IMG/VR virus record: IMGVR_UViG_3300009177_000032
Coordinates: 1 to 64,000 of that record
Reading direction: 5' to 3' (one strand)
DNA length: 64,000 nucleotides
Source: a virus
Below are positions 1-64,000 of the stretch, piece after piece. The notes under the pieces are model-generated. The model made no database searches, was not told the DNA's origin, and was given only the letters and a program-made list of their open reading frames with translations. Positions within the stretch are counted from its first letter, which is position 1; each line of letters starts with the position of its first letter. The position numbers and the translations under genes are program-made.

Positions 1-1099
1 GTTCCTTTTTCGAGAGAAACTCGAATATGAGGTTGTGCGCCGGATTGTTTTTCGGGCTCAACCGGTAGCCGAGCTCCGGGACGGTCGTCTTTTCGAGCTC
101 AAAAAGCAGCGGCTCGAGCTGGTTTTTCACAACGTCATCCATGACCTCCTTGGCAATGGGGTTTGCCGCGTCGATTTTCTCGACGTTTTCAGCGGTCAAT
201 ATCGGGTTGCCTTTGGCGTCTTTCACGTGCGCGGCCAGCTCCGGGCTTACGGACTCGACGAACCTCAGGATCTTCCGGTCGATCTGCTGCACGATCGTGC
301 TACCGGCCTTCTCGAGCGCCTTTTCCTGGCGTTCCTTGCGCCGTTCCTCCTCGATCGGCTTTAAGCGCTCTTGGACCTTTGCCTCCGCGGCCATGTCGAT
401 ACGCCCCTGCTCGATCTCGGCGGGGTCAATGTTCGGCTGGTTCGCGGCATACCATGCGGCGTGCTCGTCATCCTCGGGGTTAAACTCCTTATCAGGGTTC
501 TTTTCCATCCAGTCGTTGACGTACGCATAGTGTTTTTGAACGTAATCGGTGTACGCCTGAGACATTCCCTTGTAACGGGGGTTGGTCAGCTCGAGGTATT
601 TGATGACTTCGAGGTCGCGCTTGTCGTCGTCGTTCATGTCCGGTACGGCCGCTGGCGGAGGAGCCGCCGGAGCTGCTGGTTGTGCCGGCTGCAAAACCTT
701 GGCTACCTCTCGAGCAGTTTCGCGCGCCGTCAAAGAGGCAATCTCCTGAGGGGTGAGTTCCGCCGGCTCGGGGATCTCCGGCTCTGCCGGCGGTTCCGCT
801 GGTGCCGCAGGTGCACCGGAAGCCGGCGCCTCCGGAGCGGCCGGGGCAGCGGTCATATCCTCGACACGCTTCCTCGGGGCCTCGCCCCATCCCATCGCCC
901 GGTAAAGTCCTTTGGTTTGCTCCGGCGCGTCCTCAAACACGGGCTCCGGCGCAGCTTCCGGCACCGGTTGATCGGCTTGTGGTTGTGCCGGTGCCTCGGC
1001 AGGTTCGGCGGGCTCGCCGGCCGGGGCGGCGCGCAATGGTTTTCCCGTTTTCCAGTCGAGTGCGGGAGGGGGAGGGCTCTTGGTGAATGTTACTTCCAT
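1..1099 (-). CDS. Scaffold-like or minor structural protein, partial at window edge
   Basis: This open frame starts at the ATG at 1099 and runs off the left edge without a stop, so the C-terminus is missing. The first 190 or so residues are very rich in Pro, Ala and Glu and look disordered. The rest is charged and probably helical, with Glu/Lys/Arg-rich stretches. It lies after the portal and a small gene on the same strand, the usual place for a scaffolding or capsid-assembly protein. No enzymatic motif is visible. The role is inferred from position and composition only; a minor capsid protein is also possible. Confidence 0.6.
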   Translation of the reverse strand, partial: MEVTFTKSPPPPALDWKTGKPLRAAPAGEPAEPAEAPAQPQADQPVPEAAPEPVFEDAPEQTKGLYRAMGWGEAPRKRVEDMTAAPAAPEAPASGAPAAPAEPPAEPEIPEPAELTPQEIASLTARETAREVAKVLQPAQPAAPAAPPPAAVPDMNDDDKRDLEVIKYLELTNPRYKGMSQAYTDYVQKHYAYVNDWMEKNPDKEFNPEDDEHAAWYAANQPNIDPAEIEQGRIDMAAEAKVQERLKPIEEERRKERQEKALEKAGSTIVQQIDRKILRFVESVSPELAAHVKDAKGNPILTAENVEKIDAANPIAKEVMDDVVKNQLEPLLFELEKTTVPELGYRLSPKNNPAHNLIFEFLSKKE

Positions 1100-1101
1100 G
1101 A

Positions 1102-1407
1102 TTATTTCTCTCTGGTTGTTACCGGTTTTGGCAAAAGCTGAGCGTGCTCCGGAGTGTAGCTACGATCAGCAAACTTGATCATTATCTCCCATGCTGCTTG
1201 AAATTTTCTGGCCTCCGCCGCCTTCTGCTCTGCCTCGAGCTTCGCTGTCTCGCTCCCTTCTACGAGAAGGTTGCCGGCCTCCGCGGTGAGCATAGCGGCC
1301 CTGTTGGACAGCCAACTTACAAAAGTGTCGAATGCTGGATTTGTGAGCCACTCGCGGACAGCCTTAACTTGGGCTTCCGGCAAGGGGAGCGGTTGAAAGT
1401 GAATCAT
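1102..1407 (-). CDS. Small helical protein between portal and scaffold-like gene
   Basis: A 101-residue protein starting at ATG 1407. The middle is an Ala/Glu-rich amphipathic helix (residues 45-75). It overlaps the end of the portal gene by 44 nt and is followed after 2 nt by the next start, so it belongs to the structural operon. No family is recognised. Small genes here in other phages can be head-assembly or decoration factors, but nothing in the sequence decides this. Confidence 0.65.
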   Translation of the reverse strand: MIHFQPLPLPEAQVKAVREWLTNPAFDTFVSWLSNRAAMLTAEAGNLLVEGSETAKLEAEQKAAEARKFQAAWEIMIKFADRSYTPEHAQLLPKPVTTREK

Positions 1408-3739
1408 CTGCTGGATGTGGGGCTCCGGATATTACCTGTGCCAGGGTAGCGATATCCGATTGGTTCTTTTGCGTAGCGTCTGCGAGCGGCTTAATCATCT
1501 TTTGGACTTCAGCCATGACGCCTTGTAACTGCTGCTGAGCTGCCGCCTGCTGCTGTTGCGGACTTGCGCCCGCCGGAGTGACGTCCCTGAGCTGGAAGTC
1601 ACGGTCCAAGCCGGCCAGTTGCGCGATCTGGTTGGCCAGGTCAATCGCCTGCTGTGATCCGATGGCCTGAGCAGTCATCGGATTGGCGAGAAGCTGTTGA
1701 ACGAGCTGAGTCATCACCTGAGCTGTGCCGGCATCGTTCATCCGGTCGTCCCCGTCTCGGGTCGCGGCAATTTCCCAAAGGTCGATCGCCGTTTTCTGCT
1801 TTTTGACGCGGACCCGCCGATGATGATCCCTCTCGTGAAACATCGTGTCATGCTCCGCCCAGGTAAATCCCATGTCCTCGAGGACCTTGCTCGAAAGTGG
1901 GATATCCGTAGCGACGTGGACGTACATGTCATCATCGCCGAAAGCCATTAGCCCGTTGTAGAGCTGCCGTTTCCAGGCGTCCCGATAAATATCCACGGGC
2001 GTGCTCGTGAAAAGCAGCCGCGTGCTTGTGCTCGCCGCGATGTTGCGCACCTCCTCGCGCGTCTGCTCATGGCTGGCGGCCTGTGCTACCTCGTGGCTGC
2101 TCATCACCAGCACCCGCTCGAGGACGTCCAGAATGGTTTTGAGCACATTGATAAGCTCGGCCACGTTGCCCCGCGGGAATGTCGCTGAGTGAACCGCCTC
2201 GGGGATTTTGTTCTGCGCCCGGATGGCCTGTTTGCCGCTGAAGGGGACGATGTTAAGCGCGCGGAAAATCTTCTCACCAAGGTTTTTGATGATGCTCTTG
2301 CCCTCGCTCGTGATCTGGTCCTCGTCGACAAAGGTCAGGTTGGCCAGGTTCTGCTTAGCCGTCATCACGATCTGCGTGAGAATGTTCGAAAACTGGTCTT
2401 GGAAGGGCAGAATTTCGAGGCTCAGTGAGGCGTTGTTTGTCCGCGACTCGTCAGCATCGTAGCCCAGGTAAAGGATCGGGCTGTAAGGGAGCGGCTCGGC
2501 ATACAAAAACGTGGAGATATCGCCGCCGACAACGAAACGGAACCAAACCGGCTCGTCATAGTCGCCTAAGCCGTTCTGCGAAGGGATCAGCTTCTCAAAA
2601 TGGTCAACGGTAAGGACACCCTGGTCGAGGTGATCGGTCCCGTAATAAAGGTAGGCAAGCGCCTTCTCCCGGTCCATGTCCCCAATGCCGGCGCCGGTTT
2701 GAGCCAGGAGCGTATTGCCGTCATTGGTCTTTGTCGGCGTCACGGGAATGTTGAGGGTGCACGCGGAGTAAACCGTGGCAAAAAATGTCCGGTGATCCAC
2801 TACCAGGGAGTTGGGACCTACGCTGATTTGGTCCTTGTTCCAGTAGTTGGAGTTTACGATATCCCGGTAGCGTCGAATGCTCCAGTACCCGCCAAACTCA
2901 CAGCCCGTGTCGTAATTGTAGGTGTAAGGGCCATGGTTAAGGTCGCGGTAAAATCTGGTCGGGTGAGGGTGATGATATCGGAGCCCCTCCTTAATCGTGA
3001 CCTTTATCAGGTCGCCGAGCTTGCAATTCTCTCCGCCTGGGGTCTTGGCCTCGGCTGCGACGTCCTTCTCGTCGGCATGCTTCCATTGCTGCTCGTTGTG
3101 CCAGGACTCTTTTGGAAACTGAAAGCACCAGCCGTAATGGAGCATCTTGAGCACGGCCTGCTTCATCACGTCGTAGTAACCGTACTGGTTACTCATCGTC
3201 TGAATGCGGTCCGTAATTGCCCCGCACTTCAGCCGGTTTACCGCAGTGGCCTTGATCGGGTCGAACTTGAAGAACGGGATCAGCCGGCGGTCGTTCATTA
3301 TTTTCGCCCATCGAATGGTCACGTAAGCGCGAACCAGCGGTACGAAAATGTTGAAGAACATCGGCAAATTGAATGTCTTTTTGCCGGTCGGCTTCCCCGT
3401 GCGCGAGTCGAGCTCCTGATCAATCAGGTGCGTGAGCCCCAGGTCCGAAACCATTCGCTGCACCTCGCCATCGTCGAGTGTGTCGCCGCGTTCGATGAAA
3501 TAGGCCAGGAGGGTAGGACTGATCTGTCGGAAAGGGGTTTCCCACGCGAGGTCCAGGGCGTGATAAATCCGGTAATCTTGAAAGTTGCGGTTCATCCCCT
3601 CCTGAATGCGCGAGCGGATGCGCTGCCAAAGCGCTACGCGGCCCTCGTCCGCTTTCCAAGTAAGCGGATTGCCGGAGAGTTTGGCCTTTAGCGTCTCCTC
3701 GGTGACGCCTTTAGCTGCAAGTATCTTGAGGTCGACCAT
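1364..3739 (-). CDS. Portal protein (probable)
   Basis: A 791-residue protein directly after a small gene that diverges from the large terminase, the usual portal position. The N-terminal third is helical and polar. The middle (about 250-480) has Tyr/Pro-rich strands with an HHPHPTRFYRD segment. The region around 560-640 has long helices with many Thr, Ser and Arg. The C-terminus has a Gln-rich coiled stretch (about 700-760). This is long for a portal but within the range of the larger podovirus-type portals. In a virion the protein would form the dodecameric ring at the packaging vertex. I see no decisive sequence motif; the call rests on length, architecture and position. Confidence 0.72.
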   Translation of the reverse strand: MVDLKILAAKGVTEETLKAKLSGNPLTWKADEGRVALWQRIRSRIQEGMNRNFQDYRIYHALDLAWETPFRQISPTLLAYFIERGDTLDDGEVQRMVSDLGLTHLIDQELDSRTGKPTGKKTFNLPMFFNIFVPLVRAYVTIRWAKIMNDRRLIPFFKFDPIKATAVNRLKCGAITDRIQTMSNQYGYYDVMKQAVLKMLHYGWCFQFPKESWHNEQQWKHADEKDVAAEAKTPGGENCKLGDLIKVTIKEGLRYHHPHPTRFYRDLNHGPYTYNYDTGCEFGGYWSIRRYRDIVNSNYWNKDQISVGPNSLVVDHRTFFATVYSACTLNIPVTPTKTNDGNTLLAQTGAGIGDMDREKALAYLYYGTDHLDQGVLTVDHFEKLIPSQNGLGDYDEPVWFRFVVGGDISTFLYAEPLPYSPILYLGYDADESRTNNASLSLEILPFQDQFSNILTQIVMTAKQNLANLTFVDEDQITSEGKSIIKNLGEKIFRALNIVPFSGKQAIRAQNKIPEAVHSATFPRGNVAELINVLKTILDVLERVLVMSSHEVAQAASHEQTREEVRNIAASTSTRLLFTSTPVDIYRDAWKRQLYNGLMAFGDDDMYVHVATDIPLSSKVLEDMGFTWAEHDTMFHERDHHRRVRVKKQKTAIDLWEIAATRDGDDRMNDAGTAQVMTQLVQQLLANPMTAQAIGSQQAIDLANQIAQLAGLDRDFQLRDVTPAGASPQQQQAAAQQQLQGVMAEVQKMIKPLADATQKNQSDIATLAQVISGAPHPADDSLSTAPLAGSPS

Positions 3740-4071
3740 TAGTTGATCGGTTTCGTCTTACCCTCAAAGGCTTCTTTGGTCTGGCGCTCCTTCATATATT
3801 CGAGAGCCCCGCCGCGTTTCGGTCTTGCGGCCTGGCCACCTTTGGCCTTGGTAGCGCGCTCCATGTGCATGACGTCGAACTCCCTGGTCAGTGGCATCGG
3901 TCGCTCGCCGGCAGCTAACGACTCACTTGGCATCTCGTTCATGTTTGGCCCCGCCTTCATCGGCTTGGGAGCTGGCACCGGGCGCGCGTGGATGATCACA
4001 TTATCGTCCTCGTCCATGTCGTTTACGGCTGGATGATGCGCAGGGAGGGATATTCGATGGATTGGCTTCAT
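3739..4071 (-). CDS. Small Met/Pro-rich protein upstream of portal
   Basis: A 110-residue hydrophilic protein, rich in Met, Pro and Lys in its middle, with no membrane segment or Cys motif. Its stop overlaps the portal start by one base (TAATG type), which indicates translational coupling. It is the first gene of the leftward structural unit and is divergent from the terminase, with 79 nt between the two starts. No family is recognised. Its place suggests a packaging or head-assembly accessory, but that is inference. Confidence 0.6.
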   Translation of the reverse strand: MKPIHRISLPAHHPAVNDMDEDDNVIIHARPVPAPKPMKAGPNMNEMPSESLAAGERPMPLTREFDVMHMERATKAKGGQAARPKRGGALEYMKERQTKEAFEGKTKPIN

Positions 4072-4150
4072 GGGTGAACAGGTGTTGGCCGAGCAATCAT
4101 TGCGCGGCTTATACTCTTGAGCTTTTGGGCACGCAACGTAAATCTGTCGA

Positions 4151-5716
4151 ATGCCGTTAGACTCATCTGGTCATTGGTATCCGAATTTGTTTGGTCGACA
4201 GCTCGAGGTTTTCAACAGTTTCTCACGCTCCCTGCTGGTGTGCGGTCCGCGTAAAAGCGGCAAAACATGGGCCGTCCTGCACAAGATCGTAAGGCACCTT
4301 TGGGAGACAAAAGGCGCTCGGGTCGCGATGTTCTCGCGCACTTTGAAAAACTCCAAGGAGGGCGGGACTTGGTCCGACCTGCACACAATCACGCTCCCCG
4401 AATGGATCCGGGCAAAGATAGGACTCAAATACACAACCAAAAGCCAGGAAGGCCGGCCGGGGCCAAAGACTGACGGCCAAACCCGAACCCCTTACTTTCG
4501 GATCAGCAACGTGCACGGGGGTGAGTCGGAGTTGATGCTTTTCAGCCTGGACCATGACCCGGATATCGAGTCGAAAATAAAAGAGCAGCGCTTCTCGATG
4601 ATCTACTTTTCGGAGCTCTCGAAATTCCGCGATCGTATGGTCCTCTCGGTCGCCCTTCCATCCCTGCGCATGCCGCATCTCACCATGGAGGAGCAGCAAT
4701 GGATCGCCGACACAAACCCTGGCGAGGAAGGGGACTCCTCTTGGATTTATGAGGTCTGGTATATCGAACGAAACCAGAGCTACAAGGAATACACCGAGCG
4801 CAACACCGAGCGGGGCCGGCCCACGATGCCCGAAGCCATCTTTTACAATTTCCAGAGAGGTTTGCAGCTCATCGAAATCAACCCCGAGGAAAACCCGCAC
4901 TTGGATCCGCGCGAGCTCGACGAGCTCAAAGCCACTTACGCCTATGACGAGGGCCTCTACGCCCGTTACGTCTTGGGGAAGTGGGTCTACGGTGAAGGGG
5001 ACGCATCCATCCACTTCAAGGGCAAATTCAACCCCGCTGTCCACGTCATCGGCTCCACGGAAGGCAATGAATCAGAATGGATCTGTGCTAATCCTCACCC
5101 CAGCTCGTTCGAGCTAATCACCGGTTGGGACATTGGCGAAACCAATCACGCCGCGGTTGTGGTCGACCGGGTCGTTGTCGGCGGGCGATCGGTTTTCATC
5201 GCCGTGGATGAGCTCGAGGTCCTCGGGCGAGAGGTAAGCGTTGCAGACTTCACTGTTGAATTCATGGAGCTCATCAAAGCGCTTGAAAATACGGCCGGCA
5301 AGGAATACTCCCTCGACCGGTCATGGTCCGACCGCTCGAGCCTTGAGAAATACTCCGCCACTGCCGACACTTTCCCTTACCTCGAGGTCTACGCAGCCAG
5401 CGCCAAGCGGATTTACCTTCGGGCATGCCCAAAGCCGGCGGGATCGGTAAAGACCAGGGTCCAACTTGTCAAAACATTGCTCCACAATAAGCGCCTGTTC
5501 ATCTCCGCCCACTGCAAGGGGCTAATCCGCATGATGAAAGAGCTTAAGAAGGGATCCGACCGTCTCGAATACGTTTGCCAGGACGAGAACAAGCACCTTT
5601 TCGACGCGCTCACCTACGCTTTGCTCATGGAATGCTCCGAGGAGCTCGAGCTGACGCCGGCAATCACCGAAGGGCAGCGTTTACCGTCCTTCGCGACGAG
5701 TATCCGGATGGCATAG
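4151..5716 (+). CDS. terL: Terminase large subunit
   Basis: A 521-residue packaging motor. The N-terminal ATPase has a Walker A motif GPRKSGKT at residues 32-39, a hydrophobic strand with acidic end SMIYFSE near 149-155 (Walker B-like), and a coupling-type ADTNPGEEG near 187. The C-terminal RNase H-like nuclease begins at GWDIGETNHAAVVV, with the first catalytic Asp near 327, and ends at HLFDALTYAL with an Asp near 485. It would cut concatemers and pump DNA into the prohead through the portal. It is the only plus-strand gene in the first 11 kb; no small terminase is recognised nearby. Confidence 0.93.
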   Translation: MPLDSSGHWYPNLFGRQLEVFNSFSRSLLVCGPRKSGKTWAVLHKIVRHLWETKGARVAMFSRTLKNSKEGGTWSDLHTITLPEWIRAKIGLKYTTKSQEGRPGPKTDGQTRTPYFRISNVHGGESELMLFSLDHDPDIESKIKEQRFSMIYFSELSKFRDRMVLSVALPSLRMPHLTMEEQQWIADTNPGEEGDSSWIYEVWYIERNQSYKEYTERNTERGRPTMPEAIFYNFQRGLQLIEINPEENPHLDPRELDELKATYAYDEGLYARYVLGKWVYGEGDASIHFKGKFNPAVHVIGSTEGNESEWICANPHPSSFELITGWDIGETNHAAVVVDRVVVGGRSVFIAVDELEVLGREVSVADFTVEFMELIKALENTAGKEYSLDRSWSDRSSLEKYSATADTFPYLEVYAASAKRIYLRACPKPAGSVKTRVQLVKTLLHNKRLFISAHCKGLIRMMKELKKGSDRLEYVCQDENKHLFDALTYALLMECSEELELTPAITEGQRLPSFATSIRMA

Positions 5717-5777
5717 TGTAGAGCGGCCCGGAGAAGTCATTCGACCCCTCAACCCTGCTCAAAGAGCTAGGCTAGAA

Positions 5778-6140
5778 CTATCCCGGCAAGCCGTGAGCGC
5801 CACGGGGGCCGCTCCACAAATCACGTATGAGCCGGCGGTACATCCGCTTTTGGGCGGGCGAACCGCGCTTCATAAACTCCATTTTGCCGTTGTGCACAAG
5901 TCGATTGTCCCGCCTTTTGTGCGGGGCCATGAGGTTGACGCCGCATCCCGCAGCGAAAGCCTCAATCGTTTTGAGCTTAACGCTGTCCCATACCCTCAGC
6001 TTTGAGATTTTGCAGACTGTGGCGCGCGAAAGGCCCGACCTCATCGCGATATCCGAGTTGGATAAAGGACGCCGCCCGCTCCGAGCCATGAGACGGCATC
6101 GGGCGGGCGGAAATCGATTAACGAATTGTGTGAGGGTCAC
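5778..6140 (-). CDS. Small helix-turn-helix protein
   Basis: A 120-residue protein starting at GTG 6140. Residues 28-60 (SNSDIAMRSGLSRATVCKISK) form a clear helix-turn-helix, so DNA binding is likely. The C-terminal half is basic (RRLIRDLW). It overlaps the stop of the preceding gene by 4 nt and is the last gene of a leftward run, convergent with the terminase. It may be a small-terminase-like DNA binder or a late regulator; the sequence does not decide. Confidence 0.6.
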   Translation of the reverse strand: MTLTQFVNRFPPARCRLMARSGRRPLSNSDIAMRSGLSRATVCKISKLRVWDSVKLKTIEAFAAGCGVNLMAPHKRRDNRLVHNGKMEFMKRGSPAQKRMYRRLIRDLWSGPRGAHGLPG

Positions 6141-6385
6141 CCTGGGGGCTGCGTCCCCGGGCCCGTCGGATGGGTGTCAACTGGCTGCGGGTCAGTCGAC
6201 TTATTCCACTCAGGACCCGTAAAGGCCGTTCCGCCAGGGCGGAGGACTTTGACACGGTCGAACAGCTTTTGCTGCATTTCCGCCGGTATCAATCCCTTTT
6301 GGACCGCCTGCTCGATATCGGGGGCTAACTTCTCGATCAGTCCAACAAGACCGTCGGCAACTTCAAGGGCAAGGATGGGGTCCAT
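6137..6385 (-). CDS. Small acidic protein, unknown
   Basis: An 82-residue protein starting at ATG 6385. A hydrophobic helix (LALEVADGLVGLIEKLAP) is followed by a polar helix and a Pro/Thr/Gly-rich tail. It sits tightly between two small genes (0 and 4 nt), next to lipoprotein-like and holin-like genes. No family can be named; it is too weakly hydrophobic to be called membrane-spanning. Confidence 0.6.
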   Translation of the reverse strand: MDPILALEVADGLVGLIEKLAPDIEQAVQKGLIPAEMQQKLFDRVKVLRPGGTAFTGPEWNKSTDPQPVDTHPTGPGTQPPG

Positions 6386-6823
6386 TTACTTTCCTGGGGT
6401 TGAGAGTGTTTTGACTGACGAAAGCACGTAATAGCGGTTCGCGACAGCAAGCATCGCGTGAATGACATTGAGCCCGGTCTGAAAAGCCGTGCGATTGGCG
6501 TCCGTCGGATTGGCCGTATAGGCATCTCGCAGGCTGAAAGCACTCGCAAACGCGGCTGGCGCCTGAGCTCGGATATCATCCGCGGCCTTGGTGATCTCCG
6601 GCGGAAGCGCTAGGCCGGCCTGGCGCTGCTGGTATTCCCAACTTACGAATCCGTGAATGGCGTCGTAGCTGGTCGCGAGTGCGAGGTCCGAGGAGTATAG
6701 GAACTTGTCCCCCTGGTAGACTCCGGTCTTATCGAGCGATCCGCAGCCTCCAGTAAAATAGAAACCCGCATTGACGAGGAGCAAAGCGGCCAGGATTGGT
6801 AGCTGAATCTTGAGATTTTTCAT
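6386..6823 (-). CDS. Exported, possibly lipid-anchored protein
   Basis: A 145-residue protein. I use ATG 6823 because the signal peptide begins there (MKNLKIQLPILAALLLVNAG) and the leader is A/C-rich. A Cys follows at TGGCG, giving a weak lipobox, so lipid anchoring is possible but not certain. The mature part is helical, with an Ala-rich stretch. It overlaps the upstream holin-like gene by 4 nt. A role at the cell envelope, perhaps with the lysis genes, is inference. Confidence 0.62.
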   Translation of the reverse strand: MKNLKIQLPILAALLLVNAGFYFTGGCGSLDKTGVYQGDKFLYSSDLALATSYDAIHGFVSWEYQQRQAGLALPPEITKAADDIRAQAPAAFASAFSLRDAYTANPTDANRTAFQTGLNVIHAMLAVANRYYVLSSVKTLSTPGK

Positions 6824-7011
6824 GCTGGATTGGTTGGTTGGTTTTTTTGGATTCCGGCCCGCATTGTGACAGTTGCCACTCCGCCGAGGGTCAGGTCGAG
6901 CCAGGTCATGTGCGGCCAAACTCCAAGGCCGACGCCGGCCCCGTAAATTGCTGCCGCGAAGCCGACCATGTAGGTTTTCTTCCCTTTGAGCCAGTTGATC
7001 ACGTTTGTCAT
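6820..7011 (-). CDS. Small membrane protein, holin-like
   Basis: A 63-residue protein with a short basic N-terminus (WLKGKKTY), a first hydrophobic segment (residues 13-32) and a second one (about 37-52). This KGKKTY-x-VG...LGG-x-x-x-x-T-x-RAGI layout is common among small phage inner-membrane proteins annotated as holin-like or as unknown. Two such genes occur in this window. It is coupled by a 4-nt overlap to the exported protein downstream. Confidence 0.62.
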   Translation of the reverse strand: MTNVINWLKGKKTYMVGFAAAIYGAGVGLGVWPHMTWLDLTLGGVATVTMRAGIQKNQPTNPA

Positions 7012-7078
7012 GATCCGCCTTTTACGCCTAACCCCACTGGACTAGCAAGTTATTTTTGCCCTGGCAGCTTCGGGAGGG

Positions 7079-7552
7079 TCATCGGCTGGACTGGATTACG
7101 GCGCTCCCCTGGAATGCCGACGAAGGCGGCGGGGTCCCCGCCAATCCGCCGAAAAAACTTTCGCCCGTGAGATTGCTGACGGTTACCGAGTAATAGTTCG
7201 CTGCCGTCGGGATATACGGCGCTGCCGAGAAATGCTGCACCTTTGCCCCGTTTGTCACAGACGCGGGGTTATTGGTCGAGAAGGCAAAAGACCATTGGGT
7301 ATTTGTGCCGAGGAGATTGGTCGCCGAGTAGATCCGGAAAGTGACATTTGTCAGGGCCGGCCAGTTTGCTGGATTGGTGAGCGTCTGACTCATCTGCTGC
7401 TGAACCTGAGTCCAGAAGTTTGAGGGATAATCCCATGCGATAATCATTTGCGACGGAGGACCCGAAGGGACCTGAGCGCTGGCGAGGGTCAATGGCAGAC
7501 CGAGCAGCCCAATTAGGGCTAATTTCCGGAATTGATTGATGATAGTTTGCAT
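7079..7552 (-). CDS. Secreted FN3-like domain protein
   Basis: A 157-residue protein with a signal peptide (about residues 1-26, ending near ASA-Q) and a single beta-sandwich-like domain. The pattern WDYP...FRIYSATNLLG...YYSVTVSNLTGESFFG resembles fibronectin type III repeats of Verrucomicrobiota exported proteins. No enzyme motif is visible. It precedes a second FN3-like gene on the same strand, 14 nt apart. It could decorate the host surface or the virion; export is what the sequence shows. Confidence 0.6.
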   Translation of the reverse strand: MQTIINQFRKLALIGLLGLPLTLASAQVPSGPPSQMIIAWDYPSNFWTQVQQQMSQTLTNPANWPALTNVTFRIYSATNLLGTNTQWSFAFSTNNPASVTNGAKVQHFSAAPYIPTAANYYSVTVSNLTGESFFGGLAGTPPPSSAFQGSAVIQSSR

Positions 7553-7566
7553 TTAATCGGCATTAA

Positions 7567-7923
7567 TTAGTGTTTTTTCCCCTTAATTACGATCCCAGTG
7601 ACTGGCGGGGGGCGCGCCAGCGGGAGATTTGTGCTGCTGCTGTTAGTCGGCACTAGGTACGAAAGCTCGGCGGAGAAATCGCTTTCCAGCCCTGACGCCG
7701 TGTAGGAGGTCGCCGCGAAAAAGTAGACGGTCCCAGGGACGAGGTTGCTCACCGTAACAAAATTATTCTTCCCCGCGTTTACGAGGTTCGTGTAGGTCCG
7801 TGATTTTACCCCATCATAGACGAAGTAGCCGGCAACGCCGCTTAATGCGTCCCACCCCAGCGTAACATTCTCAGGTCGCGCCGTGGAACAAATCAGGATA
7901 AGAGCTACCAACAGAAATCGCAT
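7567..7923 (-). CDS. Secreted fibronectin type III domain protein
   Basis: A 118-residue protein: a short signal peptide (1-17) followed by one FN3 domain (VTLGWDAL...GYFVYDG...VSNLVPGTVYFFAATSYTASGLESDFS). The W, YxVY and GTxYxFAxTxY pattern is typical FN3. The sequence style is close to that of Verrucomicrobiota proteins, which is the main clue to the host. The function is probably binding of polysaccharide or protein. It is paired with the neighbouring FN3-like gene. Confidence 0.68.
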   Translation of the reverse strand: MRFLLVALILICSTARPENVTLGWDALSGVAGYFVYDGVKSRTYTNLVNAGKNNFVTVSNLVPGTVYFFAATSYTASGLESDFSAELSYLVPTNSSSTNLPLARPPPVTGIVIKGKKH

Positions 7924-7963
7924 TCCGGCCGGGGTTTACTCCCAAGCCAGCCCGGAAGCAAGA

Positions 7964-8419
7964 TCATACGTCTTTCAGCCAACCTCCGCCGTCGGCCTGT
8001 CTCTCGCGTACCTCCATCTGGAGCCTGGCCAGGAGTATTATCGCGCTGGTCGCCTGACAGAGGCACCCGACCTGCACCGGATCGCATTTTCCCTCCGCGG
8101 CGGCCGTTGCGGCTCTCATTAGCGCGTCCGCCAGGTCGCTTGTGGTTTTGATTGGATGCGGGAGCGGGGTGTGGACGACAGCGCCTTTGATGGGCTTTAC
8201 GCCGATCTCGAGTGCTCGCCTCACAATCGCCGCCAGCCCCTTAACCTTGAACAGACTTTCGATCGAGTTTGGGTTAGGCGCGTAAATGTGAAACTCCATC
8301 GTCTTGAGTTTCATCCCGATCGTGTCCGCTATCTCCTTATGCGGGAGCCCGGTGACGAGCCCTTGGAGAATCTGATACTGTGCTTGGGATAGCCCCCCGT
8401 TCAATCTTTCTGAGTTCAC
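7964..8419 (-). CDS. LuxR-type helix-turn-helix protein
   Basis: A 151-residue protein starting at GTG 8419. Residues 10-65 (LSQAQYQILQGLVTGLPHKEIADTIGMKLKTMEFHI) match the GerE/LuxR DNA-binding fold, with the KEIAxxIGxKxxTMEFH helix-turn-helix. The rest is helical and Ala-rich, without a receiver domain. It probably regulates transcription of late or envelope-related phage genes. It overlaps the zinc-ribbon gene upstream by 83 nt. Confidence 0.66.
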   Translation of the reverse strand: MNSERLNGGLSQAQYQILQGLVTGLPHKEIADTIGMKLKTMEFHIYAPNPNSIESLFKVKGLAAIVRRALEIGVKPIKGAVVHTPLPHPIKTTSDLADALMRAATAAAEGKCDPVQVGCLCQATSAIILLARLQMEVRERQADGGGWLKDV

Positions 8420-8726
8420 GTTTTAGTATGAGTTGCGCGCGCTTCAGTCTGACCAGATCGTCCGGCCACGCGCTAGTAGGAATGTCAGATCGCCCCTGGC
8501 TCAGCACCAGGCGGACATACCAATCGGTTAAGTTGTCGCGGAGCCTTTTGCTCGGCCCCTCCTTCGTGGGAGTTTTTTTTCGGGAGACGTATCTCCTCCT
8601 GTAGTAAGCGCCCCTGCACCTCGGGCAATAGAGTGCGGTCCCCTCTCCCTTCTTCCACCTGCGGAGCGGCCATCGGCACTTACTGCACTTTTCTTGCCTT
8701 GAGGTCCCTATTCTCGTCGACGACAC
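8337..8726 (-). CDS. Zinc-ribbon protein with basic tail
   Basis: A 129-residue protein starting at GTG 8726. A CxxC...CxxC zinc ribbon lies at residues 14-38 (CSKCRW...YCPRC), followed by a very basic stretch (YRRRYVSRKK) and a helical C-terminus. Nucleic-acid binding is likely. It overlaps genes on both sides (47 and 83 nt), as is usual for this dense leftward cluster. No named family is recognised. Confidence 0.58.
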   Translation of the reverse strand: MSSTRIGTSRQEKCSKCRWPLRRWKKGEGTALYCPRCRGAYYRRRYVSRKKTPTKEGPSKRLRDNLTDWYVRLVLSQGRSDIPTSAWPDDLVRLKRAQLILKRELRKIERGAIPSTVSDSPRARHRAPA

Positions 8727-9180
8727 GGTCCCATTGTCTTTGCTCGAGTTTAATGATCTGTTCGCGCGCCAGCCTCAGATCCTCGGTTACAGCCCGAATG
8801 TCGCGCTGGCTCACCTCCGAGCCAAGCGATTGCTCGCGCTGCAGCTTCGAGTCGAGCTTATCAAACGAGACGTCGAGCCGGCTGATCTCTCGGTTCACAC
8901 CGTAGCCAAAGGCCGTGCCGAGGAGGGCAACGAATGAAATAGCAACACCGATCCCCATCCAGATATTCCCCATGTTGGGGCTTGCCGCCCTGCGCACCTG
9001 GTCAAACATGCGCTCGGCCCGTTCCTGGGTCTGCTCGATGGCGCGCCGAAATTCTACGATGACAGCGTCCAGCTTGGTCCCGAGGTTTTGGAGCTGCTCC
9101 GCGTTCTGCCTGGATTGGGCAAAAACTTCGCCGAGCTGTACCTCTGTCTCGGTTGCGTGCTGGTCTTTATTTTGAGTCAT
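8680..9180 (-). CDS. Coiled-coil membrane protein
   Basis: A 166-residue protein read from ATG 9180; an upstream in-frame TTG at 9213 is possible. It has a Gln/Glu-rich coiled coil (residues 10-65), one transmembrane segment (IWMGIGVAISFVALLGTAFG), then a second coiled coil to the end. This is the shape of a membrane-anchored structural or spanin-like protein. It lies next to a holin-like gene (9185-9427), so a lysis-related role is possible, but no motif proves it. Confidence 0.62.
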   Translation of the reverse strand: MTQNKDQHATETEVQLGEVFAQSRQNAEQLQNLGTKLDAVIVEFRRAIEQTQERAERMFDQVRRAASPNMGNIWMGIGVAISFVALLGTAFGYGVNREISRLDVSFDKLDSKLQREQSLGSEVSQRDIRAVTEDLRLAREQIIKLEQRQWDRVVDENRDLKARKVQ

Positions 9181-9184
9181 TTTT

Positions 9185-9427
9185 TTAGCGTTTCGAGAAA
9201 TGGTCAGTGTCAAAATCCCTCTTTAGATCCGCTACTACCTTGGCGTCAGCGGCGAAAAAGGAAGTCGCGGCTTTGCCAAGAGCCGTCATGAAGAAGCCGC
9301 CCATTGCCACCATAGCAACCCATTTTGGGCACGACTGAGAAGCCATCCATACAACCGGCGCGCCGACCAAAACCGTGCCGAAAACTCCGATCGCTCCGCC
9401 GAGACTTGTTCGCCAGTTGCGTTTCAT
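9185..9427 (-). CDS. Small membrane protein, holin-like
   Basis: An 80-residue protein with two hydrophobic segments (about 8-28 and 36-58) and a charged C-terminus (KRDFDTDHFSKR). The opening MKRNWRTSLGGAIGVFGTVLVG and the ending FFAADAKVV resemble small phage membrane proteins often listed as holins. It overlaps the LamG-like gene upstream by one base (TAATG type). Confidence 0.62.
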   Translation of the reverse strand: MKRNWRTSLGGAIGVFGTVLVGAPVVWMASQSCPKWVAMVAMGGFFMTALGKAATSFFAADAKVVADLKRDFDTDHFSKR

Positions 9428-10284
9428 TAGAAAGGCCCACCATGGACCGGAGCGATACCGTTGCGTGAATTGAAAATCCGCCCCAGCTCAGTCACCGAGA
9501 GAGTGCGGTTGGTCCAACAGATACAGACGCCGATAAATCCGTCCGTAGGGATCGAGGTCCCGCAGCTATCAGCATATTTGCCTATCGCAAGGTCGCCAGT
9601 GAAGGCATGCGTGTTAGCTGCTGCGGAGGTGTTCTTTGTTCCGCCGTCCATCGATATCCAGATATGCGAACCGTCCCACCCGCCGGCCATCAGGTGCCAG
9701 GTCCCTGTATCTGTTGAGCCAGATCCCCCGCTAAGCGTGTTATCGTCGACAAACACGGTCGAGTTGTCGCCCTTGTGAAGGCCAAAGGTCCATTTGTTGC
9801 CGCCAGATTGGCCCATGTAAAATCCAGTCGAATCCCAGTCGTCAAAGATGGGGTTATTCGCGGTCGTGTTCGAGAGCTTCACCCAGGCTGTAACACTGAA
9901 CACCTGATTGGCGGATAGGGTCGCGGCTGTGTGACCGGAACCGGCTGCATTGCCGAAGCCTCGTGCGCTGGACGGGTCAAGCGGAGCCGCGGTGTGAAAA
10001 TCAGCGACGTAGGGAATATTACCGAAGCCGGCGGCTTGCGAGACAGCCGTGTTGCACACACTCAGGAGAAAACCGTGTACCGTGTCGGTAACGTCGTTGG
10101 GGTAACCACCGACAGCTCCGCCATCGTCGAGCAGAAATGCCGTGTAGACGCCAGTGTTAAGATCCGCGTTCGGATCGCCGGCAGCCGTAGCTACTGCCGA
10201 GGAAATGTCCCGCCAATCGTTGAAGAATTGGGCGTTGCCTGTCCATGCGCAAAGGCAGAGAAGAACTATGGAGATGAGCTTCAT
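9427..10284 (-). CDS. Secreted LamG/concanavalin-like protein
   Basis: A 285-residue protein read from ATG 10284, where a signal peptide begins (MKLISIVLLCLCAWTGNA). The C-terminal 180 residues have the LamG/laminin G-like pattern: FSVTAWVKLS, then YMGQSGGNKWTFGLHKG, TWHLMAGGWDGSHIWISMDGG and LAIGKYADS with a closing strand GFIGVCICWTNR. Such domains bind glycans. It may be a tail or fibre component or an exported lectin; the signal peptide favours export. Confidence 0.7.
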   Translation of the reverse strand: MKLISIVLLCLCAWTGNAQFFNDWRDISSAVATAAGDPNADLNTGVYTAFLLDDGGAVGGYPNDVTDTVHGFLLSVCNTAVSQAAGFGNIPYVADFHTAAPLDPSSARGFGNAAGSGHTAATLSANQVFSVTAWVKLSNTTANNPIFDDWDSTGFYMGQSGGNKWTFGLHKGDNSTVFVDDNTLSGGSGSTDTGTWHLMAGGWDGSHIWISMDGGTKNTSAAANTHAFTGDLAIGKYADSCGTSIPTDGFIGVCICWTNRTLSVTELGRIFNSRNGIAPVHGGPF

Positions 10285-11147
10285 GGTCCAAAAGGTGTGA
10301 ACACTGCGCCCGTTATCGTGCCGCCAACACCGCCGCTCACCAGGGTGCCAAACGAGCCATTGGTCACGACCCATGTCCCGGTTGGGATCTTTTTCACATT
10401 TGCCACTGAGTAGGTGACGGTCCTGTCAGCGCCGTTGGCCAGGATATAGAGCACGTTACGGAAGCCGAGGCCCGTCTTGACGTTGGCGATTCCGCTAATG
10501 GTCGGATTAGCGGTGCAGTTGGTTATCTGCTCACCAAGCGAGGCGTCGACATTGGCCCCCGTAACTGGATTAGTTGAAGCGTAAAAGTTGTTGGTTACAT
10601 AAAGGTCATTGACCCCAGGCGTTAGCGTGTAAGCCGGACCCGAGCCATCGTTGCTCAGAAGCCCCGCGCTGTTTGCGATGCTGACAGCACCTTTGTCGGT
10701 GCTTGCCTTAAGCACGGTGTTCGCCGTCCAAGAGCTATTAGTAGCGCCTTCGATACCGACGGGGTGACCGGTTGAGTCCAGCCCGAGAGCAGTAGGTCCG
10801 CTGACCCCGTCGAATATGAACGTCGAGGATGGAAAGTGGACGCTGCTATCGGTCGTTCGAAAGAGGATGGTCGCTCCGCTGCCGTCAATGTGATCGTACT
10901 GGAGCAACATGCCATGGCTACCCTCCTTCTTGATAGTGTCCTCGAAGGTCGCGTCGAGCTGAAACTTGAGCACGGGATTTGTCATGGTCGCCGAGCTCAC
11001 GGTCGCGCTTGCCGTGATGTTGGACAGATTTGAGCCGTCGCCGTAAAACTGACCGACGTATTTGTTAAGGCTCGCCGCCCCGATGAGGGCAACACACCCG
11101 GCTCCGATCAGTAAGCCCAGGCTGAAGAATTTGGGATTCAGTTTCAT
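10281..11147 (-). CDS. Exported or fibre-like beta-rich protein
   Basis: A 288-residue protein read from ATG 11147. The N-terminus (MKLNPKFFSLGLLIGAGCVALIGAASL) is a signal or anchor segment. The rest is rich in Gly, Ser, Thr and Asn, with repeated short strands like those of phage fibres. It has YGDGSNLSNI near residue 40, a motif seen in many tail-fibre-like proteins. Its last codons overlap the LamG gene start by 4 nt, so the two may act together in surface binding. Confidence 0.62.
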   Translation of the reverse strand: MKLNPKFFSLGLLIGAGCVALIGAASLNKYVGQFYGDGSNLSNITASATVSSATMTNPVLKFQLDATFEDTIKKEGSHGMLLQYDHIDGSGATILFRTTDSSVHFPSSTFIFDGVSGPTALGLDSTGHPVGIEGATNSSWTANTVLKASTDKGAVSIANSAGLLSNDGSGPAYTLTPGVNDLYVTNNFYASTNPVTGANVDASLGEQITNCTANPTISGIANVKTGLGFRNVLYILANGADRTVTYSVANVKKIPTGTWVVTNGSFGTLVSGGVGGTITGAVFTPFGP

Positions 11148-11155
11148 AGGTTTGA

Positions 11156-11350
11156 TTAGTGCCAGGCTCCGCCCCAGTACATCCATTGCTGCCCGTTCAC
11201 GTCGACAATGATGCTCGGGCCGTCGGGGGGCGTGAACGTGGGCGGCCCTGCGTACGAGATCTCGTTGTTTACGCCGTCGCCAAAGTCGGCAGGATCAGGA
11301 TGATGCCCAAGAGGAACGTAGTTCCCGTTTGCGTCTATTAGAGTCGCCAT
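11156..11350 (-). CDS. Short virion or surface-associated protein, unknown
   Basis: A 64-residue protein read from ATG 11350. It is rich in Gly, Pro and Asp, with the pattern DANGNYVPLGHHPDPADFG at its start and VDVNGQQWMYWGGAWH at its end, a beta-type aromatic close. It lies 8 nt upstream of the fibre-like gene. It could be a chaperone or tip peptide for that protein; this is inferred from position only. Confidence 0.5.
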   Translation of the reverse strand: MATLIDANGNYVPLGHHPDPADFGDGVNNEISYAGPPTFTPPDGPSIIVDVNGQQWMYWGGAWH

Positions 11351-11389
11351 GCGCGAGCTTTTATGGCCCACGCTGCGGCATTGGCAAGT

Positions 11390-11581
11390 TTAATCGGACC
11401 CCTCGCCTTGCCGGCATCGCGAGCAAAGCGACGTGTCATACTCTCCCTCGGTCGGTAGAAACAGCTCTCCGCAACGATCGCATGCCGTTTCCTCGCCGCT
11501 CGAGACTCCTAAAATATCTTCGAGGGTTGGATGGGGTGAATCCCCAATCTTCACAGGGGCCTCCCGTGCTTTACGCTTCAT
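11390..11581 (-). CDS. Small zinc-ribbon protein
   Basis: A 63-residue protein with a CxxC...CxxC ribbon (CDRCGELF...LCSRC) at residues 34-57, enough to bind one zinc. No other domain is present. It may bind nucleic acid or act as a small adaptor. It is divergent from a possible plus-strand membrane gene that begins 4 nt away at 11585. Confidence 0.55.
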   Translation of the reverse strand: MKRKAREAPVKIGDSPHPTLEDILGVSSGEETACDRCGELFLPTEGEYDTSLCSRCRQGEGSD

Positions 11582-11584
11582 AAC

Positions 11585-11758
11585 ATGACCAGAGGACTAC
11601 TATTTTGGGTTATTATGATCATCCTGTTGATCCTGGGGTTCGCTACGTACTACGGCCACACCGGCGGCCCTTATTGGGGTATGGGCATGAGCATCGTCGA
11701 ATTTGTTTTGCTCGCCCTGCTCGGCTGGCAGGTTTTTGGACCCGTCGTAAAAGGTTGA
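11585..11758 (+). CDS. Candidate small two-helix membrane protein, antisense to the downstream gene
   Basis: A 57-residue plus-strand frame from ATG 11585 to TGA. It has two hydrophobic segments (LLFWVIMIILLILGFATYY and FVLLALLGWQVFG) joined by a Gly/Tyr/Trp loop. This is much like short phage and bacterial proteins of the DUF3309 type in shape, though identity is not provable by eye. It lies wholly opposite the last part of the minus-strand gene 11600-12061, whose own C-terminus is low-complexity there. No clear ribosome site is seen. Confidence 0.42.
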   Translation: MTRGLLFWVIMIILLILGFATYYGHTGGPYWGMGMSIVEFVLLALLGWQVFGPVVKG

Positions 11759-12061
11759 ACAGTCGATAACCGCCCCTGGCATTCCGTGCTTTATCCAGTA
11801 GGCGGCCCCGCGGTAGTACGCCGCGTAGAGCTCGATAACCATTTTCCGAAACTTCGGGACGTTTGGGGACCCTTCGTCGGCCATCTCCTCGAGGCGCTTG
11901 GCGAATTCCTCCCAAGCGTAGGCCGCTGCAACCATTGGAAGCGGTTTCATTGCCTGAGACAGGAGAAAAAGGACGTCCTTCCGTGAGTGCGCCTTCGAGA
12001 AATCAACTTTGAACCGGTCTAGCTGCCGCACTAGCGTTTCACCGTCAACCGTGGGTTTCAT
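11600..12061 (-). CDS. Helical protein, unknown
   Basis: A 153-residue protein read from ATG 12061. Residues 1-110 are helical and well ordered (VRQLDRFKVDFSKAHSRKD, then WEEFAKRLEEMADEG). The last 40 residues are Gln/Asp/His-rich and lie opposite a hydrophobic plus-strand frame, so this tail may be shaped by the antisense gene or be non-functional. It overlaps the upstream gene by 17 nt. Confidence 0.55.
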   Translation of the reverse strand: MKPTVDGETLVRQLDRFKVDFSKAHSRKDVLFLLSQAMKPLPMVAAAYAWEEFAKRLEEMADEGSPNVPKFRKMVIELYAAYYRGAAYWIKHGMPGAVIDCSTFYDGSKNLPAEQGEQNKFDDAHAHTPIRAAGVAVVRSEPQDQQDDHNNPK

Positions 12062-12248
12062 TCGCAACTTTGATCTGGTTCGCCCGGTGAAAGTCGAGGT
12101 AAGCGTCCGCCGCATCCCATCCGTAGCCTGCTTTTGTGCAGCCAGGGTGATAGCAAAGCACAATCCAGAGCCCTTGAACGTCTTTGTAGCTCGCGAGGGC
12201 CTTGTTGTGCATCGGACACATCGGAGTTGCGAGGATCTCGGGTTTCAT
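12045..12248 (-). CDS. Small Cys/His protein, probable zinc finger
   Basis: A 67-residue protein from ATG 12248. Two Cys clusters (CPMHNKAL and CYHPGC) could bind one zinc. The C-terminal half (DAADAYLDFHRANQ) is a helix. It is coupled to the gene downstream. No family name is supported. Confidence 0.5.
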   Translation of the reverse strand: MKPEILATPMCPMHNKALASYKDVQGLWIVLCYHPGCTKAGYGWDAADAYLDFHRANQIKVANETHG

Positions 12249-12251
12249 CAC

Positions 12252-12485
12252 TCAAAATACGGGTGTTGGGGGTTGGCAGACAACGATCGGGGGGAGCGTT
12301 CTTCGCCGCTCGCATGGGGCGAGGAGTTTTCTCGACCATGAATCCGCCAAAATTCCGACTGGCGGTTTGCGAGGGACAAAATTTGTAAGTCCGGGCCAGG
12401 AGAGGACCTGTCCGGGCAGTGGCTTGGAAAAATCTGGATCATTACAAGGATATCCGTCTGGTTGTGGGGCTGTTCGGTAGTTCAT
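12252..12485 (-). CDS. Small Pro-rich protein, unknown
   Basis: A 77-residue frame whose ATG at 12485 overlaps the stop of the previous gene (ATGA), the main support for it. It is rich in Pro, Arg and aromatic residues, with no recognisable domain. A shorter frame from 12442 in another phase competes for the same DNA, so the exact product is uncertain. Confidence 0.42.
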   Translation of the reverse strand: MNYRTAPQPDGYPCNDPDFSKPLPGQVLSWPGLTNFVPRKPPVGILADSWSRKLLAPCERRRTLPPIVVCQPPTPVF

Positions 12486-12736
12486 ATCGGTCGACCCTGA
12501 GTAACGTAATCGCCTGGCCATGGAAATAGTTTCATCTGTCCGTCCTTCTTCGGCCTCAGCGCCCAGTAAACCCGACCGCAGAAGCAGCGGACCCTCTCCC
12601 AGTGACGGAGGTAAGCCGCGCATTTCTTCCCGCACTCACAATCGATGGCAAGGTAGCGCTGTTCATCGATCGCCCGCTCGAGTTTTGGCTCCGCCGGCGC
12701 CGAACCGCCAATGCCTACAAGAGAACTTTCAGACAT
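12482..12736 (-). CDS. Small zinc-binding protein
   Basis: An 84-residue protein with a CxCxxxC site (CECGKKC) near residue 34 and a second CFC pair near 51, probably one zinc site. The end (WPGDYVTQGRP) is aromatic and polar. It overlaps a 33-residue membrane peptide gene upstream and couples to the gene downstream. The role is unknown. Confidence 0.55.
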   Translation of the reverse strand: MSESSLVGIGGSAPAEPKLERAIDEQRYLAIDCECGKKCAAYLRHWERVRCFCGRVYWALRPKKDGQMKLFPWPGDYVTQGRPI

Positions 12737-12816
12737 ATCACGATGAAAACGGCCAGGAACAGCACGCCAATGCAGAACAAGACCGCCTCGCGCTCGGGTG
12801 TGCGTTTAAGGCTCAT
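12715..12816 (-). CDS. 33-residue single-helix membrane peptide
   Basis: A short frame from ATG 12816 to TAG: MSLKRTPEREAVL, then one hydrophobic helix (about residues 11-33) with the basic end inside. Its start overlaps the stop of the gene at 12806 and its end overlaps the start of the next gene by 22 nt, as for the rest of this cluster. Small membrane peptides are common in phage late regions; the function is unknown. Confidence 0.48.
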   Translation of the reverse strand: MSLKRTPEREAVLFCIGVLFLAVFIVICLKVLL

Positions 12817-13063
12817 AGCTGTCGCGAACGATCCCGATTGAATTCCACGCAGCCGCCAGGAAGCTCATGACGATGAGGCAAACCGCGAATTTAATCGGCA
12901 GAAAAGGCGATGCGATAACAATGCCAAAGTTAAGCCATAAGTTTAGGCGCCATCTCAGCATCCTCACAAGTGGGTTAGTCTCGCGATTGAGCTCGGGATC
13001 CCTGACCCACGTCGAGAACAGGTCCGCTCCGCGCGCCAAAAACATGAGTAGGAATATCGTCAT
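12806..13063 (-). CDS. Integral membrane protein, unknown
   Basis: An 85-residue protein with three hydrophobic segments (about 1-12, 42-60 and 61-76). A charged loop (RDPELNRETNPLVRML) sits between the first and second. The loop pattern (E-x-NP) resembles small membrane proteins of the DUF5658 type, but that is not certain. It overlaps the upstream gene by 4 nt. Confidence 0.55.
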   Translation of the reverse strand: MTIFLLMFLARGADLFSTWVRDPELNRETNPLVRMLRWRLNLWLNFGIVIASPFLPIKFAVCLIVMSFLAAAWNSIGIVRDSYEP

Positions 13064-13332
13064 GGTCTTATCCTCGGGGCGTTCTCACACACCGCGTGGT
13101 AGCTATCCTGAATCATCGGCCCTATTGCCGGCTGGACCGGTGAACGGCATGGATCCGGGTCGGGCCGGCCTGCCGTCAGCTCGAGCGTGATAGTTTCCTG
13201 CATTGCCAGGAGCCACACCGATCGAGGGATTTTAGCGCGATGAGACGAAAGCCGGCGCCAGACATTGCGCCGTTGCTGTGGTGTGAGAGCAAACCAGCGC
13301 TTCCGCACGTCTACTGACGGGTCGACGTTCAT
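13060..13332 (-). CDS. Small basic helical protein, unknown
   Basis: A 90-residue protein. Residues 10-50 (RKRWFALTPQQRRNVWRRLSSHRAKI) form basic helices that could bind nucleic acid. The C-terminus is Pro-rich. It is joined by 4-nt overlaps to both neighbours in one translationally coupled run (12.8-14.1 kb). No family is recognised. Confidence 0.55.
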   Translation of the reverse strand: MNVDPSVDVRKRWFALTPQQRRNVWRRLSSHRAKIPRSVWLLAMQETITLELTAGRPDPDPCRSPVQPAIGPMIQDSYHAVCENAPRIRP

Positions 13333-13598
13333 GCGCCGAGTATGGGCTTACCCCATGGGCCACGTCCAAGCGGAAGTATCGGCCCCCTGTTGTCGCGAAT
13401 GACCTCGTTGCGTACGGCCGCAGTGACTTCCGCTCGCTTCACAAACCTACGCACACCGAGGACGATGACGACAAAATCGCCGTTTGGGGCGATATCGACA
13501 ACCTGGGCGTAGTTGTCATTGGGGCACCTCGGCGGGACCCAGTGGATAAAGTCGTACCGCTGGACCTCGTCAACCGTGATATTAATTGAGCCGCTCAT
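13329..13598 (-). CDS. Small beta-rich protein, unknown
   Basis: An 89-residue protein. It is mostly strands (DEVQRYDFIHWVPPRC, then DFVVIVLGVRRFV) and contains no cysteine cluster or membrane segment. Position and coupling (4-nt overlaps) place it in the same operon as the Tad1/Acb2-like gene. Function unknown. Confidence 0.52.
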   Translation of the reverse strand: MSGSINITVDEVQRYDFIHWVPPRCPNDNYAQVVDIAPNGDFVVIVLGVRRFVKRAEVTAAVRNEVIRDNRGPILPLGRGPWGKPILGA

Positions 13599-13786
13599 TG
13601 CTTTGGGGGATCATCCAACAGCTCAAATCCGATTATGCGGGAGTTCTGGTAAGAGCTGTTATTAACGAGGAATTTCTCGAGCTCCGGGTTACTGATCTGG
13701 AAGGTCTTTGTAATCCGTTCCGCCCTGGCGCCATCGACATTCACCGCCGCGATGCAATCCTGCTTTTCAACCATTAGCACGATCAT
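13595..13786 (-). CDS. Small protein upstream partner of the sponge-like gene, unknown
   Basis: A 63-residue protein with no recognisable domain: a hydrophobic N-terminus (MIVLMVEKQDCIAAVNVDG), then a charged helix-strand end. Its start overlaps the stop of the Tad1/Acb2-like gene by 4 nt, so the two are probably made together. Confidence 0.5.
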   Translation of the reverse strand: MIVLMVEKQDCIAAVNVDGARAERITKTFQISNPELEKFLVNNSSYQNSRIIGFELLDDPPKQ

Positions 13787-14103
13787 GGCTTCGGAGTCCC
13801 TTCCACTCCGCGGGCCTTCCGCTCAGCCGTCCGGTTCTCGAGCCACATTAGCGCCTCCTGGCACTTCGTTACTGCAATCGATGTTTGCCGGTTGGGCAGT
13901 TTGGCATTGAGCGACTGCAAACGGTCGATCAGGACCTTGAGGACCTCCTCGTTGGTCGTACCGTCTGTGACGGTGAAAAAGACAGGCGGGTCAACCTCGG
14001 GTCGTTGCTCCTTGTGGATGAATTGAAGCCGCTGGTTGAGCTCGGGTAGATCCTGCTCAAAGTTGGCGAGTTCGTAACAGTGTCCCGGTGTGATGATTTT
14101 CAT
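13783..14103 (-). CDS. Tad1/Acb2 hairpin-domain protein (candidate signalling-nucleotide sponge)
   Basis: A 106-residue protein. Residues 46-62 (TDGTTNEEVLKVLIDRL) and 72-103, with SIAVTK, EALMWLENRT and RGVEGT in that order, match the C-terminal hairpin shared by Tad1 and Acb2. Those proteins bind and sequester cyclic nucleotides or gcADPR made by Thoeris and CBASS defence. The family pattern I recall is R-E-N-S-L-A-I-T-K...E-E-A-L-x-W-L...R-T...R-G-V-E-G-T; here the E of REN is missing (RQTS). The first 40 residues resemble nothing I can name, so the ligand cannot be read from the sequence. It lies next to the DUF5131 gene. Confidence 0.72.
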   Translation of the reverse strand: MKIITPGHCYELANFEQDLPELNQRLQFIHKEQRPEVDPPVFFTVTDGTTNEEVLKVLIDRLQSLNAKLPNRQTSIAVTKCQEALMWLENRTAERKARGVEGTPKP

Positions 14104-14109
14104 AGTTTT

Positions 14110-15156
14110 CTATCGGTTTACTGACGGCCATTGTCTGACGCACAGCTCAGGGGGCCATTCTTCCATTTTGCCGCCCTTCTTGTCCTTGAGTTCTGCGCAC
14201 GCAGCGGCAGCGCCATCCGTGCAGCCGTTGACTAGCCTGGTACTGTCCGGCCAGTCGTGAAGGTTTGCATTCTCGGTGATTGGGAAGCTGCCGAGCTGCT
14301 TCGCGAAGTAGGCCACGCCAGCGGCCTGACACTGCTTCTGGATTTCGTGCATCCACTGGACGTCCATCGGGCGGGCGCTTGCTCCGCTCTCGCCGCCGGC
14401 AATTACCCAGTCAACTCCCTCACTCTTGAGCAACTTTTCGAAAGGCTTCCGGTAGCCGAGCCGATCGTAACCGTTTAACGATCTCAACAACTCAATCGGC
14501 CCAAGCAGCGGCTCGCAGCTCAGCCCGTGGACCGCGGCCGGGATTTTCAGCAGGTGCGGGATCCGCTTGTCGGCCATCTCCTGATTCTCCGTGCTGGTTA
14601 TCATCCACACGTTTGCCGGCGCCTTGCCCATGAGCCAGTGATGGGCAAAGCCAGATCGCCCGCGATACTCATGCTCCCACGCAAACACATCGGTAATTCG
14701 CTGACTAAAAAATTCCGGCCTTTTGGTCACAAGCAGGAAGTCCAGATCTTTGCAGTCGTTGACGACCTGTAGCGCGTCGGCAAGCCACTCGATTTTGACC
14801 TCTGGATCGAAAATGTCCATCAGGCTACCGAGGAACACGCGCGCGCGGTGAAGGGATCCCATCCTCCTGCAACCTGGGCACGAAGTTGAATTTTTGGCAG
14901 AACTTGGTAGCGCAAACGCTTTACCGCACCCATCGCATATCCATGGCCGCTTGTTCCACTTGTAAGGCGCGTTGCGAGTCGCCTCGCTCGTCCGGTACCG
15001 CGGAGCTCCCTTGCCCCAGTGTTCGACCTTGTCCTGCATGTGCCGCTTGTCGCGCTCCGCGGCGTAGCAGTGGGCGCACCCTGGGGAAACTTTGGTACAG
15101 CCGATCCATGGATTGTACGTGTAGTCACACCACTGGATAAAAGTTCTTCGGTTCAT
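14110..15156 (-). CDS. Phage Gp37/Gp68 family protein (DUF5131)
   Basis: A 348-residue protein. The family signature GCTKVSPGCAHCYA is at residues 19-32 (Cys 20, 27 and 30), followed by a long alpha/beta domain: the HRARVFLGSLMDIFDPEV, LDFLLVTKRPEFF and GESGASARPMDVQWM segments match the family. Such proteins are common in phages and resemble radical SAM enzymes, but their reaction is not established. An insert at residues 73-99 adds a Cys-pair ribbon (CDGCGK...CPGC), which is less usual. Length is typical. Confidence 0.85.
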   Translation of the reverse strand: MNRRTFIQWCDYTYNPWIGCTKVSPGCAHCYAAERDKRHMQDKVEHWGKGAPRYRTSEATRNAPYKWNKRPWICDGCGKAFALPSSAKNSTSCPGCRRMGSLHRARVFLGSLMDIFDPEVKIEWLADALQVVNDCKDLDFLLVTKRPEFFSQRITDVFAWEHEYRGRSGFAHHWLMGKAPANVWMITSTENQEMADKRIPHLLKIPAAVHGLSCEPLLGPIELLRSLNGYDRLGYRKPFEKLLKSEGVDWVIAGGESGASARPMDVQWMHEIQKQCQAAGVAYFAKQLGSFPITENANLHDWPDSTRLVNGCTDGAAAACAELKDKKGGKMEEWPPELCVRQWPSVNR

Positions 15157-15159
15157 AAC

Positions 15160-15423
15160 TCAGTTGCCGTGCGCAATCTCCCGAGTCTCTTGAAGGTGCA
15201 GATTATACCCCGCGTTGAAGCCGGCCATGAACATCGCGTAGCGGAATGGATAATCCGGACAGTTATCAGCGTCCCACCTGTTGAGTGATGCCGCTACAAA
15301 CCAGCACTTGAGCGCCATCTTTGTCCGCTCAGCCGGCATCGCAAAATCGTCCATGGCCACTTTGATGACGTCCTCAGGCGGATCGGGCACCTGGCTATGA
15401 TGGATGTTGATGGGGACTCTCAT
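15160..15423 (-). CDS. Small helical protein, unknown
   Basis: An 87-residue protein, mostly helical: VIKVAMDDFAMPAERTK, then MFMAGFNAGYNLHLQE, a pattern seen in many short phage proteins. It ends 4 nt before the DUF5131 gene and overlaps the gene upstream by 4 nt. No named domain. Confidence 0.55.
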   Translation of the reverse strand: MRVPINIHHSQVPDPPEDVIKVAMDDFAMPAERTKMALKCWFVAASLNRWDADNCPDYPFRYAMFMAGFNAGYNLHLQETREIAHGN

Positions 15424-15599
15424 TGTCTTAGCATCTCCGCCCGCCGCTCGCCCATGATCTGGTTTTTGACGTGCTGGTCCGCGAGCTCCCGCGCCGTCTG
15501 GTCAAACGCCCTGTAGCTGCTCCGCCAGTTGCGATACTGGTCTGGCGTGTTGTTGAAAAAGGCGTAACGGTCATTTTTCTTTCGGGTTTTTATTTTCAT
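15420..15599 (-). CDS. Small basic helical protein, unknown
   Basis: A 59-residue protein read from ATG 15599. The N-terminus is strongly basic (MKIKTRKKNDRYAFFN) and the C-terminus is an amphipathic helix, suggesting nucleic-acid or protein binding. It overlaps its neighbours at both ends, as in the rest of the unit. Confidence 0.48.
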   Translation of the reverse strand: MKIKTRKKNDRYAFFNNTPDQYRNWRSSYRAFDQTARELADQHVKNQIMGERRAEMLRQ

Positions 15600-15990
15600 T
15601 GAGGTTGAGCTCCGCTGCCACTGCCTCAGGGCTCTTTGAGGATTTTTCGGCAAGCATGTTGCCGCACACGTGCTTCATGTGCTCGGTCGCGTTCCGGTCG
15701 TAGCTGACGTTCCCGATAACCAATGGCTGATACTTGCCAGGGCTGTGCTGAGTCGCTATCCCGATCATTACGACAAGGTTGGACCCAAACAGAATTTTCA
15801 CGCGCTCCCAAAAGGTGAATTCTCGGAACCATTCGAAGGCAAACTCCGACCGCCAGACCGTGGGGACCGGTCGCTCGGTGATCTTCGGCGGAGGCTTGAT
15901 CTTCCCCTCCTCGAATGCCTTGAGCAGGTCCGGCGGTTGATACCCGCTTTTGTCCTCGGTGTACTTCGCGCCTGGGGTTCGCTTAAACAC
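15571..15990 (-). CDS. Phage protein with membrane-like segment, unknown
   Basis: A 139-residue protein. A Lys/Pro-rich start is followed by aromatic residues (WRSEFAFEWFREFTFWERVKILFG) and a hydrophobic patch (SNLVVMIGIAT), then a polar helical tail with many Lys and Asn. The aromatic-hydrophobic patch may be an amphipathic membrane contact. No family is recognised. Confidence 0.5.
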   Translation of the reverse strand: MFKRTPGAKYTEDKSGYQPPDLLKAFEEGKIKPPPKITERPVPTVWRSEFAFEWFREFTFWERVKILFGSNLVVMIGIATQHSPGKYQPLVIGNVSYDRNATEHMKHVCGNMLAEKSSKSPEAVAAELNLNENKNPKEK

Positions 15991-16435
15991 TGCCGTCCTC
16001 CTCCTGATTGGCCTGGACCTTGTCGGAAATCATCGGCAGGTCGTAGACCCCGACCGGCTCGTTCCTGAAACGGGATTGCTCGAGCAGCTTCTTGGCTACT
16101 ACCTCGGTCACGGGCGAAATACAGTAAATCGAGGATGCCCCGTAAAATCGCGTGTATGGCTGCTGGCCGTTCACTGCAGGAACGTCAACACGCAGAAACG
16201 CCCCGCCGGCTATGGTCTGCTCGGTAATTCGCCCGACGATCTGTTGACGGCCCATGATTTCGACCAGCGCCCAAAAGTCGAGCGGAGCGGAAGGCTCTGG
16301 CGCGCTTCCTTCTGGTACCTGCCAAACCCACATGGTTTTACACTTGGGGCATCCTAAATGCCCTGGCCTCACTACCTCTTTTGGCGTCGACTCATCGCCG
16401 CACTCCGGGCATCGCTCTTTGACTAAATCACTCAT
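15983..16435 (-). CDS. Zinc-ribbon protein with conserved phage C-terminal domain
   Basis: A 150-residue protein. A zinc ribbon (CPECGDE...CPKCKT) covers residues 9-33. The domain that follows (LDFWALVEIMGRQQIVGRITEQTIAGGAFLRVDVP...RFYGASSIYCISPVTEVVAKKLL) is a pattern I have seen in many phage proteins of unknown function. It overlaps the GroES-like gene by 4 nt. Confidence 0.6.
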   Translation of the reverse strand: MSDLVKERCPECGDESTPKEVVRPGHLGCPKCKTMWVWQVPEGSAPEPSAPLDFWALVEIMGRQQIVGRITEQTIAGGAFLRVDVPAVNGQQPYTRFYGASSIYCISPVTEVVAKKLLEQSRFRNEPVGVYDLPMISDKVQANQEEDGSV

Positions 16436-16731
16436 AGCACCCCCAAAATGTCATCAACATGGCACAACCTGTAGTACTCGATCCCTTTGTCCGACAGCCG
16501 CTCGAGCGACTCGAAGCCCACGTCCGGCATCAGGATTCTGTCTCCGACGCCTACGGGGATATCCCGCTCGCGCATTGCCATCGCGGATTTGCCATCGCCG
16601 ACAAGCACAACCTGGCCGGTCTGGTGTTCATACTGACGCTGGTCGGGTAGCTCGAGCGTCGACTCAATCGGGTCGAGCTTCACGAGCACCCGCTGCCCGA
16701 ATAACTTCGTTGGAATTGCCTTTAATCTCAT
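16432..16731 (-). CDS. GroES-like co-chaperonin
   Basis: A 99-residue protein with the co-chaperonin layout: GQRVLVKLDPIE near residues 12-23, TGQVVLVGDG near 38-47, VGVGDRILMPDVGFESL near 60-76 and YRLCHVDDILGVL at the end. These match the beta-barrel and final D-I-L-A strands of GroES. No GroEL is present in the window, so it would cap the host chaperonin, as T4 gp31 does, for folding phage proteins. Two other chaperone-type genes (J-domain, KH) occur 5 kb away. Confidence 0.82.
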   Translation of the reverse strand: MRLKAIPTKLFGQRVLVKLDPIESTLELPDQRQYEHQTGQVVLVGDGKSAMAMRERDIPVGVGDRILMPDVGFESLERLSDKGIEYYRLCHVDDILGVL

Positions 16732-17173
16732 GGTGTTTATTCAGTTTGGCCCCTTGCAGTTGCTGACGATGCAGTTCGATATGGCGGGCGCGAGTTACCA
16801 ACTCGAAATTTGATAAGCTGTCATGCAGAGCGTTACCGTCGGCATGGTGAACAATCCAGCCTTTTGGGATAGGTCCGTTTGCCTGCTCCCATAGCCAGGT
16901 TGCGTATGGCTGCCAGTTGAATTGAGCGACTGGACCGTTGGCAACTTTTATCCATCGCCGAAGTATGCCATTCTTGTCCCGCCTAAACGTGGTGTCGCCT
17001 ACGGCTAATGTTCCCTTTCGCCTGTGCCCTCTTTGAAATGAGGTTTTGTTTGCCCTCGACCACCCACGTGTTCCTTTGTTCCAAGGCTCTTGACCGGGCG
17101 CGAATGACGTGCTGTTTGGACCCGCTCCCGCGGCAAATTTGTTTCCCTTGAGGTAGGAGTTATCTCTGTTCAT
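16664..17173 (-). CDS. HNH homing-type endonuclease
   Basis: A 169-residue protein. The NUMOD-type Trp-Asn-Lys-Gly repeats (PWNKGTRG, FQRGHRRKG) cover residues 30-56, and the HNH nuclease core is IPKGWIVHHADGNALHDSLSNFELVTRARHIELH at 102-135, with HH at 109-110 and Asn 122. It probably nicks or cuts DNA and may be mobile. It overlaps the GroES-like gene by 68 nt and the methyltransferase by 4 nt, so it is inserted neatly in the operon. Confidence 0.8.
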   Translation of the reverse strand: MNRDNSYLKGNKFAAGAGPNSTSFAPGQEPWNKGTRGWSRANKTSFQRGHRRKGTLAVGDTTFRRDKNGILRRWIKVANGPVAQFNWQPYATWLWEQANGPIPKGWIVHHADGNALHDSLSNFELVTRARHIELHRQQLQGAKLNKHHEIKGNSNEVIRAAGAREARPD

Positions 17174-18486
17174 CGAGCCAAAATGGTTAGAGCGCCCTGC
17201 GCATCGTTTGCATCCGACGCCTTAATGTAATCTTCGCTGATATCGATGGACGTGCATCCTCGTCCGAGCTCAACGCATGCCCTGGCTGTCACCATTGTGC
17301 CGCCAAAGGGATCCAGCACCAAGCAAGGCTTTGACTCCCGGTCGCATGTGCATCCAGGGTCCCACCTGAGCGTTTTTCTCTCGCGCATGCCCGCCAGGAT
17401 CCGCCGCTTCACGTCGCTCGCGTTCTGGACCTTGTTGCCGTCGTAATCCTTCTTTGCCTGGCCCTCGTAATTGCCGAGCATGTCGCCGCCGCATTGGCGT
17501 TGATGCTCAATGTCGGGCTCTCCCAATTCGACGATCCGCCGGCGAGGAGCTCCGCACTCCATACAGCAACCTCCCTCGGAGGTGCACGCCTCGATTAGCG
17601 GCCGTACTATCGATTTTGGGTAGCTCGCGAAATGGTTGATCGTAGTCCCCTTCGGGTTGACTACCAGGGCCAGCGGGTCGCCGTCCTCATCGCCGAGGAG
17701 CCCCTCCCACGACTGCATGAACAAATCCGTATTACGGAAATTACGGCGCGTGACCAGATAATCGCTTGTTGCATCCTGGAAGGAAGGGTTTTGCTTTACC
17801 CCGATTTGAGCCAGGGCGGCCTTGGGATTGGTCCGGCGCCTCCGTCGGTTATTGTCGTGAGTCTGTCGAGTCGGGAAAACTGCCGCGCGTGGGTGAGTGT
17901 TGTCTGACGCCCGGACCGTAACCGCGTCCCGGTCGTAGTAGTAGTATCGGCCTTTTGTGAACATGAAAAAGTACTCGAGCGCGTTGACGGGTCGGTCCTT
18001 AACGCTCTCCGGCATGCAATTTCGTTTGATCCATGGGCACATCGAGCGGAGGATCCACCCGCCTTGCTGCAAATCCATGGCAACCCTCTGCGGCAGTAGG
18101 AGCATTTCCTTAGGCTTCAGTCCAAGGGGGTCGGCTGGCCGGAACACGCCATTTGACGGGTGATCCTCGTCTCGGCCAAGGCGGGATCCCTCGGGATCAT
18201 ACATGCGTCTGGTGCCGGCGGTGTACCGGTCGCCCAGGTTGATCCACAAAACGCCATCGTCACGGAGTACCCGCCACACCTCGGTAAAGACTTCCCGAAT
18301 GTGGAGAATATAAAGCTCGAGGGTTTTCTCAGTTCCGATTTCCTTGCTCTTGTCGGGGTGCCCCGCCGGCAGGTATGAGCGCAAACCCCAGTAGGGCGGG
18401 CTCGTGACGCAAAGGTGAAAGGACTTTTCGGGGAGCGTCTTTAGGACGGCCCTGGCATCGCCCTGAATTTTTTGAGGGATGATCAC
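17170..18486 (-). CDS. DNA methyltransferase, N4-cytosine or N6-adenine
   Basis: A 438-residue protein read from GTG 18486. The catalytic motif TSPPYW is at residues 28-33 and the SAM-binding motif DPFGGT at 392-397, i.e. the catalytic motif comes first as in the beta class. A Cys site (CCMECG, near 308-313) may bind zinc. TSPPYW fits either N4-C or N6-A methylation. There is no matching restriction gene, so it probably modifies the phage genome to escape host restriction. The HNH gene overlaps its 3' end. Confidence 0.9.
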   Translation of the reverse strand: MIIPQKIQGDARAVLKTLPEKSFHLCVTSPPYWGLRSYLPAGHPDKSKEIGTEKTLELYILHIREVFTEVWRVLRDDGVLWINLGDRYTAGTRRMYDPEGSRLGRDEDHPSNGVFRPADPLGLKPKEMLLLPQRVAMDLQQGGWILRSMCPWIKRNCMPESVKDRPVNALEYFFMFTKGRYYYYDRDAVTVRASDNTHPRAAVFPTRQTHDNNRRRRRTNPKAALAQIGVKQNPSFQDATSDYLVTRRNFRNTDLFMQSWEGLLGDEDGDPLALVVNPKGTTINHFASYPKSIVRPLIEACTSEGGCCMECGAPRRRIVELGEPDIEHQRQCGGDMLGNYEGQAKKDYDGNKVQNASDVKRRILAGMRERKTLRWDPGCTCDRESKPCLVLDPFGGTMVTARACVELGRGCTSIDISEDYIKASDANDAQGALTILAR

Positions 18487-18492
18487 GATGCT

Positions 18493-18696
18493 TTACGTCA
18501 GTAACCTGCTGTAAAACCTGTGGCGCCGATAATCAGTAGCACAGCGGATCGCGCCACGGGCGCATCGTTGGCCGCAGTCCACACAGATCGGCCTTTTCTT
18601 CAGCCTCTGCTTAATCTGGCTGAGGACTTTGAACAGCTTCCAGTTCCTCCGCTTGTGAGCGACGACCATGGCTTCTTTGACTTGGGCTAGAGTCAT
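18493..18696 (-). CDS. Small basic zinc-binding protein
   Basis: A 67-residue basic protein. The C-terminal half has CVDCGQRCARGAIRC, a four-Cys site that probably binds zinc, flanked by Lys/Arg-rich helices. This resembles small phage nucleic-acid binders. It lies between the methyltransferase and a lipoprotein gene. Confidence 0.55.
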   Translation of the reverse strand: MTLAQVKEAMVVAHKRRNWKLFKVLSQIKQRLKKRPICVDCGQRCARGAIRCATDYRRHRFYSRLLT

Positions 18697-19074
18697 TTAG
18701 TCGTCCGTTCCAGGCAGATGCTTGCGAAAACCCTCAGGCGCAAATGAGGTGCCGATATACCGAAAGAATCGAGAGCCATATCCTGGCGCCGTGCCCTGCA
18801 TCTGCATTGGACTGGTACCGAGGTGCACGAAGTTATGCCAGTGGATGAGGTCGTCGCTGTATTGCAAGGTCCACACAGCGGGGGTGTTAGTTGGGTAACG
18901 CAGCTCTGGCAAGTTTTTGTGCACCGGGCCGTTTGTGATGTTGGCAGCGTTGAGCGGGCTGAACAGGAGTTTAGGCACCGGCGGAGGTGCGGCTGGACGT
19001 GACGCGACTGCTGCTGGCTTTTGTCCAGCACACGCAGACAGCAACAGTAGGAGGATGCAATCAAACTTTCTCAT
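18697..19074 (-). CDS. Lipoprotein
   Basis: A 125-residue protein with a clear lipobox (LLLLSACAG, Cys 15) after a basic start. A Pro/Ala-rich spacer (residues 17-35) leads to a domain with VWTLQYSDDLIHWHNF, the pattern I associate with Verrucomicrobiota exported proteins. It should be lipid-anchored to a membrane. It could be an outer-membrane spanin by position, but nothing shows it. Confidence 0.65.
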   Translation of the reverse strand: MRKFDCILLLLLSACAGQKPAAVASRPAAPPPVPKLLFSPLNAANITNGPVHKNLPELRYPTNTPAVWTLQYSDDLIHWHNFVHLGTSPMQMQGTAPGYGSRFFRYIGTSFAPEGFRKHLPGTDD

Positions 19075-19322
19075 TCTCTGGCCCTAGCGCCTGGCAAGGC
19101 GGGCGGGGATGACTGCAATCGCCACTGCAACACCCCATTGGTGCCGCTGTCAGAGCGTTTGATCAAGGTCAGATTTGTGCACAGCATGACTTCTGCAACG
19201 TAGGTGTTGGTTTCGATGACGGCCCGCATGCGAAAGTAATTGCTGCCATTCTCACGCTTGAAGTCTGACGTGTTAACCCAGTTGGTTACGATCAGGGTGA
19301 TCAGGAAAAGGTTGGTGTTCAT
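19071..19322 (-). CDS. Small exported protein, unknown
   Basis: An 83-residue protein read from ATG 19322 with an N-terminal hydrophobic segment (MNTNLFLITLIVTNW). It has Thr/Asn-rich strands with two Cys-free beta repeats (NYFRMRAVIETNTYVAEVMLCTN). It overlaps the lipoprotein upstream (19516) and is coupled to the next gene by 4 nt. Confidence 0.5.
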   Translation of the reverse strand: MNTNLFLITLIVTNWVNTSDFKRENGSNYFRMRAVIETNTYVAEVMLCTNLTLIKRSDSGTNGVLQWRLQSSPPALPGARARE

Positions 19323-19516
19323 TGGTAGCCTCCCGCCTCTTGTTCGAGCGTGGCAATCGTTCGCATCAACTCCATTGTGGTGCATGGATAATTACTGAGC
19401 ATTTGCGACAACTCGACTCGGTGCGCGTTGGCGATGCGCTCCAGGTTGCATTCCTTGATTGGTCGATGAGCGCAGCCAGTTGAGGCAGTGAGGAGGAGTA
19501 TGATTAGTTTGTTCAT
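19319..19516 (-). CDS. Small lipoprotein
   Basis: A 65-residue protein with a signal peptide and lipobox (MNKLIILLLTASTGC, Cys 15) and a helical mature part (ERIANAHRVELSQMLSNYPC). It is the first of three exported or lipid-anchored genes in a row (19516 to 18697), which together could form the lysis or envelope set. It follows the junction-repeat gene group. Confidence 0.58.
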   Translation of the reverse strand: MNKLIILLLTASTGCAHRPIKECNLERIANAHRVELSQMLSNYPCTTMELMRTIATLEQEAGGYQ

Positions 19517-19526
19517 CGGTTGACGA

Positions 19527-19766
19527 TCAGTCGGTTGGGTTCACTCCGTAAATTATGGAGGGGTTGAATTTACGGGAGCAGCCAAACGGTCTGCCGATCA
19601 GGGTTGAAATGGTTTGGCAGGTGCTGCACGGGCGCTCGCTCCATTGGTGAGGGTCGGCCTCTATCAGTTCTAGCGCGGTTTGGCACATTAAGCGAGCGGC
19701 AGCGCGTATTGTAGATTCAAGGACCTTCTCGCTTTCCAGCGACGGGGAGTGATTCTCGTTTGCCAT
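19527..19766 (-). CDS. Junction-repeat gene A: small Cys-containing protein
   Basis: A 79-residue protein that opens with MANENHSPSLE. The first five codons are the shared leader of this gene group. It has a CxxC-like pair (CSTCQ near residue 47) and a helical middle (RAAARLMCQTALELIEAD). The family is unknown. Its ATG is fused to the stop region of the upstream gene by the junction repeat at 19750-19776. Confidence 0.6.
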   Translation of the reverse strand: MANENHSPSLESEKVLESTIRAAARLMCQTALELIEADPHQWSERPCSTCQTISTLIGRPFGCSRKFNPSIIYGVNPTD

Positions 19767-19776
19767 AGGTCAGTCA
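19750..19776 (-). repeat. Junction repeat, copy A
   Basis: On the minus strand this 27-base unit starts with the stop codon of gene 19774-20136, continues through CTGACCT and ends with the first codons of gene A (ATGGCAAACGAGAAT core). It is identical over all 27 bases to copy C at 20427-20453. Confidence 0.9.
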
Positions 19777-20136
19777 GGTGGCGAGCGCGGTGCAGGCTAT
19801 CTTTCTAACTTCCGTTAATCTCGCTCGCAAATCAACCAGACCAAACACTCGAAACGCTGCATCGTCGTTTCCGAGTTGGTCGCATTGCCTCAGAGCCTCA
19901 GCGAGTCGCTCACAGAACACACAGGAAAATTGTTCGCAGCCTTGCGCCACATGCTCATTGTCAACTGGTGGTGCTTTTGTGGGATCATGGCGTCCTGCGA
20001 TCTTCTGACGTATTTCCTCAATGCCATTCCAGAGGTCTCGCCAGTCCTCAACCGTCCAGTCTTTAGCATCTATCGGGATTTTGGATTTCATCTCTTTGAT
20101 CGTGCAAAATTGGTTGAATTGTTCCGATTCACTCAT
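19774..20136 (-). CDS. Small acidic helical protein, unknown
   Basis: A 120-residue protein read from ATG 20136, which overlaps the stop of the 15-residue leader peptide. The sequence is helical and acidic with two Cys pairs (EQFSCVFCERL). Its stop is the first base triplet of the next junction repeat (19776). Unlike its neighbours it does not itself begin with the shared codons. Confidence 0.55.
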   Translation of the reverse strand: MSESEQFNQFCTIKEMKSKIPIDAKDWTVEDWRDLWNGIEEIRQKIAGRHDPTKAPPVDNEHVAQGCEQFSCVFCERLAEALRQCDQLGNDDAAFRVFGLVDLRARLTEVRKIACTALAT

Positions 20137-20180
20137 GAGTAGCAATTCTTTCTTAGAGGGGGTTGATTCTCGTTTGCCAT
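20133..20180 (-). CDS. Leader peptide B of 15 residues
   Basis: A short frame ATG 20180 to TGA (MANENQPPLRKNCYS). It starts with the same five codons as the three MANEN proteins but stops at once, and its TGA overlaps the ATG of the gene at 20136 (ATGA). It may couple translation of that gene, or be the remnant of a cassette whose body was lost. Confidence 0.45.
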   Translation of the reverse strand: MANENQPPLRKNCYS

Positions 20181-20191
20181 AGGTTTAGTCA
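20164..20191 (-). repeat. Junction repeat, copy B
   Basis: On the minus strand it opens with the TGA stop of gene C, then CTAAACCT in place of CTGACCT, and the same 15-base core. It leads the 15-residue leader peptide. Confidence 0.88.
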
Positions 20192-20443
20192 GTTGATAAT
20201 AACGTAGGCGTCCAGCCATTCGAGCGGTGGATCGCCTTCAAAATTCACCCGGCCATCTATGGAAAGCGTGGCAATTTCAGGACACTGAAGGTCCTTGTTA
20301 TCATCACAGGCGGGGCCGAGTATCGCCTCTCTCGTTGCTTTAGCGCGGTCCGCCAGATTGTCGAACACTCGGATGACGGGACTGCCTCCCGCTTCGGCGT
20401 GTTCAATTAGGACGTATTTCAGGGGGTGATTCTCGTTTGCCAT
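20189..20443 (-). CDS. Junction-repeat gene C: small protein, unknown
   Basis: An 84-residue protein opening MANENHPLK. It has strands and helices with no named motif. It ends at the first TGA of the junction repeat before leader B and begins inside the repeat at 20427-20453. Differs fully from its neighbours after the fifth codon, so this is a set of unrelated bodies behind one shared start. Confidence 0.55.
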   Translation of the reverse strand: MANENHPLKYVLIEHAEAGGSPVIRVFDNLADRAKATREAILGPACDDNKDLQCPEIATLSIDGRVNFEGDPPLEWLDAYVIIN

Positions 20444-20453
20444 AGGTCAGTCA
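20427..20453 (-). repeat. Junction repeat, copy C
   Basis: Identical to copy A over 27 bases. The first TGA on the minus strand is the stop of gene D and the ATG starts gene C. Confidence 0.9.
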
Positions 20454-20705
20454 GTCCTTTCCACCAGCCGCATGAAACTCGTTCCACCATGTATTCAATC
20501 GGCAGCTCAGGTTTCCCACTTCTCCATTGGTGATATCAATACTCTCGCGCAACGGGGCTAGAATTTTTTCCGCTGATCGCAATTCAACGCGCCATGTCTC
20601 TAGGCGTTTTTCAGCGTCTTTTTTTCGGGCAATAAGTTCCTGCAACGTGTCACCGTTACGGCAGGCGAAAGTGTTTTTATTCGGGGGTTTATTCTCGTTT
20701 GCCAT
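20451..20705 (-). CDS. Junction-repeat gene D: coiled-coil protein
   Basis: An 84-residue protein opening MANENKPPN, with a Lys/Glu-rich coiled coil (residues 20-60: ELIARKKDAEKRLETWRVEL). It is the first of the four repeat genes. Its stop codon lies within the junction repeat for gene C. Its upstream side lacks the CTGACCT part of the repeat and has only the 15-base start core. Confidence 0.55.
   Translation of the reverse strand: MANENKPPNKNTFACRNGDTLQELIARKKDAEKRLETWRVELRSAEKILAPLRESIDITNGEVGNLSCRLNTWWNEFHAAGGKD
20691..20705 (-). repeat. Junction repeat core, copy D
   Basis: Only the ATGGCAAACGAGAAT core is kept; the bases before it (AATT) do not match the other copies. Confidence 0.8.
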
Positions 20706-20727
20706 AATTAAAACGGAGGTGGCCCCG

Positions 20728-21174
20728 TTACAGTCGCTCTATTGTTATCGTTGCCCCCTCTTGACCGGGAGCGCACAGCTCGCTTTTTACTACCAGTTCC
20801 CGGAAGGAGGTCCAACAATCGTCGCACGGCAGTAACGTAGCAATCCGCGAGCGTGGACAAGCAGCCATCCGGATCTCGACGCCGATAGTCTGAAAAACGG
20901 AGCGTAATTGTGACTCGATAAGGGATATAGCCTTTTTCATCCACTCCATGTGCTCCGGCAGCGTGATCGGCCTGGCCATCGCTTTTAGGCCCCGCTTGCG
21001 ATACCAGATCTCCCCTTTGTAGGCCATCACTGTGGCGCTCTTGCTGTCGATCCACGCAAACGCCCGCTTGCCCGTCTTGAAGGATGGGATCGGGCCGATG
21101 CCCTTTAGCTCGAGGATGATTGGGGGCATAGGGCACTCCGTCGATCCAAACAATTCCGCTTGTGTCTTTGTCAT
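20728..21174 (-). CDS. RusA-like Holliday junction resolvase with a frame-displaced core
   Basis: A 148-residue open frame. The N-terminal part to about residue 83 and the end (LPCDDCWTSFRELVVKSELC, EGATITIERL) are consistent with RusA. Between about 20,925 and 20,830 the conserved RusA core lies in another minus-strand frame: RVTITLRFSDYRRRDPDGC, followed by LSTLADC, where RRRDPDG is the catalytic Asp pair of RusA. In the annotated frame these bases give unconserved text. Either two compensating indels occurred, or the read-through uses frameshifting. If functional it would cut four-way junctions in replicating phage DNA. Confidence 0.55.
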   Translation of the reverse strand: MTKTQAELFGSTECPMPPIILELKGIGPIPSFKTGKRAFAWIDSKSATVMAYKGEIWYRKRGLKAMARPITLPEHMEWMKKAISLIESQLRSVFQTIGVEIRMAACPRSRIATLLPCDDCWTSFRELVVKSELCAPGQEGATITIERL

Positions 21175-21184
21175 AGGGCATGGC

Positions 21185-21778
21185 TTAACCTGCGCCCATG
21201 GCCCTCAAGCCGGACTCATAGGCAGTTTTGAGCTTAATGAATTCCTCGTGCGTCCCGCCAGCGTCAGGGTGAAGCCTTTTCGAGAGCTGCCGGTAAGACT
21301 CCTGCAGTGTCGTGATGTTGATCTCGTTTGGGTCCCGAAAGCCGAACACCTTCCACCACTCCCGCACCTCCGGCGCAGTCGCCCCGGCCGGCAACTGCTT
21401 AAACCCGGTGAACATCGCCTTGATCATGTGCTTGGCTCCCCATCGTTCCATCCCGCGCATTGCCTCGACCGTCAACGCTATTGCCTGGATGTTGTGAGCG
21501 ATTCTGTTCCAGCGGTCGCAAGGGATGGCCATTTGCGTATTGTCCCACTCGAAGTAGGCGCAAACGCCCGGATCTTTCGGGTTGTCCTGGCCGAGCGCGG
21601 CATTGCTCGAGAGCACGATGCTTTTCGCGCCCATGCGTGCGAGCTCGCGCTTGAGGTTATTGAGGGCGCCTTGAGTGTCCGTCTTGAAGCTGCCCGATTC
21701 CCTGCGGAACGGGTCAGTCTTTGGCCAGCCCGGAGGCCATGCTAGAGGATAGGCGGTCGGTGTTTGGATCGTGCTCAT
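21185..21778 (-). CDS. J-domain protein
   Basis: A 197-residue protein. The C-terminal J domain (LQESYRQLSKRLHPDAGGTHEEF, HPD at 170-172) would stimulate host DnaK. The N-terminal 140 residues are unrelated to standard DnaJ and likely bind a phage client or replication protein. It overlaps the KH gene by 65 nt. Phage J proteins of this kind often sit beside replication genes, as here. Confidence 0.78.
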   Translation of the reverse strand: MSTIQTPTAYPLAWPPGWPKTDPFRRESGSFKTDTQGALNNLKRELARMGAKSIVLSSNAALGQDNPKDPGVCAYFEWDNTQMAIPCDRWNRIAHNIQAIALTVEAMRGMERWGAKHMIKAMFTGFKQLPAGATAPEVREWWKVFGFRDPNEINITTLQESYRQLSKRLHPDAGGTHEEFIKLKTAYESGLRAMGAG

Positions 21779-22304
21779 TGGGATGGTAGTTAGTTATGCG
21801 AAAACTGAGTTTCCGCCCGTTCCTGTAACCGTAAGGATAGAAGGCCACACCCAACGCCTTTACCAGCGTCAGATCGTTTTGCGGTACGTCGAGGACTACA
21901 TAGAGGTGATCGCCTTTGTCCTCGTAAACGACCTTGATAAGCCGGTCGTAAATGAGATTCAGGAATTCACGTATCATCGTCGTGAGCTCTCCGCCGCCTT
22001 CCCATTGCCGGTTTGGCTGAAATGGTTTTCGCTCTGGCTCTGCCTCGCCGCGGAAACTCTCTCGAATCTCGACCTTGACCTCGATGCCAATTCGCCGGCC
22101 CATGCGCTCGGCTACCTGGCGGATCGCCATGATGGTTTTGCCCTGCTTACCGATCATGATTCTCAGGTCCTGGGTTTCGGGCTCGACTGTGACCTCGAGG
22201 AGGTTCGTCGCGAAACGCTCTTTGAAGTTGATCCTATCGGGAGTCGACGAGTAAGACCGGAACAGGGAGATAAGAACCTTCGTTATCGGGTGTTTTTCGT
22301 GCAT
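21714..22304 (-). CDS. KH-domain RNA-binding protein
   Basis: A 196-residue protein. Residues 30-80 carry a KH domain close to the KhpA/YlqC type (LEVTVEPETQDLRIM, then GKQGKTIMAIRQ with the GxxG loop at 52-55). The remaining 110 residues add a beta-rich unknown domain. It would bind RNA or single-stranded DNA; a role in RNA control or as an Okazaki or recombination factor is inference. It lies between the J-domain gene and DnaB. Confidence 0.72.
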   Translation of the reverse strand: MHEKHPITKVLISLFRSYSSTPDRINFKERFATNLLEVTVEPETQDLRIMIGKQGKTIMAIRQVAERMGRRIGIEVKVEIRESFRGEAEPERKPFQPNRQWEGGGELTTMIREFLNLIYDRLIKVVYEDKGDHLYVVLDVPQNDLTLVKALGVAFYPYGYRNGRKLSFRITNYHPNEHDPNTDRLSSSMASGLAKD

Positions 22305-22318
22305 TGCTGGCCGCGGTT

Positions 22319-23761
22319 TTAGTCGTTGTGCCGGCGGTAGTCAAGATGTTCCTGTTCGGGGACGTCCTCATCGCTGATTTTTGCCGTGGCTTCAAACCGC
22401 GTTACCGACTTCCAGAACGTCAGCCCGATTTTCCCCGTCGGTCCGTTCCTCTGCTTGGCCACATCCAGCGCAATGGGCACCACATTGCCGTCCACTTGAT
22501 CCTCGCTCCCCTCTTTGCGCGATAATAGCATTACCGTGTCAGCGTCCTGCTCAAGACTGCCGCTTTCGCGGAGGTCTGCGAGCTGGGGCATCCCCTTACG
22601 GCCATCGATGCCACGCTTGAGTTGCGAAAGCGCGATCACGGGGATGCGCAGCTCCTTACAAAGTGCCTTTAGACCGGCGGAGATTTCCGAGACTTCGCGC
22701 TCCCGGTTATCAGGTCGCTTCCCGTTGATTGAGGCGCTCAGGAGCTGAATGTAATCCACAACAAGCAGCTTAATATCGTGCTGGATGACCATTCTCCGCG
22801 CTCGAGCTCGCAACTCCATAATGCTGAGCCCCGAGACGTCGTCTACAAACAGATGAGAAGCTGCGATCTTGCCGGCAGCTCCGGTGAGCTTGGGAAAATC
22901 GTTCTGCGCCATGAAGCCATCGCGGATGTTCCTTAGGCTGACTCGCGCTCGAGAGCAAAGCATCCTCAACACCAGCGAATCTACCGTCATTTCGAGCGAA
23001 AAGACTCCCACCGGAAGCTGCTGATCGATCGTAACGTGCTCGACAATGTTCATCGCGAGCGAGGTCTTTCCCATGCTCGGGCGAGCGGCCAAAATGTAGT
23101 ACTCCCCTGGCACAAGCCCGCCGGTTAATTTGTCCAAGTCCTGAAAACCGGTCCCCAGTCCGATTAAGGCTCCGGCGCGCGTCAGAAACTCCTCAATCCT
23201 GTCCATTGATTCATGCACAACCTGCCGGATCGGCCTCAGTTGCTGTGCTGCCCCGATCTGGCGGACGTCCATGATATCGCGCTCGACCAAATCCAACGCA
23301 TTGGACGTGTCCGGTTCGTCGTAGAGGCGCGATACCGCCTCGGTACAAGCCACGATCATTTTGCGCCGACGGTAGTGCTCGAGCATCACATCGAGAAACG
23401 TTTCCAATGCGTCCGCAGTTGGCGCCAGATCGGGAAGCTGCCCTATGTAACTCATCCCGCCGACCTGCTCGAGGAGCTGTTTGTCTTTCAGGTAATTCGC
23501 CAGGGTAACCACGTAGAGCTTTACCCCCGCGTTGACGAGTTCCTCCATAGCCATCCAGATCGACCGGTGCCGCATATCGAAGAAAGCCTCAGTCGCGTTC
23601 CTTCCCAATTTCTCGATCACCAGACTCACGCCCTCCGCCGATCTGGTTTCATCAATGAGAATGCAACCGAGGGCTGATTGCTCAGCCTCAATGCTGTGCG
23701 GGGGCAATCGATCGACGGCGGGGGCTTGCCGGCGCTGTCGCCTAAGATCCGGTTCACTCAT
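22319..23761 (-). CDS. dnaB: Replicative DNA helicase (DnaB-like)
   Basis: A 480-residue protein with both domains of DnaB: an N-terminal domain (EAEQSALGCILID...RHRSIWMAMEELVNAG) and the RecA-like C-terminal domain. Walker A is ARPSMGKT at 226-233 and Walker B KLLVVDYIQL at 331-340. It unwinds DNA at the phage fork and would be loaded by the DnaC-like protein upstream. It ends 15 nt before the KH gene and its start overlaps the C5 methyltransferase stop (ATGA). Confidence 0.95.
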   Translation of the reverse strand: MSEPDLRRQRRQAPAVDRLPPHSIEAEQSALGCILIDETRSAEGVSLVIEKLGRNATEAFFDMRHRSIWMAMEELVNAGVKLYVVTLANYLKDKQLLEQVGGMSYIGQLPDLAPTADALETFLDVMLEHYRRRKMIVACTEAVSRLYDEPDTSNALDLVERDIMDVRQIGAAQQLRPIRQVVHESMDRIEEFLTRAGALIGLGTGFQDLDKLTGGLVPGEYYILAARPSMGKTSLAMNIVEHVTIDQQLPVGVFSLEMTVDSLVLRMLCSRARVSLRNIRDGFMAQNDFPKLTGAAGKIAASHLFVDDVSGLSIMELRARARRMVIQHDIKLLVVDYIQLLSASINGKRPDNREREVSEISAGLKALCKELRIPVIALSQLKRGIDGRKGMPQLADLRESGSLEQDADTVMLLSRKEGSEDQVDGNVVPIALDVAKQRNGPTGKIGLTFWKSVTRFEATAKISDEDVPEQEHLDYRRHND

Positions 23762-25175
23762 TCAATGAAATGCGCCCGGAAAAGAAGCTCAATAAAAGCT
23801 GTCGCGCCCTGGACCGCCACAACTGCGTTGCCGGTGCACCTGAGCTGATCGATTCTGCCCTCGTCCAAAACCATGGCATGCCCATCAGCCAACACGCGAA
23901 AGCCGGGTTTAACCGCGGGCGAGAGCCCTTCGGAGCCTTGGAGGATTTCGGGCCATCGGGGGTCTTTTGGCCCTGGGGCGAAAATAAGAGAACAGCTTCC
24001 GTCAATGGTCGGGAGTTGCCGTAATCTTTTAGCGTCTCGCCGCTCCGGTAATCCCTGCTTTGGCACGTCGGCCAATTCTCCGTCTCCAGGCTGAGGGTCG
24101 TTTTGTTGCGCGCTGCCTTCCTTCCGCGGCCGCCCGCCTGCTCGCCGTCCATCGTGGTGACCGTCGTCCAGTTGGCTACCTGTGCCGGCAGCGCTGCCCC
24201 CGTGTTGCTCCGATCCTCCTTCGCAAAGTCCGGACCGCTCGCCCCGTCCCATCCCTTCGGGGTCGCCCATTGGCTGGCTTGGTCCTGCAGCGTGACCTGC
24301 ATTTTGTTCCCCGTTTCGTGTTGAGCTCTCTCGACCGCCTCCTGGCTCCGCGTCCTGCTCCCGCCTGTCGGGGCATCCGGGGTCGCCCACTTCTCCGCCT
24401 GGCCGGTCAAGCTGTCCCGCTCCATTCCCTCTATCCCGTGATCCCGAGTGAATGCGCCCGCCTCGTGCGATCGAGGGGTTTGCCAATTCGCCGCCTCCTC
24501 CTGCAGTTGGCGTCCAGCCTTGCCGCATCCATGCTGATACCTGTTGTTTCCACCAGAGTCCATCCGGGCCGTTGCGGTAGGCCAACACAAAGACTCTCTC
24601 TCGCTCGTGTGACGCTTTAACGTCGTCCGCAAAGATAAAGACAGGCTCGACGATCTCGTAATCCAGTCGCGATAGTTCTCCTCCAAAAGCCATGAATGGA
24701 TAATTGATTTTTCCTGTTCGCTTGTCCCTAAGCCCTCTAACCCAAGCTGGCACGTTTTCGAGGAGCACCAGGGCGGGGCAACACTCCTCGATGAGTCGAA
24801 GGCAATGCCTAGCAGGTCCTTCTCCGTCACCAAATGCTCGAGCATCTCGATTTCCCTCTCTGTTTCCGGCGCAACTGAAGGGGGTACAAGGGAGCGAAGC
24901 TGTAAAAATGTGAACCAGCCCGCGAATCTGAAGAAGTGAGAGGCCGGCAATATCGCCGATCCAAATAGGGTGTTCCTCCACGCTCTGTTCTTCCATCCGC
25001 GCCAAGTACACGGCGTTGGCGTAGCTTTCCCATTCCGCGCTACATAAGGTTTGTAATCCGGGAAAAACGAGCTTAACGGCTTCATCGAGCATCCCGATGC
25101 CGCGGCATATCGAGACGCAAGTCGGCGCGGGACTAACCACATTGACCCCCCTCGCGGAAACTTTTCCAGTCGCAA
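23754..25175 (-). other. Second fully open frame over the C5 methyltransferase gene
   Basis: A same-strand frame is open for 473 codons, almost the full length of the C5 gene. Its C-terminal half carries W-x-T-P units four or five times (NWQTPRS, KWATPDA, QWATPKG, NWPTCQS) and RLNPAFACWLMGMPWFWT, motifs I know from the C-terminal regions of other phage cytosine methyltransferases. By hand count over 24,354-24,503, third-position GC is about 78% here against about 59% in the methyltransferase frame. The N-terminal half has no such support. It is either an alternative C-terminus reached by frameshift, or an overprinted frame. Confidence 0.5.
23758..25140 (-). CDS. DNA cytosine-5 methyltransferase
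   Basis: A 460-residue protein from GTG 25140. Catalytic PCTPFSCAG at 84-92 (Cys 85), ENV at 128-130 and HERERVF at 178-184 are C5 methyltransferase motifs. The end (QLRCTGNAVVAVQGATAFIELL) resembles motifs IX-X. Between residues 190 and 390 the frame is a low-complexity run of Gly, Glu and Asp with repeated E-L-A-N-P or V-G-D-P units. In a second frame of the same strand this region reads a different recognisable pattern (see separate entry). It would methylate cytosine to protect phage DNA. Confidence 0.85.
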   Translation of the reverse strand: MVSPAPTCVSICRGIGMLDEAVKLVFPGLQTLCSAEWESYANAVYLARMEEQSVEEHPIWIGDIAGLSLLQIRGLVHIFTASLPCTPFSCAGNREGNRDARAFGDGEGPARHCLRLIEECCPALVLLENVPAWVRGLRDKRTGKINYPFMAFGGELSRLDYEIVEPVFIFADDVKASHERERVFVLAYRNGPDGLWWKQQVSAWMRQGWTPTAGGGGELANPSIARGGRIHSGSRDRGNGAGQLDRPGGEVGDPGCPDRREQDAEPGGGRESSTRNGEQNAGHAAGPSQPMGDPEGMGRGERSGLCEGGSEQHGGSAAGTGSQLDDGHHDGRRAGGRPRKEGSAQQNDPQPGDGELADVPKQGLPERRDAKRLRQLPTIDGSCSLIFAPGPKDPRWPEILQGSEGLSPAVKPGFRVLADGHAMVLDEGRIDQLRCTGNAVVAVQGATAFIELLFRAHFIE

Positions 25176-25720
25176 ACCACCAGCATGCCGCTCTCGTTCA
25201 TGCGCGAAACATTGGCCGGCCCGAGCATCGTCTCGAGCGACTCCTGATTACTGTTGCTGATAAGGATCGTTTCCTTCATCAGCCCATAGCGCTTGTTAAT
25301 TAAATGGTCGAGCAGCCGGTCCTCCCACTGCGTCTCGGCGCGCTTCTCATACTCATCGATGATGAGCAGTATCGGCTTGGCGAAATTCGACAACACCATT
25401 TCCTCCGTGTCGGGGCTGTCCCTGTGGTAGCTCGCCTTGATCAGGAGAAAGAAGTCCATCGCTGTAACGTATCGGCACGGCCAACGGTGATTTTTGATAA
25501 CGCTGTAAATCAGGTTTGCCCCGATCTGAGTTTTACCCACCCCGCTCTTTCCGATCAGCGCAATCAGGCTCCCGCGCCCGAGCCGGTCGTAGATATCCTG
25601 CCCTGCCTGCAGCCAGGGTCCGTCACCCTGGGCCGTCTTGAACCGCTCGCGGTACCTGAGCGGCAGTCTCGATTCTATTAATAGTTCCGTTTGTTTGGTG
25701 TCCATTGTCGCTTGCTCCAT
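25133..25720 (-). CDS. DnaC-like helicase loader ATPase
   Basis: A 195-residue AAA+ protein. Walker A is GKSGVGKT at 57-64 and Walker B ILLIIDEYEK at 117-126. The end RMNESG resembles the C-terminus of DnaC/IstB-type loaders. It likely delivers DnaB (next gene but one) to the origin. It overlaps the initiator-like gene upstream by 98 nt and the methyltransferase by 8 nt. Confidence 0.85.
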   Translation of the reverse strand: MEQATMDTKQTELLIESRLPLRYRERFKTAQGDGPWLQAGQDIYDRLGRGSLIALIGKSGVGKTQIGANLIYSVIKNHRWPCRYVTAMDFFLLIKASYHRDSPDTEEMVLSNFAKPILLIIDEYEKRAETQWEDRLLDHLINKRYGLMKETILISNSNQESLETMLGPANVSRMNESGMLVVCDWKSFREGGQCG

Positions 25721-26399
25721 AGGTTGCTACTGCTCTGACTGTCAACGGCGATTGTGTGCTGCGGGTAAGCGCCTCCTGGCGCCTTGACTCCGCTGCGCCA
25801 TTCCCGGCGCCGTTTTGTCTCTGACTCGGGAAAAATTTACCCCTCTCCCACGCCCTCACTGTCGCCCGCCAATCGAGTATCGGTTGCCCTCCATTTTTCC
25901 AGCCGTTCCCCTCGCACTTCCAATAAAACCAATCCGCGTCGGACTGCGGCAGCTTCAGACTTATACACAGATCCCTTATTTGTGTGAGGTCCCCGCGGTC
26001 TTTGCGCGGCTTTGGTGGAGGCTCGGGCTTGGGAGGGTCAGGTATAAGCGTCCCTTGGGTTTCCCCCTTACCCCCTTCCTTTTCAGTCTTAACTACAGGA
26101 TCAGGTACTTCCTCACCCGTTTCCGGTGGAGGGGGGTCTGTGATTGGGAGCTGCCACACCCTGCATCCTCCGCCCACGGTCCCAACCTGCTTTATGAACT
26201 TCGAAGCCTCGAGCCGGCGCAACCCGATCCCCACCGTTTTTACATCTAGCTCAGCCGCTACTGCGATCGTGGTTTGAGACGGCCAGGCTTGGTGTTTAGC
26301 GTCCGTGTAGCTGGCCAGTATCGCCAGAATCAGCTTGTCGCTGCCTCTCCCAACTCTCTGGCTCAGCGCCCAAAGAGTCGCATCCGCCCGGTCGCTCAT
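25623..26399 (-). CDS. Replication initiator-like winged-helix protein
   Basis: A 258-residue protein. The N-terminal 80 residues form a winged helix (WPSQTTIAVAAELDVKTVGIGLRRLEASKFIKQ), as in lambda O-type and DnaD-type replication proteins. A long Pro/Lys/Glu-rich linker (85-135) leads to a helical C-terminal part with WYWKCEGNGWKNGGQP, a pattern common at the end of phage initiation proteins. It is the first gene of the leftward replication run (26399 to 22319) and is divergent from a plus-strand gene 240 bases away. Confidence 0.78.
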   Translation of the reverse strand: MSDRADATLWALSQRVGRGSDKLILAILASYTDAKHQAWPSQTTIAVAAELDVKTVGIGLRRLEASKFIKQVGTVGGGCRVWQLPITDPPPPETGEEVPDPVVKTEKEGGKGETQGTLIPDPPKPEPPPKPRKDRGDLTQIRDLCISLKLPQSDADWFYWKCEGNGWKNGGQPILDWRATVRAWERGKFFPSQRQNGAGNGAAESRRQEALTRSTQSPLTVRAVATYGASDNGHQTNGTINRIETAAQVPRAVQDGPG

Positions 26400-26638
26400 C
26401 GTTCAAAATCGGCTCGAGTGACCCGAAGGGAGAAAAAGGAAGGCGGGAGCCAACCAAACAACGGATCACCGAGCCTAAAATTCAAAGGTTCTTTTTACGG
26501 GCGCTCTCTCCAACGCCTGAAGTCCCGTAGACTGCTCTCTGGTTTGTATCCGCCGCACGGCCAAAGTGGAAGGAAAAGTTACCAAGAAAAAAATCGGGGT
26601 TATTGACAGGTTATTAACAAAGCAGTAGAAGCCCACCC
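26400..26638. promoter_or_regulatory. Divergent intergenic region with operator-like repeat
   Basis: 240 bases separate the leftward replication operon from the rightward small gene. A direct repeat GGTTATT occurs at 26598-26604 and 26609-26615 (period 11), with a TTGACA box at 26603-26608 between them, close to a -35 element for the rightward gene. No good -10 is visible. No gene is seen. It likely controls both operons. Confidence 0.45.
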
Positions 26639-26878
26639 ATGTCATCAGCACATCCAGGGTTCAAATCGGTCCAGGCGGGTATCGCCAGGAGACAAGGCAT
26701 CTCTCAAGCACGCGCTGGCGCAATACTGGCCTCGGCCACTCGTCGAGCCGGAGCTGCTGCGAGAAAAAGAAACCCCCGCCTGAACAGAGTCCGCGGGGGC
26801 AAACGTATGAGCGTCGGCGGGCTGGTTAGATACACGCCTCGCTCACTGCGCTACGCAAAGAGACGAGAGGTCACCTAA
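26639..26878 (+). CDS. Small basic phage protein, conserved type
   Basis: A 79-residue basic protein. The pattern HPGFKSVQAGIARRQGISQA and RKRNPRLNRVRGG is one I recognise from many phage proteins of unknown function. It is Ala/Arg-rich and probably binds DNA or RNA. It is an isolated plus-strand gene inside a minus-strand region, with a 4-nt overlap at its end with the following gene. Confidence 0.68.
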   Translation: MSSAHPGFKSVQAGIARRQGISQARAGAILASATRRAGAAARKRNPRLNRVRGGKRMSVGGLVRYTPRSLRYAKRREVT

Positions 26879-27216
26879 GCCTTATCATCTTCACTCTCGG
26901 CGGTCGCCGGTTCCTGCTCATTCTTCTTTTCCTCCTTGTGGACGCGGCAGCGGGCGCGCTCCACGGTCGCTTTCTCAACAAAGCAATCAAGCTGGATCTC
27001 TTTGCCGGTATCATCGTCGATCGTCTCGAAAATGTATTTTTTGCGGCCGTACCCGTTGCCTTTGAGCACGGCATTGAGCTTCTCGATCGCTTTTTCTTCC
27101 GCCTCGCGGAGCTGCTTTATCTGCTTCTGGATGCGACGGAGCGACAGCCCCGCATTTTCGATCTCGGGGTTTTCTTCGCCGGTGATTTCGCCGCCTAATT
27201 TTCGCTGCTGAGCCAT
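26875..27216 (-). CDS. Coiled-coil protein next to recombination nuclease
   Basis: A 113-residue protein with a coiled coil (LRRIQKQIKQLREAEEKAIEKLNAVLKG), a beta strand section (YIFETIDDDTGKEIQLDCF) and an acidic tail. It precedes the nuclease gene downstream by 15 nt and may be its accessory; the family is unknown. Confidence 0.58.
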   Translation of the reverse strand: MAQQRKLGGEITGEENPEIENAGLSLRRIQKQIKQLREAEEKAIEKLNAVLKGNGYGRKKYIFETIDDDTGKEIQLDCFVEKATVERARCRVHKEEKKNEQEPATAESEDDKA

Positions 27217-27231
27217 TTGGATCCTTTCAGG

Positions 27232-28227
27232 TTATCGGATGAGCCCGTATTTGGTTAGTGTCCACTCCGTAGGAGAGGTTGTGCCAAAGCCGTTGACGAC
27301 CCCCGGGCCGGCATCGTCCCAACTTGGCCAAGCGTTTTCCTTTAGGCATTGGCAATAGCGCTTGAGCGCCATCACATACTTGATCCGACCGATCGCGACG
27401 AAGTTATCGCCTACGGTCCGGCGGGCCTGCTGGAAAGGAAACTCATTTTCCTGAATGACGTGATGAAAAACCCATCTCTCTTGCGGCCGGGATGCGGTGT
27501 AGATATCAATGCTCATTGCCGCCTGGGCGTCGTAGTTCTGCCGGTCGATCACCTTCTGCCACTCATCCGGGCTCGCGTTGCGGGCCGTCTTGAAGTCGGC
27601 CAGGCTGTTTGAAAACTGGCCTTTTATCGACGGGACAATGTCGATCAGGCACTTGAGCGGGACCGCTATCTTTGTCTCGCGGTCGACGTAGGTCGCAATG
27701 CACATGACCTGATATTGCGCATCGGCTGTGAGCGCGCCGATCCAGGCGTCCTCCTTGAGGATTTTAAGGGCCTGGCGCGCGTCCTCGTAATCCGCCCGCC
27801 TGACAATCTGTTTGCCGGCTTTCCTGGCCTCCTTCGTCCACTCCTTCGCCTCTTTGCACAGCGGTTGCCAGGGGACTAAGTCGCCGTCTCGGGCCTCGCC
27901 CTCTTTCACGATCGACATTGTCTTTGTCGCCGTGACCGTCTCAGGCTGAACCGCAAAGTTTCCGTCAAACCGGCCCGAGGGGCACGTAAAGAGAGCGTCC
28001 ATCAGCGTGCCCCATTCGGTCGCGTCGGTATCTTTGAACACGTAGCCGCGGTACCACCGTTGCGGATTTGAGTCGAACAGCATGAGCTCGCTCCGGCTCA
28101 TCACAAAGTTTGGGTCGCCCCGCTTTATGGCGGGGTCCTGGCGGAGGTAAATCTCGGTCGGGACGTCGGTCCCAATGATTTTACCGTCCTCGAGTTTTAC
28201 CGGATCAAAAAAGTCTGAGGCATTCAT
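27232..28227 (-). CDS. PD-(D/E)XK exonuclease (RecE/Cas4-like)
   Basis: A 331-residue protein. The conserved pattern is SRSELMLFDSNPQRWYRG near residue 44, EWGTLMDALF near 71, the catalytic strand LIDIVP (Asp 196) and DFKTA (Asp 211, Lys 213), and a QNYDAQAAM helix near 230, as in RecB-family nucleases. With the neighbouring Sak4-like and Rad50-like ATPases it likely makes the single-stranded ends for recombination. Coupled with a small gene upstream (4 nt). Confidence 0.82.
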   Translation of the reverse strand: MNASDFFDPVKLEDGKIIGTDVPTEIYLRQDPAIKRGDPNFVMSRSELMLFDSNPQRWYRGYVFKDTDATEWGTLMDALFTCPSGRFDGNFAVQPETVTATKTMSIVKEGEARDGDLVPWQPLCKEAKEWTKEARKAGKQIVRRADYEDARQALKILKEDAWIGALTADAQYQVMCIATYVDRETKIAVPLKCLIDIVPSIKGQFSNSLADFKTARNASPDEWQKVIDRQNYDAQAAMSIDIYTASRPQERWVFHHVIQENEFPFQQARRTVGDNFVAIGRIKYVMALKRYCQCLKENAWPSWDDAGPGVVNGFGTTSPTEWTLTKYGLIR

Positions 28228-28460
28228 GGGATTTGTTTGAGTGCTTTGTATGCTCTGAGTGTTCCGGCGCAGAAACCAACAGCAAAGGCCGCTCTATGCG
28301 TGTCTTGGATCTCATCCCTTAAAGCAGCCACAATCTCAGGGCTGTCCCCAGGATGCGTTGTGAATTCTACCCATGCCGCCTCGATTTCCGCCGCGAGCTC
28401 CGGCGGGACCTTTTGGGGGCGGGCATTGGCCGAGAGGCTGCGAAAGTATGACTCCATCAT
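28224..28460 (-). CDS. Small helical protein, unknown
   Basis: A 78-residue protein starting ATG 28460 (a second ATG follows). It has a helix with many Ala and Glu and ends near the nuclease start. The ATG overlaps the stop of the zinc-binding gene upstream. No family is known. Confidence 0.52.
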   Translation of the reverse strand: MMESYFRSLSANARPQKVPPELAAEIEAAWVEFTTHPGDSPEIVAALRDEIQDTHRAAFAVGFCAGTLRAYKALKQIP

Positions 28461-28672
28461 GAGGCTCCTTGCAGGTCGGCAATCCCAATGGTTTTTGCGG
28501 TTTCGAAAGTTCCACCATCGCAAAAGTGAGTCGTAAATAGCGAGTCATCAGCCCTCGGTGAGTTTTCGAATACCGTGAGCTTTATCAGCGCTTTTACCAT
28601 TGCACCCCGATCAATGTCCTCGCCCTCGTAAAAGATCTTCTCACACCGCCGGCACTTGTATCGCAGTCTCAT
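28457..28672 (-). CDS. Small zinc-binding protein
   Basis: A 71-residue protein with an N-terminal CxxC (YKCRRCEKIFYEGEDID) and a C-terminal HFCDGG; probably one zinc site. It overlaps the Rad50-like gene and the gene downstream by 4 nt. Function unknown. Confidence 0.52.
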   Translation of the reverse strand: MRLRYKCRRCEKIFYEGEDIDRGAMVKALIKLTVFENSPRADDSLFTTHFCDGGTFETAKTIGIADLQGAS

Positions 28673-30066
28673 ATCAGCTCGGTTTGTTTGGCGCTCACCT
28701 TCCCTTGCTCCACGACAAACACCCCGACCTCAGCCGGCGCTTTTGCCGGCGCCTCCCCTACAATGGTCGCCAGGATCGTCTTGTGCTCCTCCTTGGCCCG
28801 ATCGACAAACTCGAAAATCGATTTACCCATACTCTCCGCCCGGTCGATCAGTGATATCCCGAAGCCCTCGGGATACATCGCGCTCAGCCGCTCGCTCAAC
28901 CGCATGATCTGGCTCGTGCTCAGCATGCCGGCGCTCGTCCCTTCAAAGGTGAATTCTCCCTCCTCGTTGAACGAGAGCCCGTCGATCGTGCTCGCGCACT
29001 TTGCCAGTCTGGTAACCCGCTCCTTTTTGATATCGCGCTGGCGGGCCTCGAGCATCCGGACTTTCATGTCCTTCTTCTCTTTGTCCGCGGCCTTGACCTT
29101 ATTCTCCTCGTAACGCTGCCGGCGCACCTCGTTCCCTGACGCCTCCATGAGCTGTTTTTCCAAAGCCTGGATCTCCGGAGTCGTACCGACCCACGACATA
29201 ACAGCCTCGCGCGTCTTTACCAAACCCTCGGGTATCGGGGGCTTGGGTTTGAATGTGATCATCGGGTTTGCGCGCAGGACCCCCTCCTCCTCATCCAGCT
29301 TGCGCGAGAGCTCCGCTATCTGCGCCTTTATCCGCGCAACCTCAGCCTTTGCCGAGTTGTGACGGGTGTTCTGCTCACGCGACTGCTCATTTACCAGATC
29401 CACCTCTTTGCATTCGTCGTTGTAGATCGACTCATACTCTTTGAGTGACGCCTGCAGCTTGCGCAGCCCGTCGGCATGCGCTTCCTGAGCCTCGGTCAAC
29501 TTCGCCCGGAGCTCGAGCGCGTTGCTCTCAGGGACAGGTGTCAAATCAATCACCCCATACGCTTTAACCTCCGCCCGGAGCTGCTCGGCTTCGCGCTGCG
29601 CATTGAATGCCTCAGTGTCGAGGTCCTTGGTGTCCACGGGGAACGTGTCCACAAAATACTGTTTGCGCTGAGCCTCCGTCATCTTTTTCAGATACTCGTG
29701 GTCCACCACAAACGGATTAACCAGGCGCGCGAGCTCCGATGCCGGCCGATCTACCGGCCTGCCGTCCCGGATAAACGTCGTTTCCCGGGCCTGAGTCTTG
29801 CCCTTGTTTTTGCCGGACGTGCTCCGGTACCACGAGCGCGACACCACGCCCGTATCGAATTCAAAGTCTATCGACGCCTCATCCGCCCCGTGCCGGATAA
29901 TGTCCTCGGGCCAGGAGCTCGCCCCCAGGACCCAACGCACACAGTTGAGGATCGTCGTTTTACCCTGCCGGATATCCCCGAAGAACAGGAGCAGCGACTT
30001 GTTGATCTCGATCTCCGTATCTTCGATCAGGCCGATGTTTTTAATTTTGAGTCGGATTGGTTTCAT
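28669..30066 (-). CDS. Rad50/RecF-like ATPase
   Basis: A 465-residue protein with Walker A GDIRQGKT at 30-37 in a typical ABC-ATPase start (IKNIGLIEDTEIEINKS). A central coiled coil (about 170-350) is followed by a compact second half: LSTSQIMRLSERLS, a signature-like stretch, and a Walker B-like ISLIDRAESMG. Length and layout match small phage SMC/Rad50 proteins. It probably works with the PD-(D/E)XK nuclease (no Mre11 is present). Confidence 0.78.
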   Translation of the reverse strand: MKPIRLKIKNIGLIEDTEIEINKSLLLFFGDIRQGKTTILNCVRWVLGASSWPEDIIRHGADEASIDFEFDTGVVSRSWYRSTSGKNKGKTQARETTFIRDGRPVDRPASELARLVNPFVVDHEYLKKMTEAQRKQYFVDTFPVDTKDLDTEAFNAQREAEQLRAEVKAYGVIDLTPVPESNALELRAKLTEAQEAHADGLRKLQASLKEYESIYNDECKEVDLVNEQSREQNTRHNSAKAEVARIKAQIAELSRKLDEEEGVLRANPMITFKPKPPIPEGLVKTREAVMSWVGTTPEIQALEKQLMEASGNEVRRQRYEENKVKAADKEKKDMKVRMLEARQRDIKKERVTRLAKCASTIDGLSFNEEGEFTFEGTSAGMLSTSQIMRLSERLSAMYPEGFGISLIDRAESMGKSIFEFVDRAKEEHKTILATIVGEAPAKAPAEVGVFVVEQGKVSAKQTELI

Positions 30067-31142
30067 GGATTGGTTTGTTGTCTGGCTTTGATTTTGTTGA
30101 CGACCGCCTCGAGCTCACCGTCGGTCAAAGTGTCGATCGCCTGCGTGTCTGAAATTATCGCCTCATCGATTAACCACTGTTGAAGCCTCTGCTTTGCCAG
30201 CGCCCAGGTGCCCGCCTTCCCGTCCCAACCGCTTTGCGTCCGCGTCGAATTCCGCAGCACAAGCAACAGGTTCCCCCTCACGTCCCCCGCCGATTGCGTC
30301 ACCGGTCCGCTTGCCGGCACTAAAGCGGCCGGGGTTTTCCTGCTCGCCCGCCGGCACCACGCCGCTAATGCCTCACCGTGTTTGATCCCGATCTGCTCCT
30401 CCGGCCGGGGCAACAACCCCCGCACGTCTGGATGCGTCCACTTCCTGGCAATGCTAAATCCCCCCTCGTTCCGCCCGTCTACTTCCCGTTGCACCATTTC
30501 ATACGTCACCAAACACTCCCAAACAAAATTCTTGGCCCCTATCGGCGTAGTAAACTGATCGGTTATAACACTCGCCTTCTTCCTCTGCTGCCCCTGCTGC
30601 TGCTCCTCCTCAGTCGCGAAATGCGTTTTCTTTTCCGCCCGGAAACACAGAATCACCGGTTTGGTGGACCGCAGCATCCACTGCAAAAGCGCCTTGTGCG
30701 CCCGCTTCGGTTTTTGCCACGAAAGCAGCTTCATCTTTTCTGCCTTCGCGTAATCACCCCCGCTCAGCTTGTGCAGCTCCTCCTCCTGCCACTCGAGTAT
30801 CCCCCCGGGCCCTTCCCACTCGTGCGACATTGAATCTACCACGATGATATCCACCACCTCCTCGAGCTGACCGATCGCCGCCTGATAACGCATCGGGCTG
30901 AACGGCTCAGGCAAATCGATCACCACAAAACCGCCAGGCACCCGATCTGCAAAGATCGACATGCGCTTGTTCTCGGTGTCTACCCCCCCGATCTTACCCT
31001 TTGGCCCGACTATCCCCCGCGCGTACAACAGCGCGCTTAACGTCTTTCCGGTCGCGCTTTCCCCGAAGAAGCTGACTAGCGGCACCAGGTCCGTTGCGGT
31101 CGCTTCCCTGATCTCGAATTTTGGTTCCTCGTTTGTGCTCAT
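30063..31142 (-). CDS. Sak4-like RecA-fold ATPase
   Basis: A 359-residue protein. Walker A is GESATGKT at 27-34 and Walker B VDIIVVDSMSHEWEG near 97-111, with a HKALLQWMLRS segment. This matches the AAA_24/Sak4 group of phage single-strand-annealing ATPases. The last 100 residues are variable and helical. It overlaps the Rad50-like gene by 4 nt and the XRE gene by 149 nt. Confidence 0.78.
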   Translation of the reverse strand: MSTNEEPKFEIREATATDLVPLVSFFGESATGKTLSALLYARGIVGPKGKIGGVDTENKRMSIFADRVPGGFVVIDLPEPFSPMRYQAAIGQLEEVVDIIVVDSMSHEWEGPGGILEWQEEELHKLSGGDYAKAEKMKLLSWQKPKRAHKALLQWMLRSTKPVILCFRAEKKTHFATEEEQQQGQQRKKASVITDQFTTPIGAKNFVWECLVTYEMVQREVDGRNEGGFSIARKWTHPDVRGLLPRPEEQIGIKHGEALAAWCRRASRKTPAALVPASGPVTQSAGDVRGNLLLVLRNSTRTQSGWDGKAGTWALAKQRLQQWLIDEAIISDTQAIDTLTDGELEAVVNKIKARQQTNP

Positions 31143-31371
31143 TGAATGGTTGGTTGATTTTTAACTCGAAGAAATCGATAAGCTCCCTCGTCCACCGCCT
31201 GCGCCCAAGCTCAAGGTCGCTCACATACGACACCGACAGATTCATCCTCCTGGCCATCTCCCTCACTGAAATGCCCGCAAGCAACCTCCGTTTCCTCAGG
31301 GATTCCCCCATCGCCACCGGATCCATCACCTGGCCCGTCCCGCCGCAGCGGGGGCATTTCATCGTCGTCAT
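30994..31371 (-). CDS. Zinc-ribbon XRE-family regulator
   Basis: A 125-residue protein read from ATG 31371 (ATG 31362 is also possible). A zinc ribbon (CPRCGGTG, residues 6-13) precedes an XRE helix-turn-helix (VREMARRMNLSVSYVSDLELGRRRW, about 37-61). The C-terminus from about residue 76 lies over the start of the Sak4-like gene. It faces the plus-strand gene at 31438 and could be a repressor of one or both units. The first-turn dyad at 31379-31407 is a candidate operator. Confidence 0.72.
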   Translation of the reverse strand: MTTMKCPRCGGTGQVMDPVAMGESLRKRRLLAGISVREMARRMNLSVSYVSDLELGRRRWTRELIDFFELKINQPFNEHKRGTKIRDQGSDRNGPGAASQLLRGKRDRKDVKRAVVRAGDSRAKG

Positions 31372-31378
31372 GCTCTCC

Positions 31379-31407
31379 GACTGTAGGCAAATCTTGTGGA
31401 CACAGTC
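31379..31407. promoter_or_regulatory. Candidate operator/promoter between XRE gene and plus-strand unit
   Basis: The bases GACTGT (31379-31384) and ACAGTC (31402-31407) form a dyad. Read on the minus strand, TTGACT just before it and TACAGT 18 bases on resemble -35 and -10 boxes for the XRE gene. An autoregulatory site is the simple reading; no experiment supports it. Confidence 0.35.
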
Positions 31408-31437
31408 AAAAAGAAAAGTTACAGAACTATCCGTAGT

Positions 31438-32556
31438 ATGTCCGAGCTCTGGAAATTGAAAGGTCGACACCCCGTCCTGTGGACGATCCCAATCTTCGTC
31501 GATTGGATCGAAGCCCACCCCATCCGGGGCCGCTTCTTTCACGCTGTCCCTCTCTCCTCCTTCCAGGAACGCGCCTATCGCGATACCTGCCGGCAGTTCG
31601 CCGATCTCCTCCCTGACCTCCAATGGTCCGTCAAATTAATCGACCTCGAGCGCTACGCCGAAAAATGCGATCCTCAGGACCCCGCCATCCTCTTTTCCTG
31701 GGAACGCCCCCAGCTCGCTCAACAACCGCAATATGCCGACCCCGCCAGGGAGGACCGCGACGAGTTCATCGATGCCCTTTGGCAAACCCCGGGCCACGGC
31801 TGTGTTTCACGCTTCGAGCTCGAGCGCACCTGGCGCCTGTTCTGCGAGCACATGGCCAACTGGCTCATCAACCAAGAGAAGCCCGTCGATTGCTACTTCT
31901 TCAAGCTGCACCTCTCCCCTTACCGCGCCGGCTGGCAAGACCTCCTCCATCACAAGTTTCCGCATCTCGCCGTCAAACTACGCGAGGCTGATTACACCGA
32001 GTTCCGCCGCATCCTCCTGTCTGGCGCCTGGGAAGATCTCGCCTCCCTGGACCTCATCGCCCTGGCCGATGGCACCCTTGTCCGCCGCGTCGAGGTCGAG
32101 CTCAAGGATTCTTGGTACAAACAAGTCAAAAAAGTAGAATACCGCCGCCGCATGATCGACGGCGCCCCCAAATATGCGCAATCCGTCGTGGGCTCAATTC
32201 AACGCTTCATCCTCACTGCCGGCCGTCTCTTGGTTCAATGGTACAAGGACTCTCATCGCCCATCTGGCGCCGATGTTTCGGGCGGGCTACATGGCACTTA
32301 CCGGATGTTGGGCAACCTACCGCGCTATCAACTGCGCCCTAAGCGACGGCTTAAAACCCCTGCTGAAATTGATATCCCTGCCGATATCGCGCCTCCCGCG
32401 CCGGATTTTCTTGGAACGGATGAGCCATTGCCGCCGTTGCCCCTTCTTCAATCCCCACCTCAAGACCTGCGGGACACCGGGCCAACTCCTCCCGACAACC
32501 ACACACCGGGCGGGTTGCTGGTGTTATCTCCCCCTCAAGAACAGAATCCCCTGTAA
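31438..32556 (+). CDS. Large protein of unknown function
   Basis: A 372-residue protein read from ATG 31438; an upstream in-frame ATG at 31396 gives 14 more residues. It has an ordered, aromatic-rich body (ELWKLKGRHPVLWTIPIFVDWIEA...LFCEHMANWLINQEKP) that I cannot place. After about residue 290 the frame becomes Pro/Leu-rich, exactly where another plus-strand frame starts. No motif of an enzyme is seen. It begins the plus-strand unit opposite the XRE regulator. Confidence 0.6.
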   Translation: MSELWKLKGRHPVLWTIPIFVDWIEAHPIRGRFFHAVPLSSFQERAYRDTCRQFADLLPDLQWSVKLIDLERYAEKCDPQDPAILFSWERPQLAQQPQYADPAREDRDEFIDALWQTPGHGCVSRFELERTWRLFCEHMANWLINQEKPVDCYFFKLHLSPYRAGWQDLLHHKFPHLAVKLREADYTEFRRILLSGAWEDLASLDLIALADGTLVRRVEVELKDSWYKQVKKVEYRRRMIDGAPKYAQSVVGSIQRFILTAGRLLVQWYKDSHRPSGADVSGGLHGTYRMLGNLPRYQLRPKRRLKTPAEIDIPADIAPPAPDFLGTDEPLPPLPLLQSPPQDLRDTGPTPPDNHTPGGLLVLSPPQEQNPL

Positions 32557-32653
32557 CTGCTGGCTCTACAATTTCACCGATGGAGCCCAAGGCTGGCCCG
32601 ATCATCTCAACTCGACTCCCGTAATCCTCCGCCCTATCAGTATTCTTTTATGA
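32273..32653 (+). CDS. Cys-rich protein overlapping the previous gene
   Basis: A 126-residue protein read from ATG 32273; the frame is open further upstream. The last 80 residues hold a Cys pattern CRRCPFFNPHLKTCGTPG, GCWCYLPLKN and CNCW, which I recognise as a metal-binding motif of small phage proteins. The frame has high third-position GC (about 70% by inspection), higher than the overlapping end of the upstream gene. It overlaps that gene by 284 nt in another frame. Confidence 0.55.
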   Translation: MFRAGYMALTGCWATYRAINCALSDGLKPLLKLISLPISRLPRRIFLERMSHCRRCPFFNPHLKTCGTPGQLLPTTTHRAGCWCYLPLKNRIPCNCWLYNFTDGAQGWPDHLNSTPVILRPISILL

Positions 32654-33162
32654 GTGAAATGCCCGTTATCGCCAAACCGCCCACGGTCCCCGTAGCGATC
32701 GAGGAGCCCACTATCACCGATGACGAAGCCTTGGCCGCGATGAAACGCCAGGGATTCGTCGAAATCTCCAATACCGCCCTCCGTGACCTGGCAAACCTCG
32801 GCGCCCACATGCATCAGCTCGGCACTATCCGCATCCAACGCGGTCGCGCGTTAGTCGCCCAAAAGCGGGTCGAGGATGGCATGCGCATTCTCCACGAGGA
32901 ACTCGAGGCCATCTCCAAAGAGGACCGCAAAACCCGGTCCCGCCTGAAAAACATGCTCGCCGTCTCCGAAAAACTCGGCTTTCTTGCCGGCAAACTCACC
33001 GCCGCTCAGGAGCTCATGGTCGTCATGGAGGGAGGCGCCCAACAAATCACAGCCGACGGCATCGCCGATAACGTCGTCCAATCCTTTCGCCCTGGCCAAC
33101 AAGTCAAACCCGCAAACCAGATCGTCGCTCAGGAAGTCCATATCCACCCTAACCCCCGATGA
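32650..33162 (+). CDS. Helical phage protein, unknown
   Basis: A 170-residue protein, mostly helical, with Gln/Arg/Lys-rich coiled segments (QRGRALVAQKRVEDGMRILHEELEAISKEDRKTRSRLKN) and a polar tail. Its ATG overlaps the stop of the Cys-rich gene (ATGA). It may be a structural or assembly protein; nothing is decisive. Confidence 0.58.
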   Translation: MSEMPVIAKPPTVPVAIEEPTITDDEALAAMKRQGFVEISNTALRDLANLGAHMHQLGTIRIQRGRALVAQKRVEDGMRILHEELEAISKEDRKTRSRLKNMLAVSEKLGFLAGKLTAAQELMVVMEGGAQQITADGIADNVVQSFRPGQQVKPANQIVAQEVHIHPNPR

Positions 33163-33425
33163 CGACCTGCGAACATCCCGACTTCTCCGTCGAGGCCCGC
33201 GTTGCACGCATCGTCGAAACCGAGGACGGCCCCGTCATTGCCTTCCGCCTCGAGCTCTCCGTCCGCTGCCTCCATTGCCAACAACTCTTTGCCTTCCCTG
33301 GTCTGCCTGGCGGACTCACCCCCGATTGCCCTACCGTCTCCGCCGATTGCTGCGAGCTCCGCGCCCCACTCGTCCCCTTCACACCCTTCCTCGAATTCCC
33401 ACGCCCTGCCACAACCCCCCACTAA
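33159..33425 (+). CDS. Small Cys-containing phage protein
   Basis: An 88-residue protein. The pattern CEHPDFSVEARVARI followed by LELSVRCLHCQQLFAFPGLPGGL and DCCELRAPL recurs in many phages (zinc-binding and of unknown role). It is coupled to its neighbours by 4-nt overlaps. Confidence 0.65.
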   Translation: MTTCEHPDFSVEARVARIVETEDGPVIAFRLELSVRCLHCQQLFAFPGLPGGLTPDCPTVSADCCELRAPLVPFTPFLEFPRPATTPH

Positions 33426-33428
33426 CCC

Positions 33429-33680
33429 ATGCCCATCACCAAATCCCAATCTCTCCGCGCCCTCAACGAAGTCGTCGCCGAATGCAGAGCCCGCGACGTC
33501 AAAGAAAGCATGGTCCTTAACCGCGGCTGGTTCAGTTTCCTCGACAACAACCCCCATCTCCTCCGCCAGCCCAAACACCGCCACTCCTGCCTCACCGCCT
33601 TCGTCCAAGGCTGGATCAACGGCTCCCTCTCAACACTCATCGACCAAGAACTCACCCGCCAGGAAACCGCCCGCAACTAA
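33429..33680 (+). CDS. Small helical protein, unknown
   Basis: An 83-residue protein, mostly helical (SLRALNEVVAECRARDVKE; LTAFVQGWINGSLSTLIDQEL). It is the last gene before the non-coding region and is convergent with a small possible membrane peptide. No family is recognised. Confidence 0.58.
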   Translation: MPITKSQSLRALNEVVAECRARDVKESMVLNRGWFSFLDNNPHLLRQPKHRHSCLTAFVQGWINGSLSTLIDQELTRQETARN

Positions 33681-33775
33681 AACTTCTCCCCTCCCCCACC
33701 TTTCTTCGCCTCCTTCAGCGCCACGCCCACCACCACAAAACAAATCCCAACTATCGCTATCGCAAGTGTCATCAT
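33677..33775 (-). CDS. Candidate 32-residue membrane peptide
   Basis: A frame MMTLAIAIVGICFVVVGVALKEAKKGGGGEKF, one helix with a basic tail, from ATG 33775 (second ATG 33772). A GGGAGGGA stretch 15-20 bases upstream could serve as a ribosome site. It is convergent with the gene at 33429-33680. Low complexity makes it doubtful. Confidence 0.35.
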   Translation of the reverse strand: MMTLAIAIVGICFVVVGVALKEAKKGGGGEKF

Positions 33776-33834
33776 AATCCCCGACCCTAGCCATTCCCTC
33801 CCCACCCCCAAATAAGGGATTCACCCCATCAACT

Positions 33835-33848
33835 TGCGAAATTTCGCA
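33835..33848. repeat. 14-bp perfect palindrome
   Basis: TGCGAAATTTCGCA is a perfect palindrome. The eight bases TTTCGAAA at 33850-33857 form a second one next to it. Confidence 0.75.
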
Positions 33849-33872
33849 TTTTCGAAATCACCCCCTTCAGAC

Positions 33873-33894
33873 TCCAATCAGATTCCAATCAGAT
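33873..33894. repeat. Direct 11-bp repeat
   Basis: TCCAATCAGAT occurs twice in tandem at 33873-33883 and 33884-33894, and the unit overlaps the parS-like palindrome. Iteron-like spacing of one helical turn. Confidence 0.7.
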
Positions 33895-33907
33895 TCCACG
33901 TGGAACA
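33892..33907. promoter_or_regulatory. parS-like site
   Basis: GATTCCACGTGGAACA contains the 12-bp palindrome TTCCACGTGGAA. It matches 13 of 16 positions of the bacterial parS consensus (TGTTNCACGTGAAACA family) read on the other strand. ParA and ParB are not encoded in this window. It may recruit the host ParB, or be chance in a palindrome-rich region. Confidence 0.45.
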
Positions 33908-33986
33908 TCCCCGCTCCCTTCCTGACCCCTCAGGAAACCAACCCAGGAAACCAACACCCCACAACCCCCCCCCGAAAACGGGTTAC

Positions 33987-34036
33987 CCCAAAAACGGGGG
34001 AGGTCACCCTCACCTCACCCAAAAACGGGGGAGGTC
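33987..34036. repeat. 19-bp direct repeat, two copies
   Basis: CCCAAAAACGGGGGAGGTC occurs at 33987-34005 and 34018-34036, period 31. Within each copy CCCC and GGGG flank an A-rich loop. Confidence 0.8.
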
Positions 34037-34040
34037 TATT

Positions 34041-34175
34041 TCACCCCCAAAATCACCCCCAAAAATGCTTGCTCCAACTCCCCCAAAAATCATCCATTTT
34101 CCCCAGTAAATCGCGGCTCCCAACACCAGCCCGGCTCCTGCAGATCCCGCCCCAAATTTCACCCCCAAAAATGCT
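34041..34175. repeat. CACCCCCAAAA iteron-like repeats
   Basis: TCACCCCCAAAA occurs at 34041-34052, 34053-34065 and 34159-34170, the last two extended to a common 17-base unit ending ATGCT. Such repeats near an origin bind initiators in many replicons. Confidence 0.7.
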
Positions 34176-34178
34176 CCC

Positions 34179-34202
34179 ACCTCACCCGTTTTGGGGTGAG
34201 GT
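34179..34202. repeat. 9-bp stem hairpin
   Basis: ACCTCACCC and GGGTGAGGT form a perfect stem with a six-base loop GTTTTG. It has no T-run after it, so it is not a normal terminator; it could be a structural element of an origin. Confidence 0.75.
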
Positions 34203-35025
34203 CAAAACCCACTTTTTACCCCTTCCCCCCGTACCCCCCTAACCCCCGATACCGTTATTTTGAGTCCCTTCGCACCAAATTTGGGTCCTCCAACCTCCCA
34301 AAAAAACCCTCCAAAAAATACTCAGAGTCCTGCAGAAGGGTATCCCCGGTTTTGGGTCGCGACGGGGGGCCGCCCCGCTCTCCACCCGAGGGGGCTTCGC
34401 CGGCTGGCCAGGTTTCGGCCGGCAAAGTCGCCAGGTTTCGGTCCAGGCTCAACCTCTGGTTGCGACTCAGATCCGGTTTCAGGGTCGAAAATCGATCCGA
34501 GGACAATCGGACGAAGTATCAAACTTGAGCAAATGTGTCCCGTTTCAGGACGGAAACACCCAAAATGCGCGATCTTGCCTCAGCGCGCGAACCGCATTGA
34601 CGGCTCTTGCGTGAAAGTTTGTTTGGTCGGGACGTGGAGAGATTTGGGCGAACGAGCAAGGGAAGTGGACAGGGAAATACCACCAATAATTTGGGCATCG
34701 GGCGCGCTTTTCGCCTTGGTGGGCGTTGCCAATCGGTCAGCGGTTTGGACTGGCGCGCCTGACGGGCTGTGCTTGCGCTGGTGGCAAAGCGGAGTGCCCT
34801 GACAGGTCAAGGCCGGTGAGCCTTGTAATCGAGCGGTTCAATATTTAACGACCCGTTGCAGCCCGTGTGAGAATCTCCGACACGCTGTCAACCCATGGTC
34901 GCGGCTTGTGCCTCGGGAACACGAGCCGGTTTATGTAATCCGAGAGCCAAGCAGTTTCCAGGCTGTTGGCCTATGGGACGGACGGGAAAGGAAATGCCCC
35001 TGGTGTTGCTGCACGAGGGGCGGTG

Positions 35026-35106
35026 ATGAATTGGATGGAACCAACTTCCGGCTTTACGCCAGATTCTGAAGCTCAGTTCCACCCGCGACAGCAATCGCAT
35101 ATATGA
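35026..35106 (+). CDS. Candidate 26-residue peptide
   Basis: ATG 35026 follows a GAGGGG ribosome site by seven bases. The frame (MNWMEPTSG...) has no known motif. Its stop overlaps the next small ATG (ATGA). A nine-codon frame from 34994 ends in TGATG at this ATG. Support is positional only. Confidence 0.3.
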   Translation: MNWMEPTSGFTPDSEAQFHPRQQSHI

Positions 35107-35180
35107 GAAAGGCATTACCGCATAACTACGGAGAGGTCAAGCGCCACATTTCTATTGCCCTTATCCGGGTAAGGGTGTAA
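35103..35180 (+). CDS. Candidate 25-residue peptide
   Basis: A short basic frame (MRKALPHNYGEVKRHISIALIRVRV) that begins inside the stop of the previous small frame. No independent evidence. Confidence 0.3.
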   Translation: MRKALPHNYGEVKRHISIALIRVRV

Positions 35181-35192
35181 GGTCGGCACAGC

Positions 35193-35309
35193 ATGAGTTA
35201 CGAGCGCATTCGAGAGATGGAAGAAAACCCCCGTATTTTCTGGAGTATTCTCGCTTTTGACGTGGTCGTTTTCGTGCTGCTGGCGAGCCGATTGGGCACG
35301 CTGGTTTAA
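35193..35309 (+). CDS. 38-residue membrane peptide
   Basis: MSYERIREMEENPRIFW followed by one hydrophobic helix (SILAFDVVVFVLLASRLG) gives a single-span membrane protein with a charged N-terminus. It is the second-last small gene before the 85-residue gene. Confidence 0.52.
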   Translation: MSYERIREMEENPRIFWSILAFDVVVFVLLASRLGTLV

Positions 35310-35331
35310 CCCTGTAAAAAAAGTGAGAAAA

Positions 35332-35589
35332 ATGAGCACACCGACAAGAGCAGAGGCGAGAGACGCGGCATTCAAGGCCGACATGAGGAAAGGGATTGCG
35401 GAGACGATCCTGAAGTTGAAACGCGGCGGGACGGTGGCAATGGGGGCGGATAACCTGTTTGCGGTGTCTGTGGGCAAATGGTCGAGGAGTCAGCATGCAC
35501 CGAGTGGCGTGAACTGCGGATGGGTGGCAAGGCAGGTGTTCAACGAGGTCATTCGCGAACCGGGTTTCATGCGGTTCATCATCCAGTAA
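35332..35589 (+). CDS. Small basic protein, unknown
   Basis: An 85-residue protein from ATG 35332, helical with Lys/Arg and KLKRGGTVAMGADNLFAVSVGKW in the middle, a possible strand-turn pattern for DNA binding. It starts the plus-strand early block. No family is named. Confidence 0.55.
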   Translation: MSTPTRAEARDAAFKADMRKGIAETILKLKRGGTVAMGADNLFAVSVGKWSRSQHAPSGVNCGWVARQVFNEVIREPGFMRFIIQ

Positions 35590-35601
35590 AAGGGGGCGAT
35601 T

Positions 35602-35763
35602 ATGGGAGTCAAGAGGGTTAGCAAATACTGCAAAACGCTTCGGTCTGCGGTTGCTTATCGGAGCATCATCTACCGGGTTTATCATTCAGTGAAGCTGGTC
35701 AGTTTCCCGAGGTTTAGCGAGGCGGGGACCTACGTTTGGGAGGTAAGCAATGACAACAAGTAA
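35602..35763 (+). CDS. Small basic protein, unknown
   Basis: A 53-residue protein from ATG 35602 after a good ribosome site (AGGGGGCGATT). It is basic and aromatic (SKYCKTLRSAVAYRSIIYRV). Its end overlaps the next start by 14 nt. Confidence 0.55.
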   Translation: MGVKRVSKYCKTLRSAVAYRSIIYRVYHSVKLVSFPRFSEAGTYVWEVSNDNK

Positions 35764-36070
35764 GGTGAAGCGGGTGACGGCTGGCGCGCTCGATGGGTCT
35801 TTCGGTCCGGATTCAGATAGGCGGATAGTGCTCACATTCATTCCAGGGGATGGGAAGCCGAACGGGATTAAGGATGTGTTGCAGTTGCGTCCATTGCGGA
35901 CACGGAGGGCGGAGACGATAGCGGTGATAGACGTGTATCGGTTCGCTCTGCGGAGTCGGGTTAATCAGGAGGTTTTAGCCAAGGCGAGGGAGAAGAAAGA
36001 GCGTAAGCAGATTCGGCTTGCACGGGCGAGACAAGAGCGGGCGGAGAAACGGCTGTTTAGTAACAAGTGA
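35750..36070 (+). CDS. Small basic protein, unknown
   Basis: A 106-residue protein. The second half is Arg/Lys-rich coiled coil (AKAREKKERKQIRLARARQERAEKR), suggesting RNA binding or a structural tail. It is followed by the 330-residue gene with a 4-nt overlap only if the GTG at 36067 is used. Confidence 0.55.
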   Translation: MTTSKVKRVTAGALDGSFGPDSDRRIVLTFIPGDGKPNGIKDVLQLRPLRTRRAETIAVIDVYRFALRSRVNQEVLAKAREKKERKQIRLARARQERAEKRLFSNK

Positions 36071-36084
36071 AAGGACTAATGAAA

Positions 36085-37077
36085 ATGAGCAAAATCAAGA
36101 AGTTAGATATCGAGTACGCAGACGGGGTGAGGCAAGTGGCGCATGTGTCACCGGGAGTAATCCATTGTGAGATGTTCCGCAGTGGGGCGGTGATAAATGC
36201 GGGTGAGATGAGCCCGGAAGATTTCCGGGGGGAGTTGGGGATGGACCTGATCGCGAGTTGCCAGAAGCCGACGCGGGACGAGGTTTTAGCGGCATTCGGT
36301 GAGGCGTTAGAGATGGCCAAGGCTGAGCCCACCGAAGAAACCGATGAGATGATTGACGCGGAAAACCGGGCGATGCGGTTAGCTGAGGCGTTTGGCTGGA
36401 ACTACGCGGCCGACGAAAAGCTGGCGGAGTATTGCCTCAAAGCTACCAACACCGAGCGGTTAGAGGCTGACAGGGATGCGTTCAAAAAATGGTCTGAGCC
36501 AAAGCCGGACCTGAGCGTTGTGTCAGGGTCGGGGATTATGATGATGAGTCCCGAGAACACGATGATCAAGGTTGTGGCGGGGTTGAACCGGCGCGGGGTG
36601 ATGGCGTTTTACGAGTACCCGGGTTATGTGGACGTGCCATTGGACAAGCAAGGGGTTGACGATAGTCGCTGGTCATTGGCGTTTGGTGATGGGGGGGCAA
36701 CATGGGGCGGGAGCATTGTGGAGAGCGAGACGGGCGTGCAAGAGGCGGACGAGTATTGCCTGGAGACGGGTCTGAGCGTTGTGGAGGTCAAAGACGAGCC
36801 TCAGATTGTGGAGGCGATCATGGCGTGGCTGACGAAGATTGAAGGGATGGGAGTTTACACGCGGCGTGCGTGCCAATGGTTTGTTATCAGCCCGGATAAC
36901 CTGCCATTCAATCAGGAGGGATTTAAGAGCGAGGAGGAAGCGGGGGGAGCGCTCTTTGAGTTCTGCGAGCGCTACCGACAGCAAGGCTATTACAAGACGG
37001 ATGCGGGCGAGCGGATCCCGTTCATGTTGATTGCATCGCGTTGTGCTATTCGGACTGGCGTGGAGGGCGTTATATGA
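36085..37077 (+). CDS. Large phage protein, unknown
   Basis: A 330-residue protein. I take ATG 36085 because an AAGGA site sits 10 bases upstream; the frame is open to GTG 36067. It is acidic overall, with a mixed alpha/beta pattern (LRLAEAFGWNYAADEKLAEYC; VVAGLNRRGVMAFYEYPGYVDV). No motif is recognised; it is a typical early accessory gene. Confidence 0.62.
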   Translation: MSKIKKLDIEYADGVRQVAHVSPGVIHCEMFRSGAVINAGEMSPEDFRGELGMDLIASCQKPTRDEVLAAFGEALEMAKAEPTEETDEMIDAENRAMRLAEAFGWNYAADEKLAEYCLKATNTERLEADRDAFKKWSEPKPDLSVVSGSGIMMMSPENTMIKVVAGLNRRGVMAFYEYPGYVDVPLDKQGVDDSRWSLAFGDGGATWGGSIVESETGVQEADEYCLETGLSVVEVKDEPQIVEAIMAWLTKIEGMGVYTRRACQWFVISPDNLPFNQEGFKSEEEAGGALFEFCERYRQQGYYKTDAGERIPFMLIASRCAIRTGVEGVI

Positions 37078-37310
37078 GCCGGTTTGAGGTCAAAGTGAAG
37101 TTCGACACGGTTTGCGAAGCGGCTGCTTTCGTGAAGCTGGTCGAGAATGCGAGGGTGTTGCACGACGTGTTGTCCCGCGGGATAACGATAATTGAGCATG
37201 CCGATGGGGAGGTCCTCGACGCGAGTGAGCATAAGGAATGGATTGGTGAAGCAAAGGAATTCACCGAGGGAACCGCTTGGATGTTTGAAATTTGGAGGGA
37301 CAAGCGATGA
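37074..37310 (+). CDS. Small protein, unknown
   Basis: A 78-residue protein from ATG 37074, whose start overlaps the previous stop (ATGA). Pattern SRFEVKVKFDTVCEAAAFVKLVENARVL, a beta-alpha fold, then EFTEGTAWMFEIW. No family name. Confidence 0.55.
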   Translation: MSRFEVKVKFDTVCEAAAFVKLVENARVLHDVLSRGITIIEHADGEVLDASEHKEWIGEAKEFTEGTAWMFEIWRDKR

Positions 37311-37516
37311 GCCGGATTGATCGGATTGCCAGGAACATTAGCAAGCTAAACCTCAGGGTGAAGCCAGCCAAGACTTACAAGCCTAACCCGCATTTACCCG
37401 AGACGTGGGAGGAAGCGAGCGATGGGCAACTGAGGGATATCGCTGAGCATGGCAGCTATATGCAACGGCGGATTGCTGAGGACACGTTAGCCAAGCGGGC
37501 AAAACTCCGGAAGTGA
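37307..37516 (+). CDS. Small basic helical protein, unknown
   Basis: A 69-residue protein from ATG 37307 with a GGAGGGACAAGCG ribosome site, unlike the SD-poor neighbours. Pattern SRIDRIARNISKLNLRVKPAK. The role is unknown. Confidence 0.55.
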   Translation: MSRIDRIARNISKLNLRVKPAKTYKPNPHLPETWEEASDGQLRDIAEHGSYMQRRIAEDTLAKRAKLRK

Positions 37517-37525
37517 ATTGCGTTC

Positions 37526-37581
37526 GCCCCTGGTCCGGAAAAGGGAAAGGGGCAACCGCAGTTCAACCAAAAACAAATCAA
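37526..37581 (+). promoter_or_regulatory. Structured leader with AGTTCAACCAAAAAC motif (copy 1)
   Basis: GCCCCT (37526-37531) and AGGGGC (37548-37553) form a hairpin. It is followed by AGTTCAACCAAAAAC (37560-37574) and an A-rich run to ATG 37582. Two further genes in this unit have the same motif before their starts. No Shine-Dalgarno is present. Confidence 0.5.
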
Positions 37582-38352
37582 ATGAGCACTATCAAAACGG
37601 AGCATCCCGAGTACGGGACGCATTATTGGAGTTACAATCCCGACGACCAGAAGGGCATGGAAGGGGAGTTTATCAAGGTATTCCCGATCAGTGGCGGGTT
37701 TGCCAAGCGCATCCCCAAAGCGCATGTGAAGGAGTGGGACACGCAGATCCCGAGGGTGTATGAGCGGAGGTTTGTGGGGTTTGCAGATTGGCCGGAGTAT
37801 CGGGCGATTGCGTGTTACGTGAACCCGTTCGACAACTGGAACGGATGGGCCAAGCCTCTGGTTGATGAGAAGGGGAGGAATTTTTTCCTCGCGGAGCAAC
37901 GGCGGCTTTCGGCTGACAATGAGTCGGTTGCCACGGGGAAGGTGTTCAATGACGCGATTATCTGGCACGACCCGAATTGCAGTGATGAGCCGGACTTAAC
38001 GATTATACCGGAGTGGATCACCGTGGACGGCATAGACGTCAAGGTGTGGGATATCAGTCTTGGCTTTTGTTGGGACGTGCAATCGCCGCGGCGTTTCATC
38101 TTCCTCTTACCGTGCAACCGTGAGCAGATCCCGGATTTGCCGGAGCCGAGTGGAGGTCAGCTTGTGCTGTGGGACCGCCAGGAGAAGCGGGAGGTTTTTG
38201 TGCTGTTCGAAAACTACGCGAATGCGATTTGTCTCGAACAAGGGAAGGATAGCCCTTTCACGCAACTAGAGACTTGGTTCAACAATTTGAGCAATGAGGC
38301 GCTAGTGTCCGAGGGGATGACAGCCACAAAGGAGGAGTTTCACCATGCCTAA
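37582..38352 (+). CDS. Large phage protein, unknown
   Basis: A 256-residue protein from ATG 37582, the first after a leader with the AGTTCAACCAAAA motif. It is rich in Trp, Tyr and Pro (WSYNPDDQKGMEGEFIKVFP; FVGFADWPEYRAIACYVNPF) with a compact mixed fold. Not recognised. Confidence 0.6.
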   Translation: MSTIKTEHPEYGTHYWSYNPDDQKGMEGEFIKVFPISGGFAKRIPKAHVKEWDTQIPRVYERRFVGFADWPEYRAIACYVNPFDNWNGWAKPLVDEKGRNFFLAEQRRLSADNESVATGKVFNDAIIWHDPNCSDEPDLTIIPEWITVDGIDVKVWDISLGFCWDVQSPRRFIFLLPCNREQIPDLPEPSGGQLVLWDRQEKREVFVLFENYANAICLEQGKDSPFTQLETWFNNLSNEALVSEGMTATKEEFHHA

Positions 38353-38731
38353 GAAATTCAGAGATATGCCCGATTGGGCTAAAAATCGTAAGGCGAGAGA
38401 GAACGTGTACCGGGATGAACGGGGCGAGGAGTGGGACAGGATAGAGTCTAATGCCCGTTCTGAGGTTACCAGCGTACCTCCCGAGGAGGAGTTTAGGGAC
38501 CCGAACACTCCAACCAATGAGCAGCGGAGCGGATGGGCGAATGAAGCGTTGCGCGCCTTCGGTCAGGCTGTGGGCGTGGACACTTGCGAGACGAATGTGA
38601 ATGACCTGATTAACGATCTGGCCCATTGGTGCGATCGGCACGGGGTTGATCTGTGGGAGTGTTGGCAGGGTGCAGCCGCGAGCTACCACGAGGAGACGAA
38701 CGGGAAGGGGGTGCAGTTCCATGCAAAGTAG
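38345..38731 (+). CDS. Phage protein, unknown
   Basis: A 128-residue polar protein with an Arg/Glu-rich first half and a helical second half (INDLAHWCDRHGVDLWECWQGAAAS). Overlaps its neighbours by 8 and 11 nt. No named domain. Confidence 0.55.
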   Translation: MPKKFRDMPDWAKNRKARENVYRDERGEEWDRIESNARSEVTSVPPEEEFRDPNTPTNEQRSGWANEALRAFGQAVGVDTCETNVNDLINDLAHWCDRHGVDLWECWQGAAASYHEETNGKGVQFHAK

Positions 38732-39158
38732 AGATTTGCGGACGTGTGAGGCATGCGGGCTAGACGTAGGTCCGCAGCATTTCAAGGCTTACGCGCTCAA
38801 CGTGGCCGATCCAGCCGTGCAGCCGGAGCACATGGGCGAGGCTAGTCCGGACGTGTGGGTTTGTGACGATTGCATGGAGGAGTTCGAGCAAGAGCATAAT
38901 CAGATCGTGTGCGACGTGTTGAGCCTGGAGGAATACCAGCAGCTTCGAGAGTGGGTAAAGGATCAGGCGCAACAGCCTAATACGAGCCTGGACTTGTCCA
39001 CGCAGATTGAGTTGCTGCGCGAACAGCTCGGCGGGTTGCTAGAGCAGCTCGAAGGGATACATGACAAGACCAGCTCCGCTGAGGGCTATTGGGTTGCTGG
39101 CAACGTGAACCTTGAGGGGGCACGTACGGCCATGAACCGGACGGGGGGTGCGCTATGA
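38721..39158 (+). CDS. Zinc-ribbon protein with coiled-coil tail
   Basis: A 145-residue protein from ATG 38721. Two CxxC pairs (CEACGL near residue 8; CDDCME near 49) with a gap indicate a zinc finger. The second half is a coiled coil (TQIELLREQLGGLLEQLEGI). Overlaps neighbours by 11 and 4 nt. Confidence 0.58.
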   Translation: MQSRDLRTCEACGLDVGPQHFKAYALNVADPAVQPEHMGEASPDVWVCDDCMEEFEQEHNQIVCDVLSLEEYQQLREWVKDQAQQPNTSLDLSTQIELLREQLGGLLEQLEGIHDKTSSAEGYWVAGNVNLEGARTAMNRTGGAL

Positions 39159-39430
39159 GCACACTAATCGAGAAGCTACACGCACAGCAGGAAGCCGACG
39201 AGCAGGCGTCAATCCGCAACGAGGCAGTCTACGGGGATCTGATTAGCGGGCTGGCTGAGGCGGAGCGCAAAGCCTGGGACGCACTCGCGCGCTACAAGTT
39301 CCAAATGTTCGGCTATTGGGCTGCGATATGGGTGCACCTTAACCGGATAGGAGGATTCAAGCGGCCAAACCCGTTCAAGCCGGTCGTGATGCAAGCGAGG
39401 ATCTGCAACGTGCCAAACGAAAAGTCTTAG
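39155..39430 (+). CDS. Small protein, unknown
   Basis: A 91-residue protein with an acidic helical first half and a basic aromatic second half (WAAIWVHLNRIGGFKRPNPFKPV). It ends just before the next leader motif. Function unknown. Confidence 0.55.
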   Translation: MSTLIEKLHAQQEADEQASIRNEAVYGDLISGLAEAERKAWDALARYKFQMFGYWAAIWVHLNRIGGFKRPNPFKPVVMQARICNVPNEKS

Positions 39431-39507
39431 TACCGTTGCGGCCCTCCTGGCGATGGGTTTGCTCATTTCCGCCCGGAGCTGGGGGAGCCGCACCGGCACA
39501 AAGCCGA

Positions 39508-39525
39508 AGTTCAACCAAAACCATT
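39508..39525 (+). promoter_or_regulatory. AGTTCAACCAAAA leader motif (copy 2)
   Basis: AGTTCAACCAAAA at 39508-39520 lies five bases before ATG 39526. Upstream, the GC-rich 39431-39507 stretch can form stems. Same motif as at 37560 and 40306. Confidence 0.5.
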
Positions 39526-40248
39526 ATGAAACAAACGACAGAGAGACACAGTGAGCTCAAGGAGTGGCAAGCGGCCATCCCGCAGATCCCCTGGTATTAC
39601 AACCCGTCGAAAGCGACGATTTGCAGCAAGGATGAGGGGACAACAATCGCCAGCGTAGGCGGGGATCTAAAGCTGCAAGAGATAACCGCGGCCGGGGAAT
39701 ATCTGGCGCATTGCGCAAACACATTGCCCGTTCTCATCGAGGCTGCGGACCGCCTGGTCAAGGAAATCGAGGTAATGCCGTCCTGGCAAAGGGATGAGGT
39801 CAGCTTCAACTCGTGGAATGATTTGCATGACGCGATTAAGGAGGCAAGGGCGGAACACCTTGCCGGCCGTTTTCCCGAGCACGTTGTAGAGCAAATGGAG
39901 CAGGAGCTCACCCGCTTGCGGGAGGAAAATAAGAAGCTGACAGCCATGGCCACAAACCAGATTGAGGACAACGAGAAGATCAAGGCTGCGCTTGCTAAAG
40001 AAACGGGCATCGCTGACACCCTGGCAAGCGCGAATGCGCAGCTTACCGGGCAGCTTGAGCAGCTCAAAAAGCAGTTGGCCGCTGAGGCGGGGCTCCCAAC
40101 GATGATCACCGACCCACGGGGCTCAGAATACGGTGAGATGTCCGTGAAACGCGAGGGGAAGCGGATCCATGTAGAGCACACCAGGGAGGGGTACACCCTG
40201 CATTTCGATGATGAAATCTCATTTACCCGGTGGGCGCGCAGCTTGTGA
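39526..40248 (+). CDS. Coiled-coil phage protein, unknown
   Basis: A 240-residue protein from ATG 39526. A long coiled coil runs from about residue 120 to 190 (MEQELTRLREENKKLTAM; TGQLEQLKKQLAAEAG). The N-terminus is mixed (KATICSKDEGTTIASVGGDLK), and the end is YTLHFDDEISFTRWARS. It stands alone behind its own leader. No family found. Confidence 0.6.
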   Translation: MKQTTERHSELKEWQAAIPQIPWYYNPSKATICSKDEGTTIASVGGDLKLQEITAAGEYLAHCANTLPVLIEAADRLVKEIEVMPSWQRDEVSFNSWNDLHDAIKEARAEHLAGRFPEHVVEQMEQELTRLREENKKLTAMATNQIEDNEKIKAALAKETGIADTLASANAQLTGQLEQLKKQLAAEAGLPTMITDPRGSEYGEMSVKREGKRIHVEHTREGYTLHFDDEISFTRWARSL

Positions 40249-40254
40249 TTCCGG

Positions 40255-40333
40255 TTAGCCCTTTACGCGGAGGGCTAAGCGGACGGCTGAAGCCGATCCA
40301 AAGTCAGTTCAACCAAAACAAAAGAAACAAAAT
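40255..40333 (+). promoter_or_regulatory. Hairpin and AGTTCAACCAAAA leader (copy 3)
   Basis: TTAGCCCT (40255-40262) and AGGGCTAA (40271-40278) form a perfect eight-base stem. AGTTCAACCAAAACA follows at 40306-40320, then A-rich sequence to ATG 40334. Confidence 0.55.
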
Positions 40334-41698
40334 ATGGAAGTTACACACATGGGGATTACCGGGGACCGACCCGACAAGTTAAACGCTGAGCTCCCCAAAG
40401 AGAAATGGTCAAGCGAAGCCGGTCCGCGCCAGACAAAGGACGTAAACGAAGCATTCCGGGCTATTATAGCCGAGGGCCGCACCTACACCGAGAAAACCGG
40501 TGTGCGCAATGCCGACGGCTCCGGCGGGGATAGCTTCACCTTTACCCAACTCATGGGGCCGATCCGCCAGGAAGCTGCGGACCTGCTCGCCAAACTGGGG
40601 CGGGACTTCGGCTGGAAAGTCACGCGGGAGAATTACCGCAAGATCATCGAAGCGGCCGGCAATGGGATTGCAGAGCTGAAGCTCTCCCGCCCGGTCCACG
40701 ACAAGCGCCAGACCGCGGAGGAGGACGCAGCCGAGCAGGTTGAAATCAATGAACAGCGCGCGGCCTACGAGAAGGCGGCCGAGGACCGAAAAGCGCTGAT
40801 TGAATCGCATTATCAGGAGCACCTGCACGACTTCGACGCTTTCCTCCAAAAGCAACGACCTGGCGAAAGCACCCACGCTTGGACGGGCCGGACGATCCGG
40901 GCTGAGCTCGCCCTGGCTTTCCCTGGCGTTACGTTTCGGGTCAAGACGGATTACAACTCAGTTGACGTCTATTGGTCCCTGGGCCCAACCGAACACCGGA
41001 TAAGGGAGTTGTTGCAGAAGTATGAGCGATGGGAGCACGAGGGGACCGACAGCGAAGAATTGCGAAAGAAGCGCGCCGAGCACGAGGCAATCCTCCGAAT
41101 CGTGGGCGGTTACCGCTTTTGCTTTCCGCACCGGGAGATCCCCTACGAGGTTACTGAGGAGGTTGCAAAACTCATGTGCGCGATGAAAGGCATCGAGTAC
41201 ACGGGCATAAGGCAACCCGGATTTGTCGATGGGGACCATGCGGACCTTGGGGATCATGTTCACCGGCTGACCTACAACACCGATTGGCCGGAGGGTGGCA
41301 AGCCTATCAAGGTCGAGTTTAACCCCGACTATCAGGGCGGGCCACGCTCGACGGAGTGGCGGATTGTCTTTGAGCAAGTGGCGCCAACTGCAACTCCGTG
41401 CCCCAGCTCGACAGCCGGCGGTATTACGATACGCCGCAACCCGGAACACGACGGGGTTGAGATCTCATTCCCGAGCAAACCGGCACCGGATGTATTGGCT
41501 AGGGTGAAAGGGGCGGGCTTTCGCTGGTCTATGCGTGGCAAGGTTTGGTACAAAAAATATACCCCTGAGGCGTGGAGGTCAGCCCATGCCTTGGTGGGCA
41601 TACCCGAAGCGGGTCCCGTACCGGAGACGTCCCCGTCCCCGGATCGGTTCGACATGCGAGTCGAGGATAACATGGCGCGTGCCTGCGGCCTGATCTGA
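40334..41698 (+). CDS. LPD29-like polyvalent-associated protein
   Basis: A 454-residue protein. The region around residues 170-230 (THAWTGRTIRAELALAFPG, TFRVKTDYNSVDVYWSLG) resembles the large polyvalent-protein-associated LPD29 domain. The end (EISFPSKPAPDVLARVKGAGFRWSMRGKVWYKKY) is a repeat unit seen in many mobile-element proteins. These domains occur in phage and plasmid proteins linked to anti-restriction and conjugation. It is not the same polypeptide as the giant virion protein. Confidence 0.62.
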   Translation: MEVTHMGITGDRPDKLNAELPKEKWSSEAGPRQTKDVNEAFRAIIAEGRTYTEKTGVRNADGSGGDSFTFTQLMGPIRQEAADLLAKLGRDFGWKVTRENYRKIIEAAGNGIAELKLSRPVHDKRQTAEEDAAEQVEINEQRAAYEKAAEDRKALIESHYQEHLHDFDAFLQKQRPGESTHAWTGRTIRAELALAFPGVTFRVKTDYNSVDVYWSLGPTEHRIRELLQKYERWEHEGTDSEELRKKRAEHEAILRIVGGYRFCFPHREIPYEVTEEVAKLMCAMKGIEYTGIRQPGFVDGDHADLGDHVHRLTYNTDWPEGGKPIKVEFNPDYQGGPRSTEWRIVFEQVAPTATPCPSSTAGGITIRRNPEHDGVEISFPSKPAPDVLARVKGAGFRWSMRGKVWYKKYTPEAWRSAHALVGIPEAGPVPETSPSPDRFDMRVEDNMARACGLI

Positions 41699-41755
41699 GC
41701 CCTTCGGGTCCGCCCCTGGCGTCGGCTTGACTGTGCGCGTCGGGGGCGGAGCTGT

Positions 41756-41956
41756 ATGGCTAGACCAGTAAGTAAAAACAACCGGGTCAGAATCGAATTC
41801 ACCACAACGCAGCAACTGGCGGGTCAGCTCGATGCGCTTGTCACTGCCGGCCTTTTTGGGAATTCGCGCGCCGAGGTTGCTGAGCGATTGATGAGCGAGC
41901 GGATCCGGCTGCTCATTAAGGAGGGTTTTGTGGACAAGGACCCAGTGAAGATATGA
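41756..41956 (+). CDS. Ribbon-helix-helix-like protein
   Basis: A 66-residue protein: RVRIEFTTTQQLAGQLDALV, then FGNSRAEVAERLMSERIRLLIKEG. The beta-strand followed by two helices fits ribbon-helix-helix DNA binders or antitoxin-like regulators. A GC-rich stem (TCCGCCCC...GGGGGCGGA) lies just upstream. Confidence 0.6.
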   Translation: MARPVSKNNRVRIEFTTTQQLAGQLDALVTAGLFGNSRAEVAERLMSERIRLLIKEGFVDKDPVKI

Positions 41957-42294
41957 GGCGGGGCCATTACAAACACCCGCCGGTCCCTGAGCTCATCCAG
42001 TCACGGAACAGCATCGAGGAGCTCCTCCGCAAGCCGGACCCGAACTTCAGTTATAACGAGCATCCGAGGCGGATGAATCACAAGGAGCGAAGGGCGAAGG
42101 ACGAGTATAAGCTCCGCAACTGGTTGGACACGGACCGAAGGAGCCAGGAGCAACGGGAGCAGGACATTTTTGGCGAGTGGTATCCGTTCGTTGTGGCGAT
42201 GAAAGCCGAGGAACGGAACGCCCGCCGGGTAGCAAAAGCACAAGCAGCACTCAAATATGAAAAGAAAAAAGAAGAAAAAGCAGGCAGTCGCTAA
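41953..42294 (+). CDS. Basic protein, unknown
   Basis: A 113-residue Arg/Lys-rich protein with helices (HKERRAKDEYKLRNWLDTDRR; EERNARRVAKAQAALKYEKKKEEK). It overlaps its neighbours by 4 and 38 nt. Probably nucleic-acid binding, but no family is known. Confidence 0.52.
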   Translation: MRRGHYKHPPVPELIQSRNSIEELLRKPDPNFSYNEHPRRMNHKERRAKDEYKLRNWLDTDRRSQEQREQDIFGEWYPFVVAMKAEERNARRVAKAQAALKYEKKKEEKAGSR

Positions 42295-42505
42295 ACCGCT
42301 GTTGGAATACAAACCGCCCTTGGTGGCGCTGTTCCAGCCCGCAGAGGTTAGCGGTATCGGTCGGGTCCCGTTTCGCGTCGGTGTCTTGGTGAAGGCAACA
42401 CGCCGTGCGTATGGCCGCGAGGAGTTTCTGGTAGGCCCCCAGGTAGGCAACGGGAGCGCGTGGGTCCGCGGGACGTCCCTGCTATTCATCGACCGCTCGC
42501 CATGA
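42257..42505 (+). CDS. Small basic protein, unknown
   Basis: An 82-residue protein with a poly-Lys start (MKRKKKKKQAVAKP) and a beta-rich core (ISGIGRVPFRVGVLVKATRR in part). It overlaps the gene before and the gene after. Function unknown. Confidence 0.5.
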   Translation: MKRKKKKKQAVAKPLLEYKPPLVALFQPAEVSGIGRVPFRVGVLVKATRRAYGREEFLVGPQVGNGSAWVRGTSLLFIDRSP

Positions 42506-42717
42506 ACGCCAAACTTAACCAGATTGAGGACCAGATCCGCCGGCCAATGGAGGAATTTCCACTACGCCAGCGGGTCAACTCTGATCGGTTCGAAATGCTT
42601 TCGCACTTGCTGGCGGTTGTTATGGCGCTAAAAGAAATCGATGCACGGCTCGAAAAAGTGGAAAAGCGCTTGCCAGGAGAAACTCCGGCGGGTAAAAACC
42701 ACGGCAGCAACCTATGA
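42502..42717 (+). CDS. Small helical protein, unknown
   Basis: A 71-residue protein from ATG 42502. Helical with LAVVMALKEIDARLEKVEKRL, a short coiled coil. Overlaps the next gene by 4 nt. Confidence 0.5.
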   Translation: MNAKLNQIEDQIRRPMEEFPLRQRVNSDRFEMLSHLLAVVMALKEIDARLEKVEKRLPGETPAGKNHGSNL

Positions 42718-42941
42718 GCGCGCTAAGTAAACGATCAGTCGGAGATACCCCTGCCTTTCCAATTCCCGAAGCCCAATGCCCAGGCATGACATACCGCCAG
42801 TGGTTGATAGGACAGATTGCGAACGGTGCAGCCTCTCAAACCCTCCGCACGGGAGACAAGGCGGCTTTCACTGCCCTTGTAATCGGCCAGGCTGACGAGA
42901 TCATCATGCGCCTGAACCGGGAGGGACACTTTCCCCAATGA
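42714..42941 (+). CDS. Small phage protein, conserved type
   Basis: A 75-residue protein with GMTYRQWLIGQIANG, a pattern I have met in many phages of different hosts, without known function. It overlaps the glycosyltransferase-like gene by 4 nt. Confidence 0.6.
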   Translation: MSALSKRSVGDTPAFPIPEAQCPGMTYRQWLIGQIANGAASQTLRTGDKAAFTALVIGQADEIIMRLNREGHFPQ

Positions 42942-43732
42942 GACTCTGTTGCTGCGGTTACGTAGCTCCCCCAAAGGTTGGCCATCCGGAGGTATTCCTC
43001 CGCAACATCGCCAAGTTCAAGCCAAAGACCGATCTGATCCTTTACTCTGAGCATCCCTGGCCCGACACGTTCCGGTTGAAGGCGAGCCCGGAGGTGTTCC
43101 GGCCCATGACGTTCCCCGACGGGAAGCCTAACAAGTTCTGCATGCAAAACGGCGCCTTCTTTACCGGTGCCAAGATTGCACGCGATCGAGGTTACACCCA
43201 CATGATTACCCTCGAGGATGACGTCCGTGTAGGGCGGCCGGACTGGGATCAATATATTTGGAACGAGTATTTTTCGCATGGCAAACCCCTGCTTGCGGCC
43301 GGGACACTGGCAACCTACAACCCCTGCAACTGGAGCCCGGAGGCGAGCAAGTTGTGGGCGGAGCTCCTGCGCGTGAACACCCGGAAGAATTTCCCGATTG
43401 CTACCTACGGTTGGCTCGGCGCGGGGATAAAGGGCAAGACCGCGGTGTTCCCTAATGGAGCCCTGGCTATCTACGATCTAAACTGGTTGGGCAAATTCTT
43501 CGACCTGACCAACACCCAAGCGACGGCCACGTCTCACGACGCATGGGACTTTGCGATCGGATTCAAGATTTGGGACACGTTCGAGGAAATGTCCTATGAC
43601 CTTGTGGCCAACCTGCACACAGTCGGCTCATGGTATCGGGACCTGGTGACCGATGAGGAGGAGCGCAAGCGGATGCTGGTAGACGGGGAGGTTTGCGCCG
43701 TGCATCACATAAAGACAGATTGGGAGCCATGA
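42938..43732 (+). CDS. Glycosyltransferase-like protein (GT-A fold)
   Basis: A 264-residue protein. The HMITLEDDVRVGRPDWDQYIW stretch (about residues 89-108) has the Asp cluster expected of GT-A transferases, followed by GTLATYNPCNW. The N-terminus has three adjacent Cys (CCC at 4-6), which is unusual. The acceptor could be modified DNA, virion protein or cell-surface glycan. It begins a group of at least four related enzymes. Confidence 0.68.
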   Translation: MRLCCCGYVAPPKVGHPEVFLRNIAKFKPKTDLILYSEHPWPDTFRLKASPEVFRPMTFPDGKPNKFCMQNGAFFTGAKIARDRGYTHMITLEDDVRVGRPDWDQYIWNEYFSHGKPLLAAGTLATYNPCNWSPEASKLWAELLRVNTRKNFPIATYGWLGAGIKGKTAVFPNGALAIYDLNWLGKFFDLTNTQATATSHDAWDFAIGFKIWDTFEEMSYDLVANLHTVGSWYRDLVTDEEERKRMLVDGEVCAVHHIKTDWEP

Positions 43733-44715
43733 ACTATTTCGAGCAATACAACCCTGGCGAGTGCAAGGGAATAACGCCGGATATCCGGCTCAAGGAAGCG
43801 GTGGAGCTCGCGCTCGAATTTTTTGAACAGAAGCCGCTAGGCCAGCCCTACAAAGAGGGCCAGAGACGGATCATTGGCGAGCTTGTGAAAGTTTACGGCC
43901 CCAGGAAGCTGGTCAAAGAGATTGACCGCGAAGCGCTGGTCAAGCTGGTGAGGGTGTATCAGGCGCGCAACGTCGAGGTGTATAATCAGCTCATTCACAT
44001 TAAGCGCTTTTTCGAACTCATGCGCCAGGAGGGCGTCATCAACATTAACCCGGTGCAATACCGGCGCCTCCCCTTCACGATCCGGCCCTACGCGGTGAAA
44101 CCGATAATCAGCGAGGAGCAGTACCGCCGATTGTTGAGCGCCAGTATGTCGCCGGATTTTACCGAGGGTTGGCCGATTGTGATTATGGGGGCGTGGGAAA
44201 CCGGGCTCCGCGGCTGCGACATAGCTACGCTCCAATGGGACGCATGCGAGGACGGCAGCTACGTGGACTTCGTCAATGAGATGATTGTGACTCGCCCTTC
44301 CAAAATGCGGAGGAGGAAACAGCGATTGGAAATACCGATCGCTGGCGAGTACCTCGAGGCGTTGTGCGAGCTGCAGCAATCGAGGGGAGACAGCAAGTTT
44401 GTGACACCCTGGCTTGCCCATAAGTTTAATTTCGGGACCCGTCCCTCGCATTTTTGGGATGAGTTCAAAAAGATTGCCGTCCGGTGCGGCATGGACGCCT
44501 ACACGTTCCACTGTTTCCGGCATAGCTTTGTGACACGGTGCCTCCGAGCTGGGGTAAGCCCGGTAGTGATTGGGAGCCTGACGGGCCAGAGCCTGAAGAT
44601 GATCCAGCACTATAGCCGAGTCGATAACAGCGATAAGATTAGCGCGCTGGATGCCATTCGAAAGGCAACCCACGCCGAGCAGGTTAAACGCCTCGGGTAT
44701 CAGCCCCCCGTCTAA
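43729..44715 (+). CDS. int: Tyrosine recombinase/integrase
   Basis: A 328-residue protein. It has a SAM-like N-terminal domain and the catalytic residues of tyrosine recombinases: Arg 161 (ETGLRGCDI), a Lys near 192-197, HCFRH with His 261 and Arg 264, and HYSRV with His 294 and Tyr 295 as nucleophile. It lies between two glycosyltransferase-like genes and overlaps the first by 4 nt. No att site is evident nearby. It may integrate the genome, or act as an invertase for the surrounding genes. Confidence 0.87.
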   Translation: MNYFEQYNPGECKGITPDIRLKEAVELALEFFEQKPLGQPYKEGQRRIIGELVKVYGPRKLVKEIDREALVKLVRVYQARNVEVYNQLIHIKRFFELMRQEGVININPVQYRRLPFTIRPYAVKPIISEEQYRRLLSASMSPDFTEGWPIVIMGAWETGLRGCDIATLQWDACEDGSYVDFVNEMIVTRPSKMRRRKQRLEIPIAGEYLEALCELQQSRGDSKFVTPWLAHKFNFGTRPSHFWDEFKKIAVRCGMDAYTFHCFRHSFVTRCLRAGVSPVVIGSLTGQSLKMIQHYSRVDNSDKISALDAIRKATHAEQVKRLGYQPPV

Positions 44716-45387
44716 ATGCGACTCTATACCTTTTACGATCACGTTCCGGCCCACGACAACGTCAGCGAGCTGCGCATGCTCCAGCTTTGGCGCCGGCACC
44801 ATACCGCGTTTGGCTTTGAGCCGTTCGTACTTCAGGAATGGCACGCACAACTCCACGAGCGCTACGGCCAATTCCTTGCAGCCGTCGAGAAACTGCCGAG
44901 CATCAACCCGAAGATGTACGACCGGGCGTGCTACCTCCGCTGGCTGGCGATGGCTTCGACAGGTGAGCCGTGGGGGATCATGATGGACTACGACACGCTC
45001 TTAACCCCGACGCAGTTGAAGGACCTCGACCCGTTGCTCGAGGTCGAGCAGAAGGACCTTTTGCACGTGTACCAGAATACGACTCCCTGCATCGTGACTG
45101 GCAATCCGAAAGCGTTTGAGCGGGCCTGTATTTGGTTTGCTTCGTTCGCGCACTCCGGGGAGAAGCACCTTTCCGACATGATCGTCTTGGAAAAAGTCGC
45201 TCAGGCTGAGCCCGACGCCTATGTCCGGTCGGATTTTGCGAAGTGTTACGGGGAGGATGGCTGGAAAACCGCGCCTGCTATCCACTTCTCGAACGCTTGC
45301 ATGACGCCGGCAGGGAAAACCCCGCGGTTTGCCTGGATGCCAAAGCTGTTGGAAGAACGCGGTTACACTCCGCCCCCTCCGTTTTGA
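44716..45387 (+). CDS. Glycosyltransferase-like protein (GT-A fold)
   Basis: A 223-residue protein immediately after the recombinase. GIMMDYDTLLTPTQL has the D-x-D motif (residues 95-97) of GT-A enzymes. Related in style to the GT genes around it. The next ATG overlaps its stop (TGATG). Confidence 0.66.
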   Translation: MRLYTFYDHVPAHDNVSELRMLQLWRRHHTAFGFEPFVLQEWHAQLHERYGQFLAAVEKLPSINPKMYDRACYLRWLAMASTGEPWGIMMDYDTLLTPTQLKDLDPLLEVEQKDLLHVYQNTTPCIVTGNPKAFERACIWFASFAHSGEKHLSDMIVLEKVAQAEPDAYVRSDFAKCYGEDGWKTAPAIHFSNACMTPAGKTPRFAWMPKLLEERGYTPPPPF

Positions 45388-46061
45388 TGAAAACACTCGT
45401 AGCGATACTCGGACACCAGGGCGCTAACGCGACGATTTTGCGGCATTGGCCTTTCTACGAGAGGTCGGGCCGTGACCTGGCGGGAGTAGGGCGTGTCGAT
45501 AAGCCGGTCAGTTGGCCGCAGACAAGCAGCTTTATCGGGTCGTTCAACATTGGCCAGGACGGCGGAGCGGGCGGACCCAATCACCTCGAGCGCCTGTTAA
45601 ACCTCTACAAGCTGTTCCTGACGGACCTGAGCGGACTCGGCTACACAGATATTTGCGTGATCGAATATGACGGGATTTTTCTTCGACCGTTACCCGATCA
45701 CCCTGGCGGACTGGCCACGACTGTGGGCGGGTACGGTGATGGGGTGGGCTTTGCGCCGTGCCCATACTTTCATACTCCGTGGTGGGTGGACGTCGAGACG
45801 GCCGGGGCGATTGTTGAGTATGGGGAACGGATGCTCGGGATGAAAATTTACGAGGGGGGATTTGTTGATCGCTGGCTTGGGCTCATGGTCGAGCTCTACA
45901 AATTGCCGTGGAACTCGTTCCCTTCGTTTTCGGTCAACAGCCTGGATCACCCGGTTTACATGAAGGCCGCCCGCGATGCTATCGCACGTGGGGCAGCTTA
46001 CGTGCACGGAGTAAAGACCGAGCAGCAACTCCGCGAGCTGATTTCGCCGTTTCGAGCGTGA
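45387..46061 (+). CDS. Glycosyltransferase-like protein (GT-A fold)
   Basis: A 224-residue protein. The motif DICVIEYDGIFLRPLP (near residues 87-102) holds a D-x-x-x-x-x-D cluster typical of GT-A donors. The end is helical. It is the third of the sugar-transferase-like genes; their similarity to one another is modest. Targets unknown. Confidence 0.64.
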   Translation: MKTLVAILGHQGANATILRHWPFYERSGRDLAGVGRVDKPVSWPQTSSFIGSFNIGQDGGAGGPNHLERLLNLYKLFLTDLSGLGYTDICVIEYDGIFLRPLPDHPGGLATTVGGYGDGVGFAPCPYFHTPWWVDVETAGAIVEYGERMLGMKIYEGGFVDRWLGLMVELYKLPWNSFPSFSVNSLDHPVYMKAARDAIARGAAYVHGVKTEQQLRELISPFRA

Positions 46062-46095
46062 TTTTGGGGCGGGGGTGATGGCACCTGTGTTGTTC

Positions 46096-46106
46096 TTGGT
46101 TGAACT
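46096..46106 (+). promoter_or_regulatory. Inverted copy of the leader motif
   Basis: TTGGTTGAACT is the exact reverse complement of the AGTTCAACCAA leader. It lies 58 bases before the DnaA-like start, in a 103-base gap without a gene. Confidence 0.4.
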
Positions 46107-46164
46107 AAAAGCCGTCGCCTCCGCTCCGTCAGTTAAAAAGCAACCTAATGAGCACACACAAATT

Positions 46165-46680
46165 ATGGATCCAATCGAAATTGAGCTTGATAGCCGCATC
46201 TCAGCCGCGCGCCGGAGACTGGAAAAACTCAGGGAACTGGCTCAGCTCGAGAGAGCGATCGAAAGCCTGAGTATGGAGCGAATCATCCGCAAGTCGGAGT
46301 TAAACACCCTCATCAATGACCTTTGCTTTCTGATCGGTAGAAGGATGGGCGTTGACCCGATGTGCATACGGTCGCCGTTCCGCGGGGAGGAGTCGGTAGC
46401 TAATGCGCGCCAGCTCGTCATGTTCTTTTGCCGGGTCAAACGGTTGGGCGGTGTCGTCGATATCGCCCGAGAATTCAAACGGGATCATGGGACCGTAAGC
46501 CACGCTGTTAAAAAGGTGAAATGGCGCCTGAACTGCGATCCCAAGGTAAGGCAGCTCGTAGACAGTCTCAGCAACGAAGTAGACCTATTAATCGATGAAA
46601 ACAATAATCGCTTACACAAGAGTGGTGAAAACGGCCAGGGAGCAGGGGGCGCCAGCGTCGAGCTACGACGAGAGGACTGA
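46165..46680 (+). CDS. DnaA domain IV-like DNA-binding protein
   Basis: A 171-residue protein from ATG 46165. Residues 80-115 (ARQLVMFFCRVKRLGGVVDIAREFKRDHGTVSHAVKKV) match the box-binding helix-turn-helix of DnaA (ARQIAMYL...FG-x-RDHSTVLHA). There is no ATPase domain, so it binds DNA but cannot act as full DnaA. It may recognise DnaA boxes in the phage or host. The end overlaps the next gene by 86 nt. A coiled N-terminus may dimerise it. Confidence 0.75.
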   Translation: MDPIEIELDSRISAARRRLEKLRELAQLERAIESLSMERIIRKSELNTLINDLCFLIGRRMGVDPMCIRSPFRGEESVANARQLVMFFCRVKRLGGVVDIAREFKRDHGTVSHAVKKVKWRLNCDPKVRQLVDSLSNEVDLLIDENNNRLHKSGENGQGAGGASVELRRED

Positions 46681-47305
46681 GCGCTTTCTCAGTACCTACG
46701 AGAAGTTCAAGCCGACTCAGGAGCATGAGCTGGTCATATTAAACTGCGGGGGTAGACCGATTGCCCAATCCGTGCTGCCACGACAGATCGAGTATTACGG
46801 CCACGGATGGGACAACGGCGCCTATCAGTTTGCGGCAAACGCGCTCGACTGCGATTTGCTGGTGTGCTGCAACGCCGGCGCCTACTTCCATCGTGAGGGC
46901 TGGCTTTATCCGCTGGTGAGCGCGCGGAGGGAATACGGACCAGGGCTCTACGGTGTGTCCGCGTCATACGAGCGCGGGCCTCACCTCCGGACCCCGTTCA
47001 TTGCTTTCTCGCCCGAGCTCCTGCGCGATTACCCGATCGCTGTCAAAGACCGGGAGGCATGCAACCAGTTTGAAGCCGGCCCCAATAGCTTCACCTCCTA
47101 TGCGCTTAGCAAAAACGTCCCGACGTTCTTGATGACGTGGGACGCGGCCTATGAGCTCAAAGACTGGAGACGTCCAGACCTCCAAAACATTTTCCGGAGA
47201 GGGGACCAGAGCAACGTAATGGTGTGGGACCGGCACACCGAAATTTATAACGACTCGACCTCGACTGAGCGCGCCAGGCTTGAGCGCTACGCTGACACCC
47301 GATGA
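46595..47305 (+). CDS. Glycosyltransferase-like protein, uncertain
   Basis: A 236-residue protein, related in style to the GT genes before it (LLVCCNAGAYFHREGWLYPLV; TPFIAFSPELLRDYP). It lacks a clear D-x-D, so the fold is inferred from context. Overlaps the DnaA-like gene by 86 nt in another frame. Confidence 0.5.
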   Translation: MKTIIAYTRVVKTAREQGAPASSYDERTERFLSTYEKFKPTQEHELVILNCGGRPIAQSVLPRQIEYYGHGWDNGAYQFAANALDCDLLVCCNAGAYFHREGWLYPLVSARREYGPGLYGVSASYERGPHLRTPFIAFSPELLRDYPIAVKDREACNQFEAGPNSFTSYALSKNVPTFLMTWDAAYELKDWRRPDLQNIFRRGDQSNVMVWDRHTEIYNDSTSTERARLERYADTR

Positions 47306-47439
47306 ATCACCACATTTACATAACAAGGGTTGGAGTCGATAAATTCTATTGCGGGTCCTCGTGCTGGCTCGGCTCTTGGGAGCTAAAACTGGAGTTTTGG
47401 GAGCTGTTCAACAACTCGGTTTGCTTCGGCTTGAACTAA
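47302..47439 (+). CDS. 45-residue protein, unknown
   Basis: A short frame with ATG 47302, joined to the previous gene by ATGA and to the next by TAATG. Contains Trp, Phe and Cys (GSSCWLGSWELKLEFWELF). The junctions support its translation. Confidence 0.5.
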   Translation: MNHHIYITRVGVDKFYCGSSCWLGSWELKLEFWELFNNSVCFGLN

Positions 47440-48083
47440 TGAGCTCGCTCAAAGAGCAGATACTTGCAGCCGCTCGGGCTGAGTCAATACCGAGTGGTGA
47501 AAGCGGGCTTTGGGTTATCAAAAAGGAGACGGTCCCGGAGCCGCTTCCACACTTTCACCCTCGACTGAAGAAACGCCTTGTGCTGCCGGCAGGAACCTAT
47601 ACGAGGCTGCTTCGCTCTACAGAGTCCACGATGCACATAGGCGGAGAGGTTGTGATGGAGGACACGATTTTCGAGCTGCAAACTCATCTTAGGTTCATGC
47701 TCCGGGCCCGGGGAAGGGTCCTGATAACTGGCCTTGGGTTGGGCTGCGTTGTCCGTGGGTGCCTAGCAAACCCTGCGGTTAAGCACGTTGTCTGCGTCGA
47801 GAAGGACATGCACGTCTTGCGGCTGGTTGCGCAGCACATGCCGAAAGATCGCCGGCTGACAATCGTAGTCGCCGATGCGCTCAAGTGGTGCAAGCATCCG
47901 GAGCTCAAATTCGATTGCGCATGGCACGATCTTTGGACTGATAGCGACAACGGGGAGGAACACCTGCAAGTTGTGCACGCGCACCTGCTCTTGGCAATGA
48001 GCCGAAAGGTTGACTTTCAAGGAGCTTGGGACTTCCCTAGGGACCAAAAGCGCCTATGGGGCAAACTTATTGAAATCGTATGA
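47439..48083 (+). CDS. SAM-dependent methyltransferase
   Basis: A 214-residue protein from ATG 47439. The RGRVLITGLGLGCVVRGC glycine-rich loop, HVVCVEKDMHVLRL with the acidic ribose-binding residue and DALKWC are motifs I to III of class I methyltransferases, close to spermidine-synthase-like proteins. The substrate is unknown. It follows the GT genes and may act on the same glycan. Confidence 0.72.
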   Translation: MSSLKEQILAAARAESIPSGESGLWVIKKETVPEPLPHFHPRLKKRLVLPAGTYTRLLRSTESTMHIGGEVVMEDTIFELQTHLRFMLRARGRVLITGLGLGCVVRGCLANPAVKHVVCVEKDMHVLRLVAQHMPKDRRLTIVVADALKWCKHPELKFDCAWHDLWTDSDNGEEHLQVVHAHLLLAMSRKVDFQGAWDFPRDQKRLWGKLIEIV

Positions 48084-48484
48084 TCGGGAAGCGCCCAAGC
48101 AAAAAGACTGTTGAGGCTGTCAAGCTGGCGGTCAAAGTCGCACAGAGCAAAACGACTGACGCCGAGGTCGCGCTCCAGTTGTGGCGGGACCTGCGCTGGA
48201 AAATGCAAACGACAGTCGGGAGCTACATGGAGATCGACAAGCTGATATCCGAGGCGGAGATCAACGCGCGCACAAACATCGTCTCGAGCGCAGTAAGGGA
48301 TCCCGTGCTAAAGCGCCTGGCGGAGATGCGTGCCAGGGTGAGCGAGTTCACAGTCGAACCGGATCCGCAGCTCCTTTTCTGCTCGAGTTGCGGGCGGGAG
48401 ATTGCGCCAGACGAATACCGGAAAGAGCTCATCGGGAGCATTGCGGACCAATTCGTCTGCGCTATTTGCGCTGCTTTGCAATGA
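48080..48484 (+). CDS. Protein with C-terminal zinc ribbon
   Basis: A 134-residue protein: helical first part (TVEAVKLAVKVAQSKTTDAE) and a ribbon CSSCGREI...CAICAAL at the end (residues 101-131). Coupled to the previous gene by 4 nt. Role unknown. Confidence 0.58.
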   Translation: MIGKRPSKKTVEAVKLAVKVAQSKTTDAEVALQLWRDLRWKMQTTVGSYMEIDKLISEAEINARTNIVSSAVRDPVLKRLAEMRARVSEFTVEPDPQLLFCSSCGREIAPDEYRKELIGSIADQFVCAICAALQ

Positions 48485-48807
48485 GCGCCTGCGGAACACC
48501 TTACCGAGAGGGGAAATTCCCAGGACACTGGCGCGATGAAAAAAGCGACTTGCCGGCCTGCGTCGAGGCTTACTTCCATCACATTGTTGATAAGGGACCG
48601 GCGCCGACCCCCCAACAGCTCCAGCGCGTTATCTGGTATATCAAATGGTGGATCGATGCTCCGTGCTGGAACTACAACTTGAACGTGGATTGCCAGCTCG
48701 CAGACCAGTTTAAGAAGCTGCGCGAGGAAGCGCACAAGCTCACCGACGTCAGAAGTATTCGGGCCTGGACACATCACGCGATGGAGATAGCACTCGACCC
48801 ATGGTGA
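48481..48807 (+). CDS. Small protein, unknown
   Basis: A 108-residue protein from ATG 48481. Aromatic-rich (WYIKWWIDAPCWNYNLNVDC). No motif. Overlaps the membrane peptide downstream by 7 nt. Confidence 0.52.
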   Translation: MSACGTPYREGKFPGHWRDEKSDLPACVEAYFHHIVDKGPAPTPQQLQRVIWYIKWWIDAPCWNYNLNVDCQLADQFKKLREEAHKLTDVRSIRAWTHHAMEIALDPW

Positions 48808-48893
48808 AATTTATTGAGGCATTCTGCTTCCTGGCGCTAGTGCTGTGGATTGTCTACTTGTTATTGATGACCCTCTTTGCTCCTCGGAAATGA
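48801..48893 (+). CDS. 30-residue membrane peptide
   Basis: MVKFIEAFCFLALVLWIVYLLLMTLF-APRK: one helix. It overlaps the previous stop region and the next ATG (ATGA). Function unknown. Confidence 0.5.
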   Translation: MVKFIEAFCFLALVLWIVYLLLMTLFAPRK

Positions 48894-49147
48894 ATCTCTA
48901 TCTCCCGAAGCGCTCGAGGCCGTTCCGTTGGAAGAAACCTTACAAGGACCCGTTCCCAGTCGTCCGTCTCCAATCATACCAAAGCACCACGCTCGGGATC
49001 TTCAAGCTCATTAATTCGATGCTGGCTCCGATGCCTGAGCCTACCCCGAAGGAGCGAACCCTTTTGGATGAGATCTACCGTATCGCAAGACAACCGCAAC
49101 GCCGCTCAATCAACCTCCCCCTCGGGGCAACCATAAAGGAAGGATGA
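48890..49147 (+). CDS. Small basic protein, unknown
   Basis: An 85-residue basic protein from ATG 48890, rich in Pro, Arg and Lys (YLPKRSRPFRWKKPYKDPFP). Coupled to its neighbours by 4-nt overlaps. No family. Confidence 0.5.
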   Translation: MNLYLPKRSRPFRWKKPYKDPFPVVRLQSYQSTTLGIFKLINSMLAPMPEPTPKERTLLDEIYRIARQPQRRSINLPLGATIKEG

Positions 49148-49758
49148 ACAAAACCGCTGAATTCGTGAACATCGCCCGCAAGCTGGATATCGACCCGCTA
49201 GTGATTTATGACCTCGGGTCATTCGATGCCGCTCAGGCGGTGGAGCTCGCCATTGCTTTCCCCAAAGCTCGAGTCGTTGCGCTCGAGGCCGACCCCTACA
49301 ACATCCCGAAGTGCCTGGTCAATGCGAAGGGCCATCGAAATATCACTATCGTCAATGGTGCCCTGGCTCCGCTCGGCACTCGTCCGCTCATCCACTTCAA
49401 CCGCTCAGTCGGCACAAACGACCAATGCGGGAGCCTCTTGGTGCCGACGGACCTCAAGGATATGCCGGTCGAGTGTATTGTGGTGCCGGCCGTGACAGCC
49501 GCGGACCTCGACAGCTTCTTCGGCTTGCCAACTTTGCTCTGGATGGACGTCCAAGGATCCGAATGGAACTATTTCCTGGGTTTTCCCTTCCGTCCGCGGC
49601 TTGTGTGGTTAGAGGTCGCCTATGACCCCTACTACCACGACCAGCCGCATAAGGATGAGCTCGTCCGCAAGATGGCCGATATTGGTTACAAGCCAATCTT
49701 TGAGGAGGTCGGGGTCCCCGGTAGATGGGGAGACGTCTGTTTTTGGCTTGGGTACTAA
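49144..49758 (+). CDS. FkbM-family methyltransferase
   Basis: A 204-residue protein. Motif IYDLGSFDAAQAVEL, then ARVVALEADPYNIPKC, is the FkbM SAM pocket, and LLWMDVQGSEW is its second signature. FkbM enzymes often methylate sugars or lipids; placement after the GT cluster suggests glycan methylation. It is convergent with the giant gene (4-nt overlap). Confidence 0.82.
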   Translation: MNKTAEFVNIARKLDIDPLVIYDLGSFDAAQAVELAIAFPKARVVALEADPYNIPKCLVNAKGHRNITIVNGALAPLGTRPLIHFNRSVGTNDQCGSLLVPTDLKDMPVECIVVPAVTAADLDSFFGLPTLLWMDVQGSEWNYFLGFPFRPRLVWLEVAYDPYYHDQPHKDELVRKMADIGYKPIFEEVGVPGRWGDVCFWLGY

Positions 49759-52700
49759 TGCGCTCGCGGCCTGAGTGACCTAATCCCGCCTGCACCAGTC
49801 CTCCGGAGAGCTCCGGCCCTTCCACCTGGGCGCCGAATTGACGGACCTCGTGGACCGCGGAGGCTCCTCGCCGGCAATCGCACCCCGCGCCTGAGATTGG
49901 GAAGCCGAGCAGCTCCACGTAACGGAGCTCCCCCGCCTGCAGCTATGCTCGGCACCTGCGCATTTTGCGGGGTGACATACCTGCTCGCGCTCCCGGTCGG
50001 CACCTGGCCATTTCCCGGCGCCGTTTTGGATAGCGCTTCCATTGCCGAGGTGTCGACCCCGACGCTCTGCAAAGCCGTCTGGTTCGCCTGATTGAAGGCT
50101 GTGCGGATATCGCTGAGGGTTGCGTCCGGTCCGAGGGCCTCGAGCGACTGCTTGAAATTCTGGCCTCGAGCGACTGAGTAGTCAGCAAGCTCCGTCTTGT
50201 TCATCGGGCGGTACTCGCCATCGATTGGATAGCCTTTGGCTGAATCAACCGCGGGCGGCCGATATCCTGAATTGAGCAGCGCCGCATAAGGTGCGAGCGC
50301 CTTAGCTTGTTCGGTGTCCACTATGCCAGGGTAGATCCCCATCACCCCGCCGCCGGCTGTCAGCGTTTGGATCCAGCGCTGGACCGCGTCCGGTGTCCCG
50401 ACAGGGTCGCCGAGGATGTTGACGGCCCGCGCCTGGCTCGTCGGCAGCGGGACGAGGAAGTCCCAAAAGCCCGAGAGCTTGGAGTCCATATTCACACCAG
50501 CTCCGCGCGCAAACTCTTGGTAAGCTGGCAACCCGAGGATGTTGGGCGAGACGTAGGCCGCAGCCATCTTCGAGACGTTGGGGACCCCATATTCAGTCCC
50601 GCTCTGCACCACGCCAGAGAATGCTTTGCCGGAGATAAGCGTCCCCCAAAGGCTTTGAGCTGCGATCGAGGCAATGTCGAGCGCGCCGATGGGCGGGATT
50701 TTACCGGGAGCAATCCCCTTCTTTTCGGCTTCAGCATTCAGCTTCTCTTGCGCCTTCTCGCGCGCCATGACCGCCTCGAGAATTGCCCCAGCTGTCGCCG
50801 CATACGGCGCAAAGGCCGAGGCGAGCCCGACCGTCAAAGACATTGGGATGAACTCGTGATCGTTGAGGACGAGCTCAATCGTCCCCGATCGGTGACCTTG
50901 CGCCTCCCAAAGTTCACGCTCTGCTTTGTTCTTCGGCCCCCTCAGGAATACCCGGATGAGGCCCGCGAACACCATGCCCATGATGAGCGCGCCGAGGATG
51001 CTGCCCACAATGGCCTGCACCCGTCTTTGATACCGGTCCTCCTCACTCCAGAACCATGGGGACTCCTCGTCTCCGCCCATGCCAGGAACCTTGATTGCTC
51101 CCTGGGCGTAGAGCGGCGTGAAAAAGAGCGAGTAATTGATGCCGGTGCCGACTGCGTTGGCAAAGCGTGCGAAGCTGAAAGGCAAGCCGATGTTCGCCGC
51201 AAACCCTGACGCCATCTTGCCGGCGCCAGCGACAAGCCCGCCAAGCCCGTGGGTCACGCGCTCTTGCCAGGCGATCGTACGACGCAGCTTCTCGTTTTTC
51301 GCACGGAAGTCATCCGCCGGAAGCCCAAGCGCCCGGATATCCTCGTAGATATTTGAGCGGACCAAGTTCCAAGCAGCCTCGTTGACCTCGTTGGGGCCGG
51401 CATTCTCGCCCAACACCTGGCGGGCCAGCGCCATGGCCGCATCCCGCTTCTCTTTGAGGTTGCCAAGTATCCGGTCTTTGTTGGCCGCAATCTCGGCTTT
51501 GTCCATGCCGCGCTCCCGCAACTCGCCTTCAATCTGATTGGCGAGCTCCTGAAACTCCGCCGGAACACCCTGGAAATTATCGACGGCTTGAACGAACCGG
51601 AGGCTAAACCGGGCGAGCCCCAGGAGGCGCAACACCGCGGCTTTGCCGTGCTGACCCTTTTCCGAAGCTGCCTTTGCCTCGGCTTCCATTCGTTCGAACA
51701 TCAACACGCCCGTAACCAAACGGTCCACATTTCGACTCTGGCCACGACCAGCCAAGGCCGAGCGGGCGGACGCTATAGCCGGCCTAAGTGCTTTGAGCGC
51801 TCGTCCGTACCCGTCGGCCAAAGCAACATTGAGGTCGCGCCACGCCGACTCTCTGCTCCCCTCGGCTTGCCGCATCCAGGCAACACCGGCCGCCCTGGTA
51901 GGGATGTGCCAAAAGAGTTGGCTGATGATGTGTGTCGGGAGGCGGAGGGCAAACCCGACCTTGAGCAGCATATTGGCTACCTCAAACTCGTTGATGGCGT
52001 CGGCAATGTTCCGCCGGCTGTTCCACGCATTGCGCCAGGATTGCACGCTGAATCCGGGGAACACGATCGGGCGAGTCATCTTCGCCCAAAGCGCGCTTAT
52101 ATCCTTCGAGAGAGTGCCACGTCTCTCCTCGGTGAGAGCGTCTCGAGCAGCCTGGGCCCGCCGAAGCGCTTCCGCGTCGTTTCCGGCCTGAGCCCGTTCC
52201 TCGGGGGTGAGTTCCTGCAGCTTCTGGATCTGAGCCGCCAAGTCCTTGAACCGCTTAACCTGAGCCTCCGTGGGAGGTGTCCATCCTTTTGCGGCCGCAA
52301 TTTGGCGCAAGACGTCGGTCGAGTCGAAAATGCCGGCATTAGCAGCCGCCACAATCTTATGCCAGAGCGGTTTCCCCGGGCGCGCAAACTTTCTTTCCTT
52401 GGGTGTAAGCCCGTCTGTCGCACGCTTAATTGCCTGGACCCGTGCCTTTTCGAACAGGTTTTGATAGGCCGCTTCGAACAAGGCCGCAGCCCGGTCAGCC
52501 ACTTCGGCGGGCACCCCATACCGGTTGATGAGGATTTGGCTGAAGTTTTGGGCAATCTGAGCCTGCCGATAGAAGGGGGTGTCTAGAGCCTGGCGGACCA
52601 GATCCGAGGCTTTCGGCATCACCCTTTGGATAATGCTCTTGTTCGCCACGGTCTGGACGTACTCGACAAGGTCAAGCCGCGGGTCGCGAAAGAGGCCAGC

Positions 52701-55700
52701 ATTGATTTTAGCGCCTAGCCTCGCTTCAGGCGTAAGCGTAGCGCCACGTTCTTGAGGCGGTTGGAACAAAGGGGCGCGAACTCGCTCCCGAGCTCTCTCA
52801 AGCTGTCCTGCTAATTGTGTCTCGATAATGGACAGGACCCTAGCCCTTGTGCCTTCGTCGGCTCTGGACAGGTCCATGTTGGCCTCGAGGTTGGCCCAAT
52901 AGGCGTCCAAGACCCTGGTAACCTCGGCCTCCGGCTCTTGCGCGAGCTTCTCGAGGTCGATACGGGTATCCGCAGGGCGCTGCACCGGTGCCTTGAACCG
53001 GGTTTTGCTGAAATCCTCGCGGATGAGGTCCTGAGCCGTCTTGAGCGTAACCGGGTCATATCCGACGAGGTTGTCTCGGATATCCTTCCAATGCCGATAC
53101 TCCGGCTGGTCGAGCCCGCGCTCGATTTGGTCCCTGGTTGGCTCCTCTCCGGCCTGGAAATTGGCGAGCAGCTCCTGCCGTTCTTCGTCGCTTTGCGCAT
53201 CCAACAGCGCTTGCTTACGGCCGGCATTGAATTCCGCAGCCTCGACCGCAGCCCGCATGATCCCGTTTATCTTGGCCGAGGTCGCGGGCGTCATGAGGTG
53301 GATCAGCCGGTCGACCGCCGTCAGCTTCGTAGGCTTTGGCGTCGGTTTCGGTTCAATCCCCTGCCTTGCAGCCTGCTCGAGGAAGCTATTTACCGCCTCC
53401 TCGGTCCTGGCATCGCTCTGCAGCTTGGCCAGCGTTTTCTTGAACTTCGGCTTGAGCAACCGCTGCACCCATCGATAAGCCGCGTTGCCCTCATCGTGGA
53501 TCCGCAAGGCAATCGTTTTGTCGACCAGGTCTTTGAGCGCGGGCTTTTCCTCGAGCGCCTTCGAGATCTCCTCGTCGGTGAAATAATCCCGCATGTGATC
53601 GGTGATGCGCGCCAGGATCTTGCGGATAAAGTCCCCGCCGAAAGCGTCCGAATAGGTCCGCGCCAGGATCGTATTGACGTTGCGCGCCACGTATTGGGCC
53701 GTTTTCCTGAGCCCCGCCAGCACTCCGAGCATTAAACCACGGTGGGATGCCTCCCCCTGAGTGACCGCGTAGAGCTCGGCCTTGAGTGCCGGACTAAACG
53801 CCGTGACGTCATCCCCGACCATGTTGTTGCGGATTGAGTTGATGAGGAAACCCAATGCCCCTTTTGCCATGGTTTGCCCTGGCTGCTGTTGGGTCGATAT
53901 ATCGTCCTGCACCAGCTTGAGCAGCCGGCGCCCCTCAATCTCAGATTCGAAGTCGGGGTCCACCAGCTCGTAATACCCGTTGTCCTCGGAGGGGATGACC
54001 TGCAGTCCGGCCCTCGTAAAGGTCTGCTCTGCGTGCCTCTTACCGGCCTCGAGCATTTCCGGGCTCATCTGCTCGCGCCCAAGGATCGTGTCGATTACCC
54101 CCATGCGCTGTGTGGTGACCTTCTCGTTGTCGAGCTCGAGGTCGGCCATGTTGAGCCCCTCATCCTCGGGTAGCTCGGTTTTCTCCGGTCCAGGCTCGGC
54201 TTGCCAGCGCTCGAGCTCGGCTCCGGCCTCCGGAGTGTTCCGGTAACGCCCGTTCAAAAGGTCGCTGATAACCCGTTTGATACCCGGTTTGTACCCGATA
54301 ACCCGCCGGAGCGCTTCGAGCAGCCCATTGAGCCATTCCCGGATCCTGGCAAGCAGCCGCTGAAAGAGGGACTCCTCCTTGTGGTAGAACGGATTTGACC
54401 GCGCGTACTCGTTCCCTGCCACGCCGGCAAGGTACTCCTGCGGACTGGACAGATAATACCAGCGATCGAGGAATGCCTTAAGCTCGGGGTGCGCGCCGAC
54501 GATATCGGCCATCGCCCGGAGGAAATCCTCGGAGTGAATGCCATCACGCGCCATCATCCTGCCGAGCAATTCTTGCACCTCCGGCGGAAGCGCCGTTGCG
54601 TCTTTCACCGTGCCTAGCGCCTGCTGAATCTCCTCCTGGCGATATTGCTCGACCTCGGCCCTAACCTCAGGAGGCAGTAGCTCCCAAAGGAAGTGGAATA
54701 TTTCATGTGGAAATGTCCCCGGCCGCGCGCCCTTCGAGAGTTCGATGAGCTGGTTTGCGATGTTTGCCCGCCCTGAAACGTCCCCAGGCAGACGGTCCCG
54801 CACAGAAACCATGAGCTTGGACCAATCCAAATTGCGCATCACCGGCTCGGAAAGGAGTGCCAGGGCAACCCGTCGGGCCTCATCCGATATCTTAAGCTCC
54901 GGATCTTCGAACATCCGCCGGATGCCTTCGATGCCGACGCCACTTGCCGCCTCTCCCGTCGCCGTTTCCCCTGGGGCCTCGATGCTCGAGCGGCTGCGCC
55001 CGGAGCTCCCCCGCGTGTTGGAGTCTGCCACTAACGGGATCAGTGGCGTAGCTTCGCCGATGGCCTTGAAATTCTGGCCGGTGATCTTAACGATGCGATC
55101 GATCGCCGCCGGCATATCCTCCTCGGACACATTGGCAACCATGCGATTGCCGCGCTTGTCAAAGTCCCCGGTGATATCGCGGAGCGGCCCGTCGAGGTAA
55201 ATCGTCCCTCCCGTCGACTTTGCCGCTGGTGTCGAGATCTGGAACGTCCGATCGCCCCAGCTCGGTCTTACAATCCGCACAACCTGGCCGCTCTCAATCG
55301 GTATCCTGTCCGCCCCCGCCTTAGCGTGAGTGACAAGGAAGTGAGTTGCCGCAGTCCCGTTGACGAGCTCGAGCCTCGGATCGCTCACCAGTTGAGCCGG
55401 TCCCCAGTTACGGGGCATCTGCAGCCCGGTGACAACCTGTCCCTCCGAGGACTTGAACCGGACCATTTTGCCACGGCCGCCCGTAGACACATATCCCTGG
55501 ATCGGATTGCCCACGACAAAGAACCGCTCATACCGCGCATTCTTGTCCCCGGGCCCGAGGTCCGATGGCACGGAGTTCGACGGCCCAAGCTCCCATCCCT
55601 CTTGCCCGCGGAACTGAGCGCCGTTGATATAGGCAACCCCGCCCGGAGCGTGGAGCAGGAATTTGAACCGGAAAGCGCCAGGACTAAAGCGATTGGTCGG

Positions 55701-58700
55701 AAATCGAACCTCGGTGAGCATGCCCTGGAATTCATCCCCGGTCGCGTTGTTTTGCAGCTTCACGACTCTGCCGGCATCCTCCATTACCAAGTCGGCCATC
55801 GCCTTTGCCGCGCTCCACCGCCGGCGCGCAGCCTCTACCTGACCGGCCCTAACATTGATGCTGATCCCTTCGGATTCGTGCGCGGTGACCTCCTTCTCGC
55901 TCAACTCAGCCTTTCGGTCCTCGTCGGCTTGCCACGCAGCGCGCTCTTGATTGATGCGCGCCTCCATTTCGTCGAGCTTTGCATCCCCGTTAGCTTTGAC
56001 TTCGTCCCAGTCTTGCAGAAGTTTCTCGCGCCCGCCCGTCTTGCGCTGGAATTCATTGACCATTTCGTCGCCCGTGGGGACGTGCCTCAGGTCCCGGATG
56101 TTCCAGATCTGCAAGCGAGTGCTCGCCGTGAATATGTTGCTCTCGTCGGTGCCGGCCTTGAGCTGCTGATCGTCTTGGAGCCGACCGTCCCAGTCGTCAT
56201 GCACCACAATCTCGAGGTCATACTCACCAGTGGCTTTGAGCTGCTCAATACGCTGCCGGTAAGCAGGGAGGATGTAGTCGTAAGCCTGCTTCTGGCTCGA
56301 GTCCGGCAAAAGCGCCATGCGGCCAGTGAACCGGCGCGCCAGGTCCCGATCGTAATCGAGCGTCCCGTCGTCCTTCTGACTCACGAACAGCCCAAGCATG
56401 CTCTGGATCTCCGGGGTCTGGTCGAGGTACTCCGCCACGATGGCATCCCCGTATTTGTTGAAAATATCCTCAGCATCGATCTTGATCGCGCTGTCGCTGT
56501 CCGCCGTGGTGTTGGCATTCAGTGACTTCATTTTGCGCGCCGTCATCGCCGCGGGCCTCAACTCGGCTTGGATTGGCAGGACCAAATGAGTGTAGCGCGC
56601 GCCGTAGGGGACCTCGCCTTGTGGCGTTTTGTAACGTCCGAGCAGCACCATGCCCGTGCGACGGATTCGGCCAAGGGTCTGCATGAACACATTGATATCA
56701 AGCGCAGGCTGAGCAATGACCATGTGCCGCGGGCGTTTATCCGTGACTTCCTTTTTCTCGGAAGCGTGCGCGCTTAAGCCCGTGCTGCCGCTCGCGTTGA
56801 GGAGCATCCCATCATAGGTCCCGTTGTTGAACCCGTTGACGACCGTGTTTTTGTTCGCCTTCTTGAAATGTTTGTAGGTCGCCTCGCCCGTTTCGAAATT
56901 CGTGTATTCGAGCCCGCTCTCCCGCCCGGTCAACTCCGCTATCTTCACCCCCTCGGCCTTTAGCCGCTGGATGATGTAATCGATCGGGCTGATTGGGAAC
57001 TTGCTCTCAATCGCGTCTGCAGCGCGCTGGATTGACCGGTAGAGATCCCCGAGCCCGTATTCGTCGGGGTTGATAATGATGATGTTGGTTTGGCCCCCAG
57101 GCAGCTTTTCCTTTGCCCGAAGCGTCCGGCTGAGCGCGTGCCTGGTCAGCTCGTTCCAGCGGAGCGTAATGCTTTGCACTGGCTGGATATTGTGATCGGT
57201 AACGAACTGGTCGAGGAAACTCTCCATCGTGTTCATCAAGGCGATCACCGGCTTTTCGCCGGCCTTGATGGCTGCAACACACTCGGCAACTACCTCCTCC
57301 GCCTTGGCCGCGAGCAGGAGCTGACTAACCTGATTGTGGACGATCGCGGCAAAGTCCGTCATGTCGGTCGCGTTTTGCGACATTGCCGTCGACTCGTTCC
57401 CCTCGCCCTCTGCAAGAACCGCGTCCCGTATGCGCTCGCTGAAATCGACGATCTGCGAGAGAACGTCCGTAACTGCGTCGACTTCCTCGGTGAGCTTGGC
57501 CAGGTCCTTGACCTCGACCATTTTCATATCGTAGCGCACACCGGTAAAGTCCCGCTCCCGCCTGACATACTGTCCCGCCTTGGCCAGCGCTTCCGATACC
57601 GCCTGCTGCAGCGCAACCCCGCCCTTCTTCATGGCTTCGACGATCTGCCCAAAGTTTTGCGCGGCCTTGCTCAGCCCGGTCCGGAAGTACACCGGCATGT
57701 TTTCGGGACGTTTCGCGTACGTTGCGCTCAGGTAGGCCACGCCTCCCATGCCAGCCTTTGCCCCGTTGGCATTGAGTATGCCCGGAACGTGGATCGTCAT
57801 GGTCAGCCCCGTAACAGGGTTCTTGCGTTTGACGCCTGGACCGCCGCTAAAGAAAGCGGCCTGCATCGATGACTCGGCATCGCCCGCGGCCTCGTGCGCC
57901 TCGTCCATCACGATCACGACCGGGTTTTGCCGCGAGAGCTGCTCGAGGAATTCCTGGCGCGCATTGCGCACATTGACTTGCGAGTAGGTCGAGAAAATGG
58001 CGTTGAACTTATCGGGGTCCCATCCGTTTTGGAGAATATCGTTGATGATGCGCCGTTGGATCTCCGAGGAAGGAGCCGACACAAGCCGATTGCCGGCAGC
58101 GTCCACGATCGAGGCTTTCGCCGGGTCCCCGAAGATGAGCGGCTTAACGATGGTATGGATATCCTTCAGGTCCCCCCACATATCGGAAAACAGCTTCGGG
58201 TCTTTGGTGAAGAACACCGGGATCATTCCATTGAGCAAAGCGTAACGGATAAAGGCCGCAGCCTGGCGCCCTTTGCCTATGCCAGTCTCGTCGCCGATCA
58301 CCAATGCCCCGCCGGTTTCGAACTGGTAAATACCAAGGGCAACACCGTCGATTTGGTCCGCCGCGAGGATCGTCCGTATCTCCATGACGTCCATGTGTAG
58401 CCGGTCCGCTACATATTCATCGATCGACCCGTGAGCCTTTTTGATGGCATCGAGCGCGTCGAAAACACCTTGCGCGATGTTCTTCGGGATGAGCGTGCCG
58501 AACGGGGAGCCATCTGAGCGAGGCTCGTAAGGGACCTGATACTCGGTCGCGTTTACCTTCGGGGGTTGCTTCGGACTGGTCGTCTCTTTCGGCGGGAGCT
58601 TTTCTTCAGCCTGCTCCTGCTGGACGTCCTGCATGAACCGCTTGAGGTACGGCTTGATGACGTCGCCGACCTTCTGGATCCAATACTTCGCAAAATCGAG

Positions 58701-61700
58701 TAGCGACTTGCCCGCTTTTTTGAACTGCTCCCACGCCTCTTGAAAATGTTTCTTCGCCTCCGCGTAGGTCTTTTCGTTGAAGGGCGGGACACCGAAAACA
58801 CCGCCGAGGTTGCTGCCGCCGAACAGATCGGTAAGTCCCTGGACCGCCTTATCGATACCAGTGATCCCCTGTTTGGCGAGGTCACTGATTATGTCCGCTG
58901 CCGCTTTGGTCGTCGCGCCCGGAGCTCCACCGGCCGGGGGCGGGGTGCCTTCGAGCGTTTCACTAACTGGCGCTTTCGTTGCACCCTTGGTGGATTTCGT
59001 TCCACTTTTGCCCTGTTTCTTTCCAGCCGGCCGGGGCTGCTTAGGCTTCGTGGGCTTCTTGACCTGTTCGCTGGCCGTGTCGAGAAGATTGTCGAGATCC
59101 GCGTCGGTGAGATCGGTAATGTCCGAGCCGGCAGGACGGTCTAAAGCACCCTTGCCAGAAAGCTCTCCAGACTTTCCTCCGCCAGGAGCTGCGCCGCCTC
59201 CGGTTGGGGCATTAGCTGGCGCGCCTTTACCGCCTCCTTTAGCCCCGCCTTCCACTGGTGGAGCGGTCCCCCCTCCGCCGCCGGGTTGTTTAGCAGGTAA
59301 GCCGGCGCCTTTGGATCCTCCAGTAGTTTCCCCGGAAGGAAGTTGAGCGCCTCCTGCGGGAGGTCGTTGTCCAGTTGGCGATTGGCCTGCTCCAGCTCCT
59401 TCTCCGACGCCTCCCTCCTCAGTCGTTGTAACATCCCCACTTGGAGCGCCAGGAGCTCCTCCGCCGACCGCGGGGGGCCTTGAGCCAGGAGGTAATAGGT
59501 TAGGTACTCCGGCTGTTCCGCCGGTGCCCAAGCTATCTCTGTAGGCTGTAACTGCATCTCTGGTTTTCTGCGCTTCGTCCCAAAGCTGCTCCCACGTGTC
59601 GTAACGCGCAACACTTTTTGGGCCCAGGTCGCCGGACTGTCCGATCGGGATGGGCGTTGTTTTGCGCCCCGCAATCACGATGATCTGAACCGGCCACTTG
59701 GCTCCCTGACGTGCGTAGAGGTCGCCGCTAAGCTCGAAATTGGCAACGACATTATAATGCGCGTAGAGCCAATTCTCGAAAACCCAAAGCGCTCCCCTGT
59801 TCTCTCGCCCCGCGTTGGGCTCCATGCCGGCACCGAGGATAATACCCGCCGTCCCTGTATCCTCCATCGAGGTAAGCCCGCGAGCAGCGATGATGTGCTC
59901 AATCTTCTTGAGCCCGTAGCCGTCGACCGCCGTCGGTTGCTTGATCGTACCAAAGGGCGGGTTGAGGTGCACGATCTCGAACTTTCGCGGAGAGCTGTAG
60001 TTGAGCGCGTTCTCTCCCGTTACCGTGCCAATGCCGAGCTTCCTCAGGTTCTCACGCCGCTCCGCGTTGAGCTCGTTGCCCTCACTGCGCGCAAAGTTTC
60101 CGCCGATAAAGAGCATGCCGTTGCCGGCCGTATCGTCGAACAGCGCCGTTTGCGGAGTGACGCCAGTCATGTGCCCCAGGGCAAACGCCATCGGGGCAGG
60201 AGTCGAGTAAGCCTGATTTTCGATGCTCGTGCTCGTCCTGGCCGACAAGTTTGGCTGCTCGTTGTAAGCCTCAACGAGCTGATGGAACTTAAACAATGCC
60301 CCACGGTCTGGCCGGATTGCCAGAGCCTGAGAGGATCGAACGATCTGCAGCTCGACCTGTTCCTGCATCTGCTTCACCGATATCCCGCGCTGAGCTGCGA
60401 GCTTCTTCAAATTGACGGCCATTTGCTGCGAGCTCACGTTCGAGTTGAGGATCCCAAGGATCTCATGATCGTCGGTCTGCGGAGCGGTTTCCTCGCCGGC
60501 GATTTTGAAATCAGGTGCCCCGCCCTGCAGATCCTTCAATCGGGCGTAGATCGTAATCCCGCGGCCCTTGATATACGCATCCCCCGGAGCCGGATAATTG
60601 ACCCCTCCTTCAAACCACGTACCGGTAACGTGCGCGCCGACGTGCGGACTAAAATTGGCAGCCATTTCGCGCAACCGGTCTTGTAGCAGACTGATCACCT
60701 TTTCCCGCGGGGCGTCCGCTGGCGGGCCCAGGAGTCGCTCGCGCATCTCGTCGGACATTGGCGCGCCAGGAGGCGGGACAGCTCCGGGCTTCTGTTTCTT
60801 CTTCGCGTCGGCAATAAGCGTGTTGAGCGTTTTCAGCGTCTCCCGGATGGGAGGCCATTCCGCCATTTCCGACCGCGTGACCCCTGGCTTTTGGTAGGTC
60901 TGATAAGCCTGCTTCACTCCGGCCACGTTGAGCTTGAGCTCGTCCGCTTGGCGCAAGAGACTGCTAATGACCGAGAGGTCCATCCGCTCATCGCTACTGA
61001 GCTTGACTGGCTGTTTAGGGTGCCACTCGCTGTAGGGCGGGACCTCGCCGTCAATGATCGTGTCCCCTTCGTGCAATGTACCGTGACTCCATTTTCCGCT
61101 AGGAGTGAGATAAGCGACGACCGGTTTATTACCTGGCAGTGGCTGGCCTGGGGACTGCTCCCAATACCCTCCGAAAAGGCCAGGAACGATCTGCCCGTCT
61201 GCGGTCTGGATCGCAATCGGTGTGTTGTTGGCCGGGATTGCCGGCAGCTTCTCCCAGTCGATGGACTTTAGCGGAGTGATCGGGGCTTGTGGCGGAGGTA
61301 CGGGAGGAGCCCCCGATGGTAACTGAGGATTGACCGCGGGCGGGACGCCTGGCGCACCAGTCCCCCCCGTCGGAGTGACCGCACCTGTTTCGATTTGTGG
61401 CGCTTGGAGGAGACGCGCTCCGGCAGGTCCTTGAACTCCACCGGGGCCTCCTTCTGGAACCGGCGGAACACCTTCGGTTTGTTGAGCCGGAGTTTCACCC
61501 ATTGGGCCTTGCTGACGATTGGCATAGTTATCTCCTTGTGTTAGCAAAGCCTTTGGCTGCTCCGATCCGTAAAACGCAACCAGCGTTTCCGGGGATAAGC
61601 CAAGGTAGCTCTGCCAGAATTTGCTATCTATTGTCGGTCTGAGAGTCGTGATCCGTGTCGTCGGGTTGCGCGCCACACCGAATGCCTCTTTGGCCGGAAC

Positions 61701-62726
61701 CAGCGCATTTGACACGAACCTGAAAACATCCTGCTCGTGCTGGTTGGCCGTTCCCTCCTGCACCTTCTGGAAAATCTCGCGCATCTCCCGCGGGCTGTAC
61801 TCCGTTGTGATGTGCTCGGTAAGCGCATCTTTCAACCCAGGGATATCATGAGCCAGCCCTGGCTTGCCGGCGTGCGCCCCGCTCAACGCCGAAAACCCTG
61901 TCTCAGTGAGAATGTCGGTGATGTTCTCACCGATCTTTTCGTAGTCCCGGTCGTCAGGGTTTTTGCCGAGCTCCGTCCCGAGCTCCGCGGCCTTATCCTT
62001 CACGTTCTTCCCAAGCGTGTAGGCAAAGCCCGCGGCCACTAGCCTTTGCATCCATGCCGGCAAAGCTGGTATCGCTGCCGTCAGCACACCCTTTGCGCTC
62101 GTGAAAAAGTTGAGCGTGTTCCCGATCGAGTCGATGCCGCCGCCGATGAGCTGCTCCCCTTTGGTAGCCGGGACCTGTGCTGTCGAAATCTGCGGCCCTG
62201 CAACCTGCTCGACCGGTAACCCTGGAATGCTCGAGCCGACAAACTGCCGAGCCGCCTCGCGCTTGGCCTCCTCGCTCAGCTTCGGGAATACCTTAAACTC
62301 CGGTCTGTTCCAGAACGTGTCCCCGAGGATCTGCCCCATCGTTTCCGGGTTCTCGTATTGGTCAGCTCGAGGCTCAGCCCCCGCCTGCTTGTTTGCCTGA
62401 TCTATCTCTTGCGGCATGACCGACCTGGAAGGAGCAGGAGCGGGAAACGACTGCGGCCTCATCGACCTTACCGGCGGAGGATTTGTGCCGGTCGTGCTCT
62501 GGACACTCGTGTCGACTTTGGCGAATGGAACCGGCGGGAGAGCGGACCGGTCTACTTGGTCCATGAAGTCCGGAGCCGGCCCTACATTTCCGGGAGTCGT
62601 CCTGTCCACCTGTTCTGCGAACGAGTCGGGGCTGAACTTTCCGGCCATGCTGCGATCAGGTGTGGCCGGCGGGGTTTGCTTTGGAAACTCTATTGCGTCG
62701 ATCTGGTCCTCAAACGAAAGCGCCAT
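49755..62726 (-). CDS. Giant polyvalent internal virion protein: methyltransferase, helicase, zincin
   Basis: A 4,323-residue protein. In order: disordered N-terminus; a DNA N6-adenine methyltransferase-like domain with SAM loop DDTAGNGML near 864 and NPPF at 922-925; Gly/Pro linker at 1100-1195; a superfamily 2 helicase of the strawberry-notch/DarB type with Walker A GDETGIGK (1478-1485), DEAH (1608-1611) and motif VI QTLGRIRR (2016-2023); a zinc-peptidase HEIFH (2674-2678); long helical repeats; and a membrane segment near 3905-3930. Such proteins are carried in the capsid and enter with DNA to block restriction. The linker hides another frame. Confidence 0.87.
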   Translation of the reverse strand: MALSFEDQIDAIEFPKQTPPATPDRSMAGKFSPDSFAEQVDRTTPGNVGPAPDFMDQVDRSALPPVPFAKVDTSVQSTTGTNPPPVRSMRPQSFPAPAPSRSVMPQEIDQANKQAGAEPRADQYENPETMGQILGDTFWNRPEFKVFPKLSEEAKREAARQFVGSSIPGLPVEQVAGPQISTAQVPATKGEQLIGGGIDSIGNTLNFFTSAKGVLTAAIPALPAWMQRLVAAGFAYTLGKNVKDKAAELGTELGKNPDDRDYEKIGENITDILTETGFSALSGAHAGKPGLAHDIPGLKDALTEHITTEYSPREMREIFQKVQEGTANQHEQDVFRFVSNALVPAKEAFGVARNPTTRITTLRPTIDSKFWQSYLGLSPETLVAFYGSEQPKALLTQGDNYANRQQGPMGETPAQQTEGVPPVPEGGPGGVQGPAGARLLQAPQIETGAVTPTGGTGAPGVPPAVNPQLPSGAPPVPPPQAPITPLKSIDWEKLPAIPANNTPIAIQTADGQIVPGLFGGYWEQSPGQPLPGNKPVVAYLTPSGKWSHGTLHEGDTIIDGEVPPYSEWHPKQPVKLSSDERMDLSVISSLLRQADELKLNVAGVKQAYQTYQKPGVTRSEMAEWPPIRETLKTLNTLIADAKKKQKPGAVPPPGAPMSDEMRERLLGPPADAPREKVISLLQDRLREMAANFSPHVGAHVTGTWFEGGVNYPAPGDAYIKGRGITIYARLKDLQGGAPDFKIAGEETAPQTDDHEILGILNSNVSSQQMAVNLKKLAAQRGISVKQMQEQVELQIVRSSQALAIRPDRGALFKFHQLVEAYNEQPNLSARTSTSIENQAYSTPAPMAFALGHMTGVTPQTALFDDTAGNGMLFIGGNFARSEGNELNAERRENLRKLGIGTVTGENALNYSSPRKFEIVHLNPPFGTIKQPTAVDGYGLKKIEHIIAARGLTSMEDTGTAGIILGAGMEPNAGRENRGALWVFENWLYAHYNVVANFELSGDLYARQGAKWPVQIIVIAGRKTTPIPIGQSGDLGPKSVARYDTWEQLWDEAQKTRDAVTAYRDSLGTGGTAGVPNLLPPGSRPPAVGGGAPGAPSGDVTTTEEGGVGEGAGAGQSPTGQRPPAGGAQLPSGETTGGSKGAGLPAKQPGGGGGTAPPVEGGAKGGGKGAPANAPTGGGAAPGGGKSGELSGKGALDRPAGSDITDLTDADLDNLLDTASEQVKKPTKPKQPRPAGKKQGKSGTKSTKGATKAPVSETLEGTPPPAGGAPGATTKAAADIISDLAKQGITGIDKAVQGLTDLFGGSNLGGVFGVPPFNEKTYAEAKKHFQEAWEQFKKAGKSLLDFAKYWIQKVGDVIKPYLKRFMQDVQQEQAEEKLPPKETTSPKQPPKVNATEYQVPYEPRSDGSPFGTLIPKNIAQGVFDALDAIKKAHGSIDEYVADRLHMDVMEIRTILAADQIDGVALGIYQFETGGALVIGDETGIGKGRQAAAFIRYALLNGMIPVFFTKDPKLFSDMWGDLKDIHTIVKPLIFGDPAKASIVDAAGNRLVSAPSSEIQRRIINDILQNGWDPDKFNAIFSTYSQVNVRNARQEFLEQLSRQNPVVIVMDEAHEAAGDAESSMQAAFFSGGPGVKRKNPVTGLTMTIHVPGILNANGAKAGMGGVAYLSATYAKRPENMPVYFRTGLSKAAQNFGQIVEAMKKGGVALQQAVSEALAKAGQYVRRERDFTGVRYDMKMVEVKDLAKLTEEVDAVTDVLSQIVDFSERIRDAVLAEGEGNESTAMSQNATDMTDFAAIVHNQVSQLLLAAKAEEVVAECVAAIKAGEKPVIALMNTMESFLDQFVTDHNIQPVQSITLRWNELTRHALSRTLRAKEKLPGGQTNIIIINPDEYGLGDLYRSIQRAADAIESKFPISPIDYIIQRLKAEGVKIAELTGRESGLEYTNFETGEATYKHFKKANKNTVVNGFNNGTYDGMLLNASGSTGLSAHASEKKEVTDKRPRHMVIAQPALDINVFMQTLGRIRRTGMVLLGRYKTPQGEVPYGARYTHLVLPIQAELRPAAMTARKMKSLNANTTADSDSAIKIDAEDIFNKYGDAIVAEYLDQTPEIQSMLGLFVSQKDDGTLDYDRDLARRFTGRMALLPDSSQKQAYDYILPAYRQRIEQLKATGEYDLEIVVHDDWDGRLQDDQQLKAGTDESNIFTASTRLQIWNIRDLRHVPTGDEMVNEFQRKTGGREKLLQDWDEVKANGDAKLDEMEARINQERAAWQADEDRKAELSEKEVTAHESEGISINVRAGQVEAARRRWSAAKAMADLVMEDAGRVVKLQNNATGDEFQGMLTEVRFPTNRFSPGAFRFKFLLHAPGGVAYINGAQFRGQEGWELGPSNSVPSDLGPGDKNARYERFFVVGNPIQGYVSTGGRGKMVRFKSSEGQVVTGLQMPRNWGPAQLVSDPRLELVNGTAATHFLVTHAKAGADRIPIESGQVVRIVRPSWGDRTFQISTPAAKSTGGTIYLDGPLRDITGDFDKRGNRMVANVSEEDMPAAIDRIVKITGQNFKAIGEATPLIPLVADSNTRGSSGRSRSSIEAPGETATGEAASGVGIEGIRRMFEDPELKISDEARRVALALLSEPVMRNLDWSKLMVSVRDRLPGDVSGRANIANQLIELSKGARPGTFPHEIFHFLWELLPPEVRAEVEQYRQEEIQQALGTVKDATALPPEVQELLGRMMARDGIHSEDFLRAMADIVGAHPELKAFLDRWYYLSSPQEYLAGVAGNEYARSNPFYHKEESLFQRLLARIREWLNGLLEALRRVIGYKPGIKRVISDLLNGRYRNTPEAGAELERWQAEPGPEKTELPEDEGLNMADLELDNEKVTTQRMGVIDTILGREQMSPEMLEAGKRHAEQTFTRAGLQVIPSEDNGYYELVDPDFESEIEGRRLLKLVQDDISTQQQPGQTMAKGALGFLINSIRNNMVGDDVTAFSPALKAELYAVTQGEASHRGLMLGVLAGLRKTAQYVARNVNTILARTYSDAFGGDFIRKILARITDHMRDYFTDEEISKALEEKPALKDLVDKTIALRIHDEGNAAYRWVQRLLKPKFKKTLAKLQSDARTEEAVNSFLEQAARQGIEPKPTPKPTKLTAVDRLIHLMTPATSAKINGIMRAAVEAAEFNAGRKQALLDAQSDEERQELLANFQAGEEPTRDQIERGLDQPEYRHWKDIRDNLVGYDPVTLKTAQDLIREDFSKTRFKAPVQRPADTRIDLEKLAQEPEAEVTRVLDAYWANLEANMDLSRADEGTRARVLSIIETQLAGQLERARERVRAPLFQPPQERGATLTPEARLGAKINAGLFRDPRLDLVEYVQTVANKSIIQRVMPKASDLVRQALDTPFYRQAQIAQNFSQILINRYGVPAEVADRAAALFEAAYQNLFEKARVQAIKRATDGLTPKERKFARPGKPLWHKIVAAANAGIFDSTDVLRQIAAAKGWTPPTEAQVKRFKDLAAQIQKLQELTPEERAQAGNDAEALRRAQAARDALTEERRGTLSKDISALWAKMTRPIVFPGFSVQSWRNAWNSRRNIADAINEFEVANMLLKVGFALRLPTHIISQLFWHIPTRAAGVAWMRQAEGSRESAWRDLNVALADGYGRALKALRPAIASARSALAGRGQSRNVDRLVTGVLMFERMEAEAKAASEKGQHGKAAVLRLLGLARFSLRFVQAVDNFQGVPAEFQELANQIEGELRERGMDKAEIAANKDRILGNLKEKRDAAMALARQVLGENAGPNEVNEAAWNLVRSNIYEDIRALGLPADDFRAKNEKLRRTIAWQERVTHGLGGLVAGAGKMASGFAANIGLPFSFARFANAVGTGINYSLFFTPLYAQGAIKVPGMGGDEESPWFWSEEDRYQRRVQAIVGSILGALIMGMVFAGLIRVFLRGPKNKAERELWEAQGHRSGTIELVLNDHEFIPMSLTVGLASAFAPYAATAGAILEAVMAREKAQEKLNAEAEKKGIAPGKIPPIGALDIASIAAQSLWGTLISGKAFSGVVQSGTEYGVPNVSKMAAAYVSPNILGLPAYQEFARGAGVNMDSKLSGFWDFLVPLPTSQARAVNILGDPVGTPDAVQRWIQTLTAGGGVMGIYPGIVDTEQAKALAPYAALLNSGYRPPAVDSAKGYPIDGEYRPMNKTELADYSVARGQNFKQSLEALGPDATLSDIRTAFNQANQTALQSVGVDTSAMEALSKTAPGNGQVPTGSASRYVTPQNAQVPSIAAGGGAPLRGAARLPNLRRGVRLPARSLRGPRGPSIRRPGGRAGALRRTGAGGIRSLRPRAH
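59141..59557 (-). CDS. Candidate gene nested in the linker of the giant protein
   Basis: A 138-residue frame from ATG 59557 to TAG, in another frame of the same strand. It is helical and ordered (AEELLALQVGMLQRLRRE; LLAEESLESFLARVL), unlike a shadow frame, and by inspection most of its codons end in G or C (about 80%). The giant protein reads only Gly/Pro/Thr here with mixed third bases. No clear ribosome site is present, so initiation would be weak or coupled. Function unknown; it may be co-packaged with the giant protein. Confidence 0.5.
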   Translation of the reverse strand: MQLQPTEIAWAPAEQPEYLTYYLLAQGPPRSAEELLALQVGMLQRLRREASEKELEQANRQLDNDLPQEALNFLPGKLLEDPKAPAYLLNNPAAEGGPLHQWKAGLKEAVKARQLMPQPEAAQLLAEESLESFLARVL

Positions 62727-62761
62727 GCGCGCTTTTTACCATGGGAACTCCTTCAATCAAA

Positions 62762-63178
62762 CTAATTCACCGTCGACCGGTCCTCTTTGAAGGCTTTCCA
62801 ACCTCCAAGATTGACCCCCTGATAGATCTCTGTGCGCGTCTTTAGCGGGACGCCCAGGGCAATCATGCAATCGAGAAAAAGCATGTCGCACTCCGATTTT
62901 GTGAGGCCGGCAGGAATGAAATCAGCGCCTGACTTCTTAAGCAGCGTGTTCCGGTAGGCCGCATCGTGGACGACCGCCCCGAGCCAATAGTCTCCGAAAG
63001 GGGATAACCCGGTCGACCAAAGCGCCTCGGGGATGCTGCACCCGTCGCTTTCGGCCCCAGCTGGAACACGGTAAAAATCGCCGTTATCAGAGATGAGGTC
63101 GATCGGCTCCTCGATAACCATGTTTCGACCGTCGCGAGTCCGAAGCAAAACGTCGTTTCGGCTCTTAAAGACGATCAA
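62762..63178 (-). CDS. DUF1353 family protein
   Basis: A 138-residue protein with VPAGAESDGCSIPEALWS and WLGAVVHDAAYRNTLL, the DUF1353 signature of phage virion-region proteins. Its function is not established; it lies just before the giant gene and after the partial virion gene, with 4-nt overlap. Confidence 0.8.
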   Translation of the reverse strand: MIVFKSRNDVLLRTRDGRNMVIEEPIDLISDNGDFYRVPAGAESDGCSIPEALWSTGLSPFGDYWLGAVVHDAAYRNTLLKKSGADFIPAGLTKSECDMLFLDCMIALGVPLKTRTEIYQGVNLGGWKAFKEDRSTVN

Positions 63179-64000
63179 GGAAGGTCCTCCGGATTGGCAG
63201 TCGGCGCTCCCTGAACTGATTCGCTTTCCTGCAGCGCACGCGCGAGAGCGTTAGCCATCGGTAATCCCTGCTGAGTCCAGTATTGCGCCCGGTCGTAAAC
63301 CATTGGGGCATACTTCCGTTTGGGAGCGGCCGTACTGGTAACCCCGCCGCCGGCCTGATCCTCGGGAGTTACCGCCGCAGACGGTGTGCCGGTGTTGGCT
63401 CCTGGGGTCGCCCATGACGCTTGTCCGGCCCCTCCGGCTTGGTCCTCGGGTGTCACACCCGCCGGTTGAGCGCCTCCCCTGGCGGATCCACCCCACTGCG
63501 GAGGCGGGACCGCTGGCACATACTTGCCGCTATCCGGATCGAAAGTTACCAACCCCGCGAGCCGCTTATCCGTTTGGATGCGATTGACGCGCCTGTCGAT
63601 CTCACCCTTCTGCAACAGCAAAGGTCCAAGGGCCGAAGTTCTCGCTTTCTCCACTCCGCGGCCCGCGATGTTGCTATACCACGGGATCTCCGGGTGCGGA
63701 TTCTTCTTCTCCTCGGCAATCGCTTTCTCGAGCTCGGCCTGACGGTTGAGCGTGCTGGCTGCATCGTGAGCCGTCTGGAAATCGAAGGTCATCGCCTGGC
63801 GCGCCCGGTTGGACGCATCGGCCAATAGACCGGCCTGAGCCTCGCTCATCTTCGGGTAAACCGCCCGCACGTGGTTGGCATCCTCGAAATAACCAGCATT
63901 GGCTTGCCGCTCGGCCAAAGCGTTTTGATAGTCCTGCTCCTTGAGGGCCGCTGCATTCGGCTGGCCCATCTGCCAATCCATGAATTTCCCGTACTGCTCG
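63175..64000 (-). CDS. Virion-region protein with V-T-P-E-D-Q-A-G-G repeat, partial
   Basis: The frame is open to the right window edge (GAG-CAG-TAC-GGG before ATG 63981), so the true start is outside. It is Gln/Ala/Arg-rich and helical to about residue 180, then Pro/Gly-rich with VTPEDQAGG twice. Probably an internal virion or tail protein; no family. Confidence 0.6.
   Translation of the reverse strand, partial: EQYGKFMDWQMGQPNAAALKEQDYQNALAERQANAGYFEDANHVRAVYPKMSEAQAGLLADASNRARQAMTFDFQTAHDAASTLNRQAELEKAIAEEKKNPHPEIPWYSNIAGRGVEKARTSALGPLLLQKGEIDRRVNRIQTDKRLAGLVTFDPDSGKYVPAVPPPQWGGSARGGAQPAGVTPEDQAGGAGQASWATPGANTGTPSAAVTPEDQAGGGVTSTAAPKRKYAPMVYDRAQYWTQQGLPMANALARALQESESVQGAPTANPEDLP

Follow-up and report, generated by a model that had tools for sequence, protein, structure and literature searches.

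The window analysed here comprises positions 1-64,000 of the viral record IMGVR_UViG_3300009177_000032, which extends in full to 78,672 bases. Two ORFs of the record are noted here in passing. A single 4323-aa ORF (window 49755-62726) carries AAA_34 and Helicase_C_4 (strawberry-notch) domains and resembles the giant helicase-bearing proteins of some phages, and a 1216-aa ORF (66139-69789 of the record), possibly a tail or fibre protein, contains internal repeats of about 66-73% identity (locus L103, record 68846-69570). A tandem, head-to-tail row of small ORFs, spaced 262-414 bases apart and flanked on one side by the early replication genes and on the other by more small genes, is encoded on the minus strand (Table 1). 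The 15-base sequence ATGGCAAACGAGAAT occurs in this row in four exact minus-strand copies, at 19752-19766, 20166-20180, 20429-20443, and 20691-20705. Each copy opens an ORF, so an earlier note on this DNA was right that four genes or peptides begin with the same 15 bases. None of the bodies that follow has a significant family in Pfam, PHROGs, NCBIfam, or PADLOC, and Rfam gave no match. Hairpin matches like that at 20712-20729 are no more frequent in the region than expected by chance.

Table 1. The gene row, its junction copies, and adjoining features (window coordinates)
Feature	Position	Strand	Description
Hairpin, 7 bp	20712..20729	-	AACGGGG/CCAC/CTCCGTT, then TTAATT; just before copy A
Junction copy A	20684..20705	-	ATGGCAAACGAGAAT followed by AAACCCC; opens the row's first gene; without upstream TGACTGACCT
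Gene A, 84 aa	20451..20705	-	MANENKPPNKN...; body helical or coiled-coil-like by eye; no significant family
Junction copy B	20422..20454	-	Stop codon of gene A (20451-20453), CTGACCT, ATGGCAAACGAGAATCACCCCC
Gene B, 84 aa	20189..20443	-	MANENHPLKYVLIEH...; alpha/beta body
Junction copy C	20157..20191	-	Stop codon of gene B, CTAAACCT, ATGGCAAACGAGAATCAACCCCC
Leader peptide, 15 aa	20133..20180	-	MANENQPPLRKNCYS; its TGA and the following gene's ATG overlap as ATGA
Gene C2, 120 aa	19774..20136	-	MSESEQFNQF...; listed as 19774-20145 from TTG; helical (low-confidence prediction); no family
Junction copy D	19745..19777	-	Stop codon of gene C2 (19774-19776), CTGACCT, ATGGCAAACGAGAATCACTCCCC
Gene D, 79 aa	19527..19766	-	MANENHSPSLESEK...; has CSTC; no family
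Lipoprotein-like ORF, 65 aa	19319..19516	-	After the row; start without junction
83-aa gene	19071..19322	-	MNTNLFLITLIVTNWVNT...; sole gene with DNA similarity to the second carrier, G001

A stretch of 29 bases, CTGACTGACCTATGGCAAACGAGAATCAC, is identical in copies B (20429) and D (19752); its TGA is the stop codon of the preceding gene, and over the 33-base repeat the two copies differ at a single position. The earlier note had described this pair (its copies C and A) as identical over 27 bases beginning with the preceding stop; the identity and the stop codon hold, and the length is corrected to 29 bases, or 28 when counted from the stop codon. In copy C, TGACTAAACCT replaces TGACTGACCT. Copy A has neither a preceding stop codon nor TGACCT, and its upstream sequence is unrelated. 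Stop-to-start spacing is 7, 8, and 7 nt at three of the copies, copy A being without a close upstream stop. When up to three mismatches were allowed, shuffled sequence averaged 1.7 matches, and the sole match in the window beyond the four copies had three mismatches; this comparison rules out a chance origin of the four copies. No fifth copy with one mismatch or fewer was found in the whole 78,672-base record. Assembly error is also ruled out, because an independent contig from another metagenome (IMGVR_UViG_3300048894_000146, 10,726 bases) repeats the locus at 99.99% identity, the single difference being base 20569.

When 2.9 million viral contigs were scanned for the junction, one further carrier with a row came to light, IMGVR_UViG_3300010401_000040 (hereafter G001; 56,547 bases). 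Two copies are located near its contig end (56012-56028 and 56271-56287), and the contig ends within the row. Like the record of the window, it may be incomplete. TGACCT is present upstream of the G001 copies, with the full TGACTGACCT at one of them, and the stop-to-start spacings are 7 and 3 nt. The genes behind the junction encode 98 and 83 aa; they differ from each other and from all of the window genes, and their bodies have weak PHROG matches only. The check that the earlier note had proposed, whether another phage would show varying bodies behind a fixed junction, thus came out as it had anticipated, with G001 carrying the junction before two different small ORFs. Comparison of DNA and proteins revealed, besides the junction, one 83-aa gene shared at the DNA level and one protein at 34% identity. 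The junction is therefore common to two phages with hardly any other resemblance, both of which apparently infect bacteria.

Wider search patterns returned single matches only, in unrelated settings. Those in L085 and L088 (MANEN or junction-like) have unrelated contexts, that in L097 lies inside a gene, and those in L104-L107 and L115-L122 are one match each in unrelated places with no row; all of these candidates were rejected. The DnaJ-like protein encoded at 21185-21778 (phrog_9210) has relatives in Synechococcus, Erythrobacter, Caulobacter, and Gordonia phages. The row is absent from L110, L111, and L112, three relatives found through this neighbour gene, and searching 50,697 records of isolated phages turned up no similar DNA. 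Nor is the arrangement a general one: when loci totalling about 1.2 Mb, almost all of them from other phages and with these three relatives among them, were scanned for start-anchored 13-mers, no comparable family of unrelated bodies appeared outside the window and G001.

The 83-aa gene at 19071-19322 is located downstream of the row in both phages, with 82% identity in DNA and 81% in amino acids. Its first 47 coding bases are identical between the window and G001 (L102:15476-15727) and the remainder is about 25% diverged, giving a sharp boundary anchored at the start. A block of 47 identical bases followed by this divergence was not reached in 100,000 shuffles, and 11 of 30 four-fold sites in the gene differ between the phages. 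This block independently records exchange or constraint at the start of genes.

Alignment of the six copies from the two phages defines an invariant block consisting of T plus ATGGCAAACGAGAAT, followed by mAmyCCC and preceded by CCT in five of the six. Conservation spans about -3 to +22 relative to the start codon and fades on both sides. The 15 core bases are unchanged in all six copies, including the third positions of GCA AAC GAG AAT. These fixed third positions, set against the changed four-fold sites of the shared 83-aa gene, point to DNA or RNA and not to the protein alone, although they are few (four synonymous positions in six copies). No Shine-Dalgarno sequence was consistent across the copies or found in a constant place. 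In a comparison of the six copies with a hand-picked gene set, the start region folds less stably in five copies (-3.5 to -7.3 kcal/mol) than 35 other starts do on average (-9.5 kcal/mol), copy A being the exception. Excluding copy A, the starts lie within a few bases of an upstream stop, as in translational coupling, and copy C additionally contains the ATGA overlap. These spacings suit ribosome restart after the upstream stop, at 7, 8, and 7 nt in the window and at 7 and 3 nt in G001. Because copy A is without the upstream half, reinitiation cannot be general.

The reading that we favour, with a confidence that falls slightly short of even, is that the repeat is a start-codon or reinitiation module that doubles as short homology for gene exchange. 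Judged from the sequences, the module would comprise some 22-33 bases, usually including the preceding stop codon, CTGACCT, and the ATG with the first five to seven codons, and would be common to otherwise unrelated small accessory ORFs. Most likely it is a translation-start element that acts in cis, within the mRNA, and dispenses with a Shine-Dalgarno sequence. Ribosomes finishing one small gene would restart 7-8 bases further on, and the A-rich, mostly weakly structured early coding stretch would aid initiation. A KH-domain protein of the KhpA/KhpB family (window 21714-22304) adjoins DnaB just upstream of the row. It is a possible RNA-binding partner of the repeats; it is present in the phage of the window, and none was found in G001, whose record is possibly partial.

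The second function of the proposed module follows from its layout. Because the same sequence stands at every boundary, with a coding part that sets the frame and an upstream part that holds the stop codon, recombination between any two copies would swap or add a whole ORF and leave both frames intact. The likely route would run through the RecE-like exonuclease that the phage itself encodes, acting alone or with an annealing partner. A RecE/exonuclease VIII-like gene is located at 27232-28227 in the window's phage, and both phages encode proteins with weak matches to AAA_24-like ATPases, which may be part of the machinery. No actual swap event, with the same flanks around a different body, was seen among the two lineages, as only these two carry the repeat.

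The same observations can be read with recombination as the whole explanation. The start segment would then be a functionless scar, copied along with gene starts by short-homology recombination and identical because it is young or homogenised. The drift of the sequence on both sides of the core is in keeping with such a scar, as are the phage recombination genes, and the start-anchored 47-base block of the 83-aa gene is what a recent exchange beginning at a gene start would leave. However, the two phages that contain the six copies have next to no other similarity in DNA, and only the core has stayed perfect, the neighbouring codons 6-8 having changed. We regard a scar without function as somewhat unlikely; with only two lineages and six copies, constraint and recent copying are not cleanly separable.

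Conservation of the encoded peptide could also reflect a function of the protein, in which MANEN followed by a polar residue and Pro or Ser serves as an N-terminal signal for localisation, stability, or partner binding. The peptide is identical in all six copies, with codons 6-7 varying within K/H/Q and P/S. In a low-confidence model of gene B the shared stretch is unstructured and the first strand begins at residue 10, past that stretch, in keeping with a tag. Against a tag, the synonymous positions are invariant too, and in five of the six copies conservation reaches back past the ATG to CCT. Copy C also argues against it: here the repeat encodes a peptide of 15 codons, separate from the body, that ends in a stop overlapping the start of the following gene. 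At this copy the module would thus serve as an entry point for translation and not as a protein tag. Taken together, we consider an N-terminal signal quite unlikely.

The frame of gene C2 is open back through junction C to a TAA within it and is one base out of step with the repeat. One base in a C5 run (window 20143-20165) decides whether gene C2 is fused to the MANEN start. Either a one-base slip split a tagged gene, which coupling then kept alive, or the leader exists by design, or a programmed frameshift joins the two. With a slip or a leader by design, the module in copy C can act only as a translation entry.

Past codon 9, the bodies have no mutual likeness beyond chance. None of the pairs of tagged-gene bodies scored clearly higher than shuffled sequence (lowest p about 0.08), and the two weak p values among 28 tests (0.005 and 0.011), each of which involves an untagged neighbour, were lost after correction. 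Descent from one gene duplicated in tandem, whose copies diverged past recognition everywhere except at the start, would account for the similar sizes (79-98 aa) and for the head-to-tail layout with its 262-414 base spacing. The pairwise comparisons, however, gave no significant similarity between bodies at the sequence level, where a common fold could still go undetected, and the low-confidence models differ, gene B being mixed and gene C2 helical. Old paralogy of the row is therefore improbable.

Several known systems resemble the row in part. The closest in kind, the Start-Associated Sequences (SAS) of Cluster K mycobacteriophages and similar motifs in Cluster EF Microbacterium phages, are short asymmetric repeats at the starts of unrelated genes; they sometimes include the stop codon of the preceding gene, and a role in translation initiation has been proposed for them, their function being unproven (PMC3203893, PMC7302621). 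The junction is like them in that the same short sequence is found in one orientation at several gene starts (all four copies in the window and both in G001), is tied to the starts of unrelated genes, and usually includes the preceding stop. SAS nevertheless lie upstream, at the ribosome-binding site, with conservation ending at the start codon, whereas the conserved span here extends into the coding sequence and has no Shine-Dalgarno part. Re-alignment of the SAS in TM4 confirmed that they are conserved upstream and that conservation is lost right after the start codon, making SAS and the junction mirror images around the start codon. SAS are also spread over the genome, whereas the junction is confined to one tandem row, and the junction sequence is unrelated to the SAS consensus GGGATAGGAGCCC or to the EF variant. 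Because the upstream position that defines SAS was not found, the junction was not filed as one.

Among Cluster O mycobacteriophages, gene 14 of Corndog is flanked by a 17-bp direct repeat, and YungJamal has a repeat at gene 60; in each case one phage has a single small gene that its relatives lack, which has been explained by recombination between the repeat copies (PMC4351075). Corndog gene 14 provides a precedent for a single small gene being gained or lost between short direct repeats at gene boundaries. The Corndog and YungJamal cases are single events with two copies, however, and involve neither a row with one start sequence nor a second unrelated phage with the same sequence. In lambdoid phage mosaics, short conserved boundary sequences at module borders are thought to guide homologous recombination. 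Those borders are single-copy and shared between genomes, whereas the junction is repeated within one genome at successive start codons. In the part of the literature that was searched, no named equivalent with a coding repeat was found.

The earlier note had likened the row to a gene-cassette array, with unrelated bodies swapped behind a fixed junction. Integron gene-cassette arrays are likewise rows of unrelated ORFs separated by a common sequence, but their recombination site is located at the 3' end, whereas the shared sequence here is the coding start of each ORF. The junctions coincide in register with no attC-like inverted repeat, and the one tyrosine recombinase that was detected scores 12.5 bits against an integron-integrase cut-off of 265. 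With neither attC sites nor an integron integrase, identity with an integron array was excluded; what stands of the earlier reading is the variation of the bodies, as seen in G001. That a recombinase nonetheless recognises the repeat and inserts ORFs site-specifically is highly improbable: the window's phage does encode this tyrosine recombinase (43693-44715), but the enzyme is generic and 24 kb away, none was found in G001 (a record that may be partial), searches also detected no serine recombinase of the resolvase family, and the repeat lacks inverted symmetry.

Ordinary short-homology recombination combined with a translation-start role fits better than an integron-type array. A wider proposal, unlikely as it stands, is that the row represents a phage ORF-cassette system without a dedicated recombinase, in which a coding, frame-setting start module would serve both as expression signal and as homology for the capture and exchange of unrelated small accessory genes between unrelated phages. 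An RNA-binding protein of the phage, such as the KH-domain protein, might then read the module. A start module of this kind predicts that new ORFs will be found behind the same start in other phages. Small genes with no relatives abound in the early regions of phages, which raises the open question of how a phage acquires them and expresses them at once. If the reading offered here is true, a simple answer would be a start module, present in repeated copies, that settles both frame and initiation while also supplying homology.
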